Under the pieces are notes generated by a model. It did no database searches. It saw only the letters and a list, made by a program, of their open reading frames with translations, and was not told where the DNA came from. The position numbers were made by a program, and so were the translations under genes. Of a stretch of 64,000 bases of DNA, positions 1 through 64,000 are shown piece by piece. Within the stretch, counting starts at the first letter, position 1, and each line of letters begins with the position of its first letter. The stretch comes from Humidesulfovibrio mexicanus (GTDB lineage Bacteria; Desulfobacterota; Desulfovibrionia; Desulfovibrionales; Desulfovibrionaceae): assembly GCF_900188225.1 (NCBI RefSeq), contig NZ_FZOC01000003.1:432653-496652 (forward strand). The letters are read 5' to 3'.

Positions 1-597
1 CGCGGCCAGAAGGGCGAGCAGCGTCAGGTGCGCGCGCACCGTGGGCGAGGCCAGCACGAACACGGCCTCGATGGGCGCGTTGTCCGGGGTGGGCACGGCG
101 GAAAGCGGCAGGGGCCGGGCCGGATAGACCAGCACGATGCGCGGGGTTTCGCCCAGGATGAGCGGGGCGCGCACGTGCGGGGCCAGCACGCCGCCGCCAA
201 CGGCCGTGATGCCCGTGGCCTCGCGGGCCAGCAGCATGGCAAGGACCAGTTCGCGCTGGTGCTCGGGCGCATCGGGGATCATGTGCCCCACCACCGGGCA
301 GAGCAGTTCCGGCAGGGTGTTGGCGCAGATGCCCCGCATCACCCCACCGGCGCGCATGGCCCCGGCAAGGGCCGAGACCGTTTCGCGGGCCTGGCCATCG
401 GCTTCGGGCTCCAGTTCGCGGGCCAGGGCCGTGGGGCCCATGCCGTGGTGCAGGGCCCACTCCAGCAGTTCCGCGCGGTTGAAGTGGTACAGCCCGCCCA
501 GGCGCACGGTGGGCAGGCCCGCGTGGGCGATCCAGCGCAGCACCGTCTTTTCCGTGCAATCCAGGGAAGCCGCGGCCTCCCGCAGGGTGAGCCTCAT
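1..597 (-). CDS. HTH-domain / PTS EIIA-type protein (C-terminus outside window)
   Basis: The gene reads leftward from an ATG at 597 and stays open to the window edge (199 codons seen). The N-terminus (MRLTLREAAASLDCTEKTV, then LRWIAHAGLPTVRL) is an excisionase/MerR-like helix-turn-helix. It is followed by a type-2 PTS EIIA fold: a REATGITAVGGGVLAPHVRAP segment near residues 140-160 carries the PH pair in which the phospho-accepting histidine normally lies. The later SPTVRAHLTLLALLA matches the last EIIA helix. In this family a DNA-binding head fused to a PtsN-like domain probably acts as a regulator that senses phosphotransfer state; that role is inference. Upstream lie two palindromes that could be its own operators. 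The start is set by family length; only a weak GAGGAT sits before it. Confidence 0.75.
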   Translation of the reverse strand, partial: MRLTLREAAASLDCTEKTVLRWIAHAGLPTVRLGGLYHFNRAELLEWALHHGMGPTALARELEPEADGQARETVSALAGAMRAGGVMRGICANTLPELLCPVVGHMIPDAPEHQRELVLAMLLAREATGITAVGGGVLAPHVRAPLILGETPRIVLVYPARPLPLSAVPTPDNAPIEAVFVLASPTVRAHLTLLALLAA

Positions 598-620
598 GCC
601 GCATCCTCGTCGTCCGCTTG

Positions 621-634
621 TGACCAAGCGGTCA
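621..634. promoter_or_regulatory. Palindromic operator-like site, copy 1
   Basis: TGACCAAGCGGTCA: perfect 5-base arms TGACC/GGTCA around a 4-base spacer, followed by AAT. A near-identical copy lies exactly 80 bases away. It sits 24 bases upstream of the HTH/EIIA gene start, a position suited to transcriptional control. Confidence 0.5.
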
Positions 635-700
635 AATCGTGGCCGAAAGGCTATGGCGCAGAAGCACGCCTCGCCACGGAGAACGGCTGCGCCACCAGCA

Positions 701-714
701 TGACCGAGCGGTCA
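701..714. promoter_or_regulatory. Palindromic operator-like site, copy 2
   Basis: TGACCGAGCGGTCA, with the same arms and trailing AAT as the copy at 621-634; only one spacer base differs. The 598-809 region holds no convincing gene, so these two sites are its main recognisable content. Confidence 0.5.
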
Positions 715-809
715 AATGCTGGGCGTCACCTATTTCCGGCCACTGGTTGCGAAAACCGACACACAAAATGCTTTTGCGTGGCGTTTGTCAACCAGGAAAA
801 TGCGGGGGG

Positions 810-1544
810 TCAGGGTTCTCGGCAGTAGTCCATGGCCCGCGCATCCTTCAGGCGTTGGCATTGCCCCAGGGCGCAGGCCCGTCCATAGTCCTCGCACATG
901 CCACGCACATCGCCCATTTGCGAGCGTGCCACGCCCCGGTTCGCGTAGGCCGTGGCCTGCCCGGCGTCCAGGGCGATGGCGCGGGTGAAGTCCGCCTCGG
1001 CTTCCTGGTGTCGGCCCTGTTCGTCCCGCGCCACGCCCCGGTTGATCCAGGCCACGGGGTCGTCCGGGGCAAGCTGGATGGCGCGGGTGAAGCTGGCCTC
1101 TGCGGCGCGGGGCTGGTCCAGAAGGAAGAAGGCGTCGCCTTGCGCCAGCAGGGCGGGCGCGTGGCGTGGGTCGAGCATGAGCGCGGTCCGGTAGTCCTCC
1201 AGGGCGCGCTCCATGTGCCCCAGCAGGGCGAGGCTCAGGCCACGCTCCACAAAGGGTTGGGGCTGGCGGGGGGTGCGCAGGATGAGCCGGTTGGCCTCGG
1301 CCACGGCGTCTTCGGGCCTTCCGGCCTGGCGCAGGGCGCGCACGGCTTCCAGGTCGGCAGCTGCAGGGGCGCTGCGCAGGGCCGGGGCGGCGTCGAGTTG
1401 GCCCTGCCCGGAGGGCGGCGCAGGGGCCTGCGCGCAGCCCGCCAGCAGCGCCGCCAGCAGCGCCGCCAGCAGTCTGGCCAAAACAAGGCGTGCGCAGGCG
1501 CGTGCGGCCTTGGGGCCATGGGGCAGAGCGGGACGCGGGGCCAT
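810..1544 (-). CDS. TPR-repeat lipoprotein
   Basis: A 244-residue protein. An Arg-rich start and a hydrophobic segment end in LLAGC near residue 38, a lipobox, so the mature protein should be lipid-anchored at Cys. After a low-complexity Ala/Pro stretch, residues from about 65 onward form four or five TPR units: the repeats around AEASFTRAIQLAPDDPVAW and AEADFTRAIALDAGQATAY show the W-LG-Y-A-F-A-P pattern. The last unit is followed by a cysteine-containing tail (GMCEDY, CALGQC). TPR lipoproteins of this type act as protein-protein scaffolds in the envelope; the partner is unknown. The ATG has a good AGGAGG seven bases upstream. An upstream in-frame extension lacks a ribosome site. The gene is divergent from the small membrane protein at 1669. 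Confidence 0.8.
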   Translation of the reverse strand: MAPRPALPHGPKAARACARLVLARLLAALLAALLAGCAQAPAPPSGQGQLDAAPALRSAPAAADLEAVRALRQAGRPEDAVAEANRLILRTPRQPQPFVERGLSLALLGHMERALEDYRTALMLDPRHAPALLAQGDAFFLLDQPRAAEASFTRAIQLAPDDPVAWINRGVARDEQGRHQEAEADFTRAIALDAGQATAYANRGVARSQMGDVRGMCEDYGRACALGQCQRLKDARAMDYCREP

Positions 1545-1668
1545 ATGGTCCTCCTGCCCGCGCGGACGGGTCCGGACCGCTGGTCGGGCGCGGTACGCCC
1601 GGGGGGGTTGACGGCGGCGGTGAAAACGCGTCATGCACGGCTGTTCTCCCACGCTAGCGAGGTTTCCC

Positions 1669-2028
1669 ATGTCCCGCAATACAATAGTGACCGTTCTCGT
1701 GTTCGCCCTCACCTACGTGGGGAGTTTTTATTTTCGCATCCATGTGGTGGACACCCCGGTGGGTGTGGATGGGGGAGGCGTCTTGTTTGGGGCCGCTCGC
1801 CAGGCCATGCTCTGGGGGCAGCTTTCCGGGGCCTGGGGAGTTGGCAGCCTCGTCGCCGGCCTTGCGGCGCTGTTCTTCGGGGGGCTTGGACCTGTGCTGG
1901 CCTGGAGCGTTTTGACCGCCATGGCCCTGTGCAACTACAATGTCGATCTTGGGGCCATCGGCTTTGTGCTGGGCTTTTTGCGCCTTGTCCGCTTCCAGCG
2001 TCCGGCGCGGGAGCGGTCGGCGGTCTAG
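1669..2028 (+). CDS. Small membrane protein of unknown function
   Basis: A 119-residue protein that I do not recognise. Residues 5-22 (VTVLVFALTYVGSFYF), about 57-78 and about 82-105 are hydrophobic and predict three membrane segments, with glycine-rich links and a basic C-terminus (RLVRFQRPARER). The start has GAGG eight bases upstream. The stop codon overlaps the end of the convergent response-regulator gene by four bases, so the pair has no intergenic terminator. Base composition matches its neighbours. It is supported only by reading frame, ribosome site and topology. Confidence 0.55.
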   Translation: MSRNTIVTVLVFALTYVGSFYFRIHVVDTPVGVDGGGVLFGAARQAMLWGQLSGAWGVGSLVAGLAALFFGGLGPVLAWSVLTAMALCNYNVDLGAIGFVLGFLRLVRFQRPARERSAV

Positions 2029-3365
2029 ACGCCCAGCTGTTCCAGGCGGGAGAGCAGCCGCTTGCTGGCAGCGTGCTCCGGGTCCTGCTCCAGGGCCGCG
2101 TTCAGGTAGAAGCGGGCGTTGCCGATGTCCTTGACCATGGCGAAGGCGCTGCCCATGTTGTAGGCCACGATGGGCGCCGTCTTGTGGAAGTCCGGGGCGA
2201 TGCGCCGAACCTGCTCGTAGGCGCCTACGGCCATGCGGTGCAGTTGGCCGTCGGCGTAGGCCAGGCCCATGTTGTAGATGACGCGCTCATCGGACGGGGA
2301 CACGGTGAGGGCCTTTTTGTAGTTCTCCACGGCCTCGCGCCACTTGCCCTGCCGCCGCAGGGCGATGCCCAGCCGGTTGAAGGTGACCATGTCGTCCACG
2401 GTGAGGTTGTCGCCCTTCATGTCCAGCAATTGCACATAGTATTTCTCGGCCAAGTCCGGGGAGGCCTCGGCCACGGATTCGGCGATCTCCTGCACCACGC
2501 GGTCCACGTGGTTCAGCGCCTCGCGCTGGGCGTTGGCGATGGCGGCGCTGAAATACTTGTCGGCGTGCTCCATGTCGTTCTTGCGCACATACACCTTGCC
2601 GATCTCGCATTTGCGCTCGGTGTTCAGCGGGCTGATGACGTCGAGCTTGCGCAGGTAGCGCAGGTAGGCGTCCTCGTCGAGTTCCTTGTGGGCATCGGCC
2701 AGCTTTTTGAGCGGCTCCAGGTACAGGCGCGCGCCCACGTGCGCGGTCTCGTAGGCGCGAATGGCCTCGTCGCGGCGGCCTTCGGCCAGAAAGGCGTCGC
2801 CCAGAAGCATGTAGGCCACGGGGCTTTTTTCCTTGAGCCGCAGGATCTCGGCGCTGATCTGCTTGGCCTTGGCCGTGTCGCCAGCCTCCAGGCTGGCGCG
2901 GGCCTCCTGCACCAGTTGGCTGATGCGCCCCTGCGGTTTGATGGCCCCGGCCATTTTCTCCACCAGGGTGTCGATGCTCACGGGCTTGGTGAGGATGCTG
3001 TCCACGCCGATCTCGTAGAGCTGCGAGAGGTCCGCCTTGCTGGTTTCCTGGGTCATGACCAGCAGGCGCGCCTCGGGGAAGGTGGTCTTGATTGCGCGCA
3101 TGAACTCCAGGTTCGGTTGGCCGCGCAGCATCCTGTCCGCCAGCACAAGCACGGGCAGCTTGCGCGAAAGGCGGTCGCGCACGGCCTTCATGGTCTGGTT
3201 GGGCTCCGCGTACACCAAAAGGCAGTCGGTCTTGACGGCCAGGGTCTTGAACACCGCGGTGCGCATGGCGCGCACGAAAAGCTGGTCGTCGGAAAGCATG
3301 ATCAGCATTCCGGCCTGGTTTTCAAGAAAATCGCGTAGATCCTGGTCGAGTTTCGGGGCGGCCAT
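2025..3365 (-). CDS. Response-regulator receiver domain fused to TPR repeats
   Basis: A 446-residue soluble protein. Residues about 18-140 form a CheY-like receiver: LIMLSDDQLFVRAM carries the acidic pair, PVLVLADRML lies at the phospho-acceptor strand, LVMTQET supplies the switch Thr, and ILTKPVSIDTL the conserved Lys-Pro. A linker is followed by about six TPR units (for example AYMLLGDAFLAEGRRDEAI and LGIALRRQGKWREAVENYK). There is no DNA-binding or enzymatic output domain, so output is probably by protein binding. It lies directly upstream of, and divergent from, the flagellin gene, which hints at a chemotaxis or motility role, though nothing in the sequence proves it. The start is the first plausible ATG; its ribosome site (ACGAGA) is weak. 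Confidence 0.75.
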   Translation of the reverse strand: MAAPKLDQDLRDFLENQAGMLIMLSDDQLFVRAMRTAVFKTLAVKTDCLLVYAEPNQTMKAVRDRLSRKLPVLVLADRMLRGQPNLEFMRAIKTTFPEARLLVMTQETSKADLSQLYEIGVDSILTKPVSIDTLVEKMAGAIKPQGRISQLVQEARASLEAGDTAKAKQISAEILRLKEKSPVAYMLLGDAFLAEGRRDEAIRAYETAHVGARLYLEPLKKLADAHKELDEDAYLRYLRKLDVISPLNTERKCEIGKVYVRKNDMEHADKYFSAAIANAQREALNHVDRVVQEIAESVAEASPDLAEKYYVQLLDMKGDNLTVDDMVTFNRLGIALRRQGKWREAVENYKKALTVSPSDERVIYNMGLAYADGQLHRMAVGAYEQVRRIAPDFHKTAPIVAYNMGSAFAMVKDIGNARFYLNAALEQDPEHAASKRLLSRLEQLGV

Positions 3366-3589
3366 GGCGTCTCGTGCTGCTTGAGTGGCGGGGGGATGTG
3401 CGAACCGTGGACATACTGTTTTTGTCTGAAATACACACGTGGTTTGAAACTGTCGAGTGCGCAGGAGGAAAAATGGGTATGACAAGGCGCTGACGCCCGG
3501 CAGCTTTTTCTTGGCCGGAGTTGGCGACTTGAAATAGTTTAGAGTTTTTTATGATGGATAACCTACTGCGATTATAAATATTCATCTTG

Positions 3590-3606
3590 TTGGCACTGTC
3601 CGTGCA
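3590..3606 (+). promoter_or_regulatory. Sigma-54 promoter of flagellin gene
   Basis: TTGGCACTGTCCGTGCA: the -24 GG (3592-3593) and -12 GC (3604-3605) are separated by exactly 10 bases, as sigma-54 requires, with only the first T of the -12 TTGC changed to G. It lies about 50 bases upstream of the flagellin ATG. The AT-rich DNA before it (3480-3590) could hold an activator site. Confidence 0.65.
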
Positions 3607-3653
3607 TACCGCAGGGCCAAAGGGAATGTTTTTCGAACAAGGAGGTTTCCATC

Positions 3654-4625
3654 ATGTCTTTGGTGATCAATCACAACCTGATGGCCATGAACGCGTCCCG
3701 CAACCTGGGTACCGCGTATGGCGCATTGTCCACCTCGACCCAGCGCCTGTCCTCTGGCCTGCGCGTGAACACCGCGGCCGACGACGCCGCGGGCCTGGCC
3801 ATCCGCGAGCTCATGCGCGCGGACATCAAGAGCATGAACCAGGGCGTGCGCAACGCCAACGACGCCATTTCCATGATCCAGACCGCCGACGGCGCGCTCG
3901 GCGTCATCGACGAGAAGCTCATCCGCCTGAAGGAACTGGCCATGCAGGCCTCCACCGGCACCTACAGTTCCGACCAGCGCATGATGATCGACTCCGAGTA
4001 TCAGGCCATGTGCTCGGAAATCACGCGAATCGCCAACGCCACCGACTTCAACGGCATCCACCTGTTGAACGGCAAGCTTTCGGGCGAGGCCACCAGCCAC
4101 AACGGCACCGGCGTCGAGTCCGTTGGCGCGCTGAAGATCCACTTCGGCTCCGGCAACGACTCCTCCGAGGACTACTACTACATCAACGTGGGCTGCGCCA
4201 CGGCCTCGGCCCTGGGCCTGGGCACGCTGACCGGCAGCAAGAACAAGTACACCGCCGACCAGATCGCCAACGCGGCCACCGAACTTGAGCGCGCCCAGAT
4301 GCTCGCCGAGAACAACGCGGGCAAGAGCATCTCCACCCAGGAGCTGGCCCAGCAGACCCTGGAGGCCATCAACCAGGCCATCATTTCCAAGGACAAGATC
4401 CGCGCCGCCCTGGGCGCCATGCAGAACCGCCTGGAGAACACCATCACCAACCTCTCCATCCAGGCGGAGAACCTGCAGGCCTCCGAGTCGCGCATCTCCG
4501 ACGTGGACGTGGCCACGGAGATGACCGAGTTCACCCGCCAGCAGATCCTGGCGCAGTCGGCCGTGGCCATGCTGGCCCAGGCCAACAGTCTGCCCAAGAT
4601 GGCCCTGCAGCTCATCCAGGGTTAG
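3654..4625 (+). CDS. fliC: Flagellin
   Basis: A 323-residue flagellin, the major filament protein exported through the flagellar type III system. The N-terminal D0/D1 block (MSLVINHNLMAMNASRNL, then LSSGLRVNTAADDAAGLAI) and the C-terminal block (VDVATEMTEFTRQQILAQS and ending in LALQ-type residues) are both intact. The central variable region is short, giving a small flagellin. A strong AAGGAGG lies eight bases upstream of the ATG. It has its own sigma-54 promoter and a following hairpin terminator, so it is monocistronic. Confidence 0.95.
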   Translation: MSLVINHNLMAMNASRNLGTAYGALSTSTQRLSSGLRVNTAADDAAGLAIRELMRADIKSMNQGVRNANDAISMIQTADGALGVIDEKLIRLKELAMQASTGTYSSDQRMMIDSEYQAMCSEITRIANATDFNGIHLLNGKLSGEATSHNGTGVESVGALKIHFGSGNDSSEDYYYINVGCATASALGLGTLTGSKNKYTADQIANAATELERAQMLAENNAGKSISTQELAQQTLEAINQAIISKDKIRAALGAMQNRLENTITNLSIQAENLQASESRISDVDVATEMTEFTRQQILAQSAVAMLAQANSLPKMALQLIQG

Positions 4626-4666
4626 CCGGGCCGCGGCCCTGGCGCCGTAGACCAAGCGCTTTCGCG

Positions 4667-4703
4667 GGCCGGATGGGGACGACGCTCCCCGTCCGGCCTT
4701 TTG
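4667..4703 (+). terminator. Rho-independent terminator after flagellin
   Basis: GGCCGGATGGGGA pairs with TCCCCGTCCGGCC (one G-T pair) and is followed by TTTT. It lies 40 bases beyond the flagellin stop. Confidence 0.85.
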
Positions 4704-4709
4704 CGTGCG

Positions 4710-5444
4710 CTATTTGTCCTGGCTGCGGGTGGAGGAGAGGGCGTGGATGGCAACCTGCGCGGCGGCCTGCTCGGCCTTTTTCAGGCTTGGGCCGCTGGCG
4801 CGGAAGCGCTGCCCGTCGGGAAGCTGCGCCTCCACCTCGAAGGTCTTGTGGTGCTCCGGCCCGCTGGACTCCACCAGGGCGTACACGGGCCGCTGGCGAA
4901 AGTGCTCCTGGGTCAGCTCCTGCAGGCGGCTTTTGCAGTCCTTGCCGCCGGGCAGGGCGGGGGTTTCGGGCCACAGGGGATCGAGCAGGCGCAGCACCAG
5001 CTCTTGCGCGGCGGCAAAGCCCCCGTCCAAAAACACCGCGCCGAAGAGCGCCTCCAGGGCGTCGGCCAGCAGGCTGTCGCGCTCGCGGCCGCCCTGGGCC
5101 TCCTCGCCTTTGCCCAGCAGCATTCTGCGGTCCAGCCCAAGGCCGCGCGCGACGCAGGCCAGGGTGCTGGTCTTCACCAGGCGCGAGCGCAGCTTGGTCA
5201 AGAGCCCTTCCGCCGAGTCGGGGAAGCGGCGGTAGGCCTCCTCGCTTACGCACAGTTCGAGCACCGCATCGCCCAGGAACTCCAGGCGTTCGTTGGAAAG
5301 CTCCGGGCAGCCCTGTTCGTTGGCCCAGGAACTGTGCGCCAGCGCCAGTTCGAGCAGCTTGACTTGCTTGAAGCGATAGTGGATGTCATCCTGAACCGAG
5401 GCGAGAATCTGGTTCACCAAGTCCTCCATGAAGGCCGCCCGCAT
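4710..5444 (-). CDS. rnc: Ribonuclease III
   Basis: A 244-residue double-strand-specific endoribonuclease that processes rRNA and mRNA. The signature NERLEFLGDAVLEL lies near residues 48-61, with the catalytic acidic residues of the family (E/D in ERLEFLGD, later DALEALFGAVFLDGG). A C-terminal double-stranded RNA-binding domain covers about residues 165-240 (CKSRLQELTQEHF through KKAEQAAAQVAIHAL). The start at 5444 has GGGA seven bases upstream; ATG at 5429 is an alternative without a ribosome site. The chosen start codon shares the CATG tetramer with the divergent acyl-CoA synthetase start. Confidence 0.93.
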   Translation of the reverse strand: MRAAFMEDLVNQILASVQDDIHYRFKQVKLLELALAHSSWANEQGCPELSNERLEFLGDAVLELCVSEEAYRRFPDSAEGLLTKLRSRLVKTSTLACVARGLGLDRRMLLGKGEEAQGGRERDSLLADALEALFGAVFLDGGFAAAQELVLRLLDPLWPETPALPGGKDCKSRLQELTQEHFRQRPVYALVESSGPEHHKTFEVEAQLPDGQRFRASGPSLKKAEQAAAQVAIHALSSTRSQDK

Positions 5445-7596
5445 GTCCGAATCCCAATCCCTGTCCGCGCTGTTCGCCCCGGCCTCCGTGGCCGTGGTGG
5501 GCGCCTCGCGCAGCCGGTCCAAGGTGGGCGGCATGGTGCTGGCGAATCTCTTGGCCGCAGGGTACAGGGGCGTCGTCCATGCCGTCAATCCCGCGGCGGC
5601 GGCGGCCGGGCAAAGTCTCGCCGGGCTCGCCCCCCTGGCTTCCTCCTCGGAGCTGCCCCACGGGGTCGACCTGGCGGTGCTCTGCCTCCCGCGCGCGGCC
5701 GCCCTGCCCGAACTGGCGCTCCTGGCCTCGCGCGGGGTGCGCGCGGCCATTGTGCTGGCGGCGGGCTTTCGCGAGACGGGCAGGCAGGGCTTTCTCGCCG
5801 AGCAGGAGCTGACGCGCATCGCCCGCGAGGCCGGGATGCTGCTGCTCGGGCCGAATTCCCTCGGGCTCATCAATACCGCCTGTTCCCTCAACGTCAGCTT
5901 CGCCGCCGGGCATCCCGCGCCGGGCGGGGTGTCGTTCTTTTCCCAGTCCGGGGCCATGTGCGTCTCCGTGCTGGACTGGGCCATGGGCCTTGGGCTCGGC
6001 TTTTCCAAGTTCGTCAGCCTGGGCAACAAGGCCTGCCTCAACGAGGCCGCCGCCCTGCGCGCCCTTGGCGACGACCCGGAGACCAGGGTCATCCTCGGCT
6101 ATTGCGAGAGCGTTGAGGACGGCCGGGAATTTCTTGCCGCCGCGCGCGAGGTTGCGGCGCGCAAGCCCGTGCTGCTGCTCAAGGCGGGCATCACCCCGGC
6201 CGGAGCGCGGGCGGTTTCGGCGCACACGGGCTCGGCCTCGGGCTCGCCCGCGGCCTACCACGCGGCCTTTCGCCAAGCGGGCGTGATCCATGTGGGCGAA
6301 ATGTCTGAGCTCTTCAGTCTGGCCCAGACCTTCGCCCTGCTGCTGCCGCCCGCCGGAGGCGGTCTGGCCGTGGTCACCAATGCGGGCGGGCCGGGCATTC
6401 TGGCCGCCGACGCCTGCGCCCGCACCCAGCTTTCCCTGCCCCGGCCTGCCGCCGCCACCCTGGAGCGCCTCTTGGCCGAACTGCCGGGCTTCGCCTCTTT
6501 GTACAATCCGGTGGACTTGCTGGGCGATGCCGGGCCGGACCGCTACCGGACCGCCCTGGCCTACCTGCTGGCCGATCCGAACATCCACGCCGCGCTGGCC
6601 ATGCTCACCCCAACAGCCCGCTCCGAGCCCCTCCAGACGGCACGCGCCGTCATCGAGGCCGCGCACGGGCCGGACAACCCGCAGACCAAGCCCGTGGCGG
6701 CGTGCCTTCTGGGCGGCGCGGCCGTGCGCCCCGCGCGTGAGGCGCTGCACGCGGCCGGGATTCCCTGCTTCGACTATCCCGAAACCGCCGTGGCGGCCCT
6801 GGCCGCCCTGCACGGCCGCGCCGCGCGCGTGCGCCGGGACGAACACGCCCCCCCCGCCGATGCCGAGGAGTTCCTGCCCTGGGACGACGAAGCCCTGTCC
6901 ATCATCGAGGCTGCGCAAACCCAGGGGTTGCGGGAGCTGGGCGGGGTCACCGCGCTGGAGGCCGCCCACGCGGCCGGGCTGCCCGTGCTCACCACCGGCC
7001 TTGCCCGCAGCAGCGCCGAGGCCGTGCGCCTGGCCGGGGAGATCGGTCTGCCCGTGACCCTGCGTCTGGCCTTGCGCGGCGGCGAGACTTCGGGCGACGA
7101 GTGCTTTGGGGCCGGGGTTTCGCCTCCGCTGGCGGACCCGGAGGCCGTGCGCCGGGCGTTCGGGGCCATCACCAGCAGCGCCGCGCGCCTGCGGCCCGAG
7201 GCCGGCGTGAGCGGTTGCCTGGTGCAGGCGGCCGCGGGCATCCCCCGCGAGGGCTTCCGCCTGGAGGCGGGCTTTGCCCGCGATCCCCAGTTCGGGCCCC
7301 TTGTGTCCTTCGGCATGGCGGGGGTGGGGTCCGATTTGCTTGGCGATGTTTCCCACCGTCTTGCCCCCTTGACCCGTGAGGACGCACGCGAGATGCTGCG
7401 GGAGGTGCGCTTCTACCCGCTGCTGCGCGGCGTGGGCGGAGGGCAGGTGGTTTCGCTTGCCGCCCTGGAGCGCCTGCTGCTGGGCGTCTCCCGGCTGGCG
7501 TGGCGCGCACCCGCCCTGGCCGGGGCCAGTTTCACCCCTGTGCTGGCCGGAACCGAGGGCGTGTTCGTGGCCGGGGCTAGGCTGGCCCTGGTCTAG
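5443..7596 (+). CDS. Acyl-CoA synthetase (NDP-forming), fused alpha-beta subunits
   Basis: A 717-residue protein of the ADP-forming acetate-CoA ligase family, which converts acetyl-CoA plus ADP and phosphate to acetate plus ATP, or the reverse with related acids. Residues 1-130 are a CoA-binding Rossmann domain (VAVVGASRSRSKVGG). A succinyl-CoA-ligase-like flavodoxin region follows, with the phospho-histidine motif SAHTGSASG near residue 265. A C-terminal ATP-grasp-like domain begins near residue 510. The beta part looks short for the family and lacks an obvious long glycine loop, so substrate and direction are open. The start is taken at 5443 because GAAGG lies eight bases upstream; 5428 has no ribosome site. 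The downstream DRTGG gene follows after 46 bases, probably in the same operon. Confidence 0.8.
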   Translation: MSESQSLSALFAPASVAVVGASRSRSKVGGMVLANLLAAGYRGVVHAVNPAAAAAGQSLAGLAPLASSSELPHGVDLAVLCLPRAAALPELALLASRGVRAAIVLAAGFRETGRQGFLAEQELTRIAREAGMLLLGPNSLGLINTACSLNVSFAAGHPAPGGVSFFSQSGAMCVSVLDWAMGLGLGFSKFVSLGNKACLNEAAALRALGDDPETRVILGYCESVEDGREFLAAAREVAARKPVLLLKAGITPAGARAVSAHTGSASGSPAAYHAAFRQAGVIHVGEMSELFSLAQTFALLLPPAGGGLAVVTNAGGPGILAADACARTQLSLPRPAAATLERLLAELPGFASLYNPVDLLGDAGPDRYRTALAYLLADPNIHAALAMLTPTARSEPLQTARAVIEAAHGPDNPQTKPVAACLLGGAAVRPAREALHAAGIPCFDYPETAVAALAALHGRAARVRRDEHAPPADAEEFLPWDDEALSIIEAAQTQGLRELGGVTALEAAHAAGLPVLTTGLARSSAEAVRLAGEIGLPVTLRLALRGGETSGDECFGAGVSPPLADPEAVRRAFGAITSSAARLRPEAGVSGCLVQAAAGIPREGFRLEAGFARDPQFGPLVSFGMAGVGSDLLGDVSHRLAPLTREDAREMLREVRFYPLLRGVGGGQVVSLAALERLLLGVSRLAWRAPALAGASFTPVLAGTEGVFVAGARLALV

Positions 7597-7642
7597 CGCG
7601 CCAACAGCGCACCACAACCGCGCCCTGCGCGAAGGAGGGCCA

Positions 7643-8746
7643 ATGCCCGGACTCTACATCGGCTCCACCTCGGGCTACTCGGGGAAAAACACCGTCAGCG
7701 TGGGCCTGGGGCTTGCGTTCCAGCAGGCCGGGCTTGCCGTGGGCTACATGAAGCCCGTGGGCGCCATGCCCATGGAGACGGAAGCGGGCCTGGGCGACGA
7801 GGACGCGCTTTTCGTGCGCGACGCCCTGGGCCTTGCGGCCGACCCTGCCCACACGCCTTCGGCCATGACGCCTGTGGTGGTGACCCACGATTTCAAGGTC
7901 GACGCCTTTGAGGGGCGGCTTGCGGGCGTGGCCGACGGCGGACTGGTGAAGCGCGTGGTGGAGGCGTACCAGGGCCTGGCCCGGGGCCGCGATGTGATGC
8001 TTGTGGCGGGCAGCGGCAGCATGTATTCGGGCAAGTACTCCGGGGTGGACGCCGTGAGCCTGGTGGCCGCCCTGGGCGGAGCGGACCCGCGCTTCGGGGC
8101 CCTGGTCATCGACCGCTTCGAGAAGGAGCTGAACTACGACCTGTTGCTGATGCTCAAGGAGCAGCTGGGACGGAGCCTGTTCGGCGTGATCCTGAACGAC
8201 GTGCCCCCGGCCTATCTGGATGAGGTCTCCGGGCACCTGGCCCCCTTCCTGGAGGCGCGCGGCATCCCGGTCATGGGCATCCTCCCGCGCGACCCGCTCA
8301 TGGGCTCCATCACCGTGGGCGACCTGGCCCAGCGTCTGGGCGGCAAGATCATCAGCGCCCACCACCGGACCGATCGCGTGGTCTCCCAGTTCTTGATCGG
8401 CACCATGCAGGTGGAGAATTTCATGCTGCACTTCCGCAAGAAGAAGAACGCGGCGGTCATCGTGGGCGGCGACCGCGCCGACGTGCAGCTGGTGGCCCTG
8501 GAGGGCGACTGCCCCTGTCTGGTGCTCACCGGGAACCTGTACCCCAACGATGTGATCCTCACCCGATCCGAGGTGCTGGAGACCAGCATCATCATCGTGC
8601 GCGAGGACACCTTCACCGTGGCCAAGAAGATGGAGAACCTGCTCACCCGCCACAAGATGCGCGACGCCGTGAAGGTGCGCCAGGGCGCGGAGCTGGTGGC
8701 GCGGCACCTGCGCATGGACCTGCTGCGGCAGAGCCTGGGGCTGTAG
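7643..8746 (+). CDS. P-loop / DRTGG-domain protein (phosphotransacetylase N-terminal-like)
   Basis: A 367-residue protein with a BioD-like P-loop domain (GSTSGYSGKNTVSVGLGLAF at residues 7-26) and a DRTGG domain from about residue 215 (VGDLAQRLGGKII, then the IVGGDRADVQL core). These two domains form the N-terminal regulatory half of long phosphotransacetylases, but the catalytic PTA half is absent. It follows the ADP-forming acyl-CoA synthetase with a strong GAAGGAG site, so I infer a regulatory or sensory role in acetate/acyl-CoA energy metabolism. No enzymatic activity can be assigned from sequence. Confidence 0.75.
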   Translation: MPGLYIGSTSGYSGKNTVSVGLGLAFQQAGLAVGYMKPVGAMPMETEAGLGDEDALFVRDALGLAADPAHTPSAMTPVVVTHDFKVDAFEGRLAGVADGGLVKRVVEAYQGLARGRDVMLVAGSGSMYSGKYSGVDAVSLVAALGGADPRFGALVIDRFEKELNYDLLLMLKEQLGRSLFGVILNDVPPAYLDEVSGHLAPFLEARGIPVMGILPRDPLMGSITVGDLAQRLGGKIISAHHRTDRVVSQFLIGTMQVENFMLHFRKKKNAAVIVGGDRADVQLVALEGDCPCLVLTGNLYPNDVILTRSEVLETSIIIVREDTFTVAKKMENLLTRHKMRDAVKVRQGAELVARHLRMDLLRQSLGL

Positions 8747-8784
8747 GCCGAAGCGCGCGCGCGGTCCCCCGGCCGGAGGAAAGC

Positions 8785-9318
8785 ATGTTGAAACATTTTG
8801 TGGTGTTGATTGCGGCCGCAGCCCTGGTGCTGCTTTCTGCGGCGGGGCAGGCCGCACCCCAGGCGGCTGCGGCCAAGGCCCCGCAGGTGACCGGCGCCAA
8901 GGTGCTGGCCACGGGCGTGTTCTCCTCGCTGGTGGCCACCCGCGAATACGCCCCCTCCGTGGCCGACGGCATTCGCGACAGCGCGCGGGCCTTTGTGCTG
9001 CTGCGGCGCGGAACCATCGTGGAGGCGGGGCTTGAGACCGGCATCGGCCTGCGCTACCAGCTGCTCGGCCACCCCAAGGGCGCGCGGGTGCTGGTGGATG
9101 TGGTGGTGCGGCATCCGGCCATCGTCAACCCGGATACGCAAATGCCCATGACCATGTCCACCGCCCGCTACGAGCGGGTCATCGGCGAGGTGGAGCACAG
9201 CGTGTGGAGCTTCGACACTCCGGGCGACCTGGTGCCCGGCGAGTACGTCATCGAGATCCAGCACAAGGGCCGGGTGCTGGCCCGCGAGGTGTTCCGCGTC
9301 AGCGTGCGCGAGGACTAG
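8785..9318 (+). CDS. Secreted protein, DUF3859-like
   Basis: A 177-residue protein with a classical signal peptide (MLKHFVVLIAAAALVLLSAAG, cleavage likely after GQA). The rest is a beta-rich domain with alternating hydrophobic strands and the sequence VPGEYVIEIQHKGRVLA near the end, resembling an immunoglobulin-like fold. It may belong to the DUF3859 family, though I judge this from memory of the pattern only. It lies 38 bases after the DRTGG gene with GGAGGA upstream, so it is probably co-transcribed. Function unknown. Confidence 0.65.
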   Translation: MLKHFVVLIAAAALVLLSAAGQAAPQAAAAKAPQVTGAKVLATGVFSSLVATREYAPSVADGIRDSARAFVLLRRGTIVEAGLETGIGLRYQLLGHPKGARVLVDVVVRHPAIVNPDTQMPMTMSTARYERVIGEVEHSVWSFDTPGDLVPGEYVIEIQHKGRVLAREVFRVSVRED

Positions 9319-9332
9319 GTGGGGCTTGCCCC

Positions 9333-9611
9333 TCAGTCCCGTTTGCGCACGTCCCGCCGCCAGGCGTTGTGCCGGGCGCAGCAGCCCTGCCCCACGAAAA
9401 GCGGGGTCAAATCCACGCCCGCCACGGGGTGCGCCACCAGATCGCACACATAGCGCGCGCCGGTCCATACAAGGGCCGGGCAGCGCGGCACGTAGCCGTA
9501 GACCTGCTGCGACACCTCGCAGGGGTTGTCCAGGCAGCACCAACCGCACCCCACGCAGGGCAGGGGCGGCAGTCCCGGGTCCTTGGGGCTGAAGAAATCG
9601 TCGTCCATCAT
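9333..9611 (-). CDS. Cysteine-rich YkgJ-like protein
   Basis: A small 92-residue protein with ten cysteines. CVGCGWCCLDNPC near residues 19-31 matches the start of the YkgJ/CxxCxxCC zinc-or-iron-chelate family, with later C and CC pairs (VCDLVAH, GQGCCARHN) completing the usual set. These proteins are thought to bind a metal or Fe-S cluster; the reaction is unknown. Two adjacent ATGs begin the gene and the ribosome site is poor. It converges on the secreted-protein gene, 14 bases apart. Confidence 0.6.
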   Translation of the reverse strand: MMDDDFFSPKDPGLPPLPCVGCGWCCLDNPCEVSQQVYGYVPRCPALVWTGARYVCDLVAHPVAGVDLTPLFVGQGCCARHNAWRRDVRKRD

Positions 9612-9654
9612 GGTTTTGGCAGCATAGGGCAGGGCGCGCGCACTGGCAACCGGC

Positions 9655-10218
9655 TCAGCGCGGGGTCGTGGAGGCCTTGGGCATCTGGCCGGGAGTGGGG
9701 CCGGGCGGCCGGCCGGGCAGAAACGTGGCCCGCAGGAACGCCGGGTCGAAGAACCGCAGGGGATTGTCTGTCGTGCCATCGGGCAGCAGGTGCCACCAGC
9801 GGTAGCCCAGGGCGCGGAAATGCGCCCGCGCCCGCGCCAAGTGGCCCAGTTCGCGCGCGGCGGCAAGGGCCGCGTCGCGCTGGCAACGCGACGCGCTGAC
9901 CGGGGCGAGCAGGCGCGGATGGAAGCCCCGGCGGGCCAGGGCGCATTTGAGCCGCTGGTATTCGCGGTGGCGGCAGAAACCGTCCGCCGCGCACAGCACC
10001 GCCAGTCCCATCCAGCCGGAGGCGGGCAGCGCCAGCAGCGCCGCGGCCGCAAGCGCGCCCTCGGCCAGGAATTCCAGACTGTGCTTGGTCAGCGCCGCGC
10101 CCAGCAGGGCCGCGGCCGAGCCCGTGGCGTGGGGCAGGGGCGCCACGCGGAACAGATATTTGTGGGCCGCGCGGAGCAGGGCGAACAGGCCGCGCCGGGC
10201 TGTGTGCTGGGCGTGCAT
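9655..10218 (-). CDS. Hypothetical membrane-associated protein
   Basis: A 187-residue protein without a family I recognise. Residues about 30-65 contain two short Ala/Leu-rich hydrophobic stretches (ALAAAALLALPASGWMGLAVLCAAD), followed by a basic helical region (REYQRLKCALARRGFHP) and a Trp/Phe-containing C-terminal part (YRWWHLLPDG, NPLRFFDPAFLRATFLPG). The last motif resembles DNA-distal segments in Desulfovibrio hypothetical proteins only loosely. The gene lies 43 bases upstream of the YkgJ-like gene on the same strand. The start has no strong ribosome site, so the N-terminus is uncertain. Confidence 0.45.
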   Translation of the reverse strand: MHAQHTARRGLFALLRAAHKYLFRVAPLPHATGSAAALLGAALTKHSLEFLAEGALAAAALLALPASGWMGLAVLCAADGFCRHREYQRLKCALARRGFHPRLLAPVSASRCQRDAALAAARELGHLARARAHFRALGYRWWHLLPDGTTDNPLRFFDPAFLRATFLPGRPPGPTPGQMPKASTTPR

Positions 10219-10461
10219 GGGCGCAAGCCTACCCGTCCTGGGCTTCTGGCGCAAGGGGTGTGGCTGGCGTGCGGCATGTCCTGGGGGACAGCGGGAGTTG
10301 CGTTTTCCCCGTCCACGGGAGAGACTGGCCGTTGACGCCCCCCGTCCCGGCGCGGTAGACATTTTCGTCGCGTCGCAACAAGAGGGGGCGAGCCTCCCTT
10401 GGATATGTCCTTCCGTTGATTTTCGCGGAAAATGGGGTACAGTTTGCGTACCGAGGTGAGC

Positions 10462-11544
10462 ATGGCCCCTTCGCAGGACCACAAAAACCAGAACGGGCTC
10501 GAGACCGTCCAGGAAACCCTGGCGCGGCTTGGAGTCGCCGACGACGCCGACTGGATGGCCGTGGTGCTCTTTGCGCGCAACCTGGTCTCGGCCATGGACA
10601 TGTTCACCGAGGACCAGAAGGGCCAACTGCAGGCCCGCATTTTCGAGCACATGGCCAAGCGGCCGTTGGACCGCCCCCGCTTCGAACGCATCGTGCAGCT
10701 CATCCAGCGCGCGTTGCTGGACAACCCCGTGGTGCGCGACCTGAAGGCCCAGCTGGCCTCGGAACGCCAGGTCTTTGATTCCCTGTATTCGGAGATGAGC
10801 GGGGTATTTCTGGAAATCCGCGAGAGCGTTACGGCGCGCGAGAACACCATGAAGCGCATGGGCGAGGACGCCGACCGGGACATGGCCGCCGCCGCCCCTC
10901 CGGGGGAGGTCTTGCGCCGTCTGCGCGGCATGATCACCGAAATGGTTTCCCAGGCCAGGGAGGAGGCGCGCGCCTGGCAGGAGCGCGCCCGGCAACTGGA
11001 GCACACGGCCAATTTCGATCCCCTGCTCTCCGAGCTCTACAGCCGCCGCGCCCTGGACGCCCAGCTCGCGGCGGCCCTGGAGCGCTGCCGCCGGGCGAAC
11101 ACGCCCCTGGCCCTCATGTTTCTCGATGTGGACAACTTCAAGAACATCAACGATACCCATGGCCACCAGGTGGGCGATGGCGTGCTGCGCGTGCTGGCGG
11201 CCATCGTCTCGGCGCACGCCACGCAGTTTTCCGGCTATCCGGCTCGGTTCGGCGGCGAGGAACTGGTGGTGCTGTGCGAGGGGCTCGACGAATCCCACGC
11301 TTCGGCCCGGGCCGAGGAGATCCGCCAGGATGTGGCCCGCTGCCCCTTTGTGCCGCACCTCACCACCCCGGACGCCGTGCCCCCGCTGCACGTCACCGTG
11401 AGCATCGGCGTGGCGCAGATCGGACCGGGGCAGAACGGCTCGGATCTGGTGCTCGCCGCGGATCGCGCCATGTACGCGGCCAAATCCCAGGGGCGCAACC
11501 GCGTGGTGGGGCACAGCCAACTGGCCCCCTACCGGGCGCCCTAG
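10462..11544 (+). CDS. Diguanylate cyclase (GGDEF)
   Basis: A 360-residue cytoplasmic enzyme expected to make cyclic di-GMP from two GTP. Residues 1-180 are helical with a coiled-coil (for example QLASERQVFDSLYSEMSG and AREEARAWQERARQLEHT) and no membrane segment. The GGDEF domain runs from about 190 to 350 with FLDVDNFKNINDTHGHQVGD and an active FGGEEL signature. No RxxD inhibitory site is obvious five residues ahead. The start at 10462 has GAGGTGAG upstream; an earlier ATG at 10432 is possible. A histidine kinase gene follows after 79 bases, so the two may act together. Confidence 0.88.
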   Translation: MAPSQDHKNQNGLETVQETLARLGVADDADWMAVVLFARNLVSAMDMFTEDQKGQLQARIFEHMAKRPLDRPRFERIVQLIQRALLDNPVVRDLKAQLASERQVFDSLYSEMSGVFLEIRESVTARENTMKRMGEDADRDMAAAAPPGEVLRRLRGMITEMVSQAREEARAWQERARQLEHTANFDPLLSELYSRRALDAQLAAALERCRRANTPLALMFLDVDNFKNINDTHGHQVGDGVLRVLAAIVSAHATQFSGYPARFGGEELVVLCEGLDESHASARAEEIRQDVARCPFVPHLTTPDAVPPLHVTVSIGVAQIGPGQNGSDLVLAADRAMYAAKSQGRNRVVGHSQLAPYRAP

Positions 11545-11623
11545 GCATTGTCGCGCCTCAGGCCGCGCGGTTTCATCACACACAAACAGCCCATGCGGGT
11601 GAAAGACTCCCAAGGAACGGTAC

Positions 11624-13414
11624 ATGCCCAGAGTGCGATCCATTCAGATGCGTGTTTTGTTGTGGGGCTGGGGCGTGCTTATCGCCGGACTGGCCCTTGC
11701 CTTCTGGCGCTACAGTTCCACCCTGGACCAGGAAACCGCGCGGGATTTTGAGCGCGACACCCAGGCCAAACTGGCTACGGTGCAATGGCTGCTGGAACGC
11801 GGCGGCCCCTTCGCCGACCCCCGCGACCGCCAGGACTTTCTCCATTCCCTGGGCGGCAGCATGGGGATGCGCATTTCCCTTATCGAAGGCGGCCGCGTGG
11901 TGGCCGACACCAACGTCCCGTTCGACGAGATCGGCAGGCTCGACGACCACTCCACCCGGCCAGAGGTGCTGGCCGCCCTGGGCGGAGAGGTGGGCCAGGC
12001 CACCCGCCACAGCGTCACCCTGGACCGCGACATGATCTACATGGCCCGAAAGCTGGCCGGGCAGGAGGGCGCCCCGGACGCCGTGCTGCGCCTGGCCGCG
12101 CCCGTGAGCCTGGTGCGCCTGCACCTGCAGCGAATGCGCTGGGCGCTTCTGGCCGCCGTGGTGCCCCTGCTGGTGGGGTCCGGCGTGCTTTTGTGGCTGT
12201 TGTCGCGCACCATCACCAGCGGCATCGCCCAGTTCACCGAGGCCGCCCAGGCCATCGGCGACGGCGACTACCGCCGCAAGATCCTCTTCTACCCGGCGGC
12301 CGAGTTCCAGCCCCTGGCCGAGGCCATCAACCGCATGGCCAAGAAGATCAAGAAGAACGTCAAAATCATCGAGAACCAGCGCGGCGAGCTCTGGGCCATG
12401 TTCGAGGGCATGAGCGAGGGCGTCATGGTCCTCGACTCCGCCGGGCTCATCCTGCACGTGAATCCGGCCCTGTCGAGCATCTTCCCGCGCGCGCACGAAT
12501 TCATCGGCCGCGCCCCGCTTGAGGCCACCATGAGCCTGGACATCCAGAACATCGTGGACTCCGTCATGGCCGGACACACCAGCGAACGCGTCAACCGGCA
12601 GATCGAGCTCAAGGACCGCCACTGCGCGGAGATGACCGTGGTGCCCTTCCGCGACCACAAGTTCCGCCCGCGCGTCATTCTGGTTTTCCACGACACCAGC
12701 GAACAGAAGCGCGTGGAGCGCGTGCTGCGCGATTTCGTGGCCAACGCCTCGCACCAGCTGCGCACGCCGCTCACCAGCATTCGCGGCTACGCCGAGACCC
12801 TGCTCGACGCTCCCCCGGCCGAGGACGAGAAGCGCCGCGAGTTCCTGGAGATCATCCACGCCAACGCCGTGCATATGGCCAAGGTCATCGGCGGCATGTT
12901 CGCCCTGGCCAAGAGCGAGCGCGACGGCAAGCGTCCCAGCGACCTGCACGCCAGCATCCCGCAGGCCCTGGACCACGCCCTCAAAAATGCCTCCTTCGCC
13001 GCGGGGGACAAGGACATCGCCCTCGACCTGGCCGCCCTGCCGGAGAATCTGCCCGCCGCCGCCGCCGACCCGGACGGCCTGCTGCAGATTGTGGAGAGCA
13101 TACTGGACAACGCCATCAAGTATTCGCCCGAGGGAACCACCGTGAGCGTGAGCGCGGAAGCCGACGGCGGCAGCGTGGTGCTGCGTTTCGCCGACCAGGG
13201 GCCGGGCATCTCCGAGGAAAATCAGGCGCGCATCTTCGAGCGCTTCTTCCGGGCCGATGGCAACGGCGTGGACGGTGCGGGCAGCGCGGGCCTGGGCCTG
13301 GCCATCTGCCGCCACATCGCCCGCAACTACGGGGGCGAGGTCACGGTGCAGTCGCCCATGGACCCGCAGGCCGGCACGGGCAGCGTCTTCACCGTGCGCC
13401 TCCCTGTGGCCTAG
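11624..13414 (+). CDS. PAS-domain sensor histidine kinase (PhoR-like)
   Basis: A 596-residue membrane kinase. Transmembrane helix 1 is at residues 8-27 and helix 2 at about 170-192, enclosing a periplasmic sensor of roughly 140 residues. A HAMP segment follows (ITSGIAQFTEAAQAIGDGDY), then a PAS domain from about 260 (LWAMFEGMSEGVMVLDSAG). The HisKA box FVANASHQLRTPLTSIRGY near 365-385 holds the phospho-accepting His. HATPase motifs are DNAIKYSPEG, FADQGPGIS and SAGLGLAI. This order matches PhoR. No response regulator is adjacent, so its partner lies elsewhere; the diguanylate cyclase upstream could be under its influence. AAGGAACGG precedes the ATG and a terminator follows. Confidence 0.9.
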   Translation: MPRVRSIQMRVLLWGWGVLIAGLALAFWRYSSTLDQETARDFERDTQAKLATVQWLLERGGPFADPRDRQDFLHSLGGSMGMRISLIEGGRVVADTNVPFDEIGRLDDHSTRPEVLAALGGEVGQATRHSVTLDRDMIYMARKLAGQEGAPDAVLRLAAPVSLVRLHLQRMRWALLAAVVPLLVGSGVLLWLLSRTITSGIAQFTEAAQAIGDGDYRRKILFYPAAEFQPLAEAINRMAKKIKKNVKIIENQRGELWAMFEGMSEGVMVLDSAGLILHVNPALSSIFPRAHEFIGRAPLEATMSLDIQNIVDSVMAGHTSERVNRQIELKDRHCAEMTVVPFRDHKFRPRVILVFHDTSEQKRVERVLRDFVANASHQLRTPLTSIRGYAETLLDAPPAEDEKRREFLEIIHANAVHMAKVIGGMFALAKSERDGKRPSDLHASIPQALDHALKNASFAAGDKDIALDLAALPENLPAAAADPDGLLQIVESILDNAIKYSPEGTTVSVSAEADGGSVVLRFADQGPGISEENQARIFERFFRADGNGVDGAGSAGLGLAICRHIARNYGGEVTVQSPMDPQAGTGSVFTVRLPVA

Positions 13415-13439
13415 ACCTTCGCTAACGACCAGACGGCAC

Positions 13440-13470
13440 GGCCGGCGGGGGCGACCCCGTCGGCCTTTTT
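13440..13470 (+). terminator. Rho-independent terminator after histidine kinase
   Basis: GGCCGGCGGGG pairs with CCCCGTCGGCC around a 3-base loop and is followed by TTTTT. Confidence 0.9.
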
Positions 13471-13489
13471 CGTGCGCGCGTTGCGCGGG

Positions 13490-13795
13490 CTAGGGCATGA
13501 AGGGGCGCAGAACCAGCACGGCGGCCACGCCCACGCACATGGCCAACGGCAGGTTGCCGAAGCGCCAGGCGGCCAGCGCCGTCACCGCGGTCGCCGCGGC
13601 CTCGGCCGGGCCTGCGGCCAGCGCGCTGGGCGCGATGATGGAAGCGAGAATGGCTCCGGGCATGGCGCGCATGAAGCGGGTGAGCCTGGGGCCGGGCGTG
13701 ACGCGGCGCATGAGCGCGAGGCCTGCGGCGCGGCTGACGTAGGTGGCGGCGGCCATGCCCAGAATGGTGCAGAGCGGGAGGGCGAGGGCGTCCAT
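13490..13795 (-). CDS. azlD: AzlD branched-chain amino acid exporter small subunit
   Basis: A 101-residue membrane protein with three or four hydrophobic helices and the AzlD features GMAAATYVSRAAGLALM near the start and MPGAILASIIAP in the middle. With AzlC it forms a two-part permease exporting branched-chain or related amino acids. Its ATG shares one base with the azlC stop (TGATG), so translation is coupled. Confidence 0.85.
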   Translation of the reverse strand: MDALALPLCTILGMAAATYVSRAAGLALMRRVTPGPRLTRFMRAMPGAILASIIAPSALAAGPAEAAATAVTALAAWRFGNLPLAMCVGVAAVLVLRPFMP

Positions 13796-14544
13796 CAGCG
13801 GTCGTCTCCCGCGTTTTGCGGCTCGGGGAGGAAGGCGGCGGTAAGCCCGCCGGCCATGGCCCCGGCCAGGATGTACCACTTGCCGGGGCAGAAGCGGGCC
13901 ACGGCGAGCGCGGCGGCCACGGCCGCCGCAAGGGGGAGCACATCGGCCCGCCTGGGCTTGAGGCCCACCAGCAGCGCCGTGAACACGGCCGTGAAGGCGA
14001 AGTCCAGCCCGTAGCGCGCCGGGTCGTCCAGGCCGCGCACCAGCAGGTGCCCCAGCGCTGTGGAGGCGTTCCAGAAGCAATACACCGCTAGGCCCGCGCC
14101 CAGCAGGAAGGCGCCGTCGCTCCCGGCGGCGCGGCGGCGGTCCTCGGCCCAGCGGGCCAGGGCCACGGCCCAGGACTCGTCGGTCATGAAGAACAGCGAA
14201 CCATATGCTTGTCTTCCGGACAGGCGCATCAGCTGCGGGGAGAGCGCCGCGCCCATGAGCACATGGCGCAGGTTCACGATGAAGGTGGTGGCGATGAGCG
14301 AGAGGACCGGCAGCTCCGGTCCCCACAGATCCAGGGAAATGAGCTGGCTGGCCCCGGCGAAGATGAGCAGGCTCATGGACTGGGCCTCCAGCCAGCTTAA
14401 TCCTTTTTGCCGCGCCAGCAGGCCGAAGAGCACCCCGTACACGCCCACGCCGAGCGCCACGGGCGCGCAGGCCCGGAAGCCCGCCAGCAGGCCGGGGACG
14501 GTGAAGGGGAGGCGATCGGGCAGGGAGGGGGAGGCGTGCTTCAT
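13795..14544 (-). CDS. azlC: AzlC family branched-chain amino acid exporter
   Basis: A 249-residue inner-membrane protein. GFRACAPVALGVGVYGVLFG near residues 21-40, SMSLLIFAGASQLISL and NLRHVLMGAALSP are the characteristic conserved blocks of AzlC, and the remainder gives about seven further membrane stretches. It pairs with the overlapping azlD gene. The AraC-type regulator gene lies just upstream on the same strand, an arrangement common for AzlCD exporters controlled by a local regulator. The ribosome site is weak (AGCTCCCCC), so the start is by family length. Confidence 0.9.
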   Translation of the reverse strand: MKHASPSLPDRLPFTVPGLLAGFRACAPVALGVGVYGVLFGLLARQKGLSWLEAQSMSLLIFAGASQLISLDLWGPELPVLSLIATTFIVNLRHVLMGAALSPQLMRLSGRQAYGSLFFMTDESWAVALARWAEDRRRAAGSDGAFLLGAGLAVYCFWNASTALGHLLVRGLDDPARYGLDFAFTAVFTALLVGLKPRRADVLPLAAAVAAALAVARFCPGKWYILAGAMAGGLTAAFLPEPQNAGDDR

Positions 14545-14607
14545 GGGGGAGCTGTATCCGTGGGGGGGGGCTGCGGCTTGTACGTTCTTGCGCTTGGGAC
14601 GGAGTTT

Positions 14608-15444
14608 TCAGGCGCGCCAGCGGCCCGGCGCAACGCCGAAGACCCGGCGGAAATGGCGGGTGAAGTGGCTTTGGTCCGCAAAGCCGCAGGCGCTCGCCGC
14701 CTGGGCCACGCTTGCGCCTGCGCGCAGCAGGGGCAGCGAGCGGTTGACGCGCAGGGCGTTTCTCCACGCGTGGGGCGGCATTCCCGACTCCCTGGCGAAG
14801 ATGCGCGCGGCGTGGAAGGCGGAAAGGCCCACGCACCCGCCCAGTTCCTCCAGGGTCAGCGGCTCGGAAAGGTCCGCGGCCAGACGCTCGCGCATGGTCG
14901 CCACGTGGCGGCTGGCCGTTGTGGGCGCGGCGGCCTCCGGCTCGCCTCCATGCCGCGCAAGCAGGGCGCACAGGGCGTCCATGGCGGCGGCCTGGGCCTC
15001 CAGCCTGTCGGTGTCGGCCTCCAGCAGCAGATGCGCCCGCACCAAGGCCTGCGCAAGCTCCGCATCGCGCACCACCTGCTGCGGCAGCCGGGGCAGGCCC
15101 GCGCCACAGGAGCCCGGGCGCATCTGCCGCGCCAGATCAGCCAGCGTCCGGGCGTCCGGGTAGAACACTCGGTAGGCCCAGCCCTGTTCGGCCGCGCGCT
15201 CGCCGGTGTGGATCTCGCCGGGGTTGATGCAGGCCAGGGTCCAGGGTTCGGCCACATGGCGCGCGCCCTTGCAGCGGTATCCTTCCGCCCCGGCGGTGAT
15301 CACCGCGACGACGTAGCCCTCGTGCCAGTGTGGCGCGAAACTGTGGCGGAAGAAGCGTGCGGCGAGCAGCTCCGTGCCCGGCAGGGCCGGGGAACGGAAG
15401 AAGCGCGCCTCGTCGGCGAAGTGGGGTCGGGTGGCGTGGGGCAT
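14608..15444 (-). CDS. AraC-family transcriptional regulator
   Basis: A 278-residue regulator with an N-terminal cupin-like ligand-binding domain (HWHEGYVVAVITAGAEGYRC, then INPGEIHTGE) and two C-terminal helix-turn-helix motifs: LTLEELGGCVGLSAFHAARIF and VAQAASACGFADQSHFTRHF, ending in the usual FGVAPGRWR. It is upstream of azlCD in the same direction with 63 bases between, so it probably controls that exporter in response to an amino acid; that is inference from context. AGGAGG lies 12 bases before the ATG, rather far. Confidence 0.88.
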   Translation of the reverse strand: MPHATRPHFADEARFFRSPALPGTELLAARFFRHSFAPHWHEGYVVAVITAGAEGYRCKGARHVAEPWTLACINPGEIHTGERAAEQGWAYRVFYPDARTLADLARQMRPGSCGAGLPRLPQQVVRDAELAQALVRAHLLLEADTDRLEAQAAAMDALCALLARHGGEPEAAAPTTASRHVATMRERLAADLSEPLTLEELGGCVGLSAFHAARIFARESGMPPHAWRNALRVNRSLPLLRAGASVAQAASACGFADQSHFTRHFRRVFGVAPGRWRA

Positions 15445-15464
15445 GGCCGCGCGCGGCCTCCTGG

Positions 15465-16380
15465 CTACTGGCGGTACTCGATGAGCAGGCCGCCAGGCGT
15501 CGCGGAGCTGCGGGCGGCGTCCTGGCCAAGCATGGCCTGGGCCATGGCGGAAAGGCTTGCGCCCAAGAGCCTGGGCAGAAGCGGCAGGTCCTTTTCCGGG
15601 CCTTCGATGATCGAAGCCTTGGCGTCCAGCTTGACCATGTCGCGCAGGGTTTCCATGGCCAGCTCCTGGCCGCCCAGCTTGTCCACAAGCTTCAGCTCCA
15701 GGGCTTGCCGCCCGGTCATGGCGCGGCCATCGGCCAGCTTGGCCACTGCGTCCTCGGACATGCCGCGCGCGGCCGCGATGTCGGACACGAACTGCTTGTG
15801 CAGGTCCATGATGAGCGCCATGAGGTAGGCGCGCTGCTCCGGCGTCAACGGCTGCGTGGGGCTTCCAGCGGCCTTCAGCCTGCCGCTGGCCAGCAGGTCC
15901 GTCTTGAGGCCCAGCTTGTCCAACAGCCCTTGCAGGTTCACGTATTCCGCGCGCACGCCGATGGAGCCGGTGATGGAGCCGGGGTTGGCCACGATGAGCG
16001 TGGCCGGAGCGGCCGCGTAGTAGCCGCCGCTGGCGGCCGCCGTGCCCATGCTCACCACCACGGGCTTGACCTTGGAGAGCGCGCGCACGGCCTGGTACAG
16101 CTCCTGGGAGGGCGCCACGGACCCGCCGGGGGAGTCGATGCGCAGCAGCACGCCCTTCACCGATTCGTCGTGCCTGAGTTCGGCCAGGAAATCCGTCACC
16201 TCGCGGGCATCGGTGATCATGCCTTCGATCTTGCACAGGCCGATCTTGTCGCCGGAGAGCGGCTTGGACTTGCCGCCAAGCCCACGGAAAAAGGCCATGG
16301 CCCCCGTAAAGAGGGCCACGGCCAGAATGATGAGAAAGACTCCGAACAGCAGCGGGTGCTGTTCGGAGAATTTCGTGCTG

Positions 16381-16403
<23 letters not shown>
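15465..16403 (-). CDS. sppA: Signal peptide peptidase SppA (short form)
   Basis: A 312-residue membrane-anchored serine protease that degrades cleaved signal peptides. A single membrane anchor lies at residues 18-38 (HPLLFGVFLIILAVALFTGA). The ClpP-fold protease domain has LRIDSPGGSVAPS, then VVSMGTAAASGGYYAAAPA with the nucleophile Ser, and SITGSIGV, with the general-base Lys in the domain typical of the short SppA/SohB form. The first 23 bases overlap the end of the rpsA gene, which reads in the same direction, so the two are translationally linked. Confidence 0.92.
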
Positions 16404-18114
<1,711 letters not shown>

Positions 18115-18421
18115 CGTTGCCTCCAACGACACACCCTCGGACAGATGTATTTGCGTATTTTGTAGGCCTTTGGCCGCCTGCCGCAGCCGCCCGGTTCCGA
18201 GGCGTCCGGGCGTAACTGCGACCGCGGTCGAACCCTGTCGGTTCGGTTCCACAGGCCGTGACGCCGTCTTCGGGGCGGGCGCATCCCGCGGGGGAGCACC
18301 CTGAAACTTCGCTGCTTACTCCAATCCGCCGGGGGTGTAAACACATTTCGGATGCCCCCCTGCGTTGGCGAAAGGTGGAGCGATATCTGGCGGACGCACG
18401 CCGTCCGGTCGCCAACGCGCC
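18115..18421. other. rpsA leader region, no gene
   Basis: This 307-base stretch separates rpsA from the BON-domain gene. On the minus strand it holds a TTTACA element (near 18343) with a poor -10, and an A/T-rich patch just before the rpsA ribosome site. I see no open frame with credible coding features. It presumably holds the rpsA promoter and 5' leader. Confidence 0.5.
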
Positions 18422-18988
18422 CTAGCGGCCAGCGCCTGGGATCAGCAGGGACACCACGTTCAGCACCCCCGGCACCACGCTGGCCTGGGCAATGGCGCGA
18501 TCCGCGTCCTGCTGGCTGCGCACCATGCCCAGCAAATACACCTTGCCCGCAAACACCTCGAACTCGATCTGCGTGGAGCTGAGGGTCTCGTCCGCCACCA
18601 GGGCCGTGCGCAGCCGCGCCACAATTTCAAGGTCTTGCGCCAGGGTGTTCTCGTCCGTGGGCGGCTCCCAGTGGGCCTCCACGCTCTTCACGTGGTCGGC
18701 CTGCCGCGCAATGGCCAGCGCGAACTCCTGGAACTCCGCATCGTCCACCTGGCCCAGCAGGATGGCGTGTCCAACGAAGCAGTACACCTTCACCGCCAGC
18801 CCCTTCATGCGGTCCCGGTCCATGATCTTGGCCTTGATTTCGGTGGCCGCGGCCTTGTCCTTGGCCATGTCCAGCAGGCTGCGCTCGTCGCGAGCCGCGC
18901 CGTAGATGGCGCCCCAGGGCGTCGGGAAGGCCAGCGCGGCGGCGGGCGCAAGGAGCAGGGCACAGAACAGCACTCCGGTCTTGAACAT
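18422..18988 (-). CDS. BON-domain periplasmic protein
   Basis: A 188-residue exported protein. The signal peptide MFKTGVLFCALLLAPAAALA is followed by two BON domains, about residues 45-115 (LLGQVDDAEFQEFALAIA) and 118-185 (VYLLGMVRSQQDADRAIA, then GVLNVVSLL). BON domains bind phospholipid surfaces and occur in OsmY/DolP-type envelope-stress proteins. The start is the ATG at 18988 with GGAGGCGC directly before it; ATGs further upstream are less likely. Confidence 0.85.
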   Translation of the reverse strand: MFKTGVLFCALLLAPAAALAFPTPWGAIYGAARDERSLLDMAKDKAAATEIKAKIMDRDRMKGLAVKVYCFVGHAILLGQVDDAEFQEFALAIARQADHVKSVEAHWEPPTDENTLAQDLEIVARLRTALVADETLSSTQIEFEVFAGKVYLLGMVRSQQDADRAIAQASVVPGVLNVVSLLIPGAGR

Positions 18989-19141
18989 GCGCGCCTCCAT
19001 ACTCGTCAATGTTTCCGGGCTTCTGTCCCATGCCCCGGCCAGGCCGGAGCTGTCAACGCCCCCCGCCGGTGGAAGTTGACCGGCGGCCCATTAGCCCGTA
19101 CTGTGCGCGCCCAAGCAAACCATTCCGCCGAGAGGTGCACC

Positions 19142-19630
19142 ATGTCCAAATGCCACTGCGGCAACGACCTGCCTTTCAAGCAGTGCTGCCAGCCCATCAT
19201 CGCCGGCCAGCCCGCCCCCACCGCCGAGGCCCTCATGCGCGCGCGCTACAGCGCCTACGTCGTGGGAGACATCGATTTCCTCACCACCTCCCTCGCCCCG
19301 GAGGAACGCCACGATTTTGAGCCTGAACAGGCCAAGGCCTGGAGCGAGAATTCCAAATGGATTGGGCTGACCATCCACGCCGTCAAGGGCGGCGGCCCGG
19401 ACGACCAGGTCGGCCTCGTGGACTTCACCGCCAGCTACGAGTACCAGGGCGCCCGCCAGGACCACCGCGAACTGGCCAGCTTCAAGCGCATCGACGGCGT
19501 GTGGCACTACACCGACGGCCGGATGCGCACCCACGATCCCATCACGCGCGGTCCCAAGACCGGCCGCAACGATCCCTGCCCCTGCGGCAGCGGCAAAAAG
19601 TTCAAGAAGTGCTGCGGCAAGGCCCAATAG
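19142..19630 (+). CDS. YchJ-like SEC-C motif protein
   Basis: A 162-residue soluble protein with cysteine-rich zinc-binding motifs at both ends: CHCGNDLPFKQCC at residues 4-16 and the SEC-C motif NDPCPCGSGKKFKKCC at about 144-159. The centre (ALMRARYSAYVVGDIDFL and FTASYEYQG) is an NTF2-like fold as in E. coli YchJ (UPF0225), of unknown biochemical role. GAGAGGTG precedes the ATG and a strong terminator follows, so it is monocistronic. Confidence 0.9.
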   Translation: MSKCHCGNDLPFKQCCQPIIAGQPAPTAEALMRARYSAYVVGDIDFLTTSLAPEERHDFEPEQAKAWSENSKWIGLTIHAVKGGGPDDQVGLVDFTASYEYQGARQDHRELASFKRIDGVWHYTDGRMRTHDPITRGPKTGRNDPCPCGSGKKFKKCCGKAQ

Positions 19631-19655
19631 TTTTCCCGCCTAGCTTGCCCGCAAC

Positions 19656-19698
19656 GCCCCGGCCCGGACGCGAATTGTCCAGGCCGGGGCTTTTTTTT
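19656..19698 (+). terminator. Rho-independent terminator after ychJ-like gene
   Basis: GCCCCGGCC pairs with GGCCGGGGC, followed by eight T residues. It also marks the far end of the decayed sequence downstream of hypC on the other strand. Confidence 0.9.
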
Positions 19699-19881
19699 AA
19701 GAAGCGTTGAGGGAATGGGGACCAGGAGCGGTGTTCCGGGAACGGCGCCTTGGGCGCAACAATCCGTCGCGGAGGGATGCGGGCAAGGGGCGTGCGCGGG
19801 ATACGGCTGGGGGAGGCCCCCGCATTCCGGGTTGACGCTTTCCCGCAACATGCTGGCCGCGACGCGCGGGCGCTCCGGAAC

Positions 19882-19932
19882 GCTCTTGCACAGGGCCGGG
19901 TCGCGGAACTGGTCGAGAAGGTCGCGGCTCAC
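19882..19932 (-). pseudogene. Probable hypD remnant (first codons only)
   Basis: A GTG start overlaps the hypC stop as GTGA, the coupling usual for hypC-hypD. The first residues (SRDLLDQFRDPALCKS) resemble the N-terminus of HypD proteins, where an FRDP-like motif follows the first few residues. After about 17 codons the similarity stops: the following residues are Pro/Cys-rich without HypD motifs such as MEVCGTH or GPGCPVC, and the frame runs into the antisense of the neighbouring gene. I read this as a truncated hypD; chance similarity over so short a stretch cannot be excluded. Confidence 0.45.
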
Positions 19933-20222
19933 TGGCGGTCATCCTTGGCGTCGGCGACCGCGCCGCAGGCCGTTTCGGGAGCGGCCGGGGGTGCGGGCGC
20001 GGCGCACGCGTCCTCGCGCAGCATACGCAGGGATTCCCTCGCTTCCGCAAAATCCATGACGCGCAGAGCGAATCCGGCGTGTATGATGAGGAAGTCGCCA
20101 ATGGCGGGGTCTTCGGTCAGAAGCATTGTGGACGCCCGGATGGTGGACTGGCTGTCGCCCAAACGGCAGGTGGCCACGCCGTCATGCAGGTGCAGTATTT
20201 CAGCGGGTATGGCGAGACACAT
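19929..20222 (-). CDS. HypC/HupF-family hydrogenase assembly chaperone
   Basis: A 97-residue protein beginning MCLAIPAEILHLHDGVATC, the invariant HypC start with the essential Cys2 that, in [NiFe]-hydrogenase maturation, contacts the Fe(CN)2CO unit and the large subunit. The body (IGDFLIIHAGFALRVMDFAEA) matches the beta-barrel and final helix of the family. It has an Ala/Pro-rich tail. It ends the operon carrying the hydrogenase-large-subunit homologue, 77 bases after the nitrogenase-like gene, with GGAGG before the ATG. A dedicated HypC for that large subunit is the simplest reading. Its usual partner HypD is present only as a remnant. Confidence 0.9.
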   Translation of the reverse strand: MCLAIPAEILHLHDGVATCRLGDSQSTIRASTMLLTEDPAIGDFLIIHAGFALRVMDFAEARESLRMLREDACAAPAPPAAPETACGAVADAKDDRQ

Positions 20223-20299
20223 GGGGAATCCTCCTCGGTTGGCGCTGGCCGCGCAGGCCGTGCCGCCCTGTTGTACGATGTCCGTCCGGCCCTGCGCCG

Positions 20300-21508
20300 C
20301 TATGCGGAGGCGAACAAGCGCCCGGCAAGATACGCATGGCCTTTTTCCACGGCGTACTCGTACGGCAAATTCCAGTTGAGCCGCGCGCTCATGGCGATGT
20401 GCGGCATGGGGATGAACCGGACCGGCCGCGTCAGCAGGGCCTTGTAACAGGGATCGGCGACGATGCAGTCCACGGACGGGTCGTTCATGAGCGCAGCCGT
20501 TTCGTGTTCGCCATCCGTACAAACATCGGCCTGGCCGCGCTCCGCCAGGGCCGCCAAGCGGCCTTCCGCAGGCGCGAACACAGCTGCGTCGGGCGTCACC
20601 GAGACAACGTCCACACGGGGAATGCCGAAGTCGTGGCGCAGGCAGCGCTGGATTCCATAGCTCATCACTGGCTCGCCGATGACCAAAGCGTGTTTGAAGG
20701 GCGCGGGCCTGGCTGGCGCGGGCGGGGTTGGAAGCGGCTCCCGGCGCAGCAGGGTCAGCATGTCGTCCCGGCCCCGCAGTCCCACGGGCATCCCCACCAC
20801 GTAGGGAATGCCGAAGGTGGCGTACATGTGGTCCGCCAGGGCCAGCCCGCTGGTGGAGACCACCACGTTGAGCTCCGCGCTGGGAGCGTTGCGCAGGGAC
20901 TCCAGGGGGTCCTCCTGCCCGGGCCGGGGCACGGAGAACACGCTCACCAGCGGAAAGCCCGCCTGCTCAATGGCCTGGAGCACCGGCTCGATGTGCTCCT
21001 CCCTGCCCGTGGACAGGTGGATCGCCCCAAGAACGTTGACGCCGTTTTTGACCTTGCGCTCCGGCGTGCGCATGAGCTTGCGCGCCAGGGCCAGGAAGGC
21101 CTTGGACGCCCCCTCGGGATAGGGTTCGGACCCGGCTGTGGGCACCATGAACACGGGCAGGCTGGTGCGCGATTCCAGGGTGCGGGAGAAGCCCCGCAAG
21201 TCCGTGCCGATGATCTCGGAGATGGGCGTGCCCGCCAGGGCCACGAAACGCCGGTCCAGCTGCGTGGACACCTCGGCGATGTTGTTGATGAATGTGCTGT
21301 CGTTGCCCAGAATGACATCCATTTCCAGCAGCCCGGCCCCGACCACTGTGGCCGGGCCACGGTACCAGCGCGGCTCGTCCTCGATGTTGATGTGCCAGGC
21401 CCCGCCAGCGGGACCGTAGACCACCACCAGGCCGTCGAAGGCGTACAGCGCGGAGCTGACCCCGAAGTAGCCCGTGGCCAGGGGGAGAAGCTTGTGATAT
21501 GTCTTCAT
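20300..21508 (-). CDS. Nitrogenase component 1-like protein (NifK/NifN-like), cysteine-poor
   Basis: A 402-residue protein of the nitrogenase/oxidoreductase component 1 superfamily. Visible features are the N-terminal ATGYFGVSSALYAFDGLVVVYGP, which occupies the position of the superfamily GPxGC segment but ends GPAGGAW without cysteine, the ILGNDSTFINNIAEV strand-helix where component 1 proteins usually have the third cluster cysteine, and C-terminal segments such as VADPCYKALLTRPVRFIPM. Cysteines occur only in the last third. It therefore lacks the P-cluster-type ligands and would contribute few or none to a shared cluster, unlike its upstream neighbour. ATG at 21508 has AAGGA eight bases before it. 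It is probably the second half of a heterodimer with the product at 21579-22877. Confidence 0.75.
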   Translation of the reverse strand: MKTYHKLLPLATGYFGVSSALYAFDGLVVVYGPAGGAWHINIEDEPRWYRGPATVVGAGLLEMDVILGNDSTFINNIAEVSTQLDRRFVALAGTPISEIIGTDLRGFSRTLESRTSLPVFMVPTAGSEPYPEGASKAFLALARKLMRTPERKVKNGVNVLGAIHLSTGREEHIEPVLQAIEQAGFPLVSVFSVPRPGQEDPLESLRNAPSAELNVVVSTSGLALADHMYATFGIPYVVGMPVGLRGRDDMLTLLRREPLPTPPAPARPAPFKHALVIGEPVMSYGIQRCLRHDFGIPRVDVVSVTPDAAVFAPAEGRLAALAERGQADVCTDGEHETAALMNDPSVDCIVADPCYKALLTRPVRFIPMPHIAMSARLNWNLPYEYAVEKGHAYLAGRLFASA

Positions 21509-21578
21509 GTTTCGTTTCCTTGAACTGTTGTGGACCAAGACGCCGAAACGCTTGGTTGTGCTATTGTCGCCGCGCGTC

Positions 21579-22877
21579 CTAGATCAGGAAGTTGTGCGTG
21601 TAGATCCAGTCAGCGTTGCTGACGGGATTTTCAAGGGCTTCGCGGGTTTGCTCCAGCATCCACAAGGTGTTTTCGTAGCCGTGCTTCTGCTCCTGATAGC
21701 GCGACAGCGGCACGTTGGCCGCTCTAGCGCAGAAGATGCCCGCGTCCACGCCGTAGGCCACGTCGATGTGATCGAAGGGGGCGGTCTCGCCGCACATGCT
21801 GGGATGGGAGACGTTGCAGGCCCGGATGTGCGGTGCGGTCTCGCGCAGGCGCTCGATGATCCGCCATTCATAGGGGGTGAAGGTGCCGCGCGCGAAGACC
21901 GTGTCCACGTTCAGGCCAAAATCCACCAGCGCCGAGGCCAGCTCCCAGGGGCTGCCGTTGATGCTGCAGCCCACGGCCAGGGTCTTGTCCTTGAGCCTCG
22001 CGACCAGCGGCGCGGCGGCCGTTTTCGCGGCCGTTGCAAAGGCTTCGGTGTCAAGCTTGCGCCCCACTGCGGCGGCGATTTTTTCGTATTGTCCAGCAAT
22101 GGCGTCAAGGCCGTATGCCGTTGGCACGAAGGCCGAGGGTATGCCCAGGCCTTTTTCCATGCGCCCGGCAAGCCCGTTGGCCAGCGGGTGCAGCACCAGC
22201 GAGGACGCGGCGCCCGCCATGAGCGCGAACTGCTCCAGGTCGGCGCAGAGCGGAATTTGATGGATGCGCCTGATTCCCGCGCCCCTGAGCGCCTGGTACA
22301 GCTCGCCGGAATCCGACAGGGGCATGAATGTGCCCAGGATGTTCACGGCCTCCGGGTCCGGTTGGCTCGACTCGCGCTTGAGGAAGTCGTAGAACGAGGT
22401 GTAGGCCGAGGTGAAGGGCGACTCCTTGAGCCCGATGGTGATGGGGGCCATGGCGCCGAGGATGATGCGCCGCCCGGTGTCCTTCTCCAGCCGCTCGATG
22501 ACGCCGGTGAAGTCCGTGCCCAGAATGTAGTCCGGACAGCCCACAATGAGGAAGATGACCTTTTCCGGCCGCCGGGACGCGATGTCGCGGATGCCTTTTT
22601 CCACCTTCTCCAAGTGCCTGCCCATGGTCATGTCGATTTCGGGCGTGCAGAGCATGTAGAAGCGGTCGGTAAACCCGCGCGCGTGCGCCATGAACGCCGA
22701 ATGCCGCAAACAGGCCGACGGCCCGGCCATGATGCACAGGGACTGCGGCAGCAGCAGGCAGGTCTCGATGACGCCCCAGCCCGCGAGGTTGGGGCCAACG
22801 CCTTCCAGTCGCGCGAAGGGGAAGTCCTCCTTGCGCTTCAGGTTTTCAATTTTGATGCTGGCACTGTCCACACGCAT
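21579..22877 (-). CDS. Nitrogenase component 1-like protein (NifD/NifE-like)
   Basis: A 432-residue component 1 superfamily protein. Two of the three usual bridging-cluster cysteines are visible: Cys56 in MAGPSACLRH (the GPxxC motif) and Cys114 in VGCPDYILGTD. The position expected for the first, about 25 residues before Cys56, is Leu31; Cys40, Cys48 or Cys77 might substitute. It lacks the C-terminal Cys/His pair of NifD that binds FeMo-co. NifD/NifE/BchN/CfbD relatives form heterodimers reduced by a NifH-type ATPase, and that ATPase gene lies immediately upstream, overlapping by 32 bases, so a two-component ATP-driven reductase or cofactor scaffold is implied. The substrate is unknown. AGGAGAAG precedes the ATG. 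Confidence 0.82.
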   Translation of the reverse strand: MRVDSASIKIENLKRKEDFPFARLEGVGPNLAGWGVIETCLLLPQSLCIMAGPSACLRHSAFMAHARGFTDRFYMLCTPEIDMTMGRHLEKVEKGIRDIASRRPEKVIFLIVGCPDYILGTDFTGVIERLEKDTGRRIILGAMAPITIGLKESPFTSAYTSFYDFLKRESSQPDPEAVNILGTFMPLSDSGELYQALRGAGIRRIHQIPLCADLEQFALMAGAASSLVLHPLANGLAGRMEKGLGIPSAFVPTAYGLDAIAGQYEKIAAAVGRKLDTEAFATAAKTAAAPLVARLKDKTLAVGCSINGSPWELASALVDFGLNVDTVFARGTFTPYEWRIIERLRETAPHIRACNVSHPSMCGETAPFDHIDVAYGVDAGIFCARAANVPLSRYQEQKHGYENTLWMLEQTREALENPVSNADWIYTHNFLI

Positions 22878-23673
22878 GGCGCTTCTCCTGCTTGGTGTCG
22901 CTGATTGGGGCCGCGCCGCGCTCCTGGGCGAAGGCGGCCACGGTCCGGGCCAGGTCGAAGAAACAGGCCGAGGTGGGCAGGCCGGGATCGCCTTCGACTA
23001 TGGTTTTCCCCTGCTCCTCGAAGGTGTGGATGGCCCGGTCGCGGGGGATGACGCCGATGATGGTCGTCTCCATCTCCTTGGCGAAGTCCTGCACACGCTC
23101 CACCTCGTCGGGCATGTCGCGCCGGTTGAGGATGAGCCCGCCCAGCTCCGCGTAGTGGCGGTCGGCGAAGTTGCGCAGGGCCAGGATGATGTTCCTGGCC
23201 GCGAGCAGGGCCATTTTTTCGCCGGAGGTGACGATGAACACCTTGTCGGCGAAGCCTTCGCGCATGGGCACGGCGATGCCGCCGCAGACGATATCCGCCA
23301 GGATGTCGTAGAACACGATGTCCGGCGCATACTTGGCGTAGGCGTCCATCTCGTCCAGCAGCTCAAAGGCCGTGAGCATACCCCGGCCAAAGCAGCCGAT
23401 GCCCGGCGTGGGCCCGCCGACCTCCATGCAGGTGGTTCCGCCAAAACCCTTGCGGACAACGGCGTCCAGGTCGTCCGGCCTGCCGTTTTCCTGAAGATAC
23501 TGCAATATTGGCGGCGGCATCTGTCCGCCCAGCAGGTTGATGGTGGAGTCGCTCTTGGGGTCGCACCCGATCTGCATGACCTTGTGGCCATGCACGGCGA
23601 GGGCCGCCGAGATGCCGGAGGTCACGGTGGATTTGCCGATGCCGCCTTTTCCGTAAATCGCGATCTTAATCAA
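22846..23673 (-). CDS. NifH-like ATP-dependent reductase protein
   Basis: A 275-residue iron protein of the NifH/BchL/CfbC family. All working parts are present: P-loop GKGGIGKS at residues 8-15, switch I DPKSDST at 38-44, cluster ligands Cys94 (GIGCFGRG) and Cys130 (DIVCGG), and Arg97, the ADP-ribosylation position of NifH. It should form a homodimer with a bridging [4Fe-4S] cluster that passes electrons to the two component 1-like proteins encoded next. The start is a TTG with GGGGAGGA four bases upstream; no in-frame ATG fits. It overlaps the end of the radical SAM gene by 8 bases and the next gene by 32. A short His/Cys-rich tail (HACGQCQHQN) ends the protein. Confidence 0.9.
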   Translation of the reverse strand: MIKIAIYGKGGIGKSTVTSGISAALAVHGHKVMQIGCDPKSDSTINLLGGQMPPPILQYLQENGRPDDLDAVVRKGFGGTTCMEVGGPTPGIGCFGRGMLTAFELLDEMDAYAKYAPDIVFYDILADIVCGGIAVPMREGFADKVFIVTSGEKMALLAARNIILALRNFADRHYAELGGLILNRRDMPDEVERVQDFAKEMETTIIGVIPRDRAIHTFEEQGKTIVEGDPGLPTSACFFDLARTVAAFAQERGAAPISDTKQEKRHACGQCQHQN

Positions 23674-24685
23674 AACGTCCTCCCCGCATCTTGAGTGAGT
23701 CCCCTTTTCCCGCTGCAACGTTCCGTCCGGCGCGCCGCAACACCTGCCTGGCCTCGTCTACGGAAACGTAGCGTTTCCTCGTAGTTATCTGAAATTCGTA
23801 TTCAACCTTGTCTGTCTTGCTTTTCAGGAACGGATTGCAATTGGGCATGATGACGTTGGCCCCGCCCTGCGTGAAGGCGCGGTACTGGCCGTCCTCGGGC
23901 ATCAGGGTGGCCACGGTGTTTGCCGCGGCCAAGTGCGTGTTTTGGGTCACAATCCGCGCCAGGGCGAAGACCCGGAGCATGAGTTCCACGTCCGCGGGCG
24001 GGTGGTCGCGCAGGGGCGTGTCCGCATGGGGGATGAACGGGCCGATGTTGACCATGTCGGGCTGGAAGGACTGGAAGAACTCGATGTCCAGCGCGAGGTC
24101 CTCCAGGGTCTGGCCGGGCAGGCCGACAATGTTGCCTACGCCCACCTGGTAGCCCAGCTTTCGCAGCAAGTTGATGCAGCGTAGCCTGTCCGCCAGTTTC
24201 AAACCGGGCCGCATGACGGCATACAGTTCCGGGTTCATGGTCTCGTGCTTCATCAAGTACCGGCTGGCCCCGGCCTCCTTGAAGGCGCGCATGTCGGCCT
24301 CGGGCCGTTCGCCCAGGCTTAGGGTGATGGCGACATCGGCCTTGTCGAGAATGCGTCGAATGATGGAGCAGAGCATGTCCCGCGTGTAGTGGTAGTCCTC
24401 GCCGCTTTGCAGCACCACGGTGCCAAGGCCCGCCTCGGCAATGGAAAGCGCAGTCTGCACGATCTGGTCCTCGCTCATGCGGAAGCGCTTGGCCTTGTCG
24501 TTCTGTTTGCACAGGCCGCAGTACAGATCCTGGCGGCAACAATAGTTGGAAAAATGGACAACGCCGCGCAACTGCGCCGTGTCGCCGCAGTGTTCCTGGC
24601 GCACACGGTCGGCCTCGCGGAACAGGGTGTCCTGGTGTTGCGCGCCACGCAGGGCGGCAAGGATTTCTGCTCTCTCCATGGGCAT
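23666..24685 (-). CDS. Radical SAM protein, HmdB/HydE-like with CX5CX2C motif
   Basis: A 339-residue radical SAM enzyme of the BioB/HydE/PylB/HmdB clan. The cluster loop reads FSNYCCRQDLYCGLC: Cys50, Cys56 and Cys59 give CX5CX2C rather than the usual CX3CX2C (the middle cysteine of HydE is Asp53). CX5CX2C is the signature of HmdB (HcgA), the radical SAM enzyme of [Fe]-hydrogenase guanylylpyridinol-cofactor synthesis. Other clan features are VLQSGEDYHYT, ITLSLGERPEADM, SRYLMKHETMNPELY and VGNIVGLPGQTLEDLALDI. The C-terminal region matches the BioB-like barrel end. It lies 54 bases after the hydrogenase-like gene and is coupled to the NifH-like gene. HydE itself is the alternative; the cysteine spacing argues against a standard HydE. 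ATG at 24685 has CCGGAGA upstream. Confidence 0.85.
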   Translation of the reverse strand: MPMERAEILAALRGAQHQDTLFREADRVRQEHCGDTAQLRGVVHFSNYCCRQDLYCGLCKQNDKAKRFRMSEDQIVQTALSIAEAGLGTVVLQSGEDYHYTRDMLCSIIRRILDKADVAITLSLGERPEADMRAFKEAGASRYLMKHETMNPELYAVMRPGLKLADRLRCINLLRKLGYQVGVGNIVGLPGQTLEDLALDIEFFQSFQPDMVNIGPFIPHADTPLRDHPPADVELMLRVFALARIVTQNTHLAAANTVATLMPEDGQYRAFTQGGANVIMPNCNPFLKSKTDKVEYEFQITTRKRYVSVDEARQVLRRAGRNVAAGKGDSLKMRGGRFD

Positions 24686-24739
24686 GTCGTCTCCGGGGCT
24701 ATGGCGCTGCGGCACAGGCGGCACGCCGCAACGGTTTGT

Positions 24740-26383
24740 TCATTTGGCTCGCACCGTCACGGTCTTTCCCGCATCGTCGTCTTCAAGCCGGATCACACAG
24801 GCGTTGCAGGGGTCGAAGGCGTGCACGGCCCGCAGGATCTCCAACGGATGCGCGCTGTCCGCCACGGGTGTGGCGGCCAATGCCCGCTCCAGCGGGCTTG
24901 GGGTCCCATCGGCGCTGCGCGGCGAAAAGTTCCACAATGACGGAATAAGGTAGTCGTGCTCGACGATGCGGCCATTTTCCAGGCGCACGCGGTGGGCCAG
25001 CGCGCCCCTGCCGATTTCCGCCAGGCCCACGCCCTCGCCGGAGTGCGGCAGGCTCCAGGGCGTCTGAACCGGGGCCTTGCCGCCGCCGAGCAGCGCATCC
25101 AGGGAATCCAGCCACCCAAGGGCCGCCTTGGCGACGCTGGCGGCCTCCAGCGCCCTGGCGAGCATTCTGCCAACGGTGGAGTCCAAGGATTGCGGGGACA
25201 GCCCGGCCTGGCGCAAGGCACGGTCCATCTCGTCGCGTACGGCCCTGCCGCCTTTGGCGTACGCGACGAGCATCCTGGACAACGGTCCGGCCTCGCAAGC
25301 CCGGCCCGCGTACCTGGGAACAGCGAACCAGTGGAAACCGTCGTTGGTCCAGCGGTATTCCGGCTCACCAGAGCCGAAGCGCAATCGGTACCGGCTGGCG
25401 TCGGCGTCGGCCCAGGCGGGTTCCTGTTCCACGCGCACCTGGTTCCATTGCGCCGCTTGGGCAGACAGCCCTTGGTCCAGGGCGACCACGCCGCCAGGCA
25501 GAAGCGCCTCGCCCCGTTCCCCGGCGGGAAAATCGCCCCAGGACAGGAATGCGCCGCTTCGACCGAGGTCGGCCTCGTGGCGGTACAGCCGGGCCACGAG
25601 CACCGCATCCGGCAGAAAGACGTTTCGGATGAATTCCGCGCTTTGGCGCAACAGCGCCGCGCAGCCGTTGCGCGCCTCCGGCGAGAGGTCCGGGCCGTCC
25701 GCCGCCTTGGACAGGCCGCCGATCTGATAGGCCGGGTGCCCCGGCCCGGTACATCGCAGCAGCTTCCGGGCCTCGGCCAGCTTGGCGCGTATGTCCAGCG
25801 CGGCCTGGCTGTGGCTGAACACCAGCAGGTGGTGTTCCGGGCCGCCCGCATAGGCCGGATGGTCCCAATGCTCGACCGCGAAGAATGCGCCGCCCTCGCC
25901 CTGGGCCAAGGCGGTCAAGCGTTGGAGCGCCTCGCTGGAGAAGGCGGCCCGCCCCTGGTCCGGGCGCGGGCAGGAGCACTCCGCCAGCTTCGCCGTTTTT
26001 CCGGCGTCGGCGCGCAGGGCGCGGCCCAGGTTCAGCCAGTCGGAGAGGGAGAAGTGGTAGAAGTGTGTCAGATGGTCGGAGAGCAGTTGCAGGCCTTGCG
26101 CCAGATTGCGCACCAGCCGCGCGGCTTCCGGGATTTGAACGTCGGCGAGGTTTTCCACCGCGCGCGCCGCGGCCAGGGCGTGCCCGTCGTTGCAGATGCA
26201 GGCGGGACGCTTGGCGAAGCGCGGCGCTTCCCCCTCGGTGGTCGCCCCGAGCAGAAAGTCCATGTTGTGGACCATCTTGCCCGTGCTCCAGGTTTTGGCC
26301 ACACGCCCGCCAGCAAGGCGCGCGCTGATGACGAAGGTGTTCTCCGCGCAGATGATGTCGGGTGGCCGTTGGGGGGTGGTCAT
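24740..26383 (-). CDS. Orphan [NiFe]-hydrogenase large-subunit homologue with altered L1 motif
   Basis: A 547-residue protein clearly of the HupL/HyaB family. Matching segments are Glu14 in the TRIEGH position, GGRVAKTWSTGKMV, HALAAARAVENL, AARLVRNLAQGLQLLSDHL, GRGALAHRVRLENGRI with the conserved Arg, and PSLWNFSPR. The L2 motif is intact as DPCNACVIR (Cys526, Cys529; Arg in place of the more usual His), followed by 15 residues that a maturation protease could remove. The L1 motif is rearranged: instead of RxCGxCxxxH it reads RPACICNDGH, so the first nickel-ligand position is Ala61 and cysteines sit at 62 and 64. No small subunit is encoded nearby. It may carry a different metal centre, or act as a cofactor carrier; activity cannot be read from sequence. 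AAGGAG lies 11 bases before the ATG. Confidence 0.88.
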   Translation of the reverse strand: MTTPQRPPDIICAENTFVISARLAGGRVAKTWSTGKMVHNMDFLLGATTEGEAPRFAKRPACICNDGHALAAARAVENLADVQIPEAARLVRNLAQGLQLLSDHLTHFYHFSLSDWLNLGRALRADAGKTAKLAECSCPRPDQGRAAFSSEALQRLTALAQGEGGAFFAVEHWDHPAYAGGPEHHLLVFSHSQAALDIRAKLAEARKLLRCTGPGHPAYQIGGLSKAADGPDLSPEARNGCAALLRQSAEFIRNVFLPDAVLVARLYRHEADLGRSGAFLSWGDFPAGERGEALLPGGVVALDQGLSAQAAQWNQVRVEQEPAWADADASRYRLRFGSGEPEYRWTNDGFHWFAVPRYAGRACEAGPLSRMLVAYAKGGRAVRDEMDRALRQAGLSPQSLDSTVGRMLARALEAASVAKAALGWLDSLDALLGGGKAPVQTPWSLPHSGEGVGLAEIGRGALAHRVRLENGRIVEHDYLIPSLWNFSPRSADGTPSPLERALAATPVADSAHPLEILRAVHAFDPCNACVIRLEDDDAGKTVTVRAK

Positions 26384-26445
26384 GGCGTGCGCTGCTCCTT
26401 GATCTTTCGGCCGTCCGGGGACGCGCCGTTGTCCATCGCCTGTGT

Positions 26446-27705
26446 TCAGCACCCTGGCGCGGCCTTGCCCATGGCCTGGGCGCGCGCCTCGCAGTAGGCG
26501 GCCCGCGCCGCCGGGAACGGGTCCAGCACGCGCGGCAGCACGCCCTGCACATAGGAGATGGCCAGTCCGTAATTGGTCATGGGCACGCCCTGGCTTTGCG
26601 CCCGGTAGATCCGGGTGAGCATCTGCCTGCGATTGGCCACGCAGGCTGCGCAATGGACGACGAGTGCGTACGGCGTGAGATCCTCGGGGAAATCCTTGCC
26701 CGCCTGATTGGTGATCTGGAGATCCCCGCCGGCGTATTGCCGCAGCCAGCGGGGAATCTTGACCCGGCCGATGTCGTCGGCCAGGGGGTGGTGCGTGCAG
26801 GCCTCGGCGATGAGCACCTTGTCGCCGGGCCGCAGGGCCTCAATGGCGGCGACGCCCCGCGCCAGACTGACCAGATCGCCCTTGAAACGGGCCATGAGGA
26901 TGGAAAACGTGGTGAGGAGGACGTCGGGCGGCGTGTCTCCCGCTGTTTTGAGCACCACCTGGGAGTCGCAGATCACGATCCTCGGCTTGCGGTTCAGCCG
27001 GGCCAGGGCGTCGCGCAGTTCACGCTCCTTGACGACCATGCAGGAGGCGTCGCTGTCCAGTATGTCGCGGATGCTTTGGACCTGGGGCAGGATGAGCCGC
27101 CCCTTGGGAGCGCCCAAATCGATAGGCACCACCAGCACGGCCAGTTCCCCGGCGGGCAGCAGGTCGCCCAAAAGCCGGGGCTCCGCGAACCAGTCCTCCG
27201 GCGTCAGTTCGGCCAGGACTTCCTTGATGCGCCCCAGTCCCCGGCCAAGGGCGGCCGAGGCGGACACGGTTCTGATTCCGGCATTCTCAAGGGCCGCCAG
27301 AGCGTCCGGCGGCGGGGCGGAGAGGTCATCCTTGTTGAAAACCACGGCAAAAGGGATCTTGCGTTCGCCCATGAGCGCCGCCAGTCCCGCTTCGTATTCG
27401 CCCCAGGCCTCCGGCCCCGCCACAAGCAGGGCGATGTCGGTGCGGTCCAGAACCTTGAGCGCGCGCTCCTTGCGCTGTTCGCCCAATGCGCCTTCGTCGT
27501 CGATTCCGGCCGTGTCTATGAACACCACCGGCCCAAGCGGCGCAAGCTCCAGCGTCTTTTCAACCGGGTCCGTGGTGGTGCCCGGCGTCTGGGAGACGAT
27601 GGCCACCTGCTGTCCGGTCAGCGCGTTCAGCAGCGAGGACTTGCCAACGTTGCGGCGGCCGTAGAGGCCGATATGCAGCCTGAGTCCCTTGGGCGTTTCG
27701 TTCAT
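26446..27705 (-). CDS. hydF: HydF-type [FeFe]-hydrogenase maturation GTPase
   Basis: A 419-residue protein with the full HydF plan. The GTPase domain has GRRNVGKSS at residues 16-24, a TPGTTTDP switch, DTAGIDD and NKDD. A dimerisation domain follows, then the C-terminal cluster-binding domain with ligands Cys303 and His305 (CTH) and His351, Cys352 and Cys355 (HCAAC), as in canonical HydF (CxH...HCxxC). In [FeFe] maturation HydF is the scaffold on which the 2Fe subcluster is completed before transfer to HydA. Here it stands with an HmdB-like rather than HydE-like enzyme and without HydG or HydA in the window, so its client may be different. The start follows AAAGGA at 11 bases. Confidence 0.92.
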   Translation of the reverse strand: MNETPKGLRLHIGLYGRRNVGKSSLLNALTGQQVAIVSQTPGTTTDPVEKTLELAPLGPVVFIDTAGIDDEGALGEQRKERALKVLDRTDIALLVAGPEAWGEYEAGLAALMGERKIPFAVVFNKDDLSAPPPDALAALENAGIRTVSASAALGRGLGRIKEVLAELTPEDWFAEPRLLGDLLPAGELAVLVVPIDLGAPKGRLILPQVQSIRDILDSDASCMVVKERELRDALARLNRKPRIVICDSQVVLKTAGDTPPDVLLTTFSILMARFKGDLVSLARGVAAIEALRPGDKVLIAEACTHHPLADDIGRVKIPRWLRQYAGGDLQITNQAGKDFPEDLTPYALVVHCAACVANRRQMLTRIYRAQSQGVPMTNYGLAISYVQGVLPRVLDPFPAARAAYCEARAQAMGKAAPGC

Positions 27706-27814
27706 GTCCTGCGCTGTCCTTTGTTCCGCGCGCCCTGCGGCGGCTGTTGTCGGCCTTGTTGCATTGCCCCCTCCCGGTGCGGGAAAGGACCGTCGTTTCC
27801 GCATCTTGGATGCG

Positions 27815-29254
27815 TCAACGGTGTCCCAGGCTGGTCATGCTCTCCACCGAGAGCAGCCGGTCCAGCTCGGGCTGGTCCAGCAGCCCTCGCGACAGAACAA
27901 CCTCGCGCACGGTGCGGCCGGATTGTTGGGCCTCGGCAGCGACGGCTCCTGCCTCGGCATAGCCCAGGCGCGGCACCAGCGCCGTGACCACGGCCAGGGA
28001 GCGCTCCAGGTGCGCGGCGCAGACGTCGCGGTCGGCCTGCAGGCCGCGCACGCAGCGGCGGGCGAAGATGCGGTTGGCCTGGATGAGCAGGCTGAGGCTG
28101 GAGAGCAGGTTCTCGGCCAAGAGCGGCAGAAAGGCGTTCAGCTCCAGCTGGCCGGACTGTGCGGAAAGGGTCACGGCCATATCGTTGGCCATGGCCTGGA
28201 TGGCGGCCTGGGCCACGGCTTCGCAGATCACCGGGTTGACCTTGCCGGGCATGAGGCTGGACCCGGCCTGCACCGCGGGAAGCAACACCTCTCCGAACCC
28301 CGCGCGCGGCCCGGACCCAAGCAGGCGCAGGTCCGATGAAATTTTGAACAGGTTCACCGCGTGGGCCTTGAGGATGCCGGAGACCTCCACAAAGACATCG
28401 GCGTTCTGGGTGGCGTCCACCAGGTTCTCGGCCCTGGACAGGCCCAGGCCCGTGATCTCGCGCAGGCGTTCCACGACCAGGAATATGTATTCCCTTGGCG
28501 CGGTTACCCCTGTTCCAACGGCTGTCCCCCCCAGGTTCACCACGCGCAGGCGCTCCTCGCACTTGAACACACGCCAACGGTCTCGCGAGAGGCATTCGGC
28601 CCAGGCGGAACACTCCGCGCCCAGGCTTATGGGCACAGCGTCCTGCAGCTGGGTGCGGCCGACCTTGAGCACATCGCAAAATCGCTTCTCGCAGTCCTGG
28701 AACGCCCCCTGGAGCTCGGCGATGGCCTGCTCCAGCTCCCGCAGCAGACCGATCGCCGCAACCTTGACCGCCGTGGGGTACACATCGTTGGTGGACTGGT
28801 GCAGGTTGACGTGGCCGAGCGGTTCAATCCGCGCGCAACCGCCTTCGCCGCCGCCCAGGAGTTCCTCGGCGCGGTTGGCCAGCACCTCGTTCAGGTTCAT
28901 GTTGGTGGAGGTCCCTGCGCCGCCCTGCAGCGCATCGACCACGATTTCCTCGCGCAGGTTCCCGGCGATCAGCTCCTCGCAGGCGCGGGTGATGGCCTGG
29001 GCTATCGGGGCGGGCACATGGCCCAACTCGGCGTTGGTGCGGGCGCAGGCCAGTTTGACCTGCGCCAGGGCCACGATGAGTTCGGGCCGGGGCGGACGGC
29101 CGGTCAGGGGAAAATTCTCCAGGGCCCGGGCCGTGTGGATGCCCCAATAGGCCGTGGTCGGCACCGTTCTTTCACCGAGCGCATCGCGCTCCAGGCGCGT
29201 TTCACGGGAAGGCCCGGCAGCGTCCTCGTCGTTCACGTTCTCACGTGCGATCAT
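27815..29254 (-). CDS. aspA: Aspartate ammonia-lyase (fumarase/aspartase superfamily)
   Basis: About 479 residues. The signature GSSLMPGKVNP near residue 330 supplies the catalytic Ser loop; HQSTNDVYPTAVK and GGAGTSTNMNLNEVLANRAEE mark the other active-site regions, and GTAVGTG the third. These assign it to aspartase, which splits aspartate to fumarate and ammonia, more than to fumarase C. Family members are homotetramers. aspA genes are a recurrent neighbour of HydE/HydF/HydG genes, plausibly as an ammonia source. It is the first gene of the operon, 109 bases before hydF. The start is uncertain: ATG at 29254 has only a weak GGGAACGG. Confidence 0.88.
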   Translation of the reverse strand: MIARENVNDEDAAGPSRETRLERDALGERTVPTTAYWGIHTARALENFPLTGRPPRPELIVALAQVKLACARTNAELGHVPAPIAQAITRACEELIAGNLREEIVVDALQGGAGTSTNMNLNEVLANRAEELLGGGEGGCARIEPLGHVNLHQSTNDVYPTAVKVAAIGLLRELEQAIAELQGAFQDCEKRFCDVLKVGRTQLQDAVPISLGAECSAWAECLSRDRWRVFKCEERLRVVNLGGTAVGTGVTAPREYIFLVVERLREITGLGLSRAENLVDATQNADVFVEVSGILKAHAVNLFKISSDLRLLGSGPRAGFGEVLLPAVQAGSSLMPGKVNPVICEAVAQAAIQAMANDMAVTLSAQSGQLELNAFLPLLAENLLSSLSLLIQANRIFARRCVRGLQADRDVCAAHLERSLAVVTALVPRLGYAEAGAVAAEAQQSGRTVREVVLSRGLLDQPELDRLLSVESMTSLGHR

Positions 29255-29441
29255 GACCGTTCCCGGAAGCAGGCGGGCTGCCATGTGGCGGGCAGGGCGG
29301 CTCTGCGGCAATGCCGGATTGCGCCGCGCGGCATACCCGCCCGCTTTCGCGTCCGGTTCGCAAGCGTATCGCCACTCTGTGCGCATGTGTCATGGCCCGT
29401 TCCTCATTGCCCCAAAGGCAGTTCTGTTGTGCGTTTCCTGC

Positions 29442-29471
29442 ATACATTTCCTTAATTCATATCCATGTCAA
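29442..29471 (-). promoter_or_regulatory. Possible promoter of the aspA-hydF-hypC operon
   Basis: On the minus strand a perfect TTGACA (29466-29471) is followed after 18 bases by TGTATG (29442-29447), a poor -10. The surrounding DNA is notably A/T-rich (29440-29500) compared with the rest of the window, and this is the only clear regulatory-looking stretch upstream of the operon. The leader to aspA would be about 190 bases. Confidence 0.3.
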
Positions 29472-29827
29472 TAGCATGAATGAAATTTTAGTAGCACCAC
29501 GCCCGACTTTGGAGCGGGCTATCGGTCAGAGGGCACGGAAGGCATGGGGGGATCCAGTGCCCAATGCCATCCACGCCGTTCTGGACGCCATGCCAAGAAG
29601 CCGCGGGAACAGGCAGGGACAGCGCGTTTCCCTGCGGGTCGTCATGTCGTCTGGAACAGGGCATGTCCGGGGCAGATGTCCTGGGAGGTCTGCGTGACAA
29701 GGCGCGTGCTCTTGGCGTTGGTTACGATACCCGCTTGGGCATCGCAGACCTGGGCCAATGGGGAGGGGCGTCAGCGGGGGGGCGTCACGCCTCGTGCGTG
29801 GGGACAGGGGCCCTGAACCGCCACATC
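29472..29827. other. Intergenic region between aspA operon and qmoD, no convincing gene
   Basis: About 350 bases. The only candidate is a 40-residue frame on the plus strand (29694-29816) with a GTG start, a well-placed GGGAGG and a signal-peptide-like beginning (VTRRVLLALVTIPAWA). It lacks any supporting similarity and I do not call it a gene. Confidence 0.4.
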
Positions 29828-29863
29828 AAAAAGCCCCCGACCGTGGTGTGCGGCCGGGGGCTT
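29828..29863 (-). terminator. Rho-independent terminator after qmoD
   Basis: On the minus strand AGCCCCCGGCC pairs with GGTCGGGGGCT, followed by TTTT. It closes the apr-qmo transcription unit 27 bases after the qmoD stop. Confidence 0.85.
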
Positions 29864-29889
29864 GAAGGGTCTGGGACGGTGGTGTCGGT

Positions 29890-30564
29890 CTACCAGTTGG
29901 CGTCGGCGAAGGGGTTGGAGCCCAGGCCGAAATCGGCTTCGGGCTCGCCGCCCACGCTGGGCGCGCCCGAGGCATCGCCGGAAGCGGCGGCCCCGGCATC
30001 GGCGCCAGCGGCTGCGGCGCCGCCGGCGACGCCGGCCACCACAACGCCCTGAGCCTTGACCTTGGCCACTTCTTCCATGAGCTGCTCAAGCTTCTTGATG
30101 TGCTCGTCCATTTTGGAGTTGGACACCTGCAGCTTCACGTCGCCCTGTGCGGCCTGTTCCTCAAGGGGCTTCAGCTTGGCCTTGAGGGCCTTGACCTCGT
30201 CGCCCTTGGCGGCGGCGTCGGCGGTAAGCTTCTCCACCTGGGCGGAGAGGGTGGCGTTCTGGGCGCGCAGTTCGGCCATCTGGGACAGAATGGCCTGCGC
30301 CTGGGCCAGGGCGGCATCGGGCAGGGGCTTGACGGCGACCTTTTCGCCAAGGGCGGCCACGTCGCCAGCAGCGGCCTTGGCCAGCTGGGGCTCCTGCTCG
30401 TAGATCCAGGCCTTGGACAGCGCCGCGGCGATGGGGGCGAACTCGGCGTCCACCTCGCCCTGGGTGAGGAAGGACAGCAGTTCAATGGTGGCCGCATCGG
30501 CGGCGGACGCGCCCTTCAAGCAGGACACGAAGGTGTTCATGGGGAAAACTTTCGCTTCAGCCAT
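29890..30564 (-). CDS. qmoD: QmoD-like protein downstream of qmoC
   Basis: A 224-residue protein in the position of the promoter-distal gene that follows qmoABC in Desulfovibrio and has been linked to sulfate respiration. Residues 1-75 are a globular helical part (MNTFVSCLKGASAADAATIELLSFLTQ). Residues about 85-165 form a continuous coiled coil (ILSQMAELRAQNATLSAQVE and following). The C-terminus is Ala/Gly-rich and low-complexity, ending NPFADANW. It may be a structural or regulatory partner of the Qmo complex; its biochemical function is not known. The assignment rests on position and overall layout. AAGGAGG precedes the ATG. Confidence 0.75.
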   Translation of the reverse strand: MAEAKVFPMNTFVSCLKGASAADAATIELLSFLTQGEVDAEFAPIAAALSKAWIYEQEPQLAKAAAGDVAALGEKVAVKPLPDAALAQAQAILSQMAELRAQNATLSAQVEKLTADAAAKGDEVKALKAKLKPLEEQAAQGDVKLQVSNSKMDEHIKKLEQLMEEVAKVKAQGVVVAGVAGGAAAAGADAGAAASGDASGAPSVGGEPEADFGLGSNPFADANW

Positions 30565-30626
30565 GGGATTTCCTCCTTATGATCGGGAAACCTGTTGTTC
30601 GGTTCGTTTCGCTTACCTTGCGCCGT

Positions 30627-31892
30627 CTAGTTCCGCGCGCCCATGGGCAGGCGGCCGATCTTGCGGGCGTAGGCCAGGGCCACAGTACGGTAGACCACGT
30701 GCCCGAGCTTGGACCAGGGCAGGTAAGCCAGCAGCATGAACACGAAGACCAGGTGCAGGTAGTAGGTGGGGTAGGCGAGCATCTTCTGGCCGATGAGGCG
30801 GAAGATCTCGGAACCGATGCCGGTGATGGCGATGCCCCAGATGACGGCGATGAGGTACCAGTCGTACCAGTTGCTGACGCTTTTTGAGGCGTCCAGCGCG
30901 CTGCGACGGCTGGTGAGCTTGGTGAGGCCGATGACCAGGGCCACGGCGCCCGCGTTGGCCAGAAGCTTCACCGGGCTCCACAGGGGCATGGGGGTGTGTC
31001 CGGCCCAGGCGATGAGCCCGGCGAGCCCGCCCTCAAGCCCCAGGATGTGTTGCAGGAACCACGCGCCGAACCAGTGGCCGAAGGCCACGACGCCGGTGAC
31101 GATCATCAGCGCGATGAAGGCGTAGAAGACAAAGAGGTGGCCTTTGACGCGTTCCTTGTCCTTTTCGTCCTCGCCGCAGTTCACGAAGCGGCTGTGCAGC
31201 GCCACCTCGTTCTTGAGGGTGTCGATGAGGCAGGACAGGAAGCTGGGCTCCGGCCCGCGGCCGACAATGTAGGTTTTGGGCGTGGACTTGAAGCTCTTGA
31301 GCAGGTTGGAGATGCCGCCCGCGAAGGCGAAGACCATGAACAGGAACACGGCCCCGAAGATGGGGTCGATGGTGTAGTCGCCGGGGAAGAGGCCGCCGTA
31401 GATGATGGCGCCCTCGGCCGCGACCTTGAGCTCATGGCCGTCCACCACGAAGAGCGGGAAGGCCGTGCCCAGCTTTCCGGCCATGATGGACCAGATGGCC
31501 AGGTAGATGAGGGCCGGAATGGCGAAGAGGATGGGCAGGTACTTGCTGGAGCTCATCCACGTGCCGATGATGCTGGGTTTGGCCAGGTTGCGGTAGGCCA
31601 TGTTGCGCAGGGCGGCCAGCAGGTCGCCCGGCTTGGCTCCGCGCGGGCACAGGTCGGAACAGGTGCCGCAGTTGTGGCACAGCCAAATGTCGATGTCGTT
31701 TAACAGGCGGTCCTTCAAGCCCCACTGCGCCCAGACCATCTCCTTGCGGGGATAGGGGTCGTCGGCCGGGGAAAGGGGGCACGCCACGGAGCAGGTGGCG
31801 CACTGGTAGCACTTCTTGAGCGACTCGCCGCCCACCTGCTGCAGTTCCTGAATGAATTTCAGGTCCGGTTGAACCCTGACGGTGTTCGACAT
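30627..31892 (-). CDS. qmoC: Quinone-interacting membrane-bound oxidoreductase subunit QmoC
   Basis: A 421-residue fusion of an HdrC-like ferredoxin domain and an HdrE-like membrane cytochrome b. Two [4Fe-4S] motifs, CYQCATCSVACP and CHNCGTCSDLCP, lie at residues about 22-33 and 66-77. Six hydrophobic helices follow from about 110 (for example YLPILFAIPALIYLAIW and GHLFVFYAFIALMIVTGVV) with histidines placed to bind heme b. It accepts electrons from menaquinol and passes them through QmoA/B to APS reductase. It starts 13 bases after qmoB with AGGAGG upstream. Confidence 0.95.
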   Translation of the reverse strand: MSNTVRVQPDLKFIQELQQVGGESLKKCYQCATCSVACPLSPADDPYPRKEMVWAQWGLKDRLLNDIDIWLCHNCGTCSDLCPRGAKPGDLLAALRNMAYRNLAKPSIIGTWMSSSKYLPILFAIPALIYLAIWSIMAGKLGTAFPLFVVDGHELKVAAEGAIIYGGLFPGDYTIDPIFGAVFLFMVFAFAGGISNLLKSFKSTPKTYIVGRGPEPSFLSCLIDTLKNEVALHSRFVNCGEDEKDKERVKGHLFVFYAFIALMIVTGVVAFGHWFGAWFLQHILGLEGGLAGLIAWAGHTPMPLWSPVKLLANAGAVALVIGLTKLTSRRSALDASKSVSNWYDWYLIAVIWGIAITGIGSEIFRLIGQKMLAYPTYYLHLVFVFMLLAYLPWSKLGHVVYRTVALAYARKIGRLPMGARN

Positions 31893-31905
31893 GGTTCCAA
31901 ACCTC

Positions 31906-34182
31906 CTAGTAGCCCTTGAACGGGTTGGGCCCGAACTTGGTGATGACTTCGGTCATGAAGCGCTCGATGATCCCCGGCACCTTGTCGTATTCGTCGATGG
32001 AGATCTCGTACTGCTCCACGCGCTCGGACTCCACGCCCAGGCGGCCCAGCGACTCGGCGATGTTGACCTTGCGGCGGCTGCACAGCTCGGAGCCTTTGAC
32101 GAAGTGGCACTGGTAGTCCGGACCGTACTTGCAGCCCAGCATGATCACGCCGTCGATGCCCTTGCTCATGGCGTCGGCGATCCAGATGGCGTTGACCGAG
32201 CCCAGGCAACGCACGGGGATGAACCGCACGAACGGGCTCCAGCTCTTGCCGCGGAAGGCCGCCATGTCGAGGGCGGGGTAGGCGTCGTTCTCGCAGGCCA
32301 GCACAATGACGCGCGGGCCGCCCGCCACCATGTCGTCCGGAACGTAGACTTCCTTGATGGTGGAGCCGATCTGGTCGATGTTGTAGTTGTCGAAGCTGAT
32401 GACGCGCTCGGGGCAGGCGCCCATGCAGGTGCCGCAGCGGCGGCAGCGCGTCGGATTCGGCTTCGGCGTTCCCTTTTCGTCGTCGTCCAGCGCGCCGAAG
32501 GGGCATTCCTCGGTGCAGCGCTTGCACTGGGTGCAGCGCTGGAAGTTGAATACCGGGAAGCTCATGTCGCCGCTTCTGGGGTGCACGGCCATGCCGCGGT
32601 TGGCGGAGCCGATGCACTGCACGGCCTTGAGCACGGCTCCGGCCGCGTCCTCGCGGGCGGTGGCCATGGTCATGGGCTGGCGCACGCAGCCGGCCGCGTA
32701 CACGCCGGTGCGGCGGGTCTCGTAGGGGAAGCAGATATAGTTCGAGTCCGCGAAGCCGTCGAACAGATCCAGATCCGGGAAGCCGGGGCCCTGCCGGTAC
32801 TGGAAGTTCATGGTCGCCTCGTGCGCGGTGACGGGCACCACGGCGGTGGGCAGCACCACAAGGTCGGCCTTGAGCTCGATGTCCGCGCCCAGGAGCGTGT
32901 CCTTGGCCCGGACGAGCACGCCGCCGTCGGAGTCGGCGCTGACGCCGGTGATGCTGGCCTTGGAGAGCATCACCCCGGCCTCGTCCTGCGCGGCCTTGTA
33001 GTAGCGCTCGTTGATGCCGGGCACCATCATGTGGTCGTAGAGCACGTAGGCCATGGCCTGCGGCAGCTTCTCGCGCACGTAGCGGGCGTGCTTCAGGGCC
33101 ACCAGGCTGGTGAGCTCGGAGCTGTAGGCCAGGTGCTTGGCGCTCTCCTTGGAGGGGTACGCCGGGGCTTCGGCCTCGCCTTCGGCGGGGGCGGCCTCGG
33201 CCGGAGCGGCTTCGCCCTCGGCGCAGGGCTCCTCGGCTGGAGCGGCGGCGGTGCACAGGGACACATCGGTCAGGATGGCGACCGAGGCCGGGGCCTTGCC
33301 GTCGCTGGGGCGCTTGATCTCGCCCGCCTTGACCATGGCCTCGAACTCCGCGGCGGTGACCACATTCTTGATCGAGCCGTAGCCCATGGGGGCCAGGTAG
33401 TTCTTGTCGCCCGCCACCCAGCCGGTGGCCAGCACCACGGCGCCGATCTCAAGCTTCTGCTCGCCGCCTGCGTTCAGCGTGGCGGTGTACAGGCCGGGCG
33501 CGCCCTCAAGGGAAACGAGCTCGGCGTTCAGCAGAACCTTGATCTTGGGGCTGGCGGTCACGGCGTCGATGAGCGCGCCGATGCCGGTGTCCTCGGTCTG
33601 GGTGTACGGCGCGGAGAGCGGGAAGGACTTGTACATGGTCGCGGCCTTGCCGCCGAGCACGCCGGCCTTCTCCACCAGGACCACCTCGCGGCCGAGCTTG
33701 GCGGCCTCGATGGCGGCGGTGAGGCCGGTGAAGCCGCCGCCAAGCACCATGATGGTCTGGAAGGTCTCGGGGACCTCGGGCGCGGGGATGCGGCTCTTGG
33801 AGAGCTTCATCATGCCCATGCGCACGTAGTCCTTGGCGATGAGCGGGAGCTGGTTCGGGACCTTGGGGTCTTCCTGGTAGCTCCACACGCAGTGCTCGCG
33901 CAGGTTCACGCGCTCCACCTGCACGGCCGGGCCGAAGTTGAAGATGTCCCATTTGACGCGCGGCGAACAGGCGCAGAGCACCACGCCGTCCAGCCCGTTG
34001 GCGGCGATGTCGGCCTCGATCTCGGCCTTGCCCTCGGGGCTGCAGAGCACGCCGCTCTTCTTCACCACGGGGCAGATGTTGGCCAGCTTGCCTTTCTTCG
34101 CGTAGTCCACCAGCTCGTCCACGTTGAGGGACGTGCCGATGTCGCAGCCTTCACAGATATACACTCCAAGCTTTTCAGCCAT
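31906..34182 (-). CDS. qmoB: QmoB, HdrA/MvhD-like flavoprotein subunit
   Basis: A 758-residue soluble subunit. An HdrA-like FAD domain has GGGFTGLTAAIEAAKLGREV near residue 148. Two ferredoxin motifs are CTQCKRCTEECP and CRRCGTCMGACP near 555 and 585. The last 120 residues are an MvhD/FrhD-like domain (LACENDAYPALDMAAFRGKSW to PGIIERF) that binds a [2Fe-2S] cluster in relatives. It links QmoA and QmoC to APS reductase and is thought to take part in electron confurcation. An Ala/Pro/Glu-rich insertion at about residues 310-345 is unusual. The gene is three bases after qmoA with GGGGAGG before its ATG. Confidence 0.95.
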   Translation of the reverse strand: MAEKLGVYICEGCDIGTSLNVDELVDYAKKGKLANICPVVKKSGVLCSPEGKAEIEADIAANGLDGVVLCACSPRVKWDIFNFGPAVQVERVNLREHCVWSYQEDPKVPNQLPLIAKDYVRMGMMKLSKSRIPAPEVPETFQTIMVLGGGFTGLTAAIEAAKLGREVVLVEKAGVLGGKAATMYKSFPLSAPYTQTEDTGIGALIDAVTASPKIKVLLNAELVSLEGAPGLYTATLNAGGEQKLEIGAVVLATGWVAGDKNYLAPMGYGSIKNVVTAAEFEAMVKAGEIKRPSDGKAPASVAILTDVSLCTAAAPAEEPCAEGEAAPAEAAPAEGEAEAPAYPSKESAKHLAYSSELTSLVALKHARYVREKLPQAMAYVLYDHMMVPGINERYYKAAQDEAGVMLSKASITGVSADSDGGVLVRAKDTLLGADIELKADLVVLPTAVVPVTAHEATMNFQYRQGPGFPDLDLFDGFADSNYICFPYETRRTGVYAAGCVRQPMTMATAREDAAGAVLKAVQCIGSANRGMAVHPRSGDMSFPVFNFQRCTQCKRCTEECPFGALDDDEKGTPKPNPTRCRRCGTCMGACPERVISFDNYNIDQIGSTIKEVYVPDDMVAGGPRVIVLACENDAYPALDMAAFRGKSWSPFVRFIPVRCLGSVNAIWIADAMSKGIDGVIMLGCKYGPDYQCHFVKGSELCSRRKVNIAESLGRLGVESERVEQYEISIDEYDKVPGIIERFMTEVITKFGPNPFKGY
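33151..33252 (-). repeat. Low-complexity Ala/Pro/Glu insertion within qmoB
   Basis: The encoded stretch runs from PAEEPCAEGE through APAEAAPAEGEAEAP. It interrupts the FAD-domain region of QmoB and has a simple GCC/GAG-biased composition, consistent with slippage-driven expansion. It looks like a flexible acidic linker and preserves the reading frame. Confidence 0.6.
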
Positions 34183-34185
34183 GAG

Positions 34186-35433
34186 TTACCTCCCCACCAT
34201 GGTTTGAATGGCTTTCATGGCGGCGCCGGTCCCGGTCTGGGCGGTCTTCATCACGTCCAGGGGCAGCTTGGCGCACCCGGCGGCGATAATCCCCTTGTCT
34301 TCCCCGCCGGTGATGAAGCCGTCTTCGTCAACAGGGACCTGAACGGGAAGCTTGGTCCCGGCACAGCTGGGCTGCATTCCGGTGGCCAGCACCACGAGGT
34401 CGTACTTCTCCTCGCTTTTGATGCCGGTGACCGCGTCCTCCACGGTGACGATGGGGTTCAGCCCTTCGTCCTCCACGATCTTGGCCACCTTGCCCTTGAC
34501 CAGCGACAGCTTGTCGTCGGCCTCCACCTTCTGCTTGAAGTTGTCATAGCGGCCCGGGGTGCGCAGGTCGATGTAGTAGATGGTGACGCGCGCGTCCGGG
34601 TTCTTCTCGCGGATGTAGGTGACGTGCTTGAGGGAGGCCATGCAGCAGATGTAGGAGCAGTAGTTCAGGTGGTTTTCGTCGCGGGAGCCGGCGCACTGCA
34701 CAAAGGCGATGCGCTTGGGCTCGCGGCCGTCGCCGGGGCGCAGGATCTTGCCCGACGTGGGGCCGTTGGGAGCGGCCAGGCGCTCGAACTGCATGTTCGA
34801 CACCACGTTCTTGAGCTTGCCGCCGCCCAGATTGGTGAGCTTCTCCATGTCGTAGGGCTTCCAGCCGGTGGCCCAGACGATGGCGCCCACCTGCAGGTCC
34901 AGGGTCTTCTCGGCGTCGGCTGGCTCAACCGCGCCGTAGGGGCAGGCGGCCTTGATGGCGTCCATTTCGCCGGGTGCGCAGGCGGCGGCGTCCACCACGT
35001 AGCGCTGCGGGAAGGCGAACAGGTGCGTGCGGTAGGCGGTCTTGCGCTCGCAGATGCCGAAGTCGAACTCGCTCTTGACGGTGGTGGTTGCGGCCTTCTC
35101 GCACTCGCCGCACATGGTGCAGTTGGTGTTCACATAGCGCGGGCGGATCTTGATCTTCACGTCAAAGGCGCCGGGGCCGCCTGCAACGCTGACCACATCG
35201 GCCATGGTGAAGAACTTCACCCTGGGGTTGTTCTTGATGCGCTGGAACTGGATCTCCAGGCCGCAGGAGGGCGGGCAGAGCTTTGGGAAATATTGGTTGA
35301 GCTGCGCCACCCGTCCGCCGAGATATGGATTCGTCTCGACGATGTAGACCTCGTGGCCGACTTCCGCGGCCTCGAGGGCGGCGGTGATCCCGGCGAATCC
35401 GCCGCCGACGACGAGAATACTGTTGTTCGACAT
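34186..35433 (-). CDS. qmoA: QmoA, HdrA-like FAD protein
   Basis: A 415-residue flavoprotein of the QmoABC complex. The FAD-binding motif ILVVGGGFAGITAALEA is at residues 6-22, with VYIVETNPYLGGRVAQLNQ after it. A region with several cysteines (CPPSCGLE, NTNCTMCGECEKA) may ligate clusters as in HdrA, and CSYICCMASLKHVTYIRE is a conserved HdrA-type segment. The NAD-like fold GATGMQPS-type end (VVLATGMQPSCAGT) closes the domain. It starts 300 bases after aprA with GGGAGGA upstream, so it may be co-transcribed with aprBA or have its own promoter. Confidence 0.95.
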   Translation of the reverse strand: MSNNSILVVGGGFAGITAALEAAEVGHEVYIVETNPYLGGRVAQLNQYFPKLCPPSCGLEIQFQRIKNNPRVKFFTMADVVSVAGGPGAFDVKIKIRPRYVNTNCTMCGECEKAATTTVKSEFDFGICERKTAYRTHLFAFPQRYVVDAAACAPGEMDAIKAACPYGAVEPADAEKTLDLQVGAIVWATGWKPYDMEKLTNLGGGKLKNVVSNMQFERLAAPNGPTSGKILRPGDGREPKRIAFVQCAGSRDENHLNYCSYICCMASLKHVTYIREKNPDARVTIYYIDLRTPGRYDNFKQKVEADDKLSLVKGKVAKIVEDEGLNPIVTVEDAVTGIKSEEKYDLVVLATGMQPSCAGTKLPVQVPVDEDGFITGGEDKGIIAAGCAKLPLDVMKTAQTGTGAAMKAIQTMVGR

Positions 35434-35733
35434 TCGCTGTCCTCCCTCTGTTGTGTGCCAGGCCGACTGTATTCGCCGTTCTGGGCCGATGGGCTCATCT
35501 GCCTCGGCGTGGGATTTCCCCGTGCCCGCTTGGGGCAAGCCCCGTGAGCGCCCCTTCCGCGGGCCCGCGCATGGCGTCGCCCCCATGCTGGCGGAAATTG
35601 CCCCAGCCGTGAAAATGGCCCGAACCCGGACTGCAACGGACGTTCCAGCACGGGTTCAGACCACTTCCCCGCCTGGGAAGTGTGGCGGCTGCGGGCTTGT
35701 GGCCCGCAGCCGCCGATGTCAACGGTCTATCCC
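35434..35733. other. aprA-qmoA intergenic region with tandem hairpins
   Basis: The 300 bases hold two hairpins just after the aprA stop: GGCGGCTGCGGGC/GCCCGCAGCCGCC (35684-35714, 13 perfect pairs, 5-base loop) and CACTTCCC/GGGAAGTG (35662-35682). Neither has a T-run in the direction of transcription, so they look like mRNA-stabilising or pausing structures rather than full terminators. No clear promoter for qmoA is visible. Confidence 0.65.
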
Positions 35734-37734
35734 TTACTGGGCGTCAGGGATGATCTGGATGTAAGGCTTCTTGAAGATCTTCACTTCTTTCTTGGCCGGG
35801 TCGTACTTCGAGTTCACGAAGCACTTCCACTTGCTGTCGTCCAGGCCCATGCAGTCGCCGCGATAGTAGAAGCCGGGGTAGCGGGTCTCTTCGCGGAACT
35901 CGATGTGCTGCAGGTGCAGGCGCACGGTCCACAGACGGTGGAACTGCTCCCAGCAGCGCATAAGCTCGTGCAGGTCGCGGGCGGCCAGCTTCTTGCTGTC
36001 CTCCTCGAGCATGCCCATGAGCCAGAAGGCGGTCTTCAAGAGAGCGCCGGAGGTCATGTACAGGGTGGCGCAGCCTCCGCCGTACTCGTCCGAGCACTTG
36101 ATCAGGCGCATCATGAAGTTGCGCGGGGTGATGTAGTTGGGGTTGATCTCCGGAGCGGTGGAAGCACCCTTGAACTGCTCGTAGGTGTACCAGGGCTGGT
36201 AGATCTCCTTGGCGAGGTCGGCGGCCTTCACAGCCAGGGTGGGCTTGAAGTCCTTGTGATCCACGACCCAGCGGACCATCTGCTTGCCGGCGATGCGGCC
36301 TTCAGCGTGGGAGCCGGAGGAGAACTTGTGGCCGGAAGCGCCAACGCCGTCAGCGCAGGTCCAGAGACCTTCGACGGTGGTCATGCGGTTGTAGACCTTG
36401 CCGTTGCTGGCGCGGACTTTGTACTCCTCGGGAACCCAGGCCTCGTCCGGACCGGAAACCCAGATGCCGCAGCAGCCGGAGTGGGAACCGAGCAGGTACG
36501 GCTCGGTGGGCATGATCTCGGAGCCGCGATCCTCGGGAGCGCAGTTGGTGCAGGCCCAGAGGTTGGCCATGCCGACGCACATGTCGAGGAAGTCTTCCCA
36601 AGCCTCGGACTCCAGGTGCTTCCACAGGGGGCTCTTGAAGTCGTTGTTGATGGTGGTGAGCAGGGCGGTCTTGGTGTCCATGAAGATGGGACCGCGGCCT
36701 TCACGCATTTCACGCAGCATCATGTGGTTGCGCAGGCAGGTCGGAATGACGTGACCCTTGGCGTAGCCACGATCCTCGTAGGGCTTGAGCATGGCGCGGT
36801 TGGTGGCGCAGTAGTCTTCGCCCTTGTAGTTGGTGGCCTTGGCCTTGAAGAGCAGGAACCAAGCGCCGACCGGGCCGTAACCGTCCTTGAAGCGGGCGGG
36901 CACGAAGCGGTTTTCCATCATGGTCATCTCGGCGCCGACCTGAGCACACATGGTGTAGGTGGAACCGGCGTTCCACACGGGGTACCAGGCGCGGCCCATG
37001 CCCTCACCGGTGGAGCGGGGGCGGAACACGTTCACCGCGCCGCCGCACGCCACGAGGCAGGCGTTGCAGGTGAAGACGTACACCTTGTTCTCGCGGGTGC
37101 TGAAGCCAACGGCGCCGGCGATGCGGTTGGGGGTGTTGGCGTCCAGGAGCAGCTTCACGATGAAGACGCGCTCCAGGTAGCGGTCGTCGCCCAGGGCCTT
37201 TTTCGCGGCCTCGGCCACGATGACCTTGTACGACTCGCCGTTGATCATGATCTGCCAGCGGCCGGAACGCACGGGGGCGTCGCCGTTGCGCAGGGAGAAG
37301 CCCTGGGCCTTGGCCTGGGCGCCGTCGAGGTTGTGGCCGTCCTTCTTGATCCAGACGGGCAGGCCCCACTCCTCGAACAGGTGGACGGAGTCGTCGACGT
37401 GACGGCCGAGGTCGAAGATCAGGTCTTCGCGGACCAGACCCATGAGGTCGGTGCGGACCATGCGGACGTAGTCGTCGCTCTTCTGCTCTTTGCCGATGTA
37501 GGTGTTGATGGCGGACAGACCCTGGGCCACGGCGCCGGAACGCTCGAGGGAGGCCTTGTCGACCAGCATCACGGAAATGCCGCCGACCTTGTCGGCCCAG
37601 CGGCAGGCTTCAAACGCGGCGCCGCAGTTGCCCATGCCGCCACCGACCATGAGAACGTCAACATGCTTCTCGACGATGGTCGGCTCAGCCAGGGGCACGC
37701 CTTTGACGACTTCTTTAGCGGGAATCTGAGGCAT
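35734..37734 (-). CDS. aprA: Adenylylsulfate reductase alpha subunit
   Basis: A 666-residue FAD protein that reduces APS to sulfite and AMP. It has the flavin motif VDVLMVGGGMGNCGAAFEA at residues 25-43, the long fumarate-reductase-like domains, and conserved APS-reductase segments such as NGESYKVIVAEAAKKAL, CGGAVNVFRPRSTGEGMGR and EYGGGCATLYMTSG. The C-terminus (KKPYIQIIPDAQ) is typical of the Desulfovibrio type. ATG at 37734 has GGAGGT before it. It follows aprB by 81 bases. Electrons reach it via AprB from QmoABC. Its strong codon bias, visible in very uniform synonymous choices, suggests high expression. Confidence 0.98.
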   Translation of the reverse strand: MPQIPAKEVVKGVPLAEPTIVEKHVDVLMVGGGMGNCGAAFEACRWADKVGGISVMLVDKASLERSGAVAQGLSAINTYIGKEQKSDDYVRMVRTDLMGLVREDLIFDLGRHVDDSVHLFEEWGLPVWIKKDGHNLDGAQAKAQGFSLRNGDAPVRSGRWQIMINGESYKVIVAEAAKKALGDDRYLERVFIVKLLLDANTPNRIAGAVGFSTRENKVYVFTCNACLVACGGAVNVFRPRSTGEGMGRAWYPVWNAGSTYTMCAQVGAEMTMMENRFVPARFKDGYGPVGAWFLLFKAKATNYKGEDYCATNRAMLKPYEDRGYAKGHVIPTCLRNHMMLREMREGRGPIFMDTKTALLTTINNDFKSPLWKHLESEAWEDFLDMCVGMANLWACTNCAPEDRGSEIMPTEPYLLGSHSGCCGIWVSGPDEAWVPEEYKVRASNGKVYNRMTTVEGLWTCADGVGASGHKFSSGSHAEGRIAGKQMVRWVVDHKDFKPTLAVKAADLAKEIYQPWYTYEQFKGASTAPEINPNYITPRNFMMRLIKCSDEYGGGCATLYMTSGALLKTAFWLMGMLEEDSKKLAARDLHELMRCWEQFHRLWTVRLHLQHIEFREETRYPGFYYRGDCMGLDDSKWKCFVNSKYDPAKKEVKIFKKPYIQIIPDAQ

Positions 37735-37815
37735 AGCTACCTCCGTATGCTCTCTCTGGAGTTGATTGATTGAAAACCCTTGCAACTCAAATCAAGCGGA
37801 TGTCCGCCGTCGAAG

Positions 37816-38307
37816 CTAGTCGCAGACGGCGTCGAGCCAGCACTGGCTCTTGTCGGAGTCGGCGAGCTCGAACTTCTTCATGATCGGGCTCTCGGGCAGG
37901 GCCAGAGCGGTCTCGGTGAAGAGCAGCTCGTCGTCCAGGCTGCCGCCCTCGGGCTTGCCGCCGAACGGGTCGATGGAGCCTTCAGGGGTGGTGCGGATGG
38001 GGAACTTGAAACGCTTCACGGAGCCGTTGCGGAACTTGACGGTCCACATGATGTCTTCGGCCGAACGCATGGGGATGGAGGTGCCACCCATGGGGGCGAA
38101 GTCGGCGTAGGGGCGGGCTTCAATGGCGCCCTGGGGGCAGATTTTCACGCAAGAGTAACATTCCCAGCACGCGTCAGGCTCCTGGTTGTAGGCCTTCATG
38201 GCCTCGGGATCCAGGATCATCAGGTCGTTCGGGCAAATGTACATGCAGGCGGTCTTCTCGCCACCCTTGCAGCCGTCGCATTTTTCCGGATTGACAAAGG
38301 TCGGCAT
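37816..38307 (-). CDS. aprB: Adenylylsulfate reductase beta subunit
   Basis: A 163-residue ferredoxin-like subunit that passes electrons from its two [4Fe-4S] clusters to the FAD of AprA. CDGCKGGEKTACMYICP at residues 10-26 and CWECYSCVKICP at about 47-58 are the two cluster motifs with the spacing of the family. The extended C-terminal arm (LADSDKSQCWLDAVCD) wraps AprA in known structures. AGGAGGAAG precedes the ATG, the strongest ribosome site of the cluster. It is the first gene of the leftward unit. Confidence 0.98.
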   Translation of the reverse strand: MPTFVNPEKCDGCKGGEKTACMYICPNDLMILDPEAMKAYNQEPDACWECYSCVKICPQGAIEARPYADFAPMGGTSIPMRSAEDIMWTVKFRNGSVKRFKFPIRTTPEGSIDPFGGKPEGGSLDDELLFTETALALPESPIMKKFELADSDKSQCWLDAVCD

Positions 38308-38402
38308 AACACTTCCTCCTAACAGGTTTAAATTAAAGCAGTTACCGACACGATCCACAGCCAACTACGTGCTCGAAATGGGCACGGTCTTGTGAAAACA
38401 GA

Positions 38403-38431
38403 CGATTACCCGGCCTGCAAAGGGGTGTCAA
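38403..38431 (-). promoter_or_regulatory. Probable aprBA promoter
   Basis: On the minus strand TTGACA (38426-38431) precedes TAATCG (38403-38408) by 17 bases, about 95 bases upstream of the aprB ATG. The -35 is perfect, the -10 weak. A Rex-type half-site TTGTGAA lies at 38390-38396, just downstream of the -10. Confidence 0.45.
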
Positions 38432-38480
38432 GGTGAAAGTGAATTTTTGAACAAGGGTGACACCCCATCGCAGCGCTTTC

Positions 38481-38572
38481 CCCGGAAATCGGGGCGAGAC
38501 TTTTCGCTCACGCCGCGCAAATCCAGGAGATTTCCGGGAAAAAAAGCGCGGAGAAACGAAACCGGCGTTTCG
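38481..38572. other. Structured region between divergent aprBA and sat
   Basis: The 643 bases between aprB and sat have no credible gene. They contain a 10-base perfect inverted repeat (CCCGGAAATC at 38481-38490 and GATTTCCGGG at 38529-38538, followed on the plus strand by a run of A) and a short perfect hairpin CGAAAC-CGGC-GTTTCG at 38557-38572. The region is A/T-richer than its surroundings. It could hold an untranslated leader, protein-binding sites or a small RNA. Confidence 0.45.
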
Positions 38573-38742
38573 CGAGCATTCGCAAGCCGTCATTTTTGCC
38601 GTAGCATGTTCCTGCTTAGTCCACCTCGTCCAGGTTTCGCAAGCATTTTTTAGGAATCCCCGGCAACTCTCGACAAAATGCTCTGTCCAGCCCATAGGTC
38701 GCCTACGAAGAAGGGCTTTGCGTCGGTCTTGAGAAAATGCTC

Positions 38743-38772
38743 TTGACACAACTTTCACAATCAGCGCATAGT
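38743..38772 (+). promoter_or_regulatory. sat promoter with overlapping Rex-like operator
   Basis: TTGACA (38743-38748) and CATAGT (38767-38772) are 18 bases apart. The 18-base segment 38743-38760, TTGACACAACTTTCACAA, fits the Rex layout TTGTGAA-N4-TTCACAA with a perfect right arm and a degenerate left arm. Rex of Desulfovibrio vulgaris is known to repress sat and to respond to NADH, which supports the reading. The leader to the sat ATG is about 170 bases. Confidence 0.6.
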
Positions 38773-38950
38773 ACGTTCGCGTTCAATGTCGATGATCTGC
38801 GGTTCGCCGCACCGGGCCGCCAGCCGACAGCTGGCCGCGGCCAAGGACAAGACCCCTAGAGCCCCAGGCGTCGTTGCGCGCCGTCACGGGGCCACGGTTT
38901 CGGCAGAGGAACAAACCCATTAACCTGGTTATTTTCAAGGAGAAACGGAG

Positions 38951-40240
38951 ATGGCATCGAAACTCGTCCCCCCTCATGGCGGAAAAGGCCTTGTCTGCTG
39001 CTTGCTGGAAGGCGCCGCGCTCGCCGCTGAACAGAAGAAGGCCGAGGGTCTGAAGAAGATCGAAATCTCCTCTCAGGAGAAGGGTGACCTGATCATGATG
39101 GGCATCGGCGGCTTCAGCCCGCTGACCGGCTTCATGGGCAAGGCCGACTGGAAGAGCGTCTGCGACAAGATGACCCTCACCGACGGCACCTTCTGGCCCA
39201 TCCCCATCATGCTCGCCACCGACGACGCCTCCGTCAACGCCGGCGACGAGGTCGCCCTGGTGCGCAACGGCGTCACCATGGCCACCATCAAGGTCTCCGA
39301 GAAGTTCGAGCTTTCCGAGGACGAGAAGAAGTGGGAATGTGAGACGGTCTACAAGGGCGAAGGCGCCGACTCCCAGACCGACTTCATGGGCACCGCCATC
39401 AAAGATCACCCGGGCGTGCAGATGGTTCTCGCCCGCAAGAAGTTCTGCCTGGCCGGCCCGGTGAAGGTCCTCTCCGAGGGCGACTTCCCCCAGAAGTTCC
39501 CCGGCGTGTACAAGAGCCCCGCTCAGCTGCGCGCCGAGATGGACGAGCGCGGCTGGAAGAACGTGGCCGCCCTGCAGCTGCGCAACCCCATGCACCGCTC
39601 CCACGAGTACCTGTGCAAGATCGGCGTCGAAGTGTGCGACGGCGTGGTCATCCACTCCCTGGTGGGCGCGCTGAAGCCCGGCGACATCCCGGCTGAAGTC
39701 CGCGTCGACGCCATCAACACCCTGGTCGAGCACTACTTCGTGAAGAAGAACGTCATCCAGGCCGGCTACCCCCTCGACATGCGCTACGCCGGTCCTCGCG
39801 AGGCCCTGCTGCACGCCCTGTTCCGCCAGAACTACGGCATGAACAAGCTCATCGTCGGCCGCGACCACGCCGGCGTGGGCGACTTCTACGGCATGTTTGA
39901 GGCCCAGGAGATCTTCGACCGGATCCCCTACGCCACCCCCGAGGCCAAGTGCGCCGTTGATCCTGGCAAGGTTCTGCTGACCGAGCCCCTGAAGATCGAC
40001 TGGACCTTCTACTGCACAAAGTGCGACGGCATGGCCTCCATGCGCACCTGCCCGCACACCAAGGAAGACCGCGTCATCCTCTCCGGCACCAAGCTGCGCA
40101 AGATCCTCTCCGAGGGCGGCGCCGTGCCCGACCACTTCGGTCGTGAGGAATGCCTCGTCATCCTCAAGAAGTACTACGCTGGCCTCACCGAGAAGGTCGA
40201 AGTCAAGATGCAGAAGGCCGCTTCCGGCGCCGGCATGTAA
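38951..40240 (+). CDS. sat: Sulfate adenylyltransferase (ATP sulfurylase)
   Basis: A 429-residue dissimilatory-type ATP sulfurylase that activates sulfate to APS with release of pyrophosphate. The catalytic [13 protein letters not shown] carries the HxxH motif near residues 212-217, and [20 protein letters not shown] near 300 is the second active-site block. [16 protein letters not shown] is the zinc-like cysteine segment seen in Desulfovibrio homologues. It has no APS-kinase domain, as expected for respiratory use. AAGGAG lies upstream of the ATG and a terminator follows. It is divergent from aprBA-qmoABC, which use its product. Confidence 0.98.
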
Positions 40241-40268
40241 TCGATTCGACCAGCCTCACCGTCCATTC

Positions 40269-40296
40269 GGGGCGCCCCACGGGGCGCCCCTTTTTT
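40269..40296 (+). terminator. Rho-independent terminator after sat
   Basis: GGGGCGCCCC repeated around AC forms a self-complementary hairpin followed by six T residues. Confidence 0.88.
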
Positions 40297-40364
40297 GCGC
40301 CTCGCGCCAGCGATCGGCCAAAGCGCCCTTGCCATGCGCCGCGCACTCCTGCTAGCCTTGAATC

Positions 40365-41357
40365 ATGAGCACAATTCTCGTCACCGGCGGGGCCGGATAC
40401 ATCGGCTCGCACACGGCAAAACGTCTCGCGGCCATGGGGCGCAACGTGGTCGTCCTGGACAACCTCTCCACCGGCCACAGGGACTTGGCGCGCTACGGAG
40501 ACTTGCTGGTGGGCGACTTGCTGGACCCGGCCGCCCTTGACCAAGCCTTCGAGGGCCGCCGCGTCGAGGCTGTGCTGCATTTTGCCGCAGCCAGCCAGGT
40601 GGGCGAAAGCGTGCGCCAGCCCCTGCGCTACTACCAGAACAATATGGGCGGCGCCCTGGCCCTGCTCGCGGCCATGCGCCGCCACGGCGTGCGCCGTCTG
40701 GTGTTCTCGTCCTCCTGCTCGGTGTATGGCCCTCCCTTCGAGGGGCTGCTGACCGAGGACCACCCCCTGGGGCCTCTCTCTCCCTACGCCTGGACCAAGC
40801 GCATGATGGAGCAGGCCATGGCCGACATGGCCGCCAACGGCGAACTGGACTACGTGGCCCTGCGCTACTTCAACGCCGCCGGGGCCGACCCGGAAGGCGA
40901 ACTGGGCGAGCGCCACGAGCCCGAGACCCACCTCATCCCGCTGCTGCTCCAGGCCGCTCTGGGCCTGCGCGGCGAGCTGGAACTCTTCGGGACCGACTAC
41001 CCCACGCCGGACGGCACCGCCATCCGCGACTACATCCATGTGCAGGATCTGGCCGAGGCCCACGTGAGCGCCCTTGCCCACCTCGAACGCGGCGGACAGT
41101 CCGGCCCCGTGAACCTTGGCAACGGCCAAGGCCATTCCGTGCGCCAGGTCATCGAGGCCGCGCGCGCCGTGACCGGTGTGGACATTCCGGTGCGCACCGC
41201 CCCCCGCAGGGCCGGCGACTCGCCCCGGCTGGTGGGCGACGCCACCAAGGCGCGCGCCATGCTGGGCTTTCGGCCCGCCTTCCCGGACATTCGGGACATC
41301 ATCGCCACGGCCTGGGCTTGGCACCGCACAGAGGCCCGGCGAAAAACCGAACCCTAG
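40365..41357 (+). CDS. galE: UDP-glucose 4-epimerase
   Basis: A 330-residue NAD-dependent short-chain epimerase converting UDP-glucose and UDP-galactose for envelope glycans. The NAD motif GGAGYIGSH is at residues 7-15; the catalytic pair is in SSSCSVYG and the YAWTK segment (Tyr-x-x-x-Lys with YAWTK near 143). LRYFNAAGADPEGELGE and DYPTPDGTAIRDYIHVQDLA are GalE-specific. It follows the sat terminator as a separate unit; the ribosome site is weak, so the start follows family length. Confidence 0.94.
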   Translation: MSTILVTGGAGYIGSHTAKRLAAMGRNVVVLDNLSTGHRDLARYGDLLVGDLLDPAALDQAFEGRRVEAVLHFAAASQVGESVRQPLRYYQNNMGGALALLAAMRRHGVRRLVFSSSCSVYGPPFEGLLTEDHPLGPLSPYAWTKRMMEQAMADMAANGELDYVALRYFNAAGADPEGELGERHEPETHLIPLLLQAALGLRGELELFGTDYPTPDGTAIRDYIHVQDLAEAHVSALAHLERGGQSGPVNLGNGQGHSVRQVIEAARAVTGVDIPVRTAPRRAGDSPRLVGDATKARAMLGFRPAFPDIRDIIATAWAWHRTEARRKTEP

Positions 41358-41364
41358 CCGCCCT

Positions 41365-41392
41365 TTGACATTTCCGACCGGACAGGTATTGT
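41365..41392 (+). promoter_or_regulatory. Promoter of the CBS-domain gene
   Basis: TTGACA and TATTGT with a 16-base spacer, 37 bases upstream of the ATG at 41429. It lies directly after the galE stop. Confidence 0.65.
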
Positions 41393-41428
41393 GCCCCTTA
41401 CCGAATAAACGCCAGGAGGCAGCCGCCT

Positions 41429-42106
41429 ATGCTCGTACGCGACTGGATGACCAAGAACGTCATCACGCTGGGGCTCAAGACCACCGTCGTGGACGCGGCC
41501 GAAATCATGCGCACCAAGAAGGTGCGGCAGTTTCCGGTCATCGATGACAAAGGCGCGCTGGTGGGCATCGTCTCCGACCGGGACATACGCGACGCCATGC
41601 CCTCCAAATATCTCCCCGGCGACTCCGCCGGAGGCGGCAGCCTGGGCAGCCTGCGCGCAGCGGACATCATGACCGCCGAACCCATGACCGTCTCGCCGGT
41701 CACGCCCGTGGATCTGGTGGCCAACCTCCTGCAACGCCACAAGTTCGGCGGCCTGCCCGTGGTCGATGCGGCCTCCCGTCTGGTGGGCATCATCACCGTG
41801 GCCGACGTGCTGCGCTTCCTGTGCTCCGCCTCGGGCGTGCAACGCGGCGGGCCGCAACTCGCCGTGCGCCTGGACGCCAAGCCCGGCCCCCTCACCGCCC
41901 TGCTGCAGCGCCTGCGCACCGAGGGCATCCGCTTCGGCAGCGTGTTCACTTCCCACGAACCGACCTCGCCGGACCACCGCATCGCCTATGTGCGCATTTC
42001 CGACCTGGGCGAACACAGCATGGACTCCCTGGTCGCCACGCTCAAGCACGACTACTCCATACAGTTTTTCGTCGAAGACGGCCGCACCACCCTGCTGGAA
42101 GGCTAG
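41429..42106 (+). CDS. CBS-pair / ACT-like domain protein
   Basis: A 225-residue protein. Two CBS domains (VRDWMTKNVITLGLKTTV at residues 3-20 to about 60, and ADIMTAEPMTVSP through VVDAASRLVGIITVADVLRFL) bind adenine nucleotides in relatives. Residues about 143-220 resemble an ACT domain (AVRLDAKPGPLTALLQRLR). This AcuB-like layout is thought to act as an energy-charge or amino-acid sensor; in Desulfovibrio it has no proven target. AGGAGG precedes the ATG. It stands alone between galE and nifU. Confidence 0.85.
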   Translation: MLVRDWMTKNVITLGLKTTVVDAAEIMRTKKVRQFPVIDDKGALVGIVSDRDIRDAMPSKYLPGDSAGGGSLGSLRAADIMTAEPMTVSPVTPVDLVANLLQRHKFGGLPVVDAASRLVGIITVADVLRFLCSASGVQRGGPQLAVRLDAKPGPLTALLQRLRTEGIRFGSVFTSHEPTSPDHRIAYVRISDLGEHSMDSLVATLKHDYSIQFFVEDGRTTLLEG

Positions 42107-42371
42107 CCTCCCCGCGTCCGGGGGCCAAGCGCCCCCGCGCCGGGCAGAACCCGGACAGCGCGTCGCAGGGGCGTTTGCGTCTTTTGCTAGCATCCGGGGT
42201 TGCGGAGCGGGCGCGCCGTCCGCCTTGTGTCCATGGCCGTGACGCGGCGGAAGAATTCCGACTATTTTGATAAAGTTTAATGCGAAGCCCTTGCGCCTTG
42301 CGCGCGCGTGTGTATCTATGCCGGTAGCGTCGGGCGTTCGGCCTGCGCAATCGACGAGAGTGGAGACGGCC

Positions 42372-43205
42372 ATGTGGGAGTACACGGACAAGGTGAAGGA
42401 GCACTTCCTGAACCCGAAGAACGTCGGGGAGATGCAGGACGCCAGCGCAGTGGGCGAGGTTGGGTCCATTGCCTGCGGAGACGCGCTGAAGCTCTTTTTG
42501 AAGATCGAGGACGGCGTCATCAAGGACGCCAGCTTCCAAACATTTGGCTGCGCCAGCGCCATCGCCTCCAGCTCCGCCCTGACTGAGCTGGTGAAGGGCA
42601 AGACCGTGGACGAGGCGCTCAAAATATCGAACAAGGACATTGCCGCCGCCTTGGGCGGCCTGCCCAAGGAAAAGATGCACTGCTCGGTCATGGGGCAGGA
42701 GGCTCTTGAGGCGGCCATAAAGAGCTGGCGCGGCGAGAAGGTGGCGAGCCAGGAGCACTCCGAGGGCGAGGTGGTGTGCGAGTGTTTCGGCGTCACCGAC
42801 CAGCAGATTCTGGAGGCCGTGCGCGAGAACGACCTGAAGACCGTTGAGGACGTGACCTACTACACCAAGGCGGGCGGCGGCTGCGCCAAGTGCCACGAGA
42901 AGATCGCGGAGCTCATCGCCCAGGCCAGGGGCCAGGCCGCGCCCACGGCGGCGCCTGCGCCGAAGCGGCTCTCCAACATCCAGCGGATGCGCCTGGTTGA
43001 GGAGGTGCTGGAGAAGGAGATCCGGCCCAGGCTGCAGCTTGATGGCGGCGATGTGGAGCTTGCCGACATCGAGGGGGCGGTGGTCTCGGTATCGCTGCGC
43101 GGGCGCTGCGTGGGCTGTCCGTCCAGCCAGGCCACGGTTCACGGCGTGGTGGAGGCCATCCTGCGCGAGAAGGTGGACCCGGAAATCCAGGTGCGGGAGG
43201 TGTAG
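42372..43205 (+). CDS. nifU: Fe-S cluster scaffold protein NifU
   Basis: A 277-residue full-length NifU with three domains: an N-terminal IscU-like scaffold (residues 1-125, with TFGCASAIASS and the Cys of KMHCSV), a central Bfd-like [2Fe-2S] domain (CECFGVTDQQIL and GGCAKCHEKI), and a C-terminal Nfu domain with CVGCPSS near 251-257. It builds [Fe-S] clusters for transfer to apoproteins with sulfur from NifS, encoded immediately after. No nif structural genes are adjacent, so this is probably the general assembly system. GGAGACGG precedes the ATG at 42372; upstream in-frame codons look like leader. Confidence 0.94.
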   Translation: MWEYTDKVKEHFLNPKNVGEMQDASAVGEVGSIACGDALKLFLKIEDGVIKDASFQTFGCASAIASSSALTELVKGKTVDEALKISNKDIAAALGGLPKEKMHCSVMGQEALEAAIKSWRGEKVASQEHSEGEVVCECFGVTDQQILEAVRENDLKTVEDVTYYTKAGGGCAKCHEKIAELIAQARGQAAPTAAPAPKRLSNIQRMRLVEEVLEKEIRPRLQLDGGDVELADIEGAVVSVSLRGRCVGCPSSQATVHGVVEAILREKVDPEIQVREV

Positions 43206-43206
43206 C

Positions 43207-44412
43207 ATGGCACAGCAAGTGGTCTACATGGACAACAACGCCACCACGCGCGTGGCCCCGGAAGTGCTGGACGCCATGCTGCCGTTTTTTTCCGAGTGCT
43301 ACGGCAACCCGTCCTCCATGCACAGCTTTGGCGGCCAGGTGGGCAAGGACATGGTTCAGGCCCGGGAAAGTTTGGCGGATTTGCTGGGCTGCGGCCCGGA
43401 CGAGCTCATCTTCACCTCCTGCGGCACGGAGTCCGACAACACGGCCCTCCGCTCGGCCCTTGCCGCCCAGCCGGACAAACGGCACATCGTGACCACGCGG
43501 GTGGAGCACCCGGCGGTGCTCTCCCTGTGCAAGCACCTGGAGCGCGCCCAGGGCTACCGCGTCACCTATCTGGGCGTGGATGCCGAAGGGCGGCTGGACA
43601 TGAAGGAGGTGGAGGAGAGCCTCACCCCGGACACCGCCGTCATCAGCGTCATGTGGGCCAACAACGAGACCGGCGTGCTGTTCCCCGTGCCGGAGATAGC
43701 GCGGCTGGCCAGGAGCAGGGGCGTCATCTCGCATACGGACGCGGTGCAGGCCGTGGGCAAGGTGCCCATCAACCTGGCGGAGCTGGACGTGGACATGCTG
43801 TCGCTTTCCGGCCACAAGCTGCACGCGCCCAAGGGCGTGGGCGCGCTGTACGTGCGGCGCAGGCTGCCCTACCGGCCGTTTCTTATCGGGGGGCACCAGG
43901 AGCGCGGCCGCAGGGCAGGCACGGAGAACACCACCGGCATCATCGCCCTTGGCGCGGCGGCCCGGGCGGCCAAGGCGCATTTGCCGCTGGAGAACACGCA
44001 GGTGCGCGCCCTGCGCGACAGGCTGGAGAACGCGCTGCTTGCCGCCGTGCCGGACAGCAGGCTGAACGGCCACAAGCTGGAGCGTCTGCCCAACACGTCC
44101 AACATCAGCTTCAAGTATGTGGAAGGGGAGGCCATTCTGCTGCTGCTCGACCAGTTGGGCATCGCGGCCAGTTCGGGCTCGGCCTGCACCAGCGGCAGTC
44201 TGGAGCCCTCGCACGTGCTGCGCGCCATGGGCGTGCCCTTCACGTATGCCCACGGCTCCATCCGCTTTTCGCTCTCGCGCTATACCACCGAGGCCGAAGT
44301 GGACCATGTGGTCCAAAGCGTGCCGGGCATCATCGAGACCTTGCGCACGATCTCGCCCTACAAGGGCGGCGGGGCGGAGCCCCTGGATCCCAAGCCCGCC
44401 TGCGGCTGCTGA
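43207..44412 (+). CDS. nifS: Cysteine desulfurase NifS
   Basis: A 401-residue PLP enzyme that abstracts sulfur from cysteine and passes it as persulfide to NifU. MDNNATTRVAPEVLDAML begins the fold. The PLP-binding Lys is in LSLSGHKLHAPKG near residue 203, and the persulfide Cys is in the SSGSACTSGSLEPSH loop near 325. The end CGC may help transfer sulfur. It starts two bases after the nifU stop with GGAGG inside the nifU end, so the pair is translationally coupled. Its operon is closed by a stem-loop at 44425-44459. Confidence 0.95.
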   Translation: MAQQVVYMDNNATTRVAPEVLDAMLPFFSECYGNPSSMHSFGGQVGKDMVQARESLADLLGCGPDELIFTSCGTESDNTALRSALAAQPDKRHIVTTRVEHPAVLSLCKHLERAQGYRVTYLGVDAEGRLDMKEVEESLTPDTAVISVMWANNETGVLFPVPEIARLARSRGVISHTDAVQAVGKVPINLAELDVDMLSLSGHKLHAPKGVGALYVRRRLPYRPFLIGGHQERGRRAGTENTTGIIALGAAARAAKAHLPLENTQVRALRDRLENALLAAVPDSRLNGHKLERLPNTSNISFKYVEGEAILLLLDQLGIAASSGSACTSGSLEPSHVLRAMGVPFTYAHGSIRFSLSRYTTEAEVDHVVQSVPGIIETLRTISPYKGGGAEPLDPKPACGC

Positions 44413-44424
44413 ACGGGCGCATCT

Positions 44425-44459
44425 CCTCGCGGCGGCATTATGCGATCGCCGTCGCGAGG
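44425..44459. terminator. Stem-loop between convergent nifS and the repeat protein
   Basis: CCTCGCGGCGGC pairs with GCCGTCGCGAGG, 11 of 12 positions. There is no T-run on either side, so termination is uncertain; it may protect either transcript from 3' decay. Confidence 0.45.
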
Positions 44460-44478
44460 GCGTCCGTTCGCGGCCGGG

Positions 44479-46176
44479 TTACGCCAGTCCCATGCCGCGC
44501 GCTTCCTGTGTGCCTTCGCCGGGGTCGTCCAGGGTCTTGAAGAGCGCGCGCAGGTCGCCCAGGGTGAGGTCGGCCGCGGCGTCGAAGGATTGCGAAGCCT
44601 TGTCGGCCTCCGTGTCGAGGGCGGCAAGGGCACGCTCCTCGCGCACGATGACGTGGGCGTCGCCTGCGTTTCCTTCGCTTGTGCCCTCGGAGCGCGTCCA
44701 GAGGTGGTACACCCCGCGCTCGTCTTCCACCACTTCTTCCGAGCGGTCGATGGTGGCGCTGGCGGTCATCTCGCCGTGTTCGTCATAGGCCTCGTCGGTG
44801 TGGCTGGCCTGGCGCAGCAGCCTGGGCGACTCGTCCTCGGTGAGGCCCGCGCCCACGGCGAAATGGAGGAAGCGGGCGTCCGGGTTTTCCTCCGCGCCCT
44901 GGGTGTCCACCTGGCGCGAGGCGAGCTTCCCGTCTTTGTAGGTCTCGTCCGTCCAGCTGAGGGAGTAGGGATCGGACTGGTTCTGGAAGGATTTGAGGTT
45001 GCGCAGGCTGCCGAAGACGCCTTGGCCGTTGTTTCCTTCCAGGTCCTCCAGGAAGAATTCTGGCGATTGCGCCGACTCGCCGTAGGTCGCGGCGAGCAGC
45101 TCTCCGGCCGTCTGCGGCGAGGCGGTGGCGTAGTCCTCCTGCTTGATTCCCAGATTCTCCAGGAACAGCTCGGCGTTCAGTCCGTGTCCGTCCGGAACCT
45201 TGCCCTCGAAGACCCCTTCGGTTTTTTTCACCAGCTCGCCATTGTTGTACCACGTGGTGGACGCACGCTGCGTCTTCTCCCCGTCTTCGCCGATCTCCTC
45301 CGTGAAGGAGGCCGCGCGCAGCACCTTGCCGTTGTGGTCATAGTTGGTGATGCTGGCGCTGAACGAGTTTTCGCCCGAAAGCGCCTGGGTCGTCCAGGCC
45401 GCAAGGCCGTCCACCGCCGAGGGCCCGCGGTTGGTCTCCAGCTCCATGCTGGTGTCCTGCCGCACAAAGGCGTCCGTGACCAGCTTGCCGCCGGAATACT
45501 GGCGCAGCTGCGCCGTGAACTGGGTGGCGGCGTTCTCGCGGGTCAGGGCGGAGGCCAGTCCGGCCATGTCCTGCGCGCTGTCCACATCGGGATTCAGGTC
45601 GTCCGCGGAGAGCGATTCCATGTCGAGGCTCAGGCTGTCCGAATACTCCCGCACAAGTTCGCCGTTGGAATACCAATTGGCCGAGCGCGTCAGCACGGCG
45701 TTTGTGGTGCCTCCGCTCATGTCCAGGCCGCTCAGCTCGGAATGGACCGACTGGGCGATGCGGCCGTTCTCGTCGTAATACTCGATGTCCTTGGTGAGCG
45801 TGCCGCCCTTGATGACCCCGGTCTCCTTGCGCACGAGCCTGTCGCCGTCATACTCCATGACGGACAGCTCGCCGTTTTCAATGCTGGTCACCTGCTTATT
45901 GCCGTTTTTGAGCACGGTTGTGCCGCTGGAGAGGTTGAACAGCGACTCCCAGCTGATTTGTGTCTTGGCGGCGGCAGCGGTCTTGGCGGAGTTTTCCTCG
46001 TACTGGCTGCGCACCCAGGCCCGCAGGCCTTCGCGGGAAATGGTCGCCGTGTCGCCTCCCGTGGTGGTCTGCGTTGATGCGCCCGCAGACGACAGCCGCG
46101 TGTTGACGCCGGAGCCGCCAGCGGCGGCGGAGGAGGAGAACGCCAGCGTGCCGAGACCTTCGATTGGTGTGCTCAT
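44479..46176 (-). CDS. Hypothetical protein with Y-x-NG-x-L repeats
   Basis: A 565-residue protein that I do not recognise as a whole. It contains about eight spaced copies of a short beta-hairpin-like motif: EYDGDRLVRKETG, EYYDENGRIAQ, WYSNGELVREYSD, QYSGGKLVTDAF, NYDHNGKVLRAA, WYNNGELVKKTEG, TYKDGKLASRQVD and AYDEHGEMTASAT. These resemble the MORN-variant (YwqK-like) repeats of bacterial antitoxin-like proteins. The N-terminus is Ser/Ala/Thr-rich with GDTATISREGL near residue 42, a motif I associate with Desulfovibrio flagellum-linked proteins, without a signal peptide or membrane segment. AAGGAC precedes the ATG. It is monocistronic between convergent nifS and a 217-base upstream region. 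Confidence 0.7.
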   Translation of the reverse strand: MSTPIEGLGTLAFSSSAAAGGSGVNTRLSSAGASTQTTTGGDTATISREGLRAWVRSQYEENSAKTAAAAKTQISWESLFNLSSGTTVLKNGNKQVTSIENGELSVMEYDGDRLVRKETGVIKGGTLTKDIEYYDENGRIAQSVHSELSGLDMSGGTTNAVLTRSANWYSNGELVREYSDSLSLDMESLSADDLNPDVDSAQDMAGLASALTRENAATQFTAQLRQYSGGKLVTDAFVRQDTSMELETNRGPSAVDGLAAWTTQALSGENSFSASITNYDHNGKVLRAASFTEEIGEDGEKTQRASTTWYNNGELVKKTEGVFEGKVPDGHGLNAELFLENLGIKQEDYATASPQTAGELLAATYGESAQSPEFFLEDLEGNNGQGVFGSLRNLKSFQNQSDPYSLSWTDETYKDGKLASRQVDTQGAEENPDARFLHFAVGAGLTEDESPRLLRQASHTDEAYDEHGEMTASATIDRSEEVVEDERGVYHLWTRSEGTSEGNAGDAHVIVREERALAALDTEADKASQSFDAAADLTLGDLRALFKTLDDPGEGTQEARGMGLA

Positions 46177-46393
46177 TGGATGTCCTTGGCCGTGCTGTGT
46201 GTCGGGGTACTCCGACAGGTATATGCAGTCTGTTATCGGTCGATTTCTGCCTGGGCTTTAGGGGCGGGAAATGAAAGCGGGTATCGGATTCGTGCATTGG
46301 ATAGCGTTTTGGCATAGAAAATCTTGACGGGAACGCCGGGGGAGAATACTGGACAAAGCCGGGAAGCGTTCGGGTAAAAAGAGGGGTTATGTC

Positions 46394-46771
46394 ATGGGAA
46401 TGGCCTTGGAAATCCGGCTGCGCGAGGAGCGAGGCTGGGTGCGCGTCACGTTGTCGGGCAAGCTTTCCGCCGAAGCCGGGAAAGGACAGTACCAACGCAT
46501 CGCGGGGCTGACGCAGGCCAAGGGCATCAACCGTGTGCTGCTGGACACGCGCGCCGTTACCGGGCGGGAGAGCATTCCCGAAATCTTCGACTTCATGCTG
46601 CGCACGTATCCGGCCGAACCGGGGGGGCGCCGCACCGCCTGCCTGGACCTGCCCGAGCATCATGTCAGCGCGCGCTTTTTCGAGCACCTGATGCAGAACA
46701 ACGGTCGTGACTTTCGGCTCTTTTTCGACGAGCAGGAAGCCCTGGCCTGGCTGAACTCCGGCCAGCCGTAG
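46394..46771 (+). CDS. STAS-like (SpoIIAA family) protein
   Basis: A 125-residue single-domain protein. The order of strands and helices, with RVTLSGKLSAEAGKGQYQRI, VLLDTRAVTGRE and DFRLFFDEQEALAWL at the end, matches the STAS/SpoIIAA-like fold in which a conserved acidic turn follows the central strand. Such proteins can act in anti-sigma partner switching or bind membranes, but no partner gene is near. GAGGGG lies seven bases before the ATG. It converges on the repeat protein at 46784, 12 bases away. Confidence 0.6.
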   Translation: MGMALEIRLREERGWVRVTLSGKLSAEAGKGQYQRIAGLTQAKGINRVLLDTRAVTGRESIPEIFDFMLRTYPAEPGGRRTACLDLPEHHVSARFFEHLMQNNGRDFRLFFDEQEALAWLNSGQP

Positions 46772-46783
46772 ACGCCCGCGGCG

Positions 46784-47758
46784 CTATATCCCGCAGGACG
46801 CCCGCGCCAGCCCCGCACCCGGCCCGAGGGCAAAGCCCGTCAGCGCGGGTTCCGCACGCAGGCGCACCCGCGAGAGCTCCAGCCGGACCCAGGGCGCGCG
46901 CTCGCCGTTGCGGATGCGCGCCACCCCCGGCGCGAACTCCAGGCGCATGGGCGCGCTTTCGCGCTCCGCATCGCCGCACAGGCTTTCCCGCGTGCCTGGC
47001 GCAAACACCTGCTCGCTTCCGTCATCGCGCCGCGCCAGCACTCGCGTCAGGCTGGTGGTCACGCCCTCCACGCGTCCGTCCGGGGCGAAACAAAGGGAAT
47101 TGGCGTCCCCGCAAATGCCCACCGCGTCCAGGTCGTAGGCCATGATGCTCCCTGCGGGCGTAGGCACGGCCTGGGGCCGCGCGGGCTCGATGGAGCGCAG
47201 GCTCCCGTCCGGCCGGAAGGCCATGCCCACGCGCGCCGCGAGCGTTCCCGCCGGGGTGGGGAGCGCCACTTCCTCTCCCGGCCATAGCGTGATGCTGGCC
47301 AGCGTGCCGCACGGGTGGAAGCACAGGCTGATGATCTTTGCCGTCAGCCGTCCCAGCGGTGTGGACACCTCCATCGTCTTGGCCAGCGCGCCCTCGTCCG
47401 CCTCGGTCCAGTAGCCGGAGAGCTTGCCGTTCAGCGGAAAGGCCCTGCGGAGCGACCCGTCCGGGTGGAAGGTGAGCAGTTCCGCATCAATGACCCCGGC
47501 CGGGGTCTCGATGCGCGTGGGCTGCTCAAGCGGCAGACAGCGGGGCAGGCCGCCCGGATGAAAGGTCAGGGCCTGTACGGTGCGGCGGCGCAGGTCGTCG
47601 GTGCTGTGCTGCGGGACGAGCGTTCCGAAACGTGTGGCCAGGGCGGCCGGGCCGCAGGGCGTGCAGGAGCGTGGCCCGCCGTCGGGGAAGCGCTCCACCG
47701 GGCCATGGACCGGGATGCTCCCGCAAGGGGTGTCGAGGCTGGTGGCTGTCGTGTTCAT
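46784..47758 (-). CDS. Hypothetical protein with FHPDG-x-LR repeats
   Basis: A 324-residue protein unrelated to any family I know. Five or six units follow the pattern hydrophobic-x-FxPDGxLR...P, often with a TPAG turn 20-25 residues later: ALTFHPGGLPRCLPL, LLTFHPDGSLRRAFPL, SLCFHPCGTLASITL, GMAFRPDGSLRSIEP and SLCFAPDGRVEGVT. The repeat is about 45 residues long, predicting a beta-solenoid or propeller-like scaffold. It has no signal peptide. GGAGGAAAC precedes the ATG. It is unrelated in sequence to the neighbouring YxNG-repeat protein, but both are repeat scaffolds without catalytic motifs. Confidence 0.65.
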   Translation of the reverse strand: MNTTATSLDTPCGSIPVHGPVERFPDGGPRSCTPCGPAALATRFGTLVPQHSTDDLRRRTVQALTFHPGGLPRCLPLEQPTRIETPAGVIDAELLTFHPDGSLRRAFPLNGKLSGYWTEADEGALAKTMEVSTPLGRLTAKIISLCFHPCGTLASITLWPGEEVALPTPAGTLAARVGMAFRPDGSLRSIEPARPQAVPTPAGSIMAYDLDAVGICGDANSLCFAPDGRVEGVTTSLTRVLARRDDGSEQVFAPGTRESLCGDAERESAPMRLEFAPGVARIRNGERAPWVRLELSRVRLRAEPALTGFALGPGAGLARASCGI

Positions 47759-47884
47759 GGTGTTTCCTCCAGCCACGGGGAAGCAAGAACAGCGCCATTG
47801 AGGAAAAAGCATGATTTCAAGGACATGCCAGATCGACACGCCAAATTGCGCCGACAAACCTGTCGGCCGGGGACAGAAGTGTCG

Positions 47885-49069
47885 CTACAGGGCCTTGCCC
47901 AAGAGGGGCAGCCGCCGGAGCACGTAGTGCGCCAGGGGGAAGCTGATGCCGATGCCCAGCACGGAGATGATCAGGAACTGCGCCATGGGGCCAAGCTCCG
48001 TGCGGCCGAAGGCGTACTGCAAAAGCGCCACCACGGGCACATGGAAGATGTAGACCGCAAATGAGCTGTTGGAAAGCGCCTTGGCCAGGGGCGATTGGGT
48101 GGGGAAGCGCTCGCGGGCGAGGGTCAGCAGGCCGGCGCAGAACCCCACGCACAAGAGGCTTTCCCACGCGGCGCGGATGATGGCGAGCGGGTCGGCCCCG
48201 CCGTTCCAGAAGGGGATGGGCAGGCCGAGCGCGCGCGAAAAGAAGAGGAGCGCGCACCCCACGCCGATCCACAGCCAGACCCAGCCCGCCGCGGCCGGGA
48301 AGCGCTCGAACCAGTTTCTGCGCGCGGCGATGACGCCCAGCACGAACATGGTGACGTACTGCGGAAAGTGCGCGAACTCGATCTCCCAGAAGCCGAAGAG
48401 CACGGTCCAGTCGTCCACGCTTTTCCAGATGCGGATGAGGTAGGTGCTGGCGGTGAGCCAGAGCGCGAGCGCGAGGAGCGCCCGGTGGGCCGTGGCCGGG
48501 GCGATGGATTCGTGCGGGAGGGCTTTGGGCCGTGCGTCGCGGCCGCCAGCCAGCGCCCGGTACAGCGCGTACGCGCAGCCGTAGAGGAAGAGGTTCTCGA
48601 TGAACCAGAGGTGCACGAACTCCTGGTTGGGGCCGACCGGGCCGGTCCAGCCCGCCGGGGGCGCGGTGAGGCCCAGGTAGGCGCCAAGGTAGTAGTCCAG
48701 GTAGGAGGTGAGCTCCATGTGCTTCCAGGTGATGTCGTGGACGTACATGAACACCGGGGTGATGGCGAGCACCATGACGGCGATGGGCAGGCCGAAGCGC
48801 CAGAACCGGTCCAGGACGAAGGTGAGCGGGCCCTTGCGGTCCACGCTGCCGGGGTGGAAGTATCCGGCCATGAGGAAGAACAGCCCCATGAAGAAGGCCT
48901 CGTTGACCCCGAAGAACAGCCCGATCCGGTAGTCCTTCAAGGCCGATTGGTAGAGCCACCAGCCATCGTGCCCGAAGGGCTGCCCCGCGTGGTGGGCCAC
49001 CACCAGCATGGACAGGAAGATGCGGACGTTGTCGATGTAGGCCAGACGCTGCTTGGCTGGGGCGCTCAC
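47885..49069 (-). CDS. Acyltransferase 3 family membrane protein
   Basis: A 394-residue integral membrane protein of the acyltransferase-3 (OafA/MdoC-like) family. RLAYIDNVRIFLSMLVVAHH near the start holds the conserved Arg/Asp and the catalytic-type His-His of the family. About ten hydrophobic helices follow, with LWFIENLFLYGCAYALY in the middle. Members transfer acyl groups to sugars of surface glycans; the substrate is unknown. The start is a GTG with GAGGAG upstream. It lies 28 bases downstream of acvB on the same strand, so it may be the third gene of the mprF-acvB unit. Confidence 0.8.
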   Translation of the reverse strand: MSAPAKQRLAYIDNVRIFLSMLVVAHHAGQPFGHDGWWLYQSALKDYRIGLFFGVNEAFFMGLFFLMAGYFHPGSVDRKGPLTFVLDRFWRFGLPIAVMVLAITPVFMYVHDITWKHMELTSYLDYYLGAYLGLTAPPAGWTGPVGPNQEFVHLWFIENLFLYGCAYALYRALAGGRDARPKALPHESIAPATAHRALLALALWLTASTYLIRIWKSVDDWTVLFGFWEIEFAHFPQYVTMFVLGVIAARRNWFERFPAAAGWVWLWIGVGCALLFFSRALGLPIPFWNGGADPLAIIRAAWESLLCVGFCAGLLTLARERFPTQSPLAKALSNSSFAVYIFHVPVVALLQYAFGRTELGPMAQFLIISVLGIGISFPLAHYVLRRLPLLGKAL

Positions 49070-49097
49070 GTGCTGCTCCTCGGTCTGCTTCGCGCGG

Positions 49098-50522
49098 CTA
49101 GGGCCGCGTGGGAATGCCCGCCCCGCGCAGAATGGCGAGGGCGATGTGGTCGTATTCCTTGTTGAAATGGTGCCCGCCCGGCACCACCATGGGCGTGACG
49201 TTGGGGGCCTCGTAGTTCTGGCACAGGGTGCCCTCTTCCTCGTCGCCGCAGACCAGCAGCACCGGGGTCTTGGAGAGCTTCTCCATCTCCGGGATCATGG
49301 GCGCGCCCTGGGGCACGTTTTCCGTGGTCAGCCAGTTGGAGAGGTGGAACTCGAAGTCCGCATGGGTGCCGGGGCCAAGCATGGCCACCAGCGCCAGCCT
49401 GGCCTTGGCGGCCTCGCTCATGCGGCCGGTCATGAAGGGCAGCACGTCCGCCCCGATGGAATAGCCCACCACGATGTAGCGCTCCGCACCCCACTTGGCC
49501 GCGTAGTGCGTGAGCGTCAGCTCAAGGTCGTGCGCCATTTCCTCTGGCGTGCGCGCGTTCCAGAAGTACTTGAGCGAGTTGAAGCCCACCACGGACACGC
49601 CGTGGGCGGCCAGGATGTTGCCGATCTGCTGGTCGATGCCCGCCCAGCCGCCGTCTCCGGTGACGATGACGGCAAGGGTCTTGCCGGGTGTGGCCGCTGG
49701 CGCCTCCACCAGGGGCAGGTCGTCCACGCTTTTGGCCGCCTGGGGCTTGGCCGCGCGGGTGGCCGGGGCAACGCTGTCCAGGGCCTCGCGGAAGGCCGCG
49801 CGCCAGGTGTCCGCTTCGGGCCGGGCCTGGTCCGCGCCCGCAAGCACGCTCACGCGCGCCCGCGCAATGCGGCTGGCGAAGGCGTTGGCCTCCGCCGGGG
49901 AGAAGCGGGGGTCCTTCTCGGCTTGCACCAGCACCAGCAGCCCGTGCGGGTGTTCCACCGGGTGCATGACGATGCCGGTTTCCGGGCTGGTGGCGTTGTC
50001 GTAGCGGTAGCCGTTGGCGGTGCAAAAGGGCTTCTGAATGCCCAGGCGCGGGGAGAAGCCCAGCGTCACCGCTCCGGCGAAGATGTCCTTGGGGGCCTGG
50101 GCGAAGGTGGCGTAGGCCACGGCCGCGCCTTCGCCGAATCCGGCCAGCACGGGCTGATGGTAGCCGGTGTAGCCCAGCGTCTTCTGCACGATCTTGGAGA
50201 GGCCTTCGAACTCCCAGGATTGGTAGAAGCAGCCCCCGGACGGGGCGCGCAGCGGACCGAGCAGGCGGGCTGTGTCGATGCCCACCACTGTGGCGTCCAT
50301 GTCGGCCATGGCGCGGGCGGCCGTGTCCATGCGGGCGTCCCACGCTCCGTCGGAAAGCAGCAGCACCGCGCGGCCGGGTTCGGAATCCGGGGCGCGGTAG
50401 ATGCGCACGTCGCCGAACACGCCGAAGTTCAGCTTTTCGGGTTCGGCCTCTGGCCTGGCGCAGGCCGAGGCGGCCAGGCAGAAGAGGGCAAGGGCCAGCA
50501 GGGCGCGCGTGGTCCGTCTCAT
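49098..50522 (-). CDS. acvB: AcvB/VirJ-family hydrolase
   Basis: A 474-residue periplasmic protein with a signal peptide (MRRTTRALLALALFCLAASA, with a Cys straight after). The C-terminal half is a VirJ-type alpha/beta-hydrolase: VIVTGDGGWAGIDQQIG, the nucleophile elbow VVGYSIGADVLPF near residue 374, and VCGDEEEGTLC then PGGHHFNKEYDHIA with the catalytic Asp/His candidates. In Agrobacterium and Rhizobium AcvB hydrolyses lysyl-phosphatidylglycerol, opposing LpiA/MprF. Its start codon overlaps the mprF stop as ATGA, which strongly supports that same pairing here. Confidence 0.88.
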   Translation of the reverse strand: MRRTTRALLALALFCLAASACARPEAEPEKLNFGVFGDVRIYRAPDSEPGRAVLLLSDGAWDARMDTAARAMADMDATVVGIDTARLLGPLRAPSGGCFYQSWEFEGLSKIVQKTLGYTGYHQPVLAGFGEGAAVAYATFAQAPKDIFAGAVTLGFSPRLGIQKPFCTANGYRYDNATSPETGIVMHPVEHPHGLLVLVQAEKDPRFSPAEANAFASRIARARVSVLAGADQARPEADTWRAAFREALDSVAPATRAAKPQAAKSVDDLPLVEAPAATPGKTLAVIVTGDGGWAGIDQQIGNILAAHGVSVVGFNSLKYFWNARTPEEMAHDLELTLTHYAAKWGAERYIVVGYSIGADVLPFMTGRMSEAAKARLALVAMLGPGTHADFEFHLSNWLTTENVPQGAPMIPEMEKLSKTPVLLVCGDEEEGTLCQNYEAPNVTPMVVPGGHHFNKEYDHIALAILRGAGIPTRP

Positions 50523-53116
50523 TTGGCGATGACTCCCGTGACGCCGCCCGAAACCAGGGTGGCGATGTTGGCCAGGGCGCGGGGGGGCACGGTGCCGCCG
50601 GGGCTGGCCAGGTATTTGGATTCCCAGACCGGGTCGAACTTGTCCTTGAAGCGGCGCAGACCCTGGAAATTGTAGAACTGCCCGCCGTGCGCGTACAGCA
50701 GCGAGCCGAGCCGCGCCCAGGTGGGGGCCAGGGCGTGGCTTTCCAGACCGGAGAACGGCGCCATGCCCAGGTTGAACCACTGGTAGCCCTGCTCGCGTCC
50801 CCAGAGCATGAGCATGATGTAGAGGTATTCCATGACGCTTGCCGGGGCGTCGGGCGCATAGCGCATCAGGTCCACGGAAAGCTCCTGGCGCACGCCGTTC
50901 GCCATGCCGCCTTCCCAGATGTTGGCGAAGGCCACGATGCGGCCCTCTTTCCGCACGATTGCCTGGGGGCACCGCAGCATGTAGGCGTCGCTGAAGTAGC
51001 CCAGGGAGAATTTCTTTTCCCTGGCGTGCTTGGCCGCAAGCCAGGCATCGGAAACGGCCTTGAGCTCCGGCAGGATGGCGGGCACGCCTTCCCTGGGCAC
51101 GATCTCGAAGCCGGCCCCTTCCTTCTCCACCATGTTGCGGGTGTAGCGCAGGCCCTTGCGCGCCTGTCCCGCCAGCGAGAACTCCGGCAGGGGCACCCGC
51201 GCCTCCTCGCCGATCTTCATGAGCGAAAGGCCCAGGTCCAGGTACAGGGGCAGGTTTTCGCGGCCCGCCTGATAGAACACCGTCCACCCGGCGTAGAGGT
51301 CCACCATTTCGCGAAAGCGCCAGGCCAGCTCGGCGCGCGTGGCGGGCGGCCCCACGGGATCGCCCATGCACACCCAGCTGCGGCCGCAAATGCCATACAT
51401 GAGGAAGCCGTCGCCCTTCTTGCCCAGAAGCACGCTCTTGTCGCCCAGCAGGGCGAGGTGCGGCGGGGTTTCTGGCGCTGCGGCCACCAGGGCGCGCACA
51501 GCGGTCATGTCCTCCTCGCTGGGCGGGGCGTGGCGTGGCCGGGCCGAACGCATGAGCCGGAGCACCGCCACGGCCAGCACCGCCACCGCCACGCCCGCGG
51601 CGGCGCGCAGGAAGCGGCTGGCTTCGTCCTCGTAGGCGAAGGCCCACCACAGGTCGGTGGCCAGGCTGTCGAGGCCGTAGGCCAGGTAGCCCAGAAGCGC
51701 CGTGCAGCCCAGCGCGGTCACGATGGCCGTGATCCAGCCGGGGGTGAAGCCCTCGGACAACAGCGAGGCCTTGCGGTAGAAAAACTTGTGGCAGGGCAAG
51801 AGCGCCAGCAAAAGCAGGGTGAGGAGCAGGGCCTCCTCGTAGTCCCAGCCTTTCAACAGGCAGGAGATGATGCCCGCGAAGAGCAGTCCGGAGGTGACGA
51901 AGTAGGCGGCGTCGAGCCGCTTGTGCAGGCCGCGCGCCAGGATGATGAGTCCCAGGCCCGCCAGGCTGCCCACGAAGTGCGACGCCTCCAGCACGCCCAG
52001 GGGCAGGAACTCCTCCAGCCAGCGCAGCCGCTCGTGCACCGAGGGCGTGGCCCCGGAGAAAAGCAGCACCAGTCCGGCCAGGAAGGCCAGCACAGCCAGC
52101 ACGCGCGGCACCACCACCGGGAACCATTGCGTCAGGAACGCCCCGATTTCCAGCGCGGATTCGCGCGCCGCCAGGGACTTGCGGGCGGCCAGGGCCTCGC
52201 GCGCGGCCAGAAGCGCGGCGGCCAGCACCAGCGGCACAAGGTAGTACACCACACGGTAGGCCACCAGCGTGGCGAAAAGCGCCGGAGCCGGGATGCGCGG
52301 GCTGAGCAGGAAGAGCAGGCAGGATTCGAACACGCCGAGCCCGCCGGGCACCTGGCTCACGAGTCCGGCGATTTGTCCCAGCAGAAAGGCCCCGAGCAGC
52401 AGCGGAAAGCTGACGTTGGCCCAGGGGGGCAGCAGCGCATAGAGCACCGCCGCGGCCAGCGCCCAGTCCAGGGAGGCCACGGCCACCTGCAGCAGCGCGC
52501 TTTTGAAGGGGGGCAACAGCAGGGTCAGCTTGCCGATGCGCCAAGGGGTTTCTTTGCGGGCTGCGGCGTACAGGTACAAGGCCGGGGGGACGAGCAGCGC
52601 CAGCCCCAGCGGCCGGGTGGTGGAGAAGGGCAGGGTGATCCAGTCGGGCAGGGGCAGGGGCCGCACGGTGAAGATGATGCCGCCGATGGAGAAGAGCCCG
52701 AGCCAGAGCGTGAGCGTGGTGAAGACCACGATCTTGGCGATCTCCCCGGTGGAGAGCCCCCAGGAGGAATAGAGCCGGTAGCGCACCGTGCTGCCAGCCA
52801 GGGTGGAAAGTCCGATGGTGTTGCTGAAGGCGTTCCCCGCGAAGGAGGCCAGCACGGGCCGATGCGGCGGCAGCGGGTGCCCGATGTAGCTGAGGGCCAG
52901 GATGTCGTATCCGGCCAGCACGATGAAGTTGGCCGCGGTGAGGCCGAAGGCCAGCAGCACGTCCCGGTCGGTCTCGGAGAACAGGGAGGCCATGATCTCG
53001 TCCAGATTGTACTGGGCGAGCTGGGCCGAAATGGCCCAGACGGCGGCGGCAAGCAGCGCCAGGGCCAGGGCCGGGCCGAAAAATGGCTTGAGGCGTGTCA
53101 GCACGGGAGCGGACAT
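50519..53116 (-). CDS. mprF: Phosphatidylglycerol lysyltransferase/flippase MprF
   Basis: An 865-residue membrane protein. About 14 hydrophobic helices fill the first 530 residues (flippase and UPF0104-like part), and the cytoplasmic C-terminal 320 residues are the DUF2156 aminoacyltransferase domain (GDKSVLLGKKGDGFLMYG, GDPVGPPATR, and YRFNLGMAPFSGL-like QWFNLGMAPFSGLESH). It transfers lysine (or another amino acid) from tRNA to phosphatidylglycerol and flips the product, lowering negative surface charge. The start at 53116 has GGAGG five bases before it. AcvB is coupled downstream. A good promoter lies at 53251-53280. Confidence 0.93.
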   Translation of the reverse strand: MSAPVLTRLKPFFGPALALALLAAAVWAISAQLAQYNLDEIMASLFSETDRDVLLAFGLTAANFIVLAGYDILALSYIGHPLPPHRPVLASFAGNAFSNTIGLSTLAGSTVRYRLYSSWGLSTGEIAKIVVFTTLTLWLGLFSIGGIIFTVRPLPLPDWITLPFSTTRPLGLALLVPPALYLYAAARKETPWRIGKLTLLLPPFKSALLQVAVASLDWALAAAVLYALLPPWANVSFPLLLGAFLLGQIAGLVSQVPGGLGVFESCLLFLLSPRIPAPALFATLVAYRVVYYLVPLVLAAALLAAREALAARKSLAARESALEIGAFLTQWFPVVVPRVLAVLAFLAGLVLLFSGATPSVHERLRWLEEFLPLGVLEASHFVGSLAGLGLIILARGLHKRLDAAYFVTSGLLFAGIISCLLKGWDYEEALLLTLLLLALLPCHKFFYRKASLLSEGFTPGWITAIVTALGCTALLGYLAYGLDSLATDLWWAFAYEDEASRFLRAAAGVAVAVLAVAVLRLMRSARPRHAPPSEEDMTAVRALVAAAPETPPHLALLGDKSVLLGKKGDGFLMYGICGRSWVCMGDPVGPPATRAELAWRFREMVDLYAGWTVFYQAGRENLPLYLDLGLSLMKIGEEARVPLPEFSLAGQARKGLRYTRNMVEKEGAGFEIVPREGVPAILPELKAVSDAWLAAKHAREKKFSLGYFSDAYMLRCPQAIVRKEGRIVAFANIWEGGMANGVRQELSVDLMRYAPDAPASVMEYLYIMLMLWGREQGYQWFNLGMAPFSGLESHALAPTWARLGSLLYAHGGQFYNFQGLRRFKDKFDPVWESKYLASPGGTVPPRALANIATLVSGGVTGVIAK

Positions 53117-53250
53117 GCGGCCTCCGGACATGGGGCCTCGGGCCTTTCCCAAAGGGGCGGGCCTGGACGATGGAGCACTGTGTCTGGCGTCATGCTCAAG
53201 GGAAATCCGTGGGAGGCAGCGTCTCCGGCGGAACGCCGGGGCAATTGCAC

Positions 53251-53280
53251 AATATAGCCCCTCTTCGGCCGCTCAGTCAA
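53251..53280 (-). promoter_or_regulatory. mprF promoter
   Basis: On the minus strand TTGACT (53275-53280) and TATATT (53251-53256) are 18 bases apart. It is about 135 bases upstream of mprF, in the gap after the DUF3431-like gene. Confidence 0.6.
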
Positions 53281-53308
53281 GTATCGGGACGCGTGGCGCG
53301 GAGGCTGC

Positions 53309-54025
53309 TCAGCCCGTCCGGCCGGGGCCGGAGAACACCGCCTGCCACAGGCGCTCCAAGGCGTGGCCGGTGTTCTCCGCGTCGTGCGGGTCCGCAAGCA
53401 CCAGCGACAGCGCCCGCTGGTAGAACTCCGGCGGCCGGGCCAGGATGCGGTCGCGGCGCACCAGCATGTTGCCCGTGGGCGCGCGCGCGATGAACTGCGC
53501 CGGGGACGGAAGCCCGAAGAGCGCCTCGAAGACCCGCCCCACGGGAATGTCCTTGCCCCAGCCCTCCCAGCGGCCCTGCTTGGCCGGGTCGGCCAGGTCG
53601 TGGGGACGGCCCAGGGCGTCGCAGCGCAGGCGGAACCAGGCCAGCCCGCAGAAGGGGCGGTCTTGCGCGACAAGGTCGAGCAGCCGTGCGCGCAGCGCGG
53701 CCGGGGGCAGGCGCGGTTCTTCCGGTGGCGTCAGGTGGGCGAAGGGGTCGCCCTGCACAAAGGCTGTCCAGCGGGGCAGGGCGTCGTAGTGGGCGATGAT
53801 GTGCGTGAGGTAGGTGTGGGCCTCGCGCCCCACGTTGGGCAGGGCCTCGCGGCGGATGCCGGGCGCGAGCGCCGCCGGTGGCTCCGGGCCCTTGTCGTAG
53901 AGCACGCCCGGCAGGCCCAGCTCCGCCAGCCAGGCCGTGTCCTCCCGGTAGCGGGCCACCACCACGCCGATGTCCGGCGTTGCGGGGCTAGTCCCGTCCG
54001 AAGCGTATCTGGTCGAGCCCGTCAT
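53309..54025 (-). CDS. DUF3431-like protein
   Basis: A 238-residue soluble protein. DIGVVVARYREDTAWLAEL near the start, YDKGPEPP, NVGREAHTYLTHIIAHYDALP and TAFVQGDPFAH follow the pattern of DUF3431 proteins, which resemble glycosyltransferase-like folds of unknown activity; GNMLVRRDRIL and ALSLVLADPHDAEN occur near the end. The ATG at 54025 would overlap the larC end by 38 bases; a GTG near 53970 is the alternative start. It is the last gene of the lar operon, but nothing links it to nickel chemistry. Confidence 0.6.
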   Translation of the reverse strand: MTGSTRYASDGTSPATPDIGVVVARYREDTAWLAELGLPGVLYDKGPEPPAALAPGIRREALPNVGREAHTYLTHIIAHYDALPRWTAFVQGDPFAHLTPPEEPRLPPAALRARLLDLVAQDRPFCGLAWFRLRCDALGRPHDLADPAKQGRWEGWGKDIPVGRVFEALFGLPSPAQFIARAPTGNMLVRRDRILARPPEFYQRALSLVLADPHDAENTGHALERLWQAVFSGPGRTG

Positions 54026-54923
54026 CCTCGTCCCTGCCGAATTCGCGGCCGCTGCTCGTGTGCGCGGTGGGACCGTAGTGCGGGTGCCCGTGCGGCCCGA
54101 AGAGGTCGGCGCGGCCGCGCACCGGTCCGTCGGGAACCTCGCGTTCCATTTCTGGCGTCTCCCTGCGCTCCGCGCGGCGCGCGCGCGCTTCTGGCGCATC
54201 GGCGATGCGATAGGCGCGCAGGAAGGTTGGGTAGGCCCCGGTGGAGTAGGTGCCGGAGCCGTAGCCCACGGCCTCGACGCGGCCCAGCGGCAGGGGGCCG
54301 TGGGTCTGCGCCAGGGTTTTGAGCACCGCCAGGCCCGTGGGCGTGGCCAGCTCCATGCCGGATTCCGTGGCGAAGACGACCATGCTGCGCGCAAGTTCGG
54401 CGCAGGCGGGCGCGGGCACGGGGAAGCGTCCGTGGCTGAAGGTGACGAAGCCCGAACCCAGGTTCACGGGCGAGGCCACCACGCGGTCCGCCCCGCTGGC
54501 GTGGGCCAGCAGTATTGCGCCCATGGCGTCCACCACGGTGTCCACCGCGCCCACCTCGTGGAAGTGGATGCGGTCCAGGGGCTCGCCGTGGACCTTGCTT
54601 TCGGCCTCGGCCAGCCGCGTGAGGGCGGTCAGGCCAAGCTTCTTGACCCGCGCGGGCCAGTGGGCCTCGGGCGCGGCGTGCACGATGTCCGTCAGGTCCC
54701 GCAAGTGCCGCAGGGGCTGCGGCGCCTGCTCCAGCACCTCCACGCGCCGGGTGCGGATGCCCTGGACCATCTGCTCGGAGAAGCGCACGGACACCCCCGG
54801 CAACCCCAGGGCGGCCACGGCGTCGGCCAGCAGCTTCGCACCGCCGGGAACAAGGTCGCTCAGGGCGGCCAAAAGCATGTCCCCGGACACGCCCAGGGTG
54901 CATTCGAGATACAGCGTTTTCAC
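53988..54923 (-). CDS. larC: LarC-type nickel insertase, N-terminal (LarC1) part only
   Basis: A 311-residue protein. MKTLYLECTLGVSGDMLLAALSDL and IHFHEVGAVDTVVDAMGAI are the LarC start and first metal-binding region, followed by SPVNLGSGFV, PVPAPACAELA and ESGMELATPTGLAVL. A His-rich tail (GPHGHPHYGPTAH) sits where LarC proteins have a nickel-binding linker, and the protein ends soon after. The usual LarC2 domain (about 100-130 residues, CTP-dependent cyclometallation) is missing; the DNA beyond codes for the DUF3431 protein. LarC inserts nickel into the pincer cofactor of lactate racemase-family enzymes. It starts four bases after larB. Confidence 0.8.
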   Translation of the reverse strand: MKTLYLECTLGVSGDMLLAALSDLVPGGAKLLADAVAALGLPGVSVRFSEQMVQGIRTRRVEVLEQAPQPLRHLRDLTDIVHAAPEAHWPARVKKLGLTALTRLAEAESKVHGEPLDRIHFHEVGAVDTVVDAMGAILLAHASGADRVVASPVNLGSGFVTFSHGRFPVPAPACAELARSMVVFATESGMELATPTGLAVLKTLAQTHGPLPLGRVEAVGYGSGTYSTGAYPTFLRAYRIADAPEARARRAERRETPEMEREVPDGPVRGRADLFGPHGHPHYGPTAHTSSGREFGRDEDDGLDQIRFGRD

Positions 54924-54927
54924 TGGG

Positions 54928-55680
54928 TCATCCTTTTCGTGCGGCTTCGCATTGGGCGTTGATCACATGGGCCGAATACCCGGCCCCGAAGCCGTTGTCG
55001 ATGTTCACCACGCACACGCCCGAGGCGCAGGAGTTGAGCATGGTCAAAAGGGCGGCCAGGCCGCCGAAGCTCGCGCCATAGCCCACGCTGGTGGGCACGG
55101 CGATGACCGGCGCGGGCAGCAATCCCGCCACGACCGAGGGCAGGGCCCCGTCCATGCCTGCCACGGCCACCACGCAGCGCGCCTCCAGCAGGTCGTCCAG
55201 CACGGAGAGGACGCGGTGGATGCCCGCCACGCCGCAGTCGTAGCGGCGCAGCACGCGGCTGCCCAGGAATTCGGCGGTGCGGGCGGCTTCCTCGGCCACG
55301 GGCAGATCGGCCGTGCCCGCGCTGACCACGGCCACCAGGCCGGTCAGGGCGATGGGCGCGGTCTCGATGCTGAGCACCCGCGAGAGCGGATCGTACTGCG
55401 CGCCGGGCATGTGGCGCACGGCCTCGAAATGCATGGCGTCGGCGCGGGTGCCCAGGGCCCGCCCCGTGCGCCCGGCCAGGGCCTCGAAGATGTGCGCCAC
55501 CTGCTCCGGGGTCTTGCCCTGGCAAAAGACCACTTCGGCCTGGCCCTTGCGCAACAGGCGGTGGTGGTCCACGCGGGCGAATCCGGCGTCGGCCATACTC
55601 TGCCCGAGCAGCTGGCGTTTGAGTTCGGCCGCGTCGACGCGGCCCTGGCGGAAGTCCTCCAGCAGGGTGTCCAGGTTCAT
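54928..55680 (-). CDS. larB: LarB, nickel-pincer cofactor carboxylase/hydrolase
   Basis: A 250-residue protein of the PurE-like LarB family. LLRKGQAEVVFCQGKTPEQVA leads the first half, and the PurE-type core is ALTGLVAVVSAGTADLPVAEEAA, AVAGMDGALPSVVAGL and VGYGASFGGLAALLTMLNSC. LarB carboxylates nicotinic acid adenine dinucleotide and cleaves the phosphoanhydride, the first step of the pincer cofactor. Its ATG overlaps the larE stop as ATGA, so the two are coupled. Confidence 0.92.
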   Translation of the reverse strand: MNLDTLLEDFRQGRVDAAELKRQLLGQSMADAGFARVDHHRLLRKGQAEVVFCQGKTPEQVAHIFEALAGRTGRALGTRADAMHFEAVRHMPGAQYDPLSRVLSIETAPIALTGLVAVVSAGTADLPVAEEAARTAEFLGSRVLRRYDCGVAGIHRVLSVLDDLLEARCVVAVAGMDGALPSVVAGLLPAPVIAVPTSVGYGASFGGLAALLTMLNSCASGVCVVNIDNGFGAGYSAHVINAQCEAARKG

Positions 55681-56465
55681 GGGCGCACTCCAAGGGAAAG
55701 GTCGGCGAAGCCCGCGGCGCGGGCTCGGTCCGCCAGGGCGGCCGCCTGGGCCTGGGCCAGGGGCAGCTGGGCCGCGCGCACCAGCAGCAGCGCGGCGTCG
55801 CCGCCGGGGCCGGGGGTCAGCCGCGCGCGCAGGTCGGCTAGGCCAAGCTCGCGCGCGGCGCGTTCCAGGGCCTCCACAGCGGCAAGACGCCCGGGGGTCA
55901 GCTCCAGGCCTTCGGGAACGCGGGTGGCCAGGCAGGAATCGGACGGGTCGTCGGCGCAGGGCAGGCCTGACAGGCGGGCCAGTTCGCGCACTTCCGCCTT
56001 GGAAATGCGGCAGGCGGCCAGCGGCGAGAGGGCGCGGGCCTCGGCCACGGCGCGCAGGCCCGGCCGGGCCGGGTCGTCGTCGGCGTTGGTGCCCTCGGCC
56101 ATGGCGCTGGATGCCCCAAGCGCCTGGTCCGCGGCGTGGCGCACCTGGGCCAGCACAAGGGCCTTGCACCGGTAGCAGCGGTCCGCCGGGTTGCCGCGCA
56201 ACCGCGCATCGGCCAGCGCGGAGATGTCCCGCGCCACCACCCGCACGCCCGTGGCATGGGCCAGAAACGCGGCCATGCGTTCGGCGCGCTGGCGTTCCTC
56301 GGCGCTCATGAACTCCGAGCGCACGGTGACGCCCATGGCCTGGCCGCCCAGCGCCGTGGCCGCGGCCCAGAGGACCAGGGAGCTGTCCACGCCGCCGGAA
56401 AAGGCCACGGCAGTCGGCCCGGTTGCGCGGAAAAAGTCCAGAAGGCGTTGGAGGCGTGCGTCCAT
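55677..56465 (-). CDS. larE: LarE, sulfur transferase of nickel-pincer cofactor synthesis
   Basis: A 262-residue PP-loop ATPase. The ATP motif AFSGGVDSS is at residues 21-29. Three cysteines fit the cluster-binding type of LarE: Cys97-x-x-Cys100 in DRCYRCK and Cys178 in SDSCLATR, the last aligned with the sacrificial Cys of the Lactobacillus enzyme. With three cysteines the enzyme probably uses a [4Fe-4S] cluster and recycles, in contrast to the single-Cys type. It adenylates and then sulfurises the LarB product. No larA-like racemase gene is in the window. GGAA lies ten bases before the ATG. Confidence 0.92.
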   Translation of the reverse strand: MDARLQRLLDFFRATGPTAVAFSGGVDSSLVLWAAATALGGQAMGVTVRSEFMSAEERQRAERMAAFLAHATGVRVVARDISALADARLRGNPADRCYRCKALVLAQVRHAADQALGASSAMAEGTNADDDPARPGLRAVAEARALSPLAACRISKAEVRELARLSGLPCADDPSDSCLATRVPEGLELTPGRLAAVEALERAARELGLADLRARLTPGPGGDAALLLVRAAQLPLAQAQAAALADRARAAGFADLSLGVRP

Positions 56466-56519
56466 GGTGCGTTGGTTCCGGTCTGTTTGCACAAGGCGGG
56501 GTCGGGGGCCGAAGCTGTG

Positions 56520-56548
56520 TGTATAGTCGGCTTTCGGCTCGGGCACAA
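56520..56548 (-). promoter_or_regulatory. Probable lar operon promoter
   Basis: On the minus strand TTGTGC (56543-56548) and TATACA (56520-56525) are 17 bases apart, 55 bases upstream of larE. Confidence 0.45.
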
Positions 56549-56554
56549 GCCGGG

Positions 56555-57814
56555 CTAGGGCAGCACGCTCCGCAGGGCGCGGCCTGCCAGGTAGCGGACC
56601 ATGCGCGTGGGGGTCAGGGCGCGGATGAAGTCCAGGCCCACGAAGGGATCGGCCATGCGCCGCAGCGCGGCCAGGGAGCCCGGTCCGGGCAGGGTGTCCG
56701 GCGCGGAGAGGATGGCGCGCAGGGCGTCGATGGTCTGGGCGTAGGCGTCGCGGGTGGTGTCCAGCCGGACGCGCGCGCGCGCGGCGGCGTAGTCCGCTGG
56801 CGTCGGCGCGGGCGGCGGGTTTTGGAACAGGGCGGCCAGCTCGGCGGCCTCGTCGCGGCCGGGGAGATGGGTGAAGCAGCGCCCCACCAGCCGCGCCTGG
56901 GCGTTGACGAGCCGAACGTAGCTGGTTGGCGGCAGCAGCGCGCCGGGCTTTTCCCAGAAGGGCAGCTCCAAAATGGCCGCCGAGGCCCGCACCAGGGCAA
57001 GGTCGCAGAAGCGGTAGGCCCAGGCCCCGTCGGTTTCGTCCACGGCGGGCACGTTCCAGACGCGGTCGCTGGCGTCGCTGAGGCCCCAGGGGTGCGCGCC
57101 GCCGTGCTTCTTGAAGGCGTACTCCCAGGGGTGCAGCTTGGCCAGCAGGTTCACGCCCGCCTGCCGCGCGGCCCGGGCCACGCGGGCGTAGGTCTCGGAC
57201 CGGGCGTCCAGGGAGTTGGGCAGCCACAGGCACAGAGGGCGGGCGGGGGCCAGGGCGTAGCGCGCGCAGAAGGCCTCGCGGTCCGGGTAGTCGTTCACCA
57301 GCCGGTTTACCGTGGGCTCGAAGAAAATGTTGCCCGTGAAGTGGACGCCCTTGGCCGCGGCCAGAGTGCGCGATTCCGGCGTGTGGTTGAAGTCCAGCTC
57401 GAAAAACAGGGTGAGCGGGTGCTGCAGGAGCAGATGTTCGGCCCCGTGGTGGCAGAAGTCGCCCAGCAGGGTGGCCATCTGCGCGGTCTTGCCGCCGCGC
57501 GCGCGCGTGGCGGCCATGAGCCGGGGCAGGTCGGCGTCGTGGTGGGCGTCGGCCACGGTGAGCTCCGCCGGGGTCGCGTCCGCGTGCTTGAGGACCTCGG
57601 CCCTGGGCAGGAGGCGCACCCCGCGCCCGGCCAGCTCCTCCGCGCGCGCGCCCGGCACGTCCAGGCCCAATTTGAGGCCGTGCGGCGGGCCGACCGCGAT
57701 GAGGGTCTCGCAGGAGAACCCCGCGGCGAGCAGGCGGTCGTGCAGGCGCAGGAGCTTGTGGAACGCGCCGCCGTGCACGTTGAGCCAGACGAAGCGGATG
57801 TCCGGGACGCTCAT
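56555..57814 (-). CDS. Glycerophosphotransferase/glycosyltransferase-like surface-polymer protein
   Basis: A 419-residue soluble protein whose two-domain layout resembles CDP-glycerol glycerophosphotransferases and related GT-B enzymes: a first half with FVWLNVHGGAFHKLLRLHDRL and a second with LCLWLPNSLDARSETYARV, LAKLHPWEYAFKKHG and DLALVRASAAILELPFWEKPGALLPP, the last being the nucleotide-binding end of the fold. No membrane segment. It is the third of three tightly spaced genes (21 bases after the methyltransferase), suggesting a role in surface carbohydrate modification. Donor and acceptor are unknown. Confidence 0.55.
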   Translation of the reverse strand: MSVPDIRFVWLNVHGGAFHKLLRLHDRLLAAGFSCETLIAVGPPHGLKLGLDVPGARAEELAGRGVRLLPRAEVLKHADATPAELTVADAHHDADLPRLMAATRARGGKTAQMATLLGDFCHHGAEHLLLQHPLTLFFELDFNHTPESRTLAAAKGVHFTGNIFFEPTVNRLVNDYPDREAFCARYALAPARPLCLWLPNSLDARSETYARVARAARQAGVNLLAKLHPWEYAFKKHGGAHPWGLSDASDRVWNVPAVDETDGAWAYRFCDLALVRASAAILELPFWEKPGALLPPTSYVRLVNAQARLVGRCFTHLPGRDEAAELAALFQNPPPAPTPADYAAARARVRLDTTRDAYAQTIDALRAILSAPDTLPGPGSLAALRRMADPFVGLDFIRALTPTRMVRYLAGRALRSVLP

Positions 57815-57835
57815 GTGCTCTCCGGCAAGGCCCGG

Positions 57836-58537
57836 CTAGGCGGGCCTGCGCCCGGTGGCCAGCAGCTGGCGCTCCACGGCCCAGCGCAGGAATTTGACGC
57901 CCGTGGCCTTGGCCAGGCGGCGGGCCATGGGCACGGAGAGCACGGCGTAGAGCAGGTCGGCCAAGATGCGCACCGGGCCTGTTTCCCACAACAGCTCGTG
58001 GTGGCAGAACTGCTCGCTTTGCGCCTGTTCGAAGCCGTGCATGGCCAGGGCCTCGGCGATGCCCTTGGCCATGTAGGGATGCACATGGGTGGCGTCCTCG
58101 AAGAAAACGCGCCACACCGAGGCCCAGTCCGGGGTGAGCACCAGGATGAGCCCGCCGGGCTTGAGCACGCGCTTGACCTCGGCCAGCAGCGGCGTGGGGT
58201 CCACCATGTGCTCGATGACGCTCTTCATGATCACGGCGTCGCAGGAGGCGTCGGGCACGGGGAAGGTCTCGGCCGTGACGTTGCACAGGCGCACGGGCAC
58301 GCCCGGCGCCAGGCTGCCCGCGCTGGGGGCCATGTCCAGGCCGGAGCAGTCGAGCCCCAGGCGGGAGAACGCGCCCAGCATCTCGCCCCGGCCGCAGCCC
58401 ACGTCCAGCAGGCTCATGCCGGGCCTAAGGCCATAGCGGCCCATGAAGAAGCGCGCCAGATTGTCCGGGTAGGCGGTAAGGGGCTTCGCCGATTTGGTGT
58501 AGACGACCTCAAGGTAGTCCTGCTTCTTGCGCTCCAT
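57836..58537 (-). CDS. SAM-dependent methyltransferase
   Basis: A 233-residue class I methyltransferase (type 11). SLLDVGCGRGEMLGAF at residues 42-57 is motif I, CDAVIMKSVIEHMVDPTPLL supplies motif II and the following helix, and VLKPGGLILVLTPDW motif III. The N-terminal KPLTAYPDNLARFFMGRYG occurs in methyltransferases of lipid- or glycan-modifying clusters. It starts three bases after the radical SAM gene stop, so the two are coupled; substrate unknown. Confidence 0.88.
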   Translation of the reverse strand: MERKKQDYLEVVYTKSAKPLTAYPDNLARFFMGRYGLRPGMSLLDVGCGRGEMLGAFSRLGLDCSGLDMAPSAGSLAPGVPVRLCNVTAETFPVPDASCDAVIMKSVIEHMVDPTPLLAEVKRVLKPGGLILVLTPDWASVWRVFFEDATHVHPYMAKGIAEALAMHGFEQAQSEQFCHHELLWETGPVRILADLLYAVLSVPMARRLAKATGVKFLRWAVERQLLATGRRPA

Positions 58538-58540
58538 GGC

Positions 58541-59524
58541 TTACTCCACCCCTTGCAGGCCGGGGGTCTGCAGTCCGTAATAGTCCCAGCAGCGGCGGCA
58601 CAGGGGGAAGCGGTCGTACTCGCCCCTGGCCAGGGCCTCGCGGTACATGTTGGCCTTGGCCGAGGCCCAGATCTCCGCAAGCGGCTTTTCGCGCACGTCG
58701 CCCACGCCCATGACGATCTCGAAGTCGCGGCAGCACACGCTCACCCGGCCGTCCCAGAACACGGAGAGCTTGTCGAACACCTCGGCGCAGCGCGGGTGCT
58801 TCTTGACCAGCTGGTCCTCCTTGCGCATCCGCTCCAGCACGGCCAGCTCCTCCGGGCTCAGCTTGGCGCTGGTGGCGTCGAAGCGGTCCAGCTCGGTGCG
58901 GCCCACGGTGACCTTGTCGGTGAAGGCGGCAGCGCGTTTGCGGAAGGCCGCCACAAGCTCCGGCCCCTCGTAGGTGATGGTGGTGGAGACGTGGATGAAG
59001 GGATGGGGCGCATCGCCGCGGATGGCGTGCAGCTGCTCGATCTTGGCCAGCAGCTCCTCGTAGTAGTCGGTGTTGCGCATTTCGCGGTAGCTTTTGCGGT
59101 CCACGCCCTGGAAGGAGAATTTCACCGACTGCACGCCAAGCTCCACCATGCGGCGCATGTCCTCCGGGGTGAGGCGGCTGCCGTTGGTGTTGAAGTGCAC
59201 GGCCACCCCGGCCTGCACGGCGCGGCCCATGTACTCCAGCCAGCGCGGGTGCAGGGTGGGCTCGCCCCAGAGGATGAAGCGCAGGGGGCACTTGTGCTCC
59301 GCCGCCTGGGCCAGCACGGAGGCGAAGACCTCCTCGCTCATGTAGCCCTTGGGGCGGCGCTGGGTGCCTATGCCCACCGGGCACATGAGGCAGTGGAAAT
59401 TGCAGACGTTGGTCAGCTCCACGTCCATGAGCCGGGGGAAGGGCGGCATGGCGGCCAGCTTTTCGGCGGGCTCCACCGTGTTCAATATCTTGTAGACGGG
59501 ATCAAAGGGGTTGCTGCGGTCCAT
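58541..59524 (-). CDS. Radical SAM/SPASM domain protein
   Basis: A 327-residue radical SAM enzyme. CNFHCLMC near residues 41-48 is the CX3CX2C cluster motif, followed by WGEPTLHPRWLEYM and FNTNGSRLT. The C-terminal region has further cysteines (CAEVF, CCRDF, CRRCWDYYG) as in SPASM domains that hold auxiliary clusters. Members modify peptides, sugars or lipids. With the methyltransferase and glycosyltransferase-like genes behind it, a surface-polymer modification is the likelier role; no peptide substrate gene is near. AGGAGG lies before the ATG. Confidence 0.85.
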   Translation of the reverse strand: MDRSNPFDPVYKILNTVEPAEKLAAMPPFPRLMDVELTNVCNFHCLMCPVGIGTQRRPKGYMSEEVFASVLAQAAEHKCPLRFILWGEPTLHPRWLEYMGRAVQAGVAVHFNTNGSRLTPEDMRRMVELGVQSVKFSFQGVDRKSYREMRNTDYYEELLAKIEQLHAIRGDAPHPFIHVSTTITYEGPELVAAFRKRAAAFTDKVTVGRTELDRFDATSAKLSPEELAVLERMRKEDQLVKKHPRCAEVFDKLSVFWDGRVSVCCRDFEIVMGVGDVREKPLAEIWASAKANMYREALARGEYDRFPLCRRCWDYYGLQTPGLQGVE

Positions 59525-59685
59525 GGACCGGTCCTCCTGGAGGTGTTGGGCGGCCCTGTGGGGCGCGTCGCGGGCGGGGAGACAATCGGCGGGGCGGCTG
59601 TGGCCGCGCGACGGGCGTCCGCGCAATCCGGTTTGATACCCGCGCGGCCAAGGGCTTGTCAACGGAGGGCTTGCCTGCGCCAGGC

Positions 59686-61104
59686 CTAGCGGCAGCCCTG
59701 GCCGGGCGCGGACTCGATGACGCGGATGCGCGCCCAGGCGCCGCTGCGCCAGCGCAGGCCGAAACAAACGGCCAGAAAGCCCACGTAGGCCGCCAGGCAC
59801 AGCCACGGGCCGTGGATGCCGCCCACGGCGTTCTCCACCACCCACCAGGCGGGCAGCACCAGCACGCCGATGCTCGCCGCCAGCATCACCAGCATGACGA
59901 AGCGGGTGTCGCCCGCGCCCTTGAGCGCGCCGAAGCAGACGATGGTCACCGCGTCCACCAGGCCATACAAGGCCACGTAGCGCAGGAGCAGCACGCCCAT
60001 GTGGCGGATGTCCGCGAACGGCGGCGCGCTTGCGGCCTGCGGCCCGGACGGGCGGAACAGCTCCAGCAGGGGGCCGGGAACAAGCAGGAAGATCAGACCC
60101 ACCGCGGCCATCCAGCATACCGCCAGAAAGAGCGCATTGGCCGTGGCCCGCCGCGCCAGGTCCGCACGGCCCTGGCCCTGGCTGCGGCCCACCAGCACGC
60201 TTACCGCGATGGAGAGTCCGATGGCCGGAAGGTAGGTGAGCCCGTTGACGGAGAAGGCGATGTTGGTGGCCGAGAGCTCCACCAGGCCCATGCGGCCGAT
60301 GAGCAGCGAAAAGCCGGTGATGGCCATGATGTCCAGGAAGAACTGCACTCCGGCGGGCAGCCCGATTTTTGCGAGCCGGGCCAGCATGTCGGCCTCCGGC
60401 CGCCAGGCCGTGCGCACATGGTGGCGTTTCTGGGCCTCCGGCGCGAGCAGCAGCAGGACAAAAAGCAGACAAGTGATCACCGCTCCCAGCAACGTGGCTA
60501 TGGCCGCGCCCCGGATGCCCATCTCCGGCGCGCCAAAGGCCCCGAAGATCAGCGCGTAGTCCAGGGGGATGTTGGCCGCCGTGCCGATGATGTTCACGGC
60601 CATGACCGCAACGGTGCGGCCCAGGCCGGAAAAATAGCCGGACAAGGCCGTGCCCAGGATGACCCAGCCGCCGCCAAGGCTCAGGATGCTGAAGTAGTCG
60701 GCCTCCAGGCCGCGCACGGCTTCGGGGTGTCCGGCCAGCTCGAAGAGCGGGCCGCCCAGACCCGCCAGCAGGGCCAGCAGGGCGCCAGAGGCCAGGCTGA
60801 ACCACACCCCGGCCCACAGGGCCGGTCCTACGCGCTCCGGTCGGCAGGCCCCGTGGTACTGGGCCACCAGCACCCCCACGCAGGAGGCCACGCCCATAAA
60901 GAACGACACCAGCAGGAAGGCGGCCATGCCGCCAGGAACCGCCGCCGCCAGCTCGTTCACGTCGTGGCGGCCCAGAAAGATGCGGTCCGTGAACTGCATG
61001 AGGGTGTTGCTGCCCATGCTGACCATGAGCGGAGCGCCCACGCGCAGCACCTCGCCGCAGCCGCATGGCCCTCGCCAGCGCGATTTGAGTTCCGCCGCGT
61101 TCAT
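59686..61104 (-). CDS. MATE family multidrug/Na+ efflux transporter
   Basis: A 472-residue protein with twelve hydrophobic helices in two related halves (LMQFTDRIFLGRHDVNELAAA in the first and TNIAFSVNGLTYLPAIGLSIA in the second), typical of NorM-like exporters driven by H+ or Na+. Its start overlaps the end of the flavoprotein gene (ATGA at 61101-61104), so the two are made together. GGGGAGG lies directly upstream. Confidence 0.92.
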   Translation of the reverse strand: MNAAELKSRWRGPCGCGEVLRVGAPLMVSMGSNTLMQFTDRIFLGRHDVNELAAAVPGGMAAFLLVSFFMGVASCVGVLVAQYHGACRPERVGPALWAGVWFSLASGALLALLAGLGGPLFELAGHPEAVRGLEADYFSILSLGGGWVILGTALSGYFSGLGRTVAVMAVNIIGTAANIPLDYALIFGAFGAPEMGIRGAAIATLLGAVITCLLFVLLLLAPEAQKRHHVRTAWRPEADMLARLAKIGLPAGVQFFLDIMAITGFSLLIGRMGLVELSATNIAFSVNGLTYLPAIGLSIAVSVLVGRSQGQGRADLARRATANALFLAVCWMAAVGLIFLLVPGPLLELFRPSGPQAASAPPFADIRHMGVLLLRYVALYGLVDAVTIVCFGALKGAGDTRFVMLVMLAASIGVLVLPAWWVVENAVGGIHGPWLCLAAYVGFLAVCFGLRWRSGAWARIRVIESAPGQGCR

Positions 61105-62372
61105 ATGGCCTCCCCGGCCGCAAAGCCCGAGGCCCAGGCCCAGTGCAGGTTGAAGCCGCCCAAGTCTCCGGCCACGTCCAGGGCCTCGCCCAGGGCGAAG
61201 AGGCCGGGAATCGCCCTGCATTCCATTGTCTTGGGCGAGAAAGAGCGCGTGTCCAGGCCGCCGCTGGCGGCCTCGGCCCGGGCCATGCCCGCCGTGGCCT
61301 TGGGCGTCGCGCGCCAGTGCGCCGCCAGGCGGACCAGGGCGTCCAGCTCCGCGCGGGAGCACTCGGCCAGGCGTTTGCCCGGCAGGGCGGAAAAGCCGTC
61401 GGGCAGGGCGGCCAGGCGGGCCTCGGCCAGCCTGCGGGGCAGGATTGTGGCCAGGACCGTGCGCGCCAGGGTCTTGCCCCGGCCGGGTTGGCGCAGCAGG
61501 GCGGGCAGGTCCGCGCCCGGCGCCAGGTCTATGGTCACGGTCTCCCCGCGCCGCCAGTGGGACGAAATGCGCAGGGCGGCCGGTCCGGAGAGCCCCTGGT
61601 GGGTGAAGAGCAGGTCGTCTTCCACGCGCACCGCGCCGCGCCCCTCCGCCGCCTCCAGGCTCAGGGCGGCGGGAACGCTCAGGCCGGAGAGCGTCCGGCT
61701 GGTCTCCAGGTCCGCCCCGGAGAGCAGCAGGGGCGTGAGGGCCGGGCGCGCGGGAACGTGGGCCAGGCCGAGCATTCCCGCCAGTCGCGCCGTGATGTCC
61801 GTGCCGCCCAGGGCGGGCCAGGCCGGACTGCCCAGGGCCAGGGCCACGCGCGGGGCGAAAAGCGGACCGGCCTCGGTGTCCGCGCGGAACAGGCCGCCGG
61901 GATCGGCCGGGGCGGCCAGGCCGGTTATGGCGCGTCCGGAGATGAAGCGGCAGCCCGCGCGGCGGCAGGCGTCCGCCAGGGCGTTGGTCAGGGCCTCGGC
62001 TCCCTGGTCGCAGAACAGCTTGCCCTGGTCTTCCTCGTGGGCCGAGAGACCGAGCCCGCGCAGCAGGTCAAGGATGCGCTCGGCCGGGCAGGCTTTGAGG
62101 GCCGGGCCGGGAAAGCGCGGGTCGCCGCAGAGGTAGCGTTTGGGGGCGGCGTTCGTGTTGGCGCAGTTGCAGCGTCCCCCGCCGGAGGCGCGCAGCTTGT
62201 GGGCCGTGGTGCGCTCGCGGTCCACCAGGACGATGGCGCGGGAGACTCCGCGTTTTTGGTCCCGGCGTGCGGCGGCAAGGGCGCACAGCATTCCGGAGGG
62301 GCCTGCGCCCAGCACGAGCACGTCGGCGTCTGGCCGCACAGGTTGGATGATATGGTCGGTCCGCTTGGGCAT
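61101..62372 (-). CDS. BaiN-like (HI0933) FAD-dependent oxidoreductase
   Basis: A 423-residue flavoprotein. The FAD motif VLVLGAGPSGMLCALAAARR is at residues 19-38, followed by KLRASGGGRCNCAN, the family signature loop, and the closing GLFALGEALDVAGDLGGFNLHWAWASG. Members (HI0933/BaiN/YhiN) bind FAD and nicotinamide; most have unknown substrates. It is coupled to the MATE gene. ATG at 62372 fits family length; its ribosome site is poor. Confidence 0.88.
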   Translation of the reverse strand: MPKRTDHIIQPVRPDADVLVLGAGPSGMLCALAAARRDQKRGVSRAIVLVDRERTTAHKLRASGGGRCNCANTNAAPKRYLCGDPRFPGPALKACPAERILDLLRGLGLSAHEEDQGKLFCDQGAEALTNALADACRRAGCRFISGRAITGLAAPADPGGLFRADTEAGPLFAPRVALALGSPAWPALGGTDITARLAGMLGLAHVPARPALTPLLLSGADLETSRTLSGLSVPAALSLEAAEGRGAVRVEDDLLFTHQGLSGPAALRISSHWRRGETVTIDLAPGADLPALLRQPGRGKTLARTVLATILPRRLAEARLAALPDGFSALPGKRLAECSRAELDALVRLAAHWRATPKATAGMARAEAASGGLDTRSFSPKTMECRAIPGLFALGEALDVAGDLGGFNLHWAWASGFAAGEAI

Positions 62373-62446
62373 GTCGGCCTTGTAGGCGATGCGCGGCGGG
62401 AAGACAATGACGGGAAATACGGACTTTGCGAGCAGCGCCAGCCCCT

Positions 62447-62474
62447 TTGCATCCTTTGGGATTTATGCTATGTA
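62447..62474 (+). promoter_or_regulatory. Promoter upstream of the small membrane peptide
   Basis: TTGCAT and TATGTA with a 16-base spacer, 58 bases upstream of the 28-residue frame. Confidence 0.5.
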
Positions 62475-62531
62475 CGCAATTGGAGCGCGGCTCCGAATAC
62501 TTCGCGCCCTCTGGCGCACAAGGGGTGGGTC

Positions 62532-62618
62532 ATGGATTTCACGTTCTTCTTTTTCGGTTTGCTCAGCACCATCGCTGGCCTTGTGGTCATCAAAAAGACC
62601 AGCAAGAACGAGCACTAG
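62532..62618 (+). CDS. 28-residue single-span membrane peptide
   Basis: MDFTFFFFGLLSTIAGLVVI, then KKTSKNEH: one hydrophobic span of about 17 residues followed by a charged C-terminus, the usual topology of small bacterial membrane peptides. The frame is flanked by a promoter-like element 58 bases upstream and a terminator 90 bases downstream, and AGGGG lies six bases before the ATG, so it looks like a short autonomous transcription unit. No similarity can be judged at this length by eye. Confidence 0.5.
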   Translation: MDFTFFFFGLLSTIAGLVVIKKTSKNEH

Positions 62619-62704
62619 GCGGCAGCCTTTCCGCCTGGTCCGGCCTGGTTTGGCCGAGCCCGCCGCGCCACGGCCCACGGGGTCGGCGTGACGTGTTGTT
62701 TTTC

Positions 62705-62727
62705 GGCCCGCTCTGGCGGGCCTTTTT
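62705..62727 (+). terminator. Rho-independent terminator after the small peptide
   Basis: GGCCCG pairs with CGGGCC around CTCTGG, followed by TTTTT. Confidence 0.75.
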
Positions 62728-62861
62728 CTTGCGCCACGGCCTGGGCTTGCGCGTCCGGGGCGCAGCCTGTATGCGAACCGTGCGCGCTCCCGCATGTCGG
62801 CGTGCGCGCCACGTCAGCACCACATCCCCGTGGCCGCGAGCGGCCCATGCACGGAGGCCCC

Positions 62862-63623
62862 ATGCGCATTCTTTCCTGGAACGTCAACGGCTACCGCGCC
62901 GCCTTGGGCAAGGGCTTTCTGGACTGGCTGGCGGCCTCCGGAGCCGACGTGGCCATGCTGCAGGAGACCAAGGTGGAGCCGGAGCAGCTGGCTCCGGCCG
63001 AGCGCGACCCGGCCGGGTACTCCGGCATCTGGAACTGGTCCAAGGGCAGGAAGGGGTATTCGGGCACGGCCTGCTTCGTCAAAACCCCACCCCTGGCGCA
63101 TTCCTTTGGCCTGGAGGACCCCCGCTACCGGGGCGAGGGCCGGGTGATCCACCTGGAGTATCCGGACTTCCACCTCTTCAACATCTACTTCCCCAACGGG
63201 CAGAAGGACGAGGAGCGCCTGGCCTACAAGCTGGGCTTCTACGACGCCTTCCTCACCCAGGCGGAAGCCCTGCGCAGGGCCAAGCCTGTCGTGGTGGGCG
63301 GCGACTTCAATACCGCGCACACCGCGATCGACCTGAAGAACGCAAAAGCCAACGAGAAGACCTCCGGGTTTTTGCCCATAGAGCGCGCCTGGATCGACCG
63401 CTTCATCGCCCACGGCTACGTGGACACCTTCCGCCTGTTCGAGAAAGGCCCGGGCCACTACTCCTGGTGGAGCTTCCGGGCCAATGCGCGGGCCAAGAAC
63501 GTTGGCTGGCGCATCGACTACTTTTTTGTCTCCGGCGAGCTTGAGGGCCGCGTGAAGGCCGCCTGGATCGAGCCTGCGGTCATGGGCAGCGACCACTGCC
63601 CCGTGGGGGTGGAGATCGTCTAG
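62862..63623 (+). CDS. xth: Exodeoxyribonuclease III
   Basis: A 253-residue AP endonuclease/3'-5' exonuclease for base-excision repair. MRILSWNVNGYRAAL and LQETKVEP give the first metal and acid residues; GRKGYSGTACFVK, VVGGDFNTAH, RIDYFFVS and the final GSDHCPVGVEI complete the catalytic set (Asn/Asp and terminal Asp-His). The length is that of the bacterial family. ACGGAGG lies upstream of the ATG. Confidence 0.95.
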   Translation: MRILSWNVNGYRAALGKGFLDWLAASGADVAMLQETKVEPEQLAPAERDPAGYSGIWNWSKGRKGYSGTACFVKTPPLAHSFGLEDPRYRGEGRVIHLEYPDFHLFNIYFPNGQKDEERLAYKLGFYDAFLTQAEALRRAKPVVVGGDFNTAHTAIDLKNAKANEKTSGFLPIERAWIDRFIAHGYVDTFRLFEKGPGHYSWWSFRANARAKNVGWRIDYFFVSGELEGRVKAAWIEPAVMGSDHCPVGVEIV

Positions 63624-63916
63624 GGGTGGAGAGACAGGGAGGCGCTTGGCCTGAACCGGCCAAATCGGGATTGCGATGGCGCAACAGCCTGCGGGAGAGC
63701 CGAGTGAACGCGAGGCCGGCGCCAGATTGCCGGATGCAGGCCGCTCTCCACATGCTTGAGTCCGAATAGCGTGCCCCGATTGGATGTCTTGGGCTTTGTG
63801 GCCATCGCACACGCCCAAACCCGCCCCTGGCCCGTGCGAACCGACCCTTGCCAGCGCGCCGCGCCCAGTGTATATCCCCCCTCTCGAAACGGCATCACGC
63901 CCGCCTTCTCAAGCGC
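63624..63916. other. Region between xth and tRNA-Ser, no gene seen
   Basis: About 290 bases with no convincing frame. A short hairpin (TTGGCC-TGAACC-GGCCAA at 63646-63663) follows the xth stop without a T-run. The tRNA promoter presumably lies near 63860-63910 but no clear elements stand out. Confidence 0.4.
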
Positions 63917-64000
63917 GGAGAGGTAGCGAAGTGGCCGTACCGCGCCCGACTCGAAATCGGGTTACGGACTCATAATCCGTACGTGGGTTCGAATCCCACC
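63917..64000 (+). tRNA. tRNA-Ser(CGA), 3' end cut by the window
   Basis: It begins GGAGAGG, followed by a D-arm (TAGCGAAGTGGCCG). The anticodon stem CCCGA/TCGGG encloses a CTCGAAA loop with anticodon CGA. A long variable arm (ACGGACTCATAATCCGT) marks a type II serine tRNA, then the T-arm GTGGGTTCGAATCCCAC. The 3' acceptor strand lies outside the window. Confidence 0.93.

Follow-up and report, generated by a model that had tools for sequence, protein, structure and literature searches.

The question raised by this locus of the sulfate reducer Humidesulfovibrio mexicanus is which metal centre, and for which enzyme, is built by an operon that mixes parts of hydrogenase and nitrogenase-like assembly systems. 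An earlier note on the window, i.e., the whole stretch of 64,000 nucleotides that was analyzed, had described a single leftward transcription unit of eight genes with tight or overlapping spacing. This was confirmed by the reading frames, all eight of which are open and lie on the minus strand from position 29254 to 19929, with gaps of 109, 62, 54, -8, -32, 70, and 77 bases from aspA to hypC*. A promoter scan yielded zero promoter-like sites, and seven terminator-like sites were found at 9.0 expected. Profile matches agreed with the assignments as AspA, HydF, a [NiFe] large subunit, a NifH-like protein, two NifD/K-like proteins and HypC. The aspartate ammonia-lyase gene aspA (27815..29254; NF008909, 628 bits, cut-off 510) is followed by hydF (26446..27705; TIGR03918, 545.9 bits, cut-off 325.6), which encodes the [2Fe] scaffold GTPase with both HydF domains and groups in the HydF tree among the HydFs of HydG-bearing genomes. 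AspA is the likely source of ammonium for the dithiomethylamine bridge, and ammonia-lyase genes have been associated with hydF in parts of a published account (PMC11736057). At the other end, hypC* (19929..20222; TIGR00074, 56.8 bits, cut-off 48) encodes a HypC-family chaperone which begins with MCLAIP, the N-terminal Cys2 being present.

The radical SAM protein of the operon (23666..24685), which had been taken for HmdB of [Fe]-hydrogenase biosynthesis, scores as HydE (TIGR03956, 263.5 bits, cut-off 254.6), and for this reason the statement that HydE is absent from the window is also wrong. HmdB identity was rejected, with 66.9 bits for TIGR03957 (cut-off 320.9); the CX5CX2C spacing of the window protein, an HmdB likeness by chance, is not kept among its relatives. 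As its cluster motif (24518..24541, minus strand) reads C49-x3-D53-x2-C56, with Asp in place of the second Cys of the radical-SAM CX3CX2C motif, the protein was named HydE*, a variant. This Asp was found in all 18 HydEs from cassettes (in 17 of which the first Cys is covered as well), whereas all six canonical HydEs contain Cys; among the 120 database relatives listed, 79 had Asp and 38 Cys, and the site was uncovered in three. In the tree, the 18 HydE* rows form one clade (SH-aLRT 100; the program issued a long-branch warning) which is separate from 11 canonical HydE rows of nine genomes. Since a canonical radical-SAM Cys is lost, HydE* may not perform HydE chemistry. A second HydE is also present in genomes G100 and G154 and in three cassette genomes that possess HydG.

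Downstream of hydE*, the operon encodes a NifH-like ATP-dependent reductase (nifH*, 22846..23673, TTG start; PF00142, 265 bits), a NifD/E-like protein (D1, 21579..22877; PF00148, 97 bits) and its NifK/BchB-like partner (D2, 20300..21508; PF00148, 91.6 bits). NifH* remained below the cut-offs of nifH (284.6 vs. 394 bits), CfbC (279.9 vs. 402), BchL (185.2 vs. 345) and also BchX. Nitrogenase employs three Cys per subunit as P-cluster ligands. Over its entire chain D1 exhibits three invariant Cys (56, 114, and 383, each in 70 of 70 aligned sequences), and D2 has none in an alignment of 11, so that the P-cluster ligands were not found in this pair. The predicted models, which inform on folds and not on site geometry, showed the fold of nitrogenase component 1 for both proteins, with TM-scores by query length of 0.58–0.73 for D1 among the 50 matches listed (nitrogenase, NifEN, and Mar folds) and of 0.57–0.71 for D2 (best fold match: DPOR chain 3aer_D). 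An ATP-dependent reduction step, suggested as a possibility in the earlier note, is kept here as the natural role of this part of the operon.

HydG cleaves tyrosine to CO and CN and makes the iron-carbonyl-cyanide unit of the [FeFe] active site, and the published synthesis of the H-cluster rests on it. The absence of HydG from the window extends to the whole host genome (G000, 100% complete), in which the sole profile match was HydE* itself with 37 bits. HydA had likewise been reported as absent, which is true of the window but not of the genome, as a periplasmic-type [FeFe]-hydrogenase is encoded at G000:C3:383647-384510; the frame following it resembles, as judged by eye, the small Tat subunit HydB.

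Searches for D1, HydG, HydA, HydF, and HydE in 150 Desulfovibrionales genomes revealed HydA in 69 of them and in all nine genomes containing D1 (p = 7e-4). HydA, HydE, and HydF occurred together in 59 genomes (HydE slightly below its cut-off in three); this set leaves out four genomes with HydF and without HydA (G066, which has HydG, G038, G023, and G145) as well as ten HydA-containing genomes in which HydE, HydF, D1, and HydG at the 400-bit level were all missing. Eight of the 59 lacked HydG, and the cassette was present in six of these eight but in only three of the 51 genomes with HydG (Fisher p = 4.7e-5); viewed from the cassette, HydG was missing in six of nine genomes with D1 vs. two of 50 without. 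The HydG threshold of 400 bits is stricter than the curated TIGR03955 cut-off, because the latter also admits a HydG paralogue of genus g2 with 316–334 bits. With the curated cut-off, G062 becomes HydG-positive and the table changes to [3,6],[49,1] (p = 1.2e-5). The paralogue occurs in the HydA-less genomes G021 and G056, too. Exceptions are G105, which contains HydA, HydE, and HydF but neither HydG nor D1, and G062, whose status is ambiguous and whose cassette is of a distant form. Three genomes with D1 retain HydG (G068, G089, and G116), the cassette nifH being frameshifted in G068. That HydG was present and missed was rejected, as the same search recovered it at 425–921 bits in 52 of the 150 genomes; an assembly gap is unlikely for G049 and G100, both being single contigs. 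TIGR03955 matches of 209 and 226 bits in G100 and G114 are presumed from their length to be ThiH. A different collection, entered via D1, gave ten genomes of unstated completeness, including G053; none had HydG above the cut-off and nine had HydA. Corrected for common descent, three to four informative independent pairs remain, all of them opposite (p 0.125–0.25). In the HydF tree, which includes the partial rows G155 and G158, the combination of D1 presence with HydG absence must have changed five or more times on branches that are well supported.

The unit hydE*-nifH-D1-D2 was found repeatedly in Desulfovibrionales and also in Desulfofervidaceae and two other lineages, and genes for HydA, HydF, AspA, and Hyp proteins frequently adjoin it. 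Database entries of cassette proteins include ones named Desulfolutivibrio sulfoxidireducens and Thermodesulfobium narugense. The earlier note had considered that the genes might be adjacent by chance in one genome, or that each protein might fall inside a canonical clade with its normal client elsewhere. The co-occurrence search revealed a unit conserved across lineages instead, HydE* forms a clade of its own, and HydG above the cut-off was present in only three of 18 distinct cassette-bearing genomes (G151, which shares a contig with G053, and G232 and G264, which match the genomes of loci L009 and L010, were counted once save in the figures out of ten). Several hyd operons still display the loss of HydG. 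G100 contains merely a short HydG relic within an operon that reads HydA-HydG-aspA-hydE-hydF in its close relative G128, and the draft genome G154 a 153-aa internally deleted one. In G049 both hydE and hydG are gone, leaving HydA-hydF-aspA plus the cassette, where the close relative G036 has HydA-hydF-hydE-aspA-HydG. HydA and the cassette are physically linked in L004/G053, L006/G153, G114, G121, L009, L010, and, for the distant form, G062. In L009 (Desulfofervidaceae) the order is HydA-HydB-TM1266-HypE-HypC-aspA-hydF-hydE*-nifH-D1-D2-HypF-HypD, with all four Hyp matches above their cut-offs. Seven genomes carry a second HypD that is linked to the cassette, and an eighth carries a fragment of one; in G158 only a HypD fragment was seen. 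In several relatives hypC* is followed by this second hypD, which does not lie beside the window hypC*. Hyp genes as such prove little, as genomes with D1 also hold [NiFe] hydrogenases which require them.

The large subunit, which the earlier note regarded as the client into which the operon product is installed, does not appear suited to that part. The protein, termed LSU* (24740..26383; PF00374, 352.9 bits), was aligned with 15 canonical large subunits and does not show the signature of two CxxC motifs, RIEGH, and a C-terminal His. At the canonical N-terminal CxxC, its residues 61–64 (26192..26203, minus strand) read ACIC, the first Cys being replaced by Ala and Cys64 kept, and its C-terminal DPCNAC (24797..24814, minus strand) retains Cys526 and Cys529, lacks the processing-site His and leads into an acidic tail. 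Three of four cofactor Cys, including the iron-binding bridging pair, are thus retained in the window protein. Across 13 LSU* rows, the nickel-binding first Cys is lost in 12, the processing His in all, and the RIEGH segment is altered in all, its Glu being changed to Gly in 11 and kept in the window protein and L003. No small subunit matched among the eight operon genes. LSU* was found in every Desulfovibrionales cassette read far enough, was seen only in cassettes of this order, and is missing from the Desulfofervidaceae operons L009 and L010, which keep the rest. As the nickel-binding Cys is lost and the iron-binding pair kept, LSU* is probably a scaffold for Fe(CN)2CO, while genomic linkage and the loss of HydG indicate that the client is HydA.

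Gene content, conservation, linkage, the loss and relics of HydG and the altered residues make a replacement of HydG by the cassette well supported, and it appears quite likely that it does so during construction of the [2Fe] portion of the H-cluster, by a path through Hyp proteins, LSU*, NifH* with D1-D2, HydE*, and HydF. The chemistry of each step we infer as follows. HypEF would turn carbamoyl phosphate into cyanide, and a HypC-HypD pair would assemble an Fe(CN)2CO unit, which in Desulfovibrionales could be held by LSU* on its two remaining bridging Cys. NifH* together with D1-D2 would then reduce and remodel this unit in an ATP-driven manner toward Fe(CO)2(CN), the normal product of HydG, HydE* would convert it to a dinuclear precursor, and HydF with ammonium derived from AspA would complete this precursor and load HydA. 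Least certain are which unit sits on D1-D2 and how the two CN and one CO of the Hyp product would become the one CN and two CO of the HydG product.

Alternatively, NifH*-D1-D2 might replace HydG only as a ligand source, forming CO from CO2 or another small molecule, or cyanide, with HydE* and HydF building the iron unit from free ligands and HypC and LSU* being accessory. The evidence for HydG replacement fits this equally. HydA could be activated in vitro by HydF matured with HydE and without HydG, with free CO or CN boosting activation, according to sections of PMC9431212, and PMC12134894 describes the origin of CO in [NiFe] maturation under anaerobic conditions as unresolved. It appears unlikely, however, as the linked HypC-HypD pairs, HypE and HypF in L009 and the iron-binding residues retained by LSU* would be left unexplained. 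Very improbable is that the cassette belongs to another pathway, its association with HydG loss stemming from shared ancestry or horizontal exchange in few lineages; the small number of independent pairs, the three genomes with both cassette and HydG and G105 with neither would agree with this, but not the repeated linkage to HydA, the HydG remnants still in place or the changes on the HydF tree. That LSU* is a working enzyme receiving a non-standard Fe or Ni-Fe centre, as first proposed, is the least probable, since its constancy in Desulfovibrionales, its three cofactor Cys and the two retained Glu are set against the altered residues of all rows, L009 and L010 do without it, and the loss of HydG would stay unexplained.

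Taken together, we slightly favor a second route to the H-cluster, in which a Hyp-made Fe(CN)2CO unit common to [NiFe] and [FeFe] enzymes would be remodelled by a nitrogenase-like ATP-driven reductase, a retired [NiFe] large subunit would serve as scaffold, HydE* would be an Asp-ligated protein of radical-SAM fold, and neither tyrosine nor HydG would be needed. If true, this would mean that the founding step in the synthesis of a much-studied organometallic cofactor has undergone non-orthologous replacement; nitrogenase-like enzymes would gain a role in Fe-CO/CN chemistry, and the finding would bear on the origin of the CO ligand in anaerobes. The absence of HydG would not imply an inactive HydA, and engineered hosts could be offered an alternative way to produce HydA. 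[NiFe] and [FeFe] maturation are commonly regarded as separate, and would here be joined. The mix of three assembly systems noticed earlier is conserved, and, in line with the earlier note, no description of it appeared in the titles or abstract beginnings of the open-licence papers that the literature searches listed.

With the nitrogenase-like two-component reductases DPOR (BchLNB), CfbCD, and methylthio-alkane reductase (Mar), the operon shares a NifH-like donor and two NifD/K-like chains, D2 being nearest in fold to DPOR and D1 to nitrogenase, NifEN, and Mar, but it differs in scoring below the family cut-offs listed and in having only three invariant Cys in D1 and none in D2. Common to the cassette and the HydEFG pathway are the client HydA, HydF, AspA beside HydF and a HydE homologue; unlike that pathway, the cassette lacks HydG, has HydE replaced or joined by the Asp variant and adds the NifH-like protein, two NifD/K-like proteins, HypC, and LSU*. 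From the HypABCDEF pathway it has HypC in the window, HypC-HypD pairs in related clusters or HypCDEF in L009, and a large-subunit homologue as probable acceptor, yet this acceptor is a degenerate protein, and the hydrogenase to which the cassette is linked belongs to the [FeFe] and not to the [NiFe] type.

Eight genes run on the minus strand of the window from 29254 to 19929 in the order aspA, hydF, LSU* (a degenerate [NiFe] large-subunit homologue), hydE*, nifH*, D1, D2 and hypC, with gaps of 109, 62, 54, −8, −32, 70 and 77 bases, which bears out the closely spaced or overlapping leftward unit described in an earlier note. In profile searches AspA, HydF and HypC each exceeded their cut-offs, and the radical SAM protein, previously called HmdB-type, was identified as HydE (263.5 bits, cut-off 254.6); for HmdB it reached 66.9 bits against a cut-off of 320.9. 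The NifH-like protein scored under the cut-offs for NifH, CfbC, BchL and BchX. D1 and D2 both matched PF00148, and their predicted models (pLDDT 83.6 and 80.2) match nitrogenase, NifEN, Mar and DPOR chains, DPOR being the best for D2. The neighbours 5′ of the operon (30627-38364) are sulfate-reduction genes, namely QmoC (30627-31892), HdrA-like proteins that are probably QmoB and QmoA (31906-35586), AprA (35734-37785) and AprB (37816-38364).

A D1-family pattern scan of a collection holding a single genome for each of 84,980 species yielded 10 loci (L003-L012; L008, L011 and L012 truncated by a contig end), and all 10 keep the cassette order hydE*-nifH*-D1-D2, so the co-occurrence that the earlier note wished to see checked is conserved. 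LSU* could be judged in L003-L010: it lies 5′ of the cassette in the six Desulfovibrionales loci L003-L008 (partial in L008) and is missing from both Desulfofervidaceae loci (L009, L010). Among 150 Desulfovibrionales genomes, nine contain a true D1 (688 bits or more) and one, G062, a distant form (196 bits). Across 395 genomes of the phylum, D1 was found at E ≤ 1e-20 in seven, all with HydA: the host G000, G049, G053, G062, G068 and the 100% complete genomes of L009 and L010 (G232, G264). A protein database search showed that Thermodesulfobium and Lebetimonas also hold relatives.

It is very probable that the cassette replaces HydG. The host genome (15 contigs, 100% complete) encodes one HydA-type protein (PF02906, 311.7 bits) with motifs L1-L3 (TSCCPGW, MPCIAKKYE and EIMTCPGGCVNGGG), followed by a frame which by eye resembles the Tat subunit HydB. 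The absence of HydG noted earlier for the window extends to this whole genome, in which the sole HydG-profile match is HydE* itself (37 bits). Among the 150 Desulfovibrionales genomes HydA was found in 69 and, above cut-off, HydG in 56 (52 of them at 425 bits or more), HydF in 63 and HydE in 57 (three further at 247-253 bits), with HydA, HydE and HydF together in 59. HydG is missing in eight of these 59, six of which contain D1 (G000, G049, G053, G100, G114, G121), as opposed to three of the 51 HydG-bearing genomes (Fisher p = 4.7e-5; p = 7.5e-10 with eight more HydG-less genomes, these being picked via D1 itself). The other two are G062, with its distant D1 only and a HydG paralogue at 326 bits, and G105, with neither HydG nor D1. 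All nine D1 genomes contain HydA, against the background of 69/150 (p = 7e-4). The 10 genomes behind L003-L012, of which G053 is already in the set of 150, include none with HydG above cut-off and nine with HydA; the tenth is a 1.5 Mb draft. In a tree of HydF, the combination of D1 with HydG absence must have changed no fewer than five times on well-supported branches. Six independent pairs differ in D1, and three or four of them also differ in HydG, always oppositely (p = 0.125-0.25). The anticorrelation is strong by count, and consistent but not significant once descent is corrected.

G105 (L094, L107; 2.2 Mb, 99% complete) does encode HydA, HydE (503 bits) and HydF, and it may obtain the diatomic ligands in yet a third way, or a gene may be missing. 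HydA-type proteins also occur in ten genomes with no HydE, HydF, D1 or HydG of 400 bits (G111, G074, G106, G107, G127, G148, G149, G048, G061 and G041, the last with a HydG paralogue at 319 bits). In genus g2 (e.g., G021, G056, G065) a HydG paralogue of about 290-334 bits is found also without HydA and HydF, and genus g13 (e.g., G128, G100, G114) encodes a further HydF-like protein, which scores 346-361 bits and occupies a frame of about 500 aa.

Locus comparisons, in which HydB and TM1266 were assigned by eye, revealed remnants of HydG. G128 has the order HydA-HydB-TM1266-HydG-aspA-hydE-hydF; its neighbour in the HydF tree, G100, shows this order on a single contig with HydG reduced to a 50-aa open frame, the end of which aligns with the HydG C-terminus (tblastn E 2e-7) and the start of which by eye looks like that of HydG. 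A 153-aa frame in G154 opens with a stretch of about 126 residues from the N-terminus of HydG (62% identity, E 2e-44) and continues with the C-terminus. The HydA-aspA-hydF stretch of G121, G114, G153 and G155 includes neither HydG nor hydE. G036 has HydA-hydF-hydE-aspA-HydG, and G049, of the same genus, has HydA-hydF-aspA on a single contig with the cassette 1.8 Mb off. The cassette therefore accompanies the loss of only HydG in G100 and G154, and in G049 the loss of the ordinary HydE as well. Three genomes hold both HydG and the cassette; in one, G068, the cassette nifH is frameshifted (L100:9278-10041), where a sequencing error is possible.

HydE* and LSU* carry altered residues. The second Cys of CX3CX2C is Asp in 18/18 HydE* proteins and Cys in 6/6 canonical HydEs; the 120 best database relatives have Asp in 79 and Cys in 38, the site being uncovered in three, and P0196, which is among those with Cys, shares 57% identity with the window protein. 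Compared with canonical sequences, as the earlier note had proposed, HydE* forms one separate clade (SH-aLRT 100; 18 rows versus 11 canonical ones, with two genomes represented by two rows each; long-branch warning from the program). In LSU* (13 rows aligned with 15 canonical large subunits) the RIEGH segment is altered in 13/13; its Glu survives in the window protein and in L003 and is replaced by Gly in the 11 remaining rows. The first Cys of the N-terminal pair is gone in 12/13 and the processing His in all 13, and the second N-terminal Cys, the C-terminal CxxC and the RG of the PRG segment are retained throughout. The Ni and Fe of [NiFe] enzymes are bridged by the second Cys of either pair, with the Arg close to the cyanides. 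Read against these roles, LSU* looks to have kept its iron site, whereas its nickel site looks broken. Three Cys are invariant in D1 (70/70 sequences) and none in D2 (11 sequences).

Hyp genes are linked to several cassettes. L009 reads HydA-HydB-TM1266-HypE-HypC-aspA-hydF-hydE*-nifH*-D1-D2-HypF-HypD, with all Hyp scores above cut-off (HypE 438, HypC 64, HypF 816, HypD 440 bits), and in L010 HypF lies 3′ of D2, two small open frames between them (L010:12513-13165) looking by eye like a toxin-antitoxin pair. One contig of G062 (C40, L093) carries HydA-hydE-hydF, two successive NifH-D1-D2 sets and HypF, HypC and HypD; this locus is distantly related to the cassette, and its HydE is canonical. 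A second, cassette-linked HypD occurs in G049, G068, G121, G152, G153, G156 and G062, and as a fragment in G150; in a tree the cassette HypDs do not form a single clade. HypD exceeds its cut-off in 18 of the 19 D1-type genomes searched (G158 has a fragment only) and also in four comparison genomes. Hyp presence per se is expected, because the cassette genomes hold [NiFe]-type large subunits too (a single weak match in G062); the evidence for Hyp involvement is the linkage to the cassette.

PMC11736057 describes that HydG hands [Fe(Cys)(CO)2(CN)] to HydE and that a synthetic [Fe2(SH)2(CN)2(CO)4] unit allows maturation without HydG and HydE, and PMC12130793 that HypCD makes Fe(CN)2CO, carbamoyl phosphate being the source of the cyanide. 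AspA would be the ammonium source, following PMC11736057. That the iron unit is Hyp-derived appears somewhat favoured, and the chances that LSU* is its scaffold are about even. Fe(CN)2CO or a relative would be reduced and remodelled on D1-D2. Removal of one CN and supply of a second CO are both conceivable because nitrogenases reduce cyanide and CO2, and the data favour neither. The cassette brings the parts that connect the HydG/HydE and Hyp routes: a HypC, in many cases together with HypD, an acceptor that resembles a large subunit, and a reductase of the nitrogenase-like kind.
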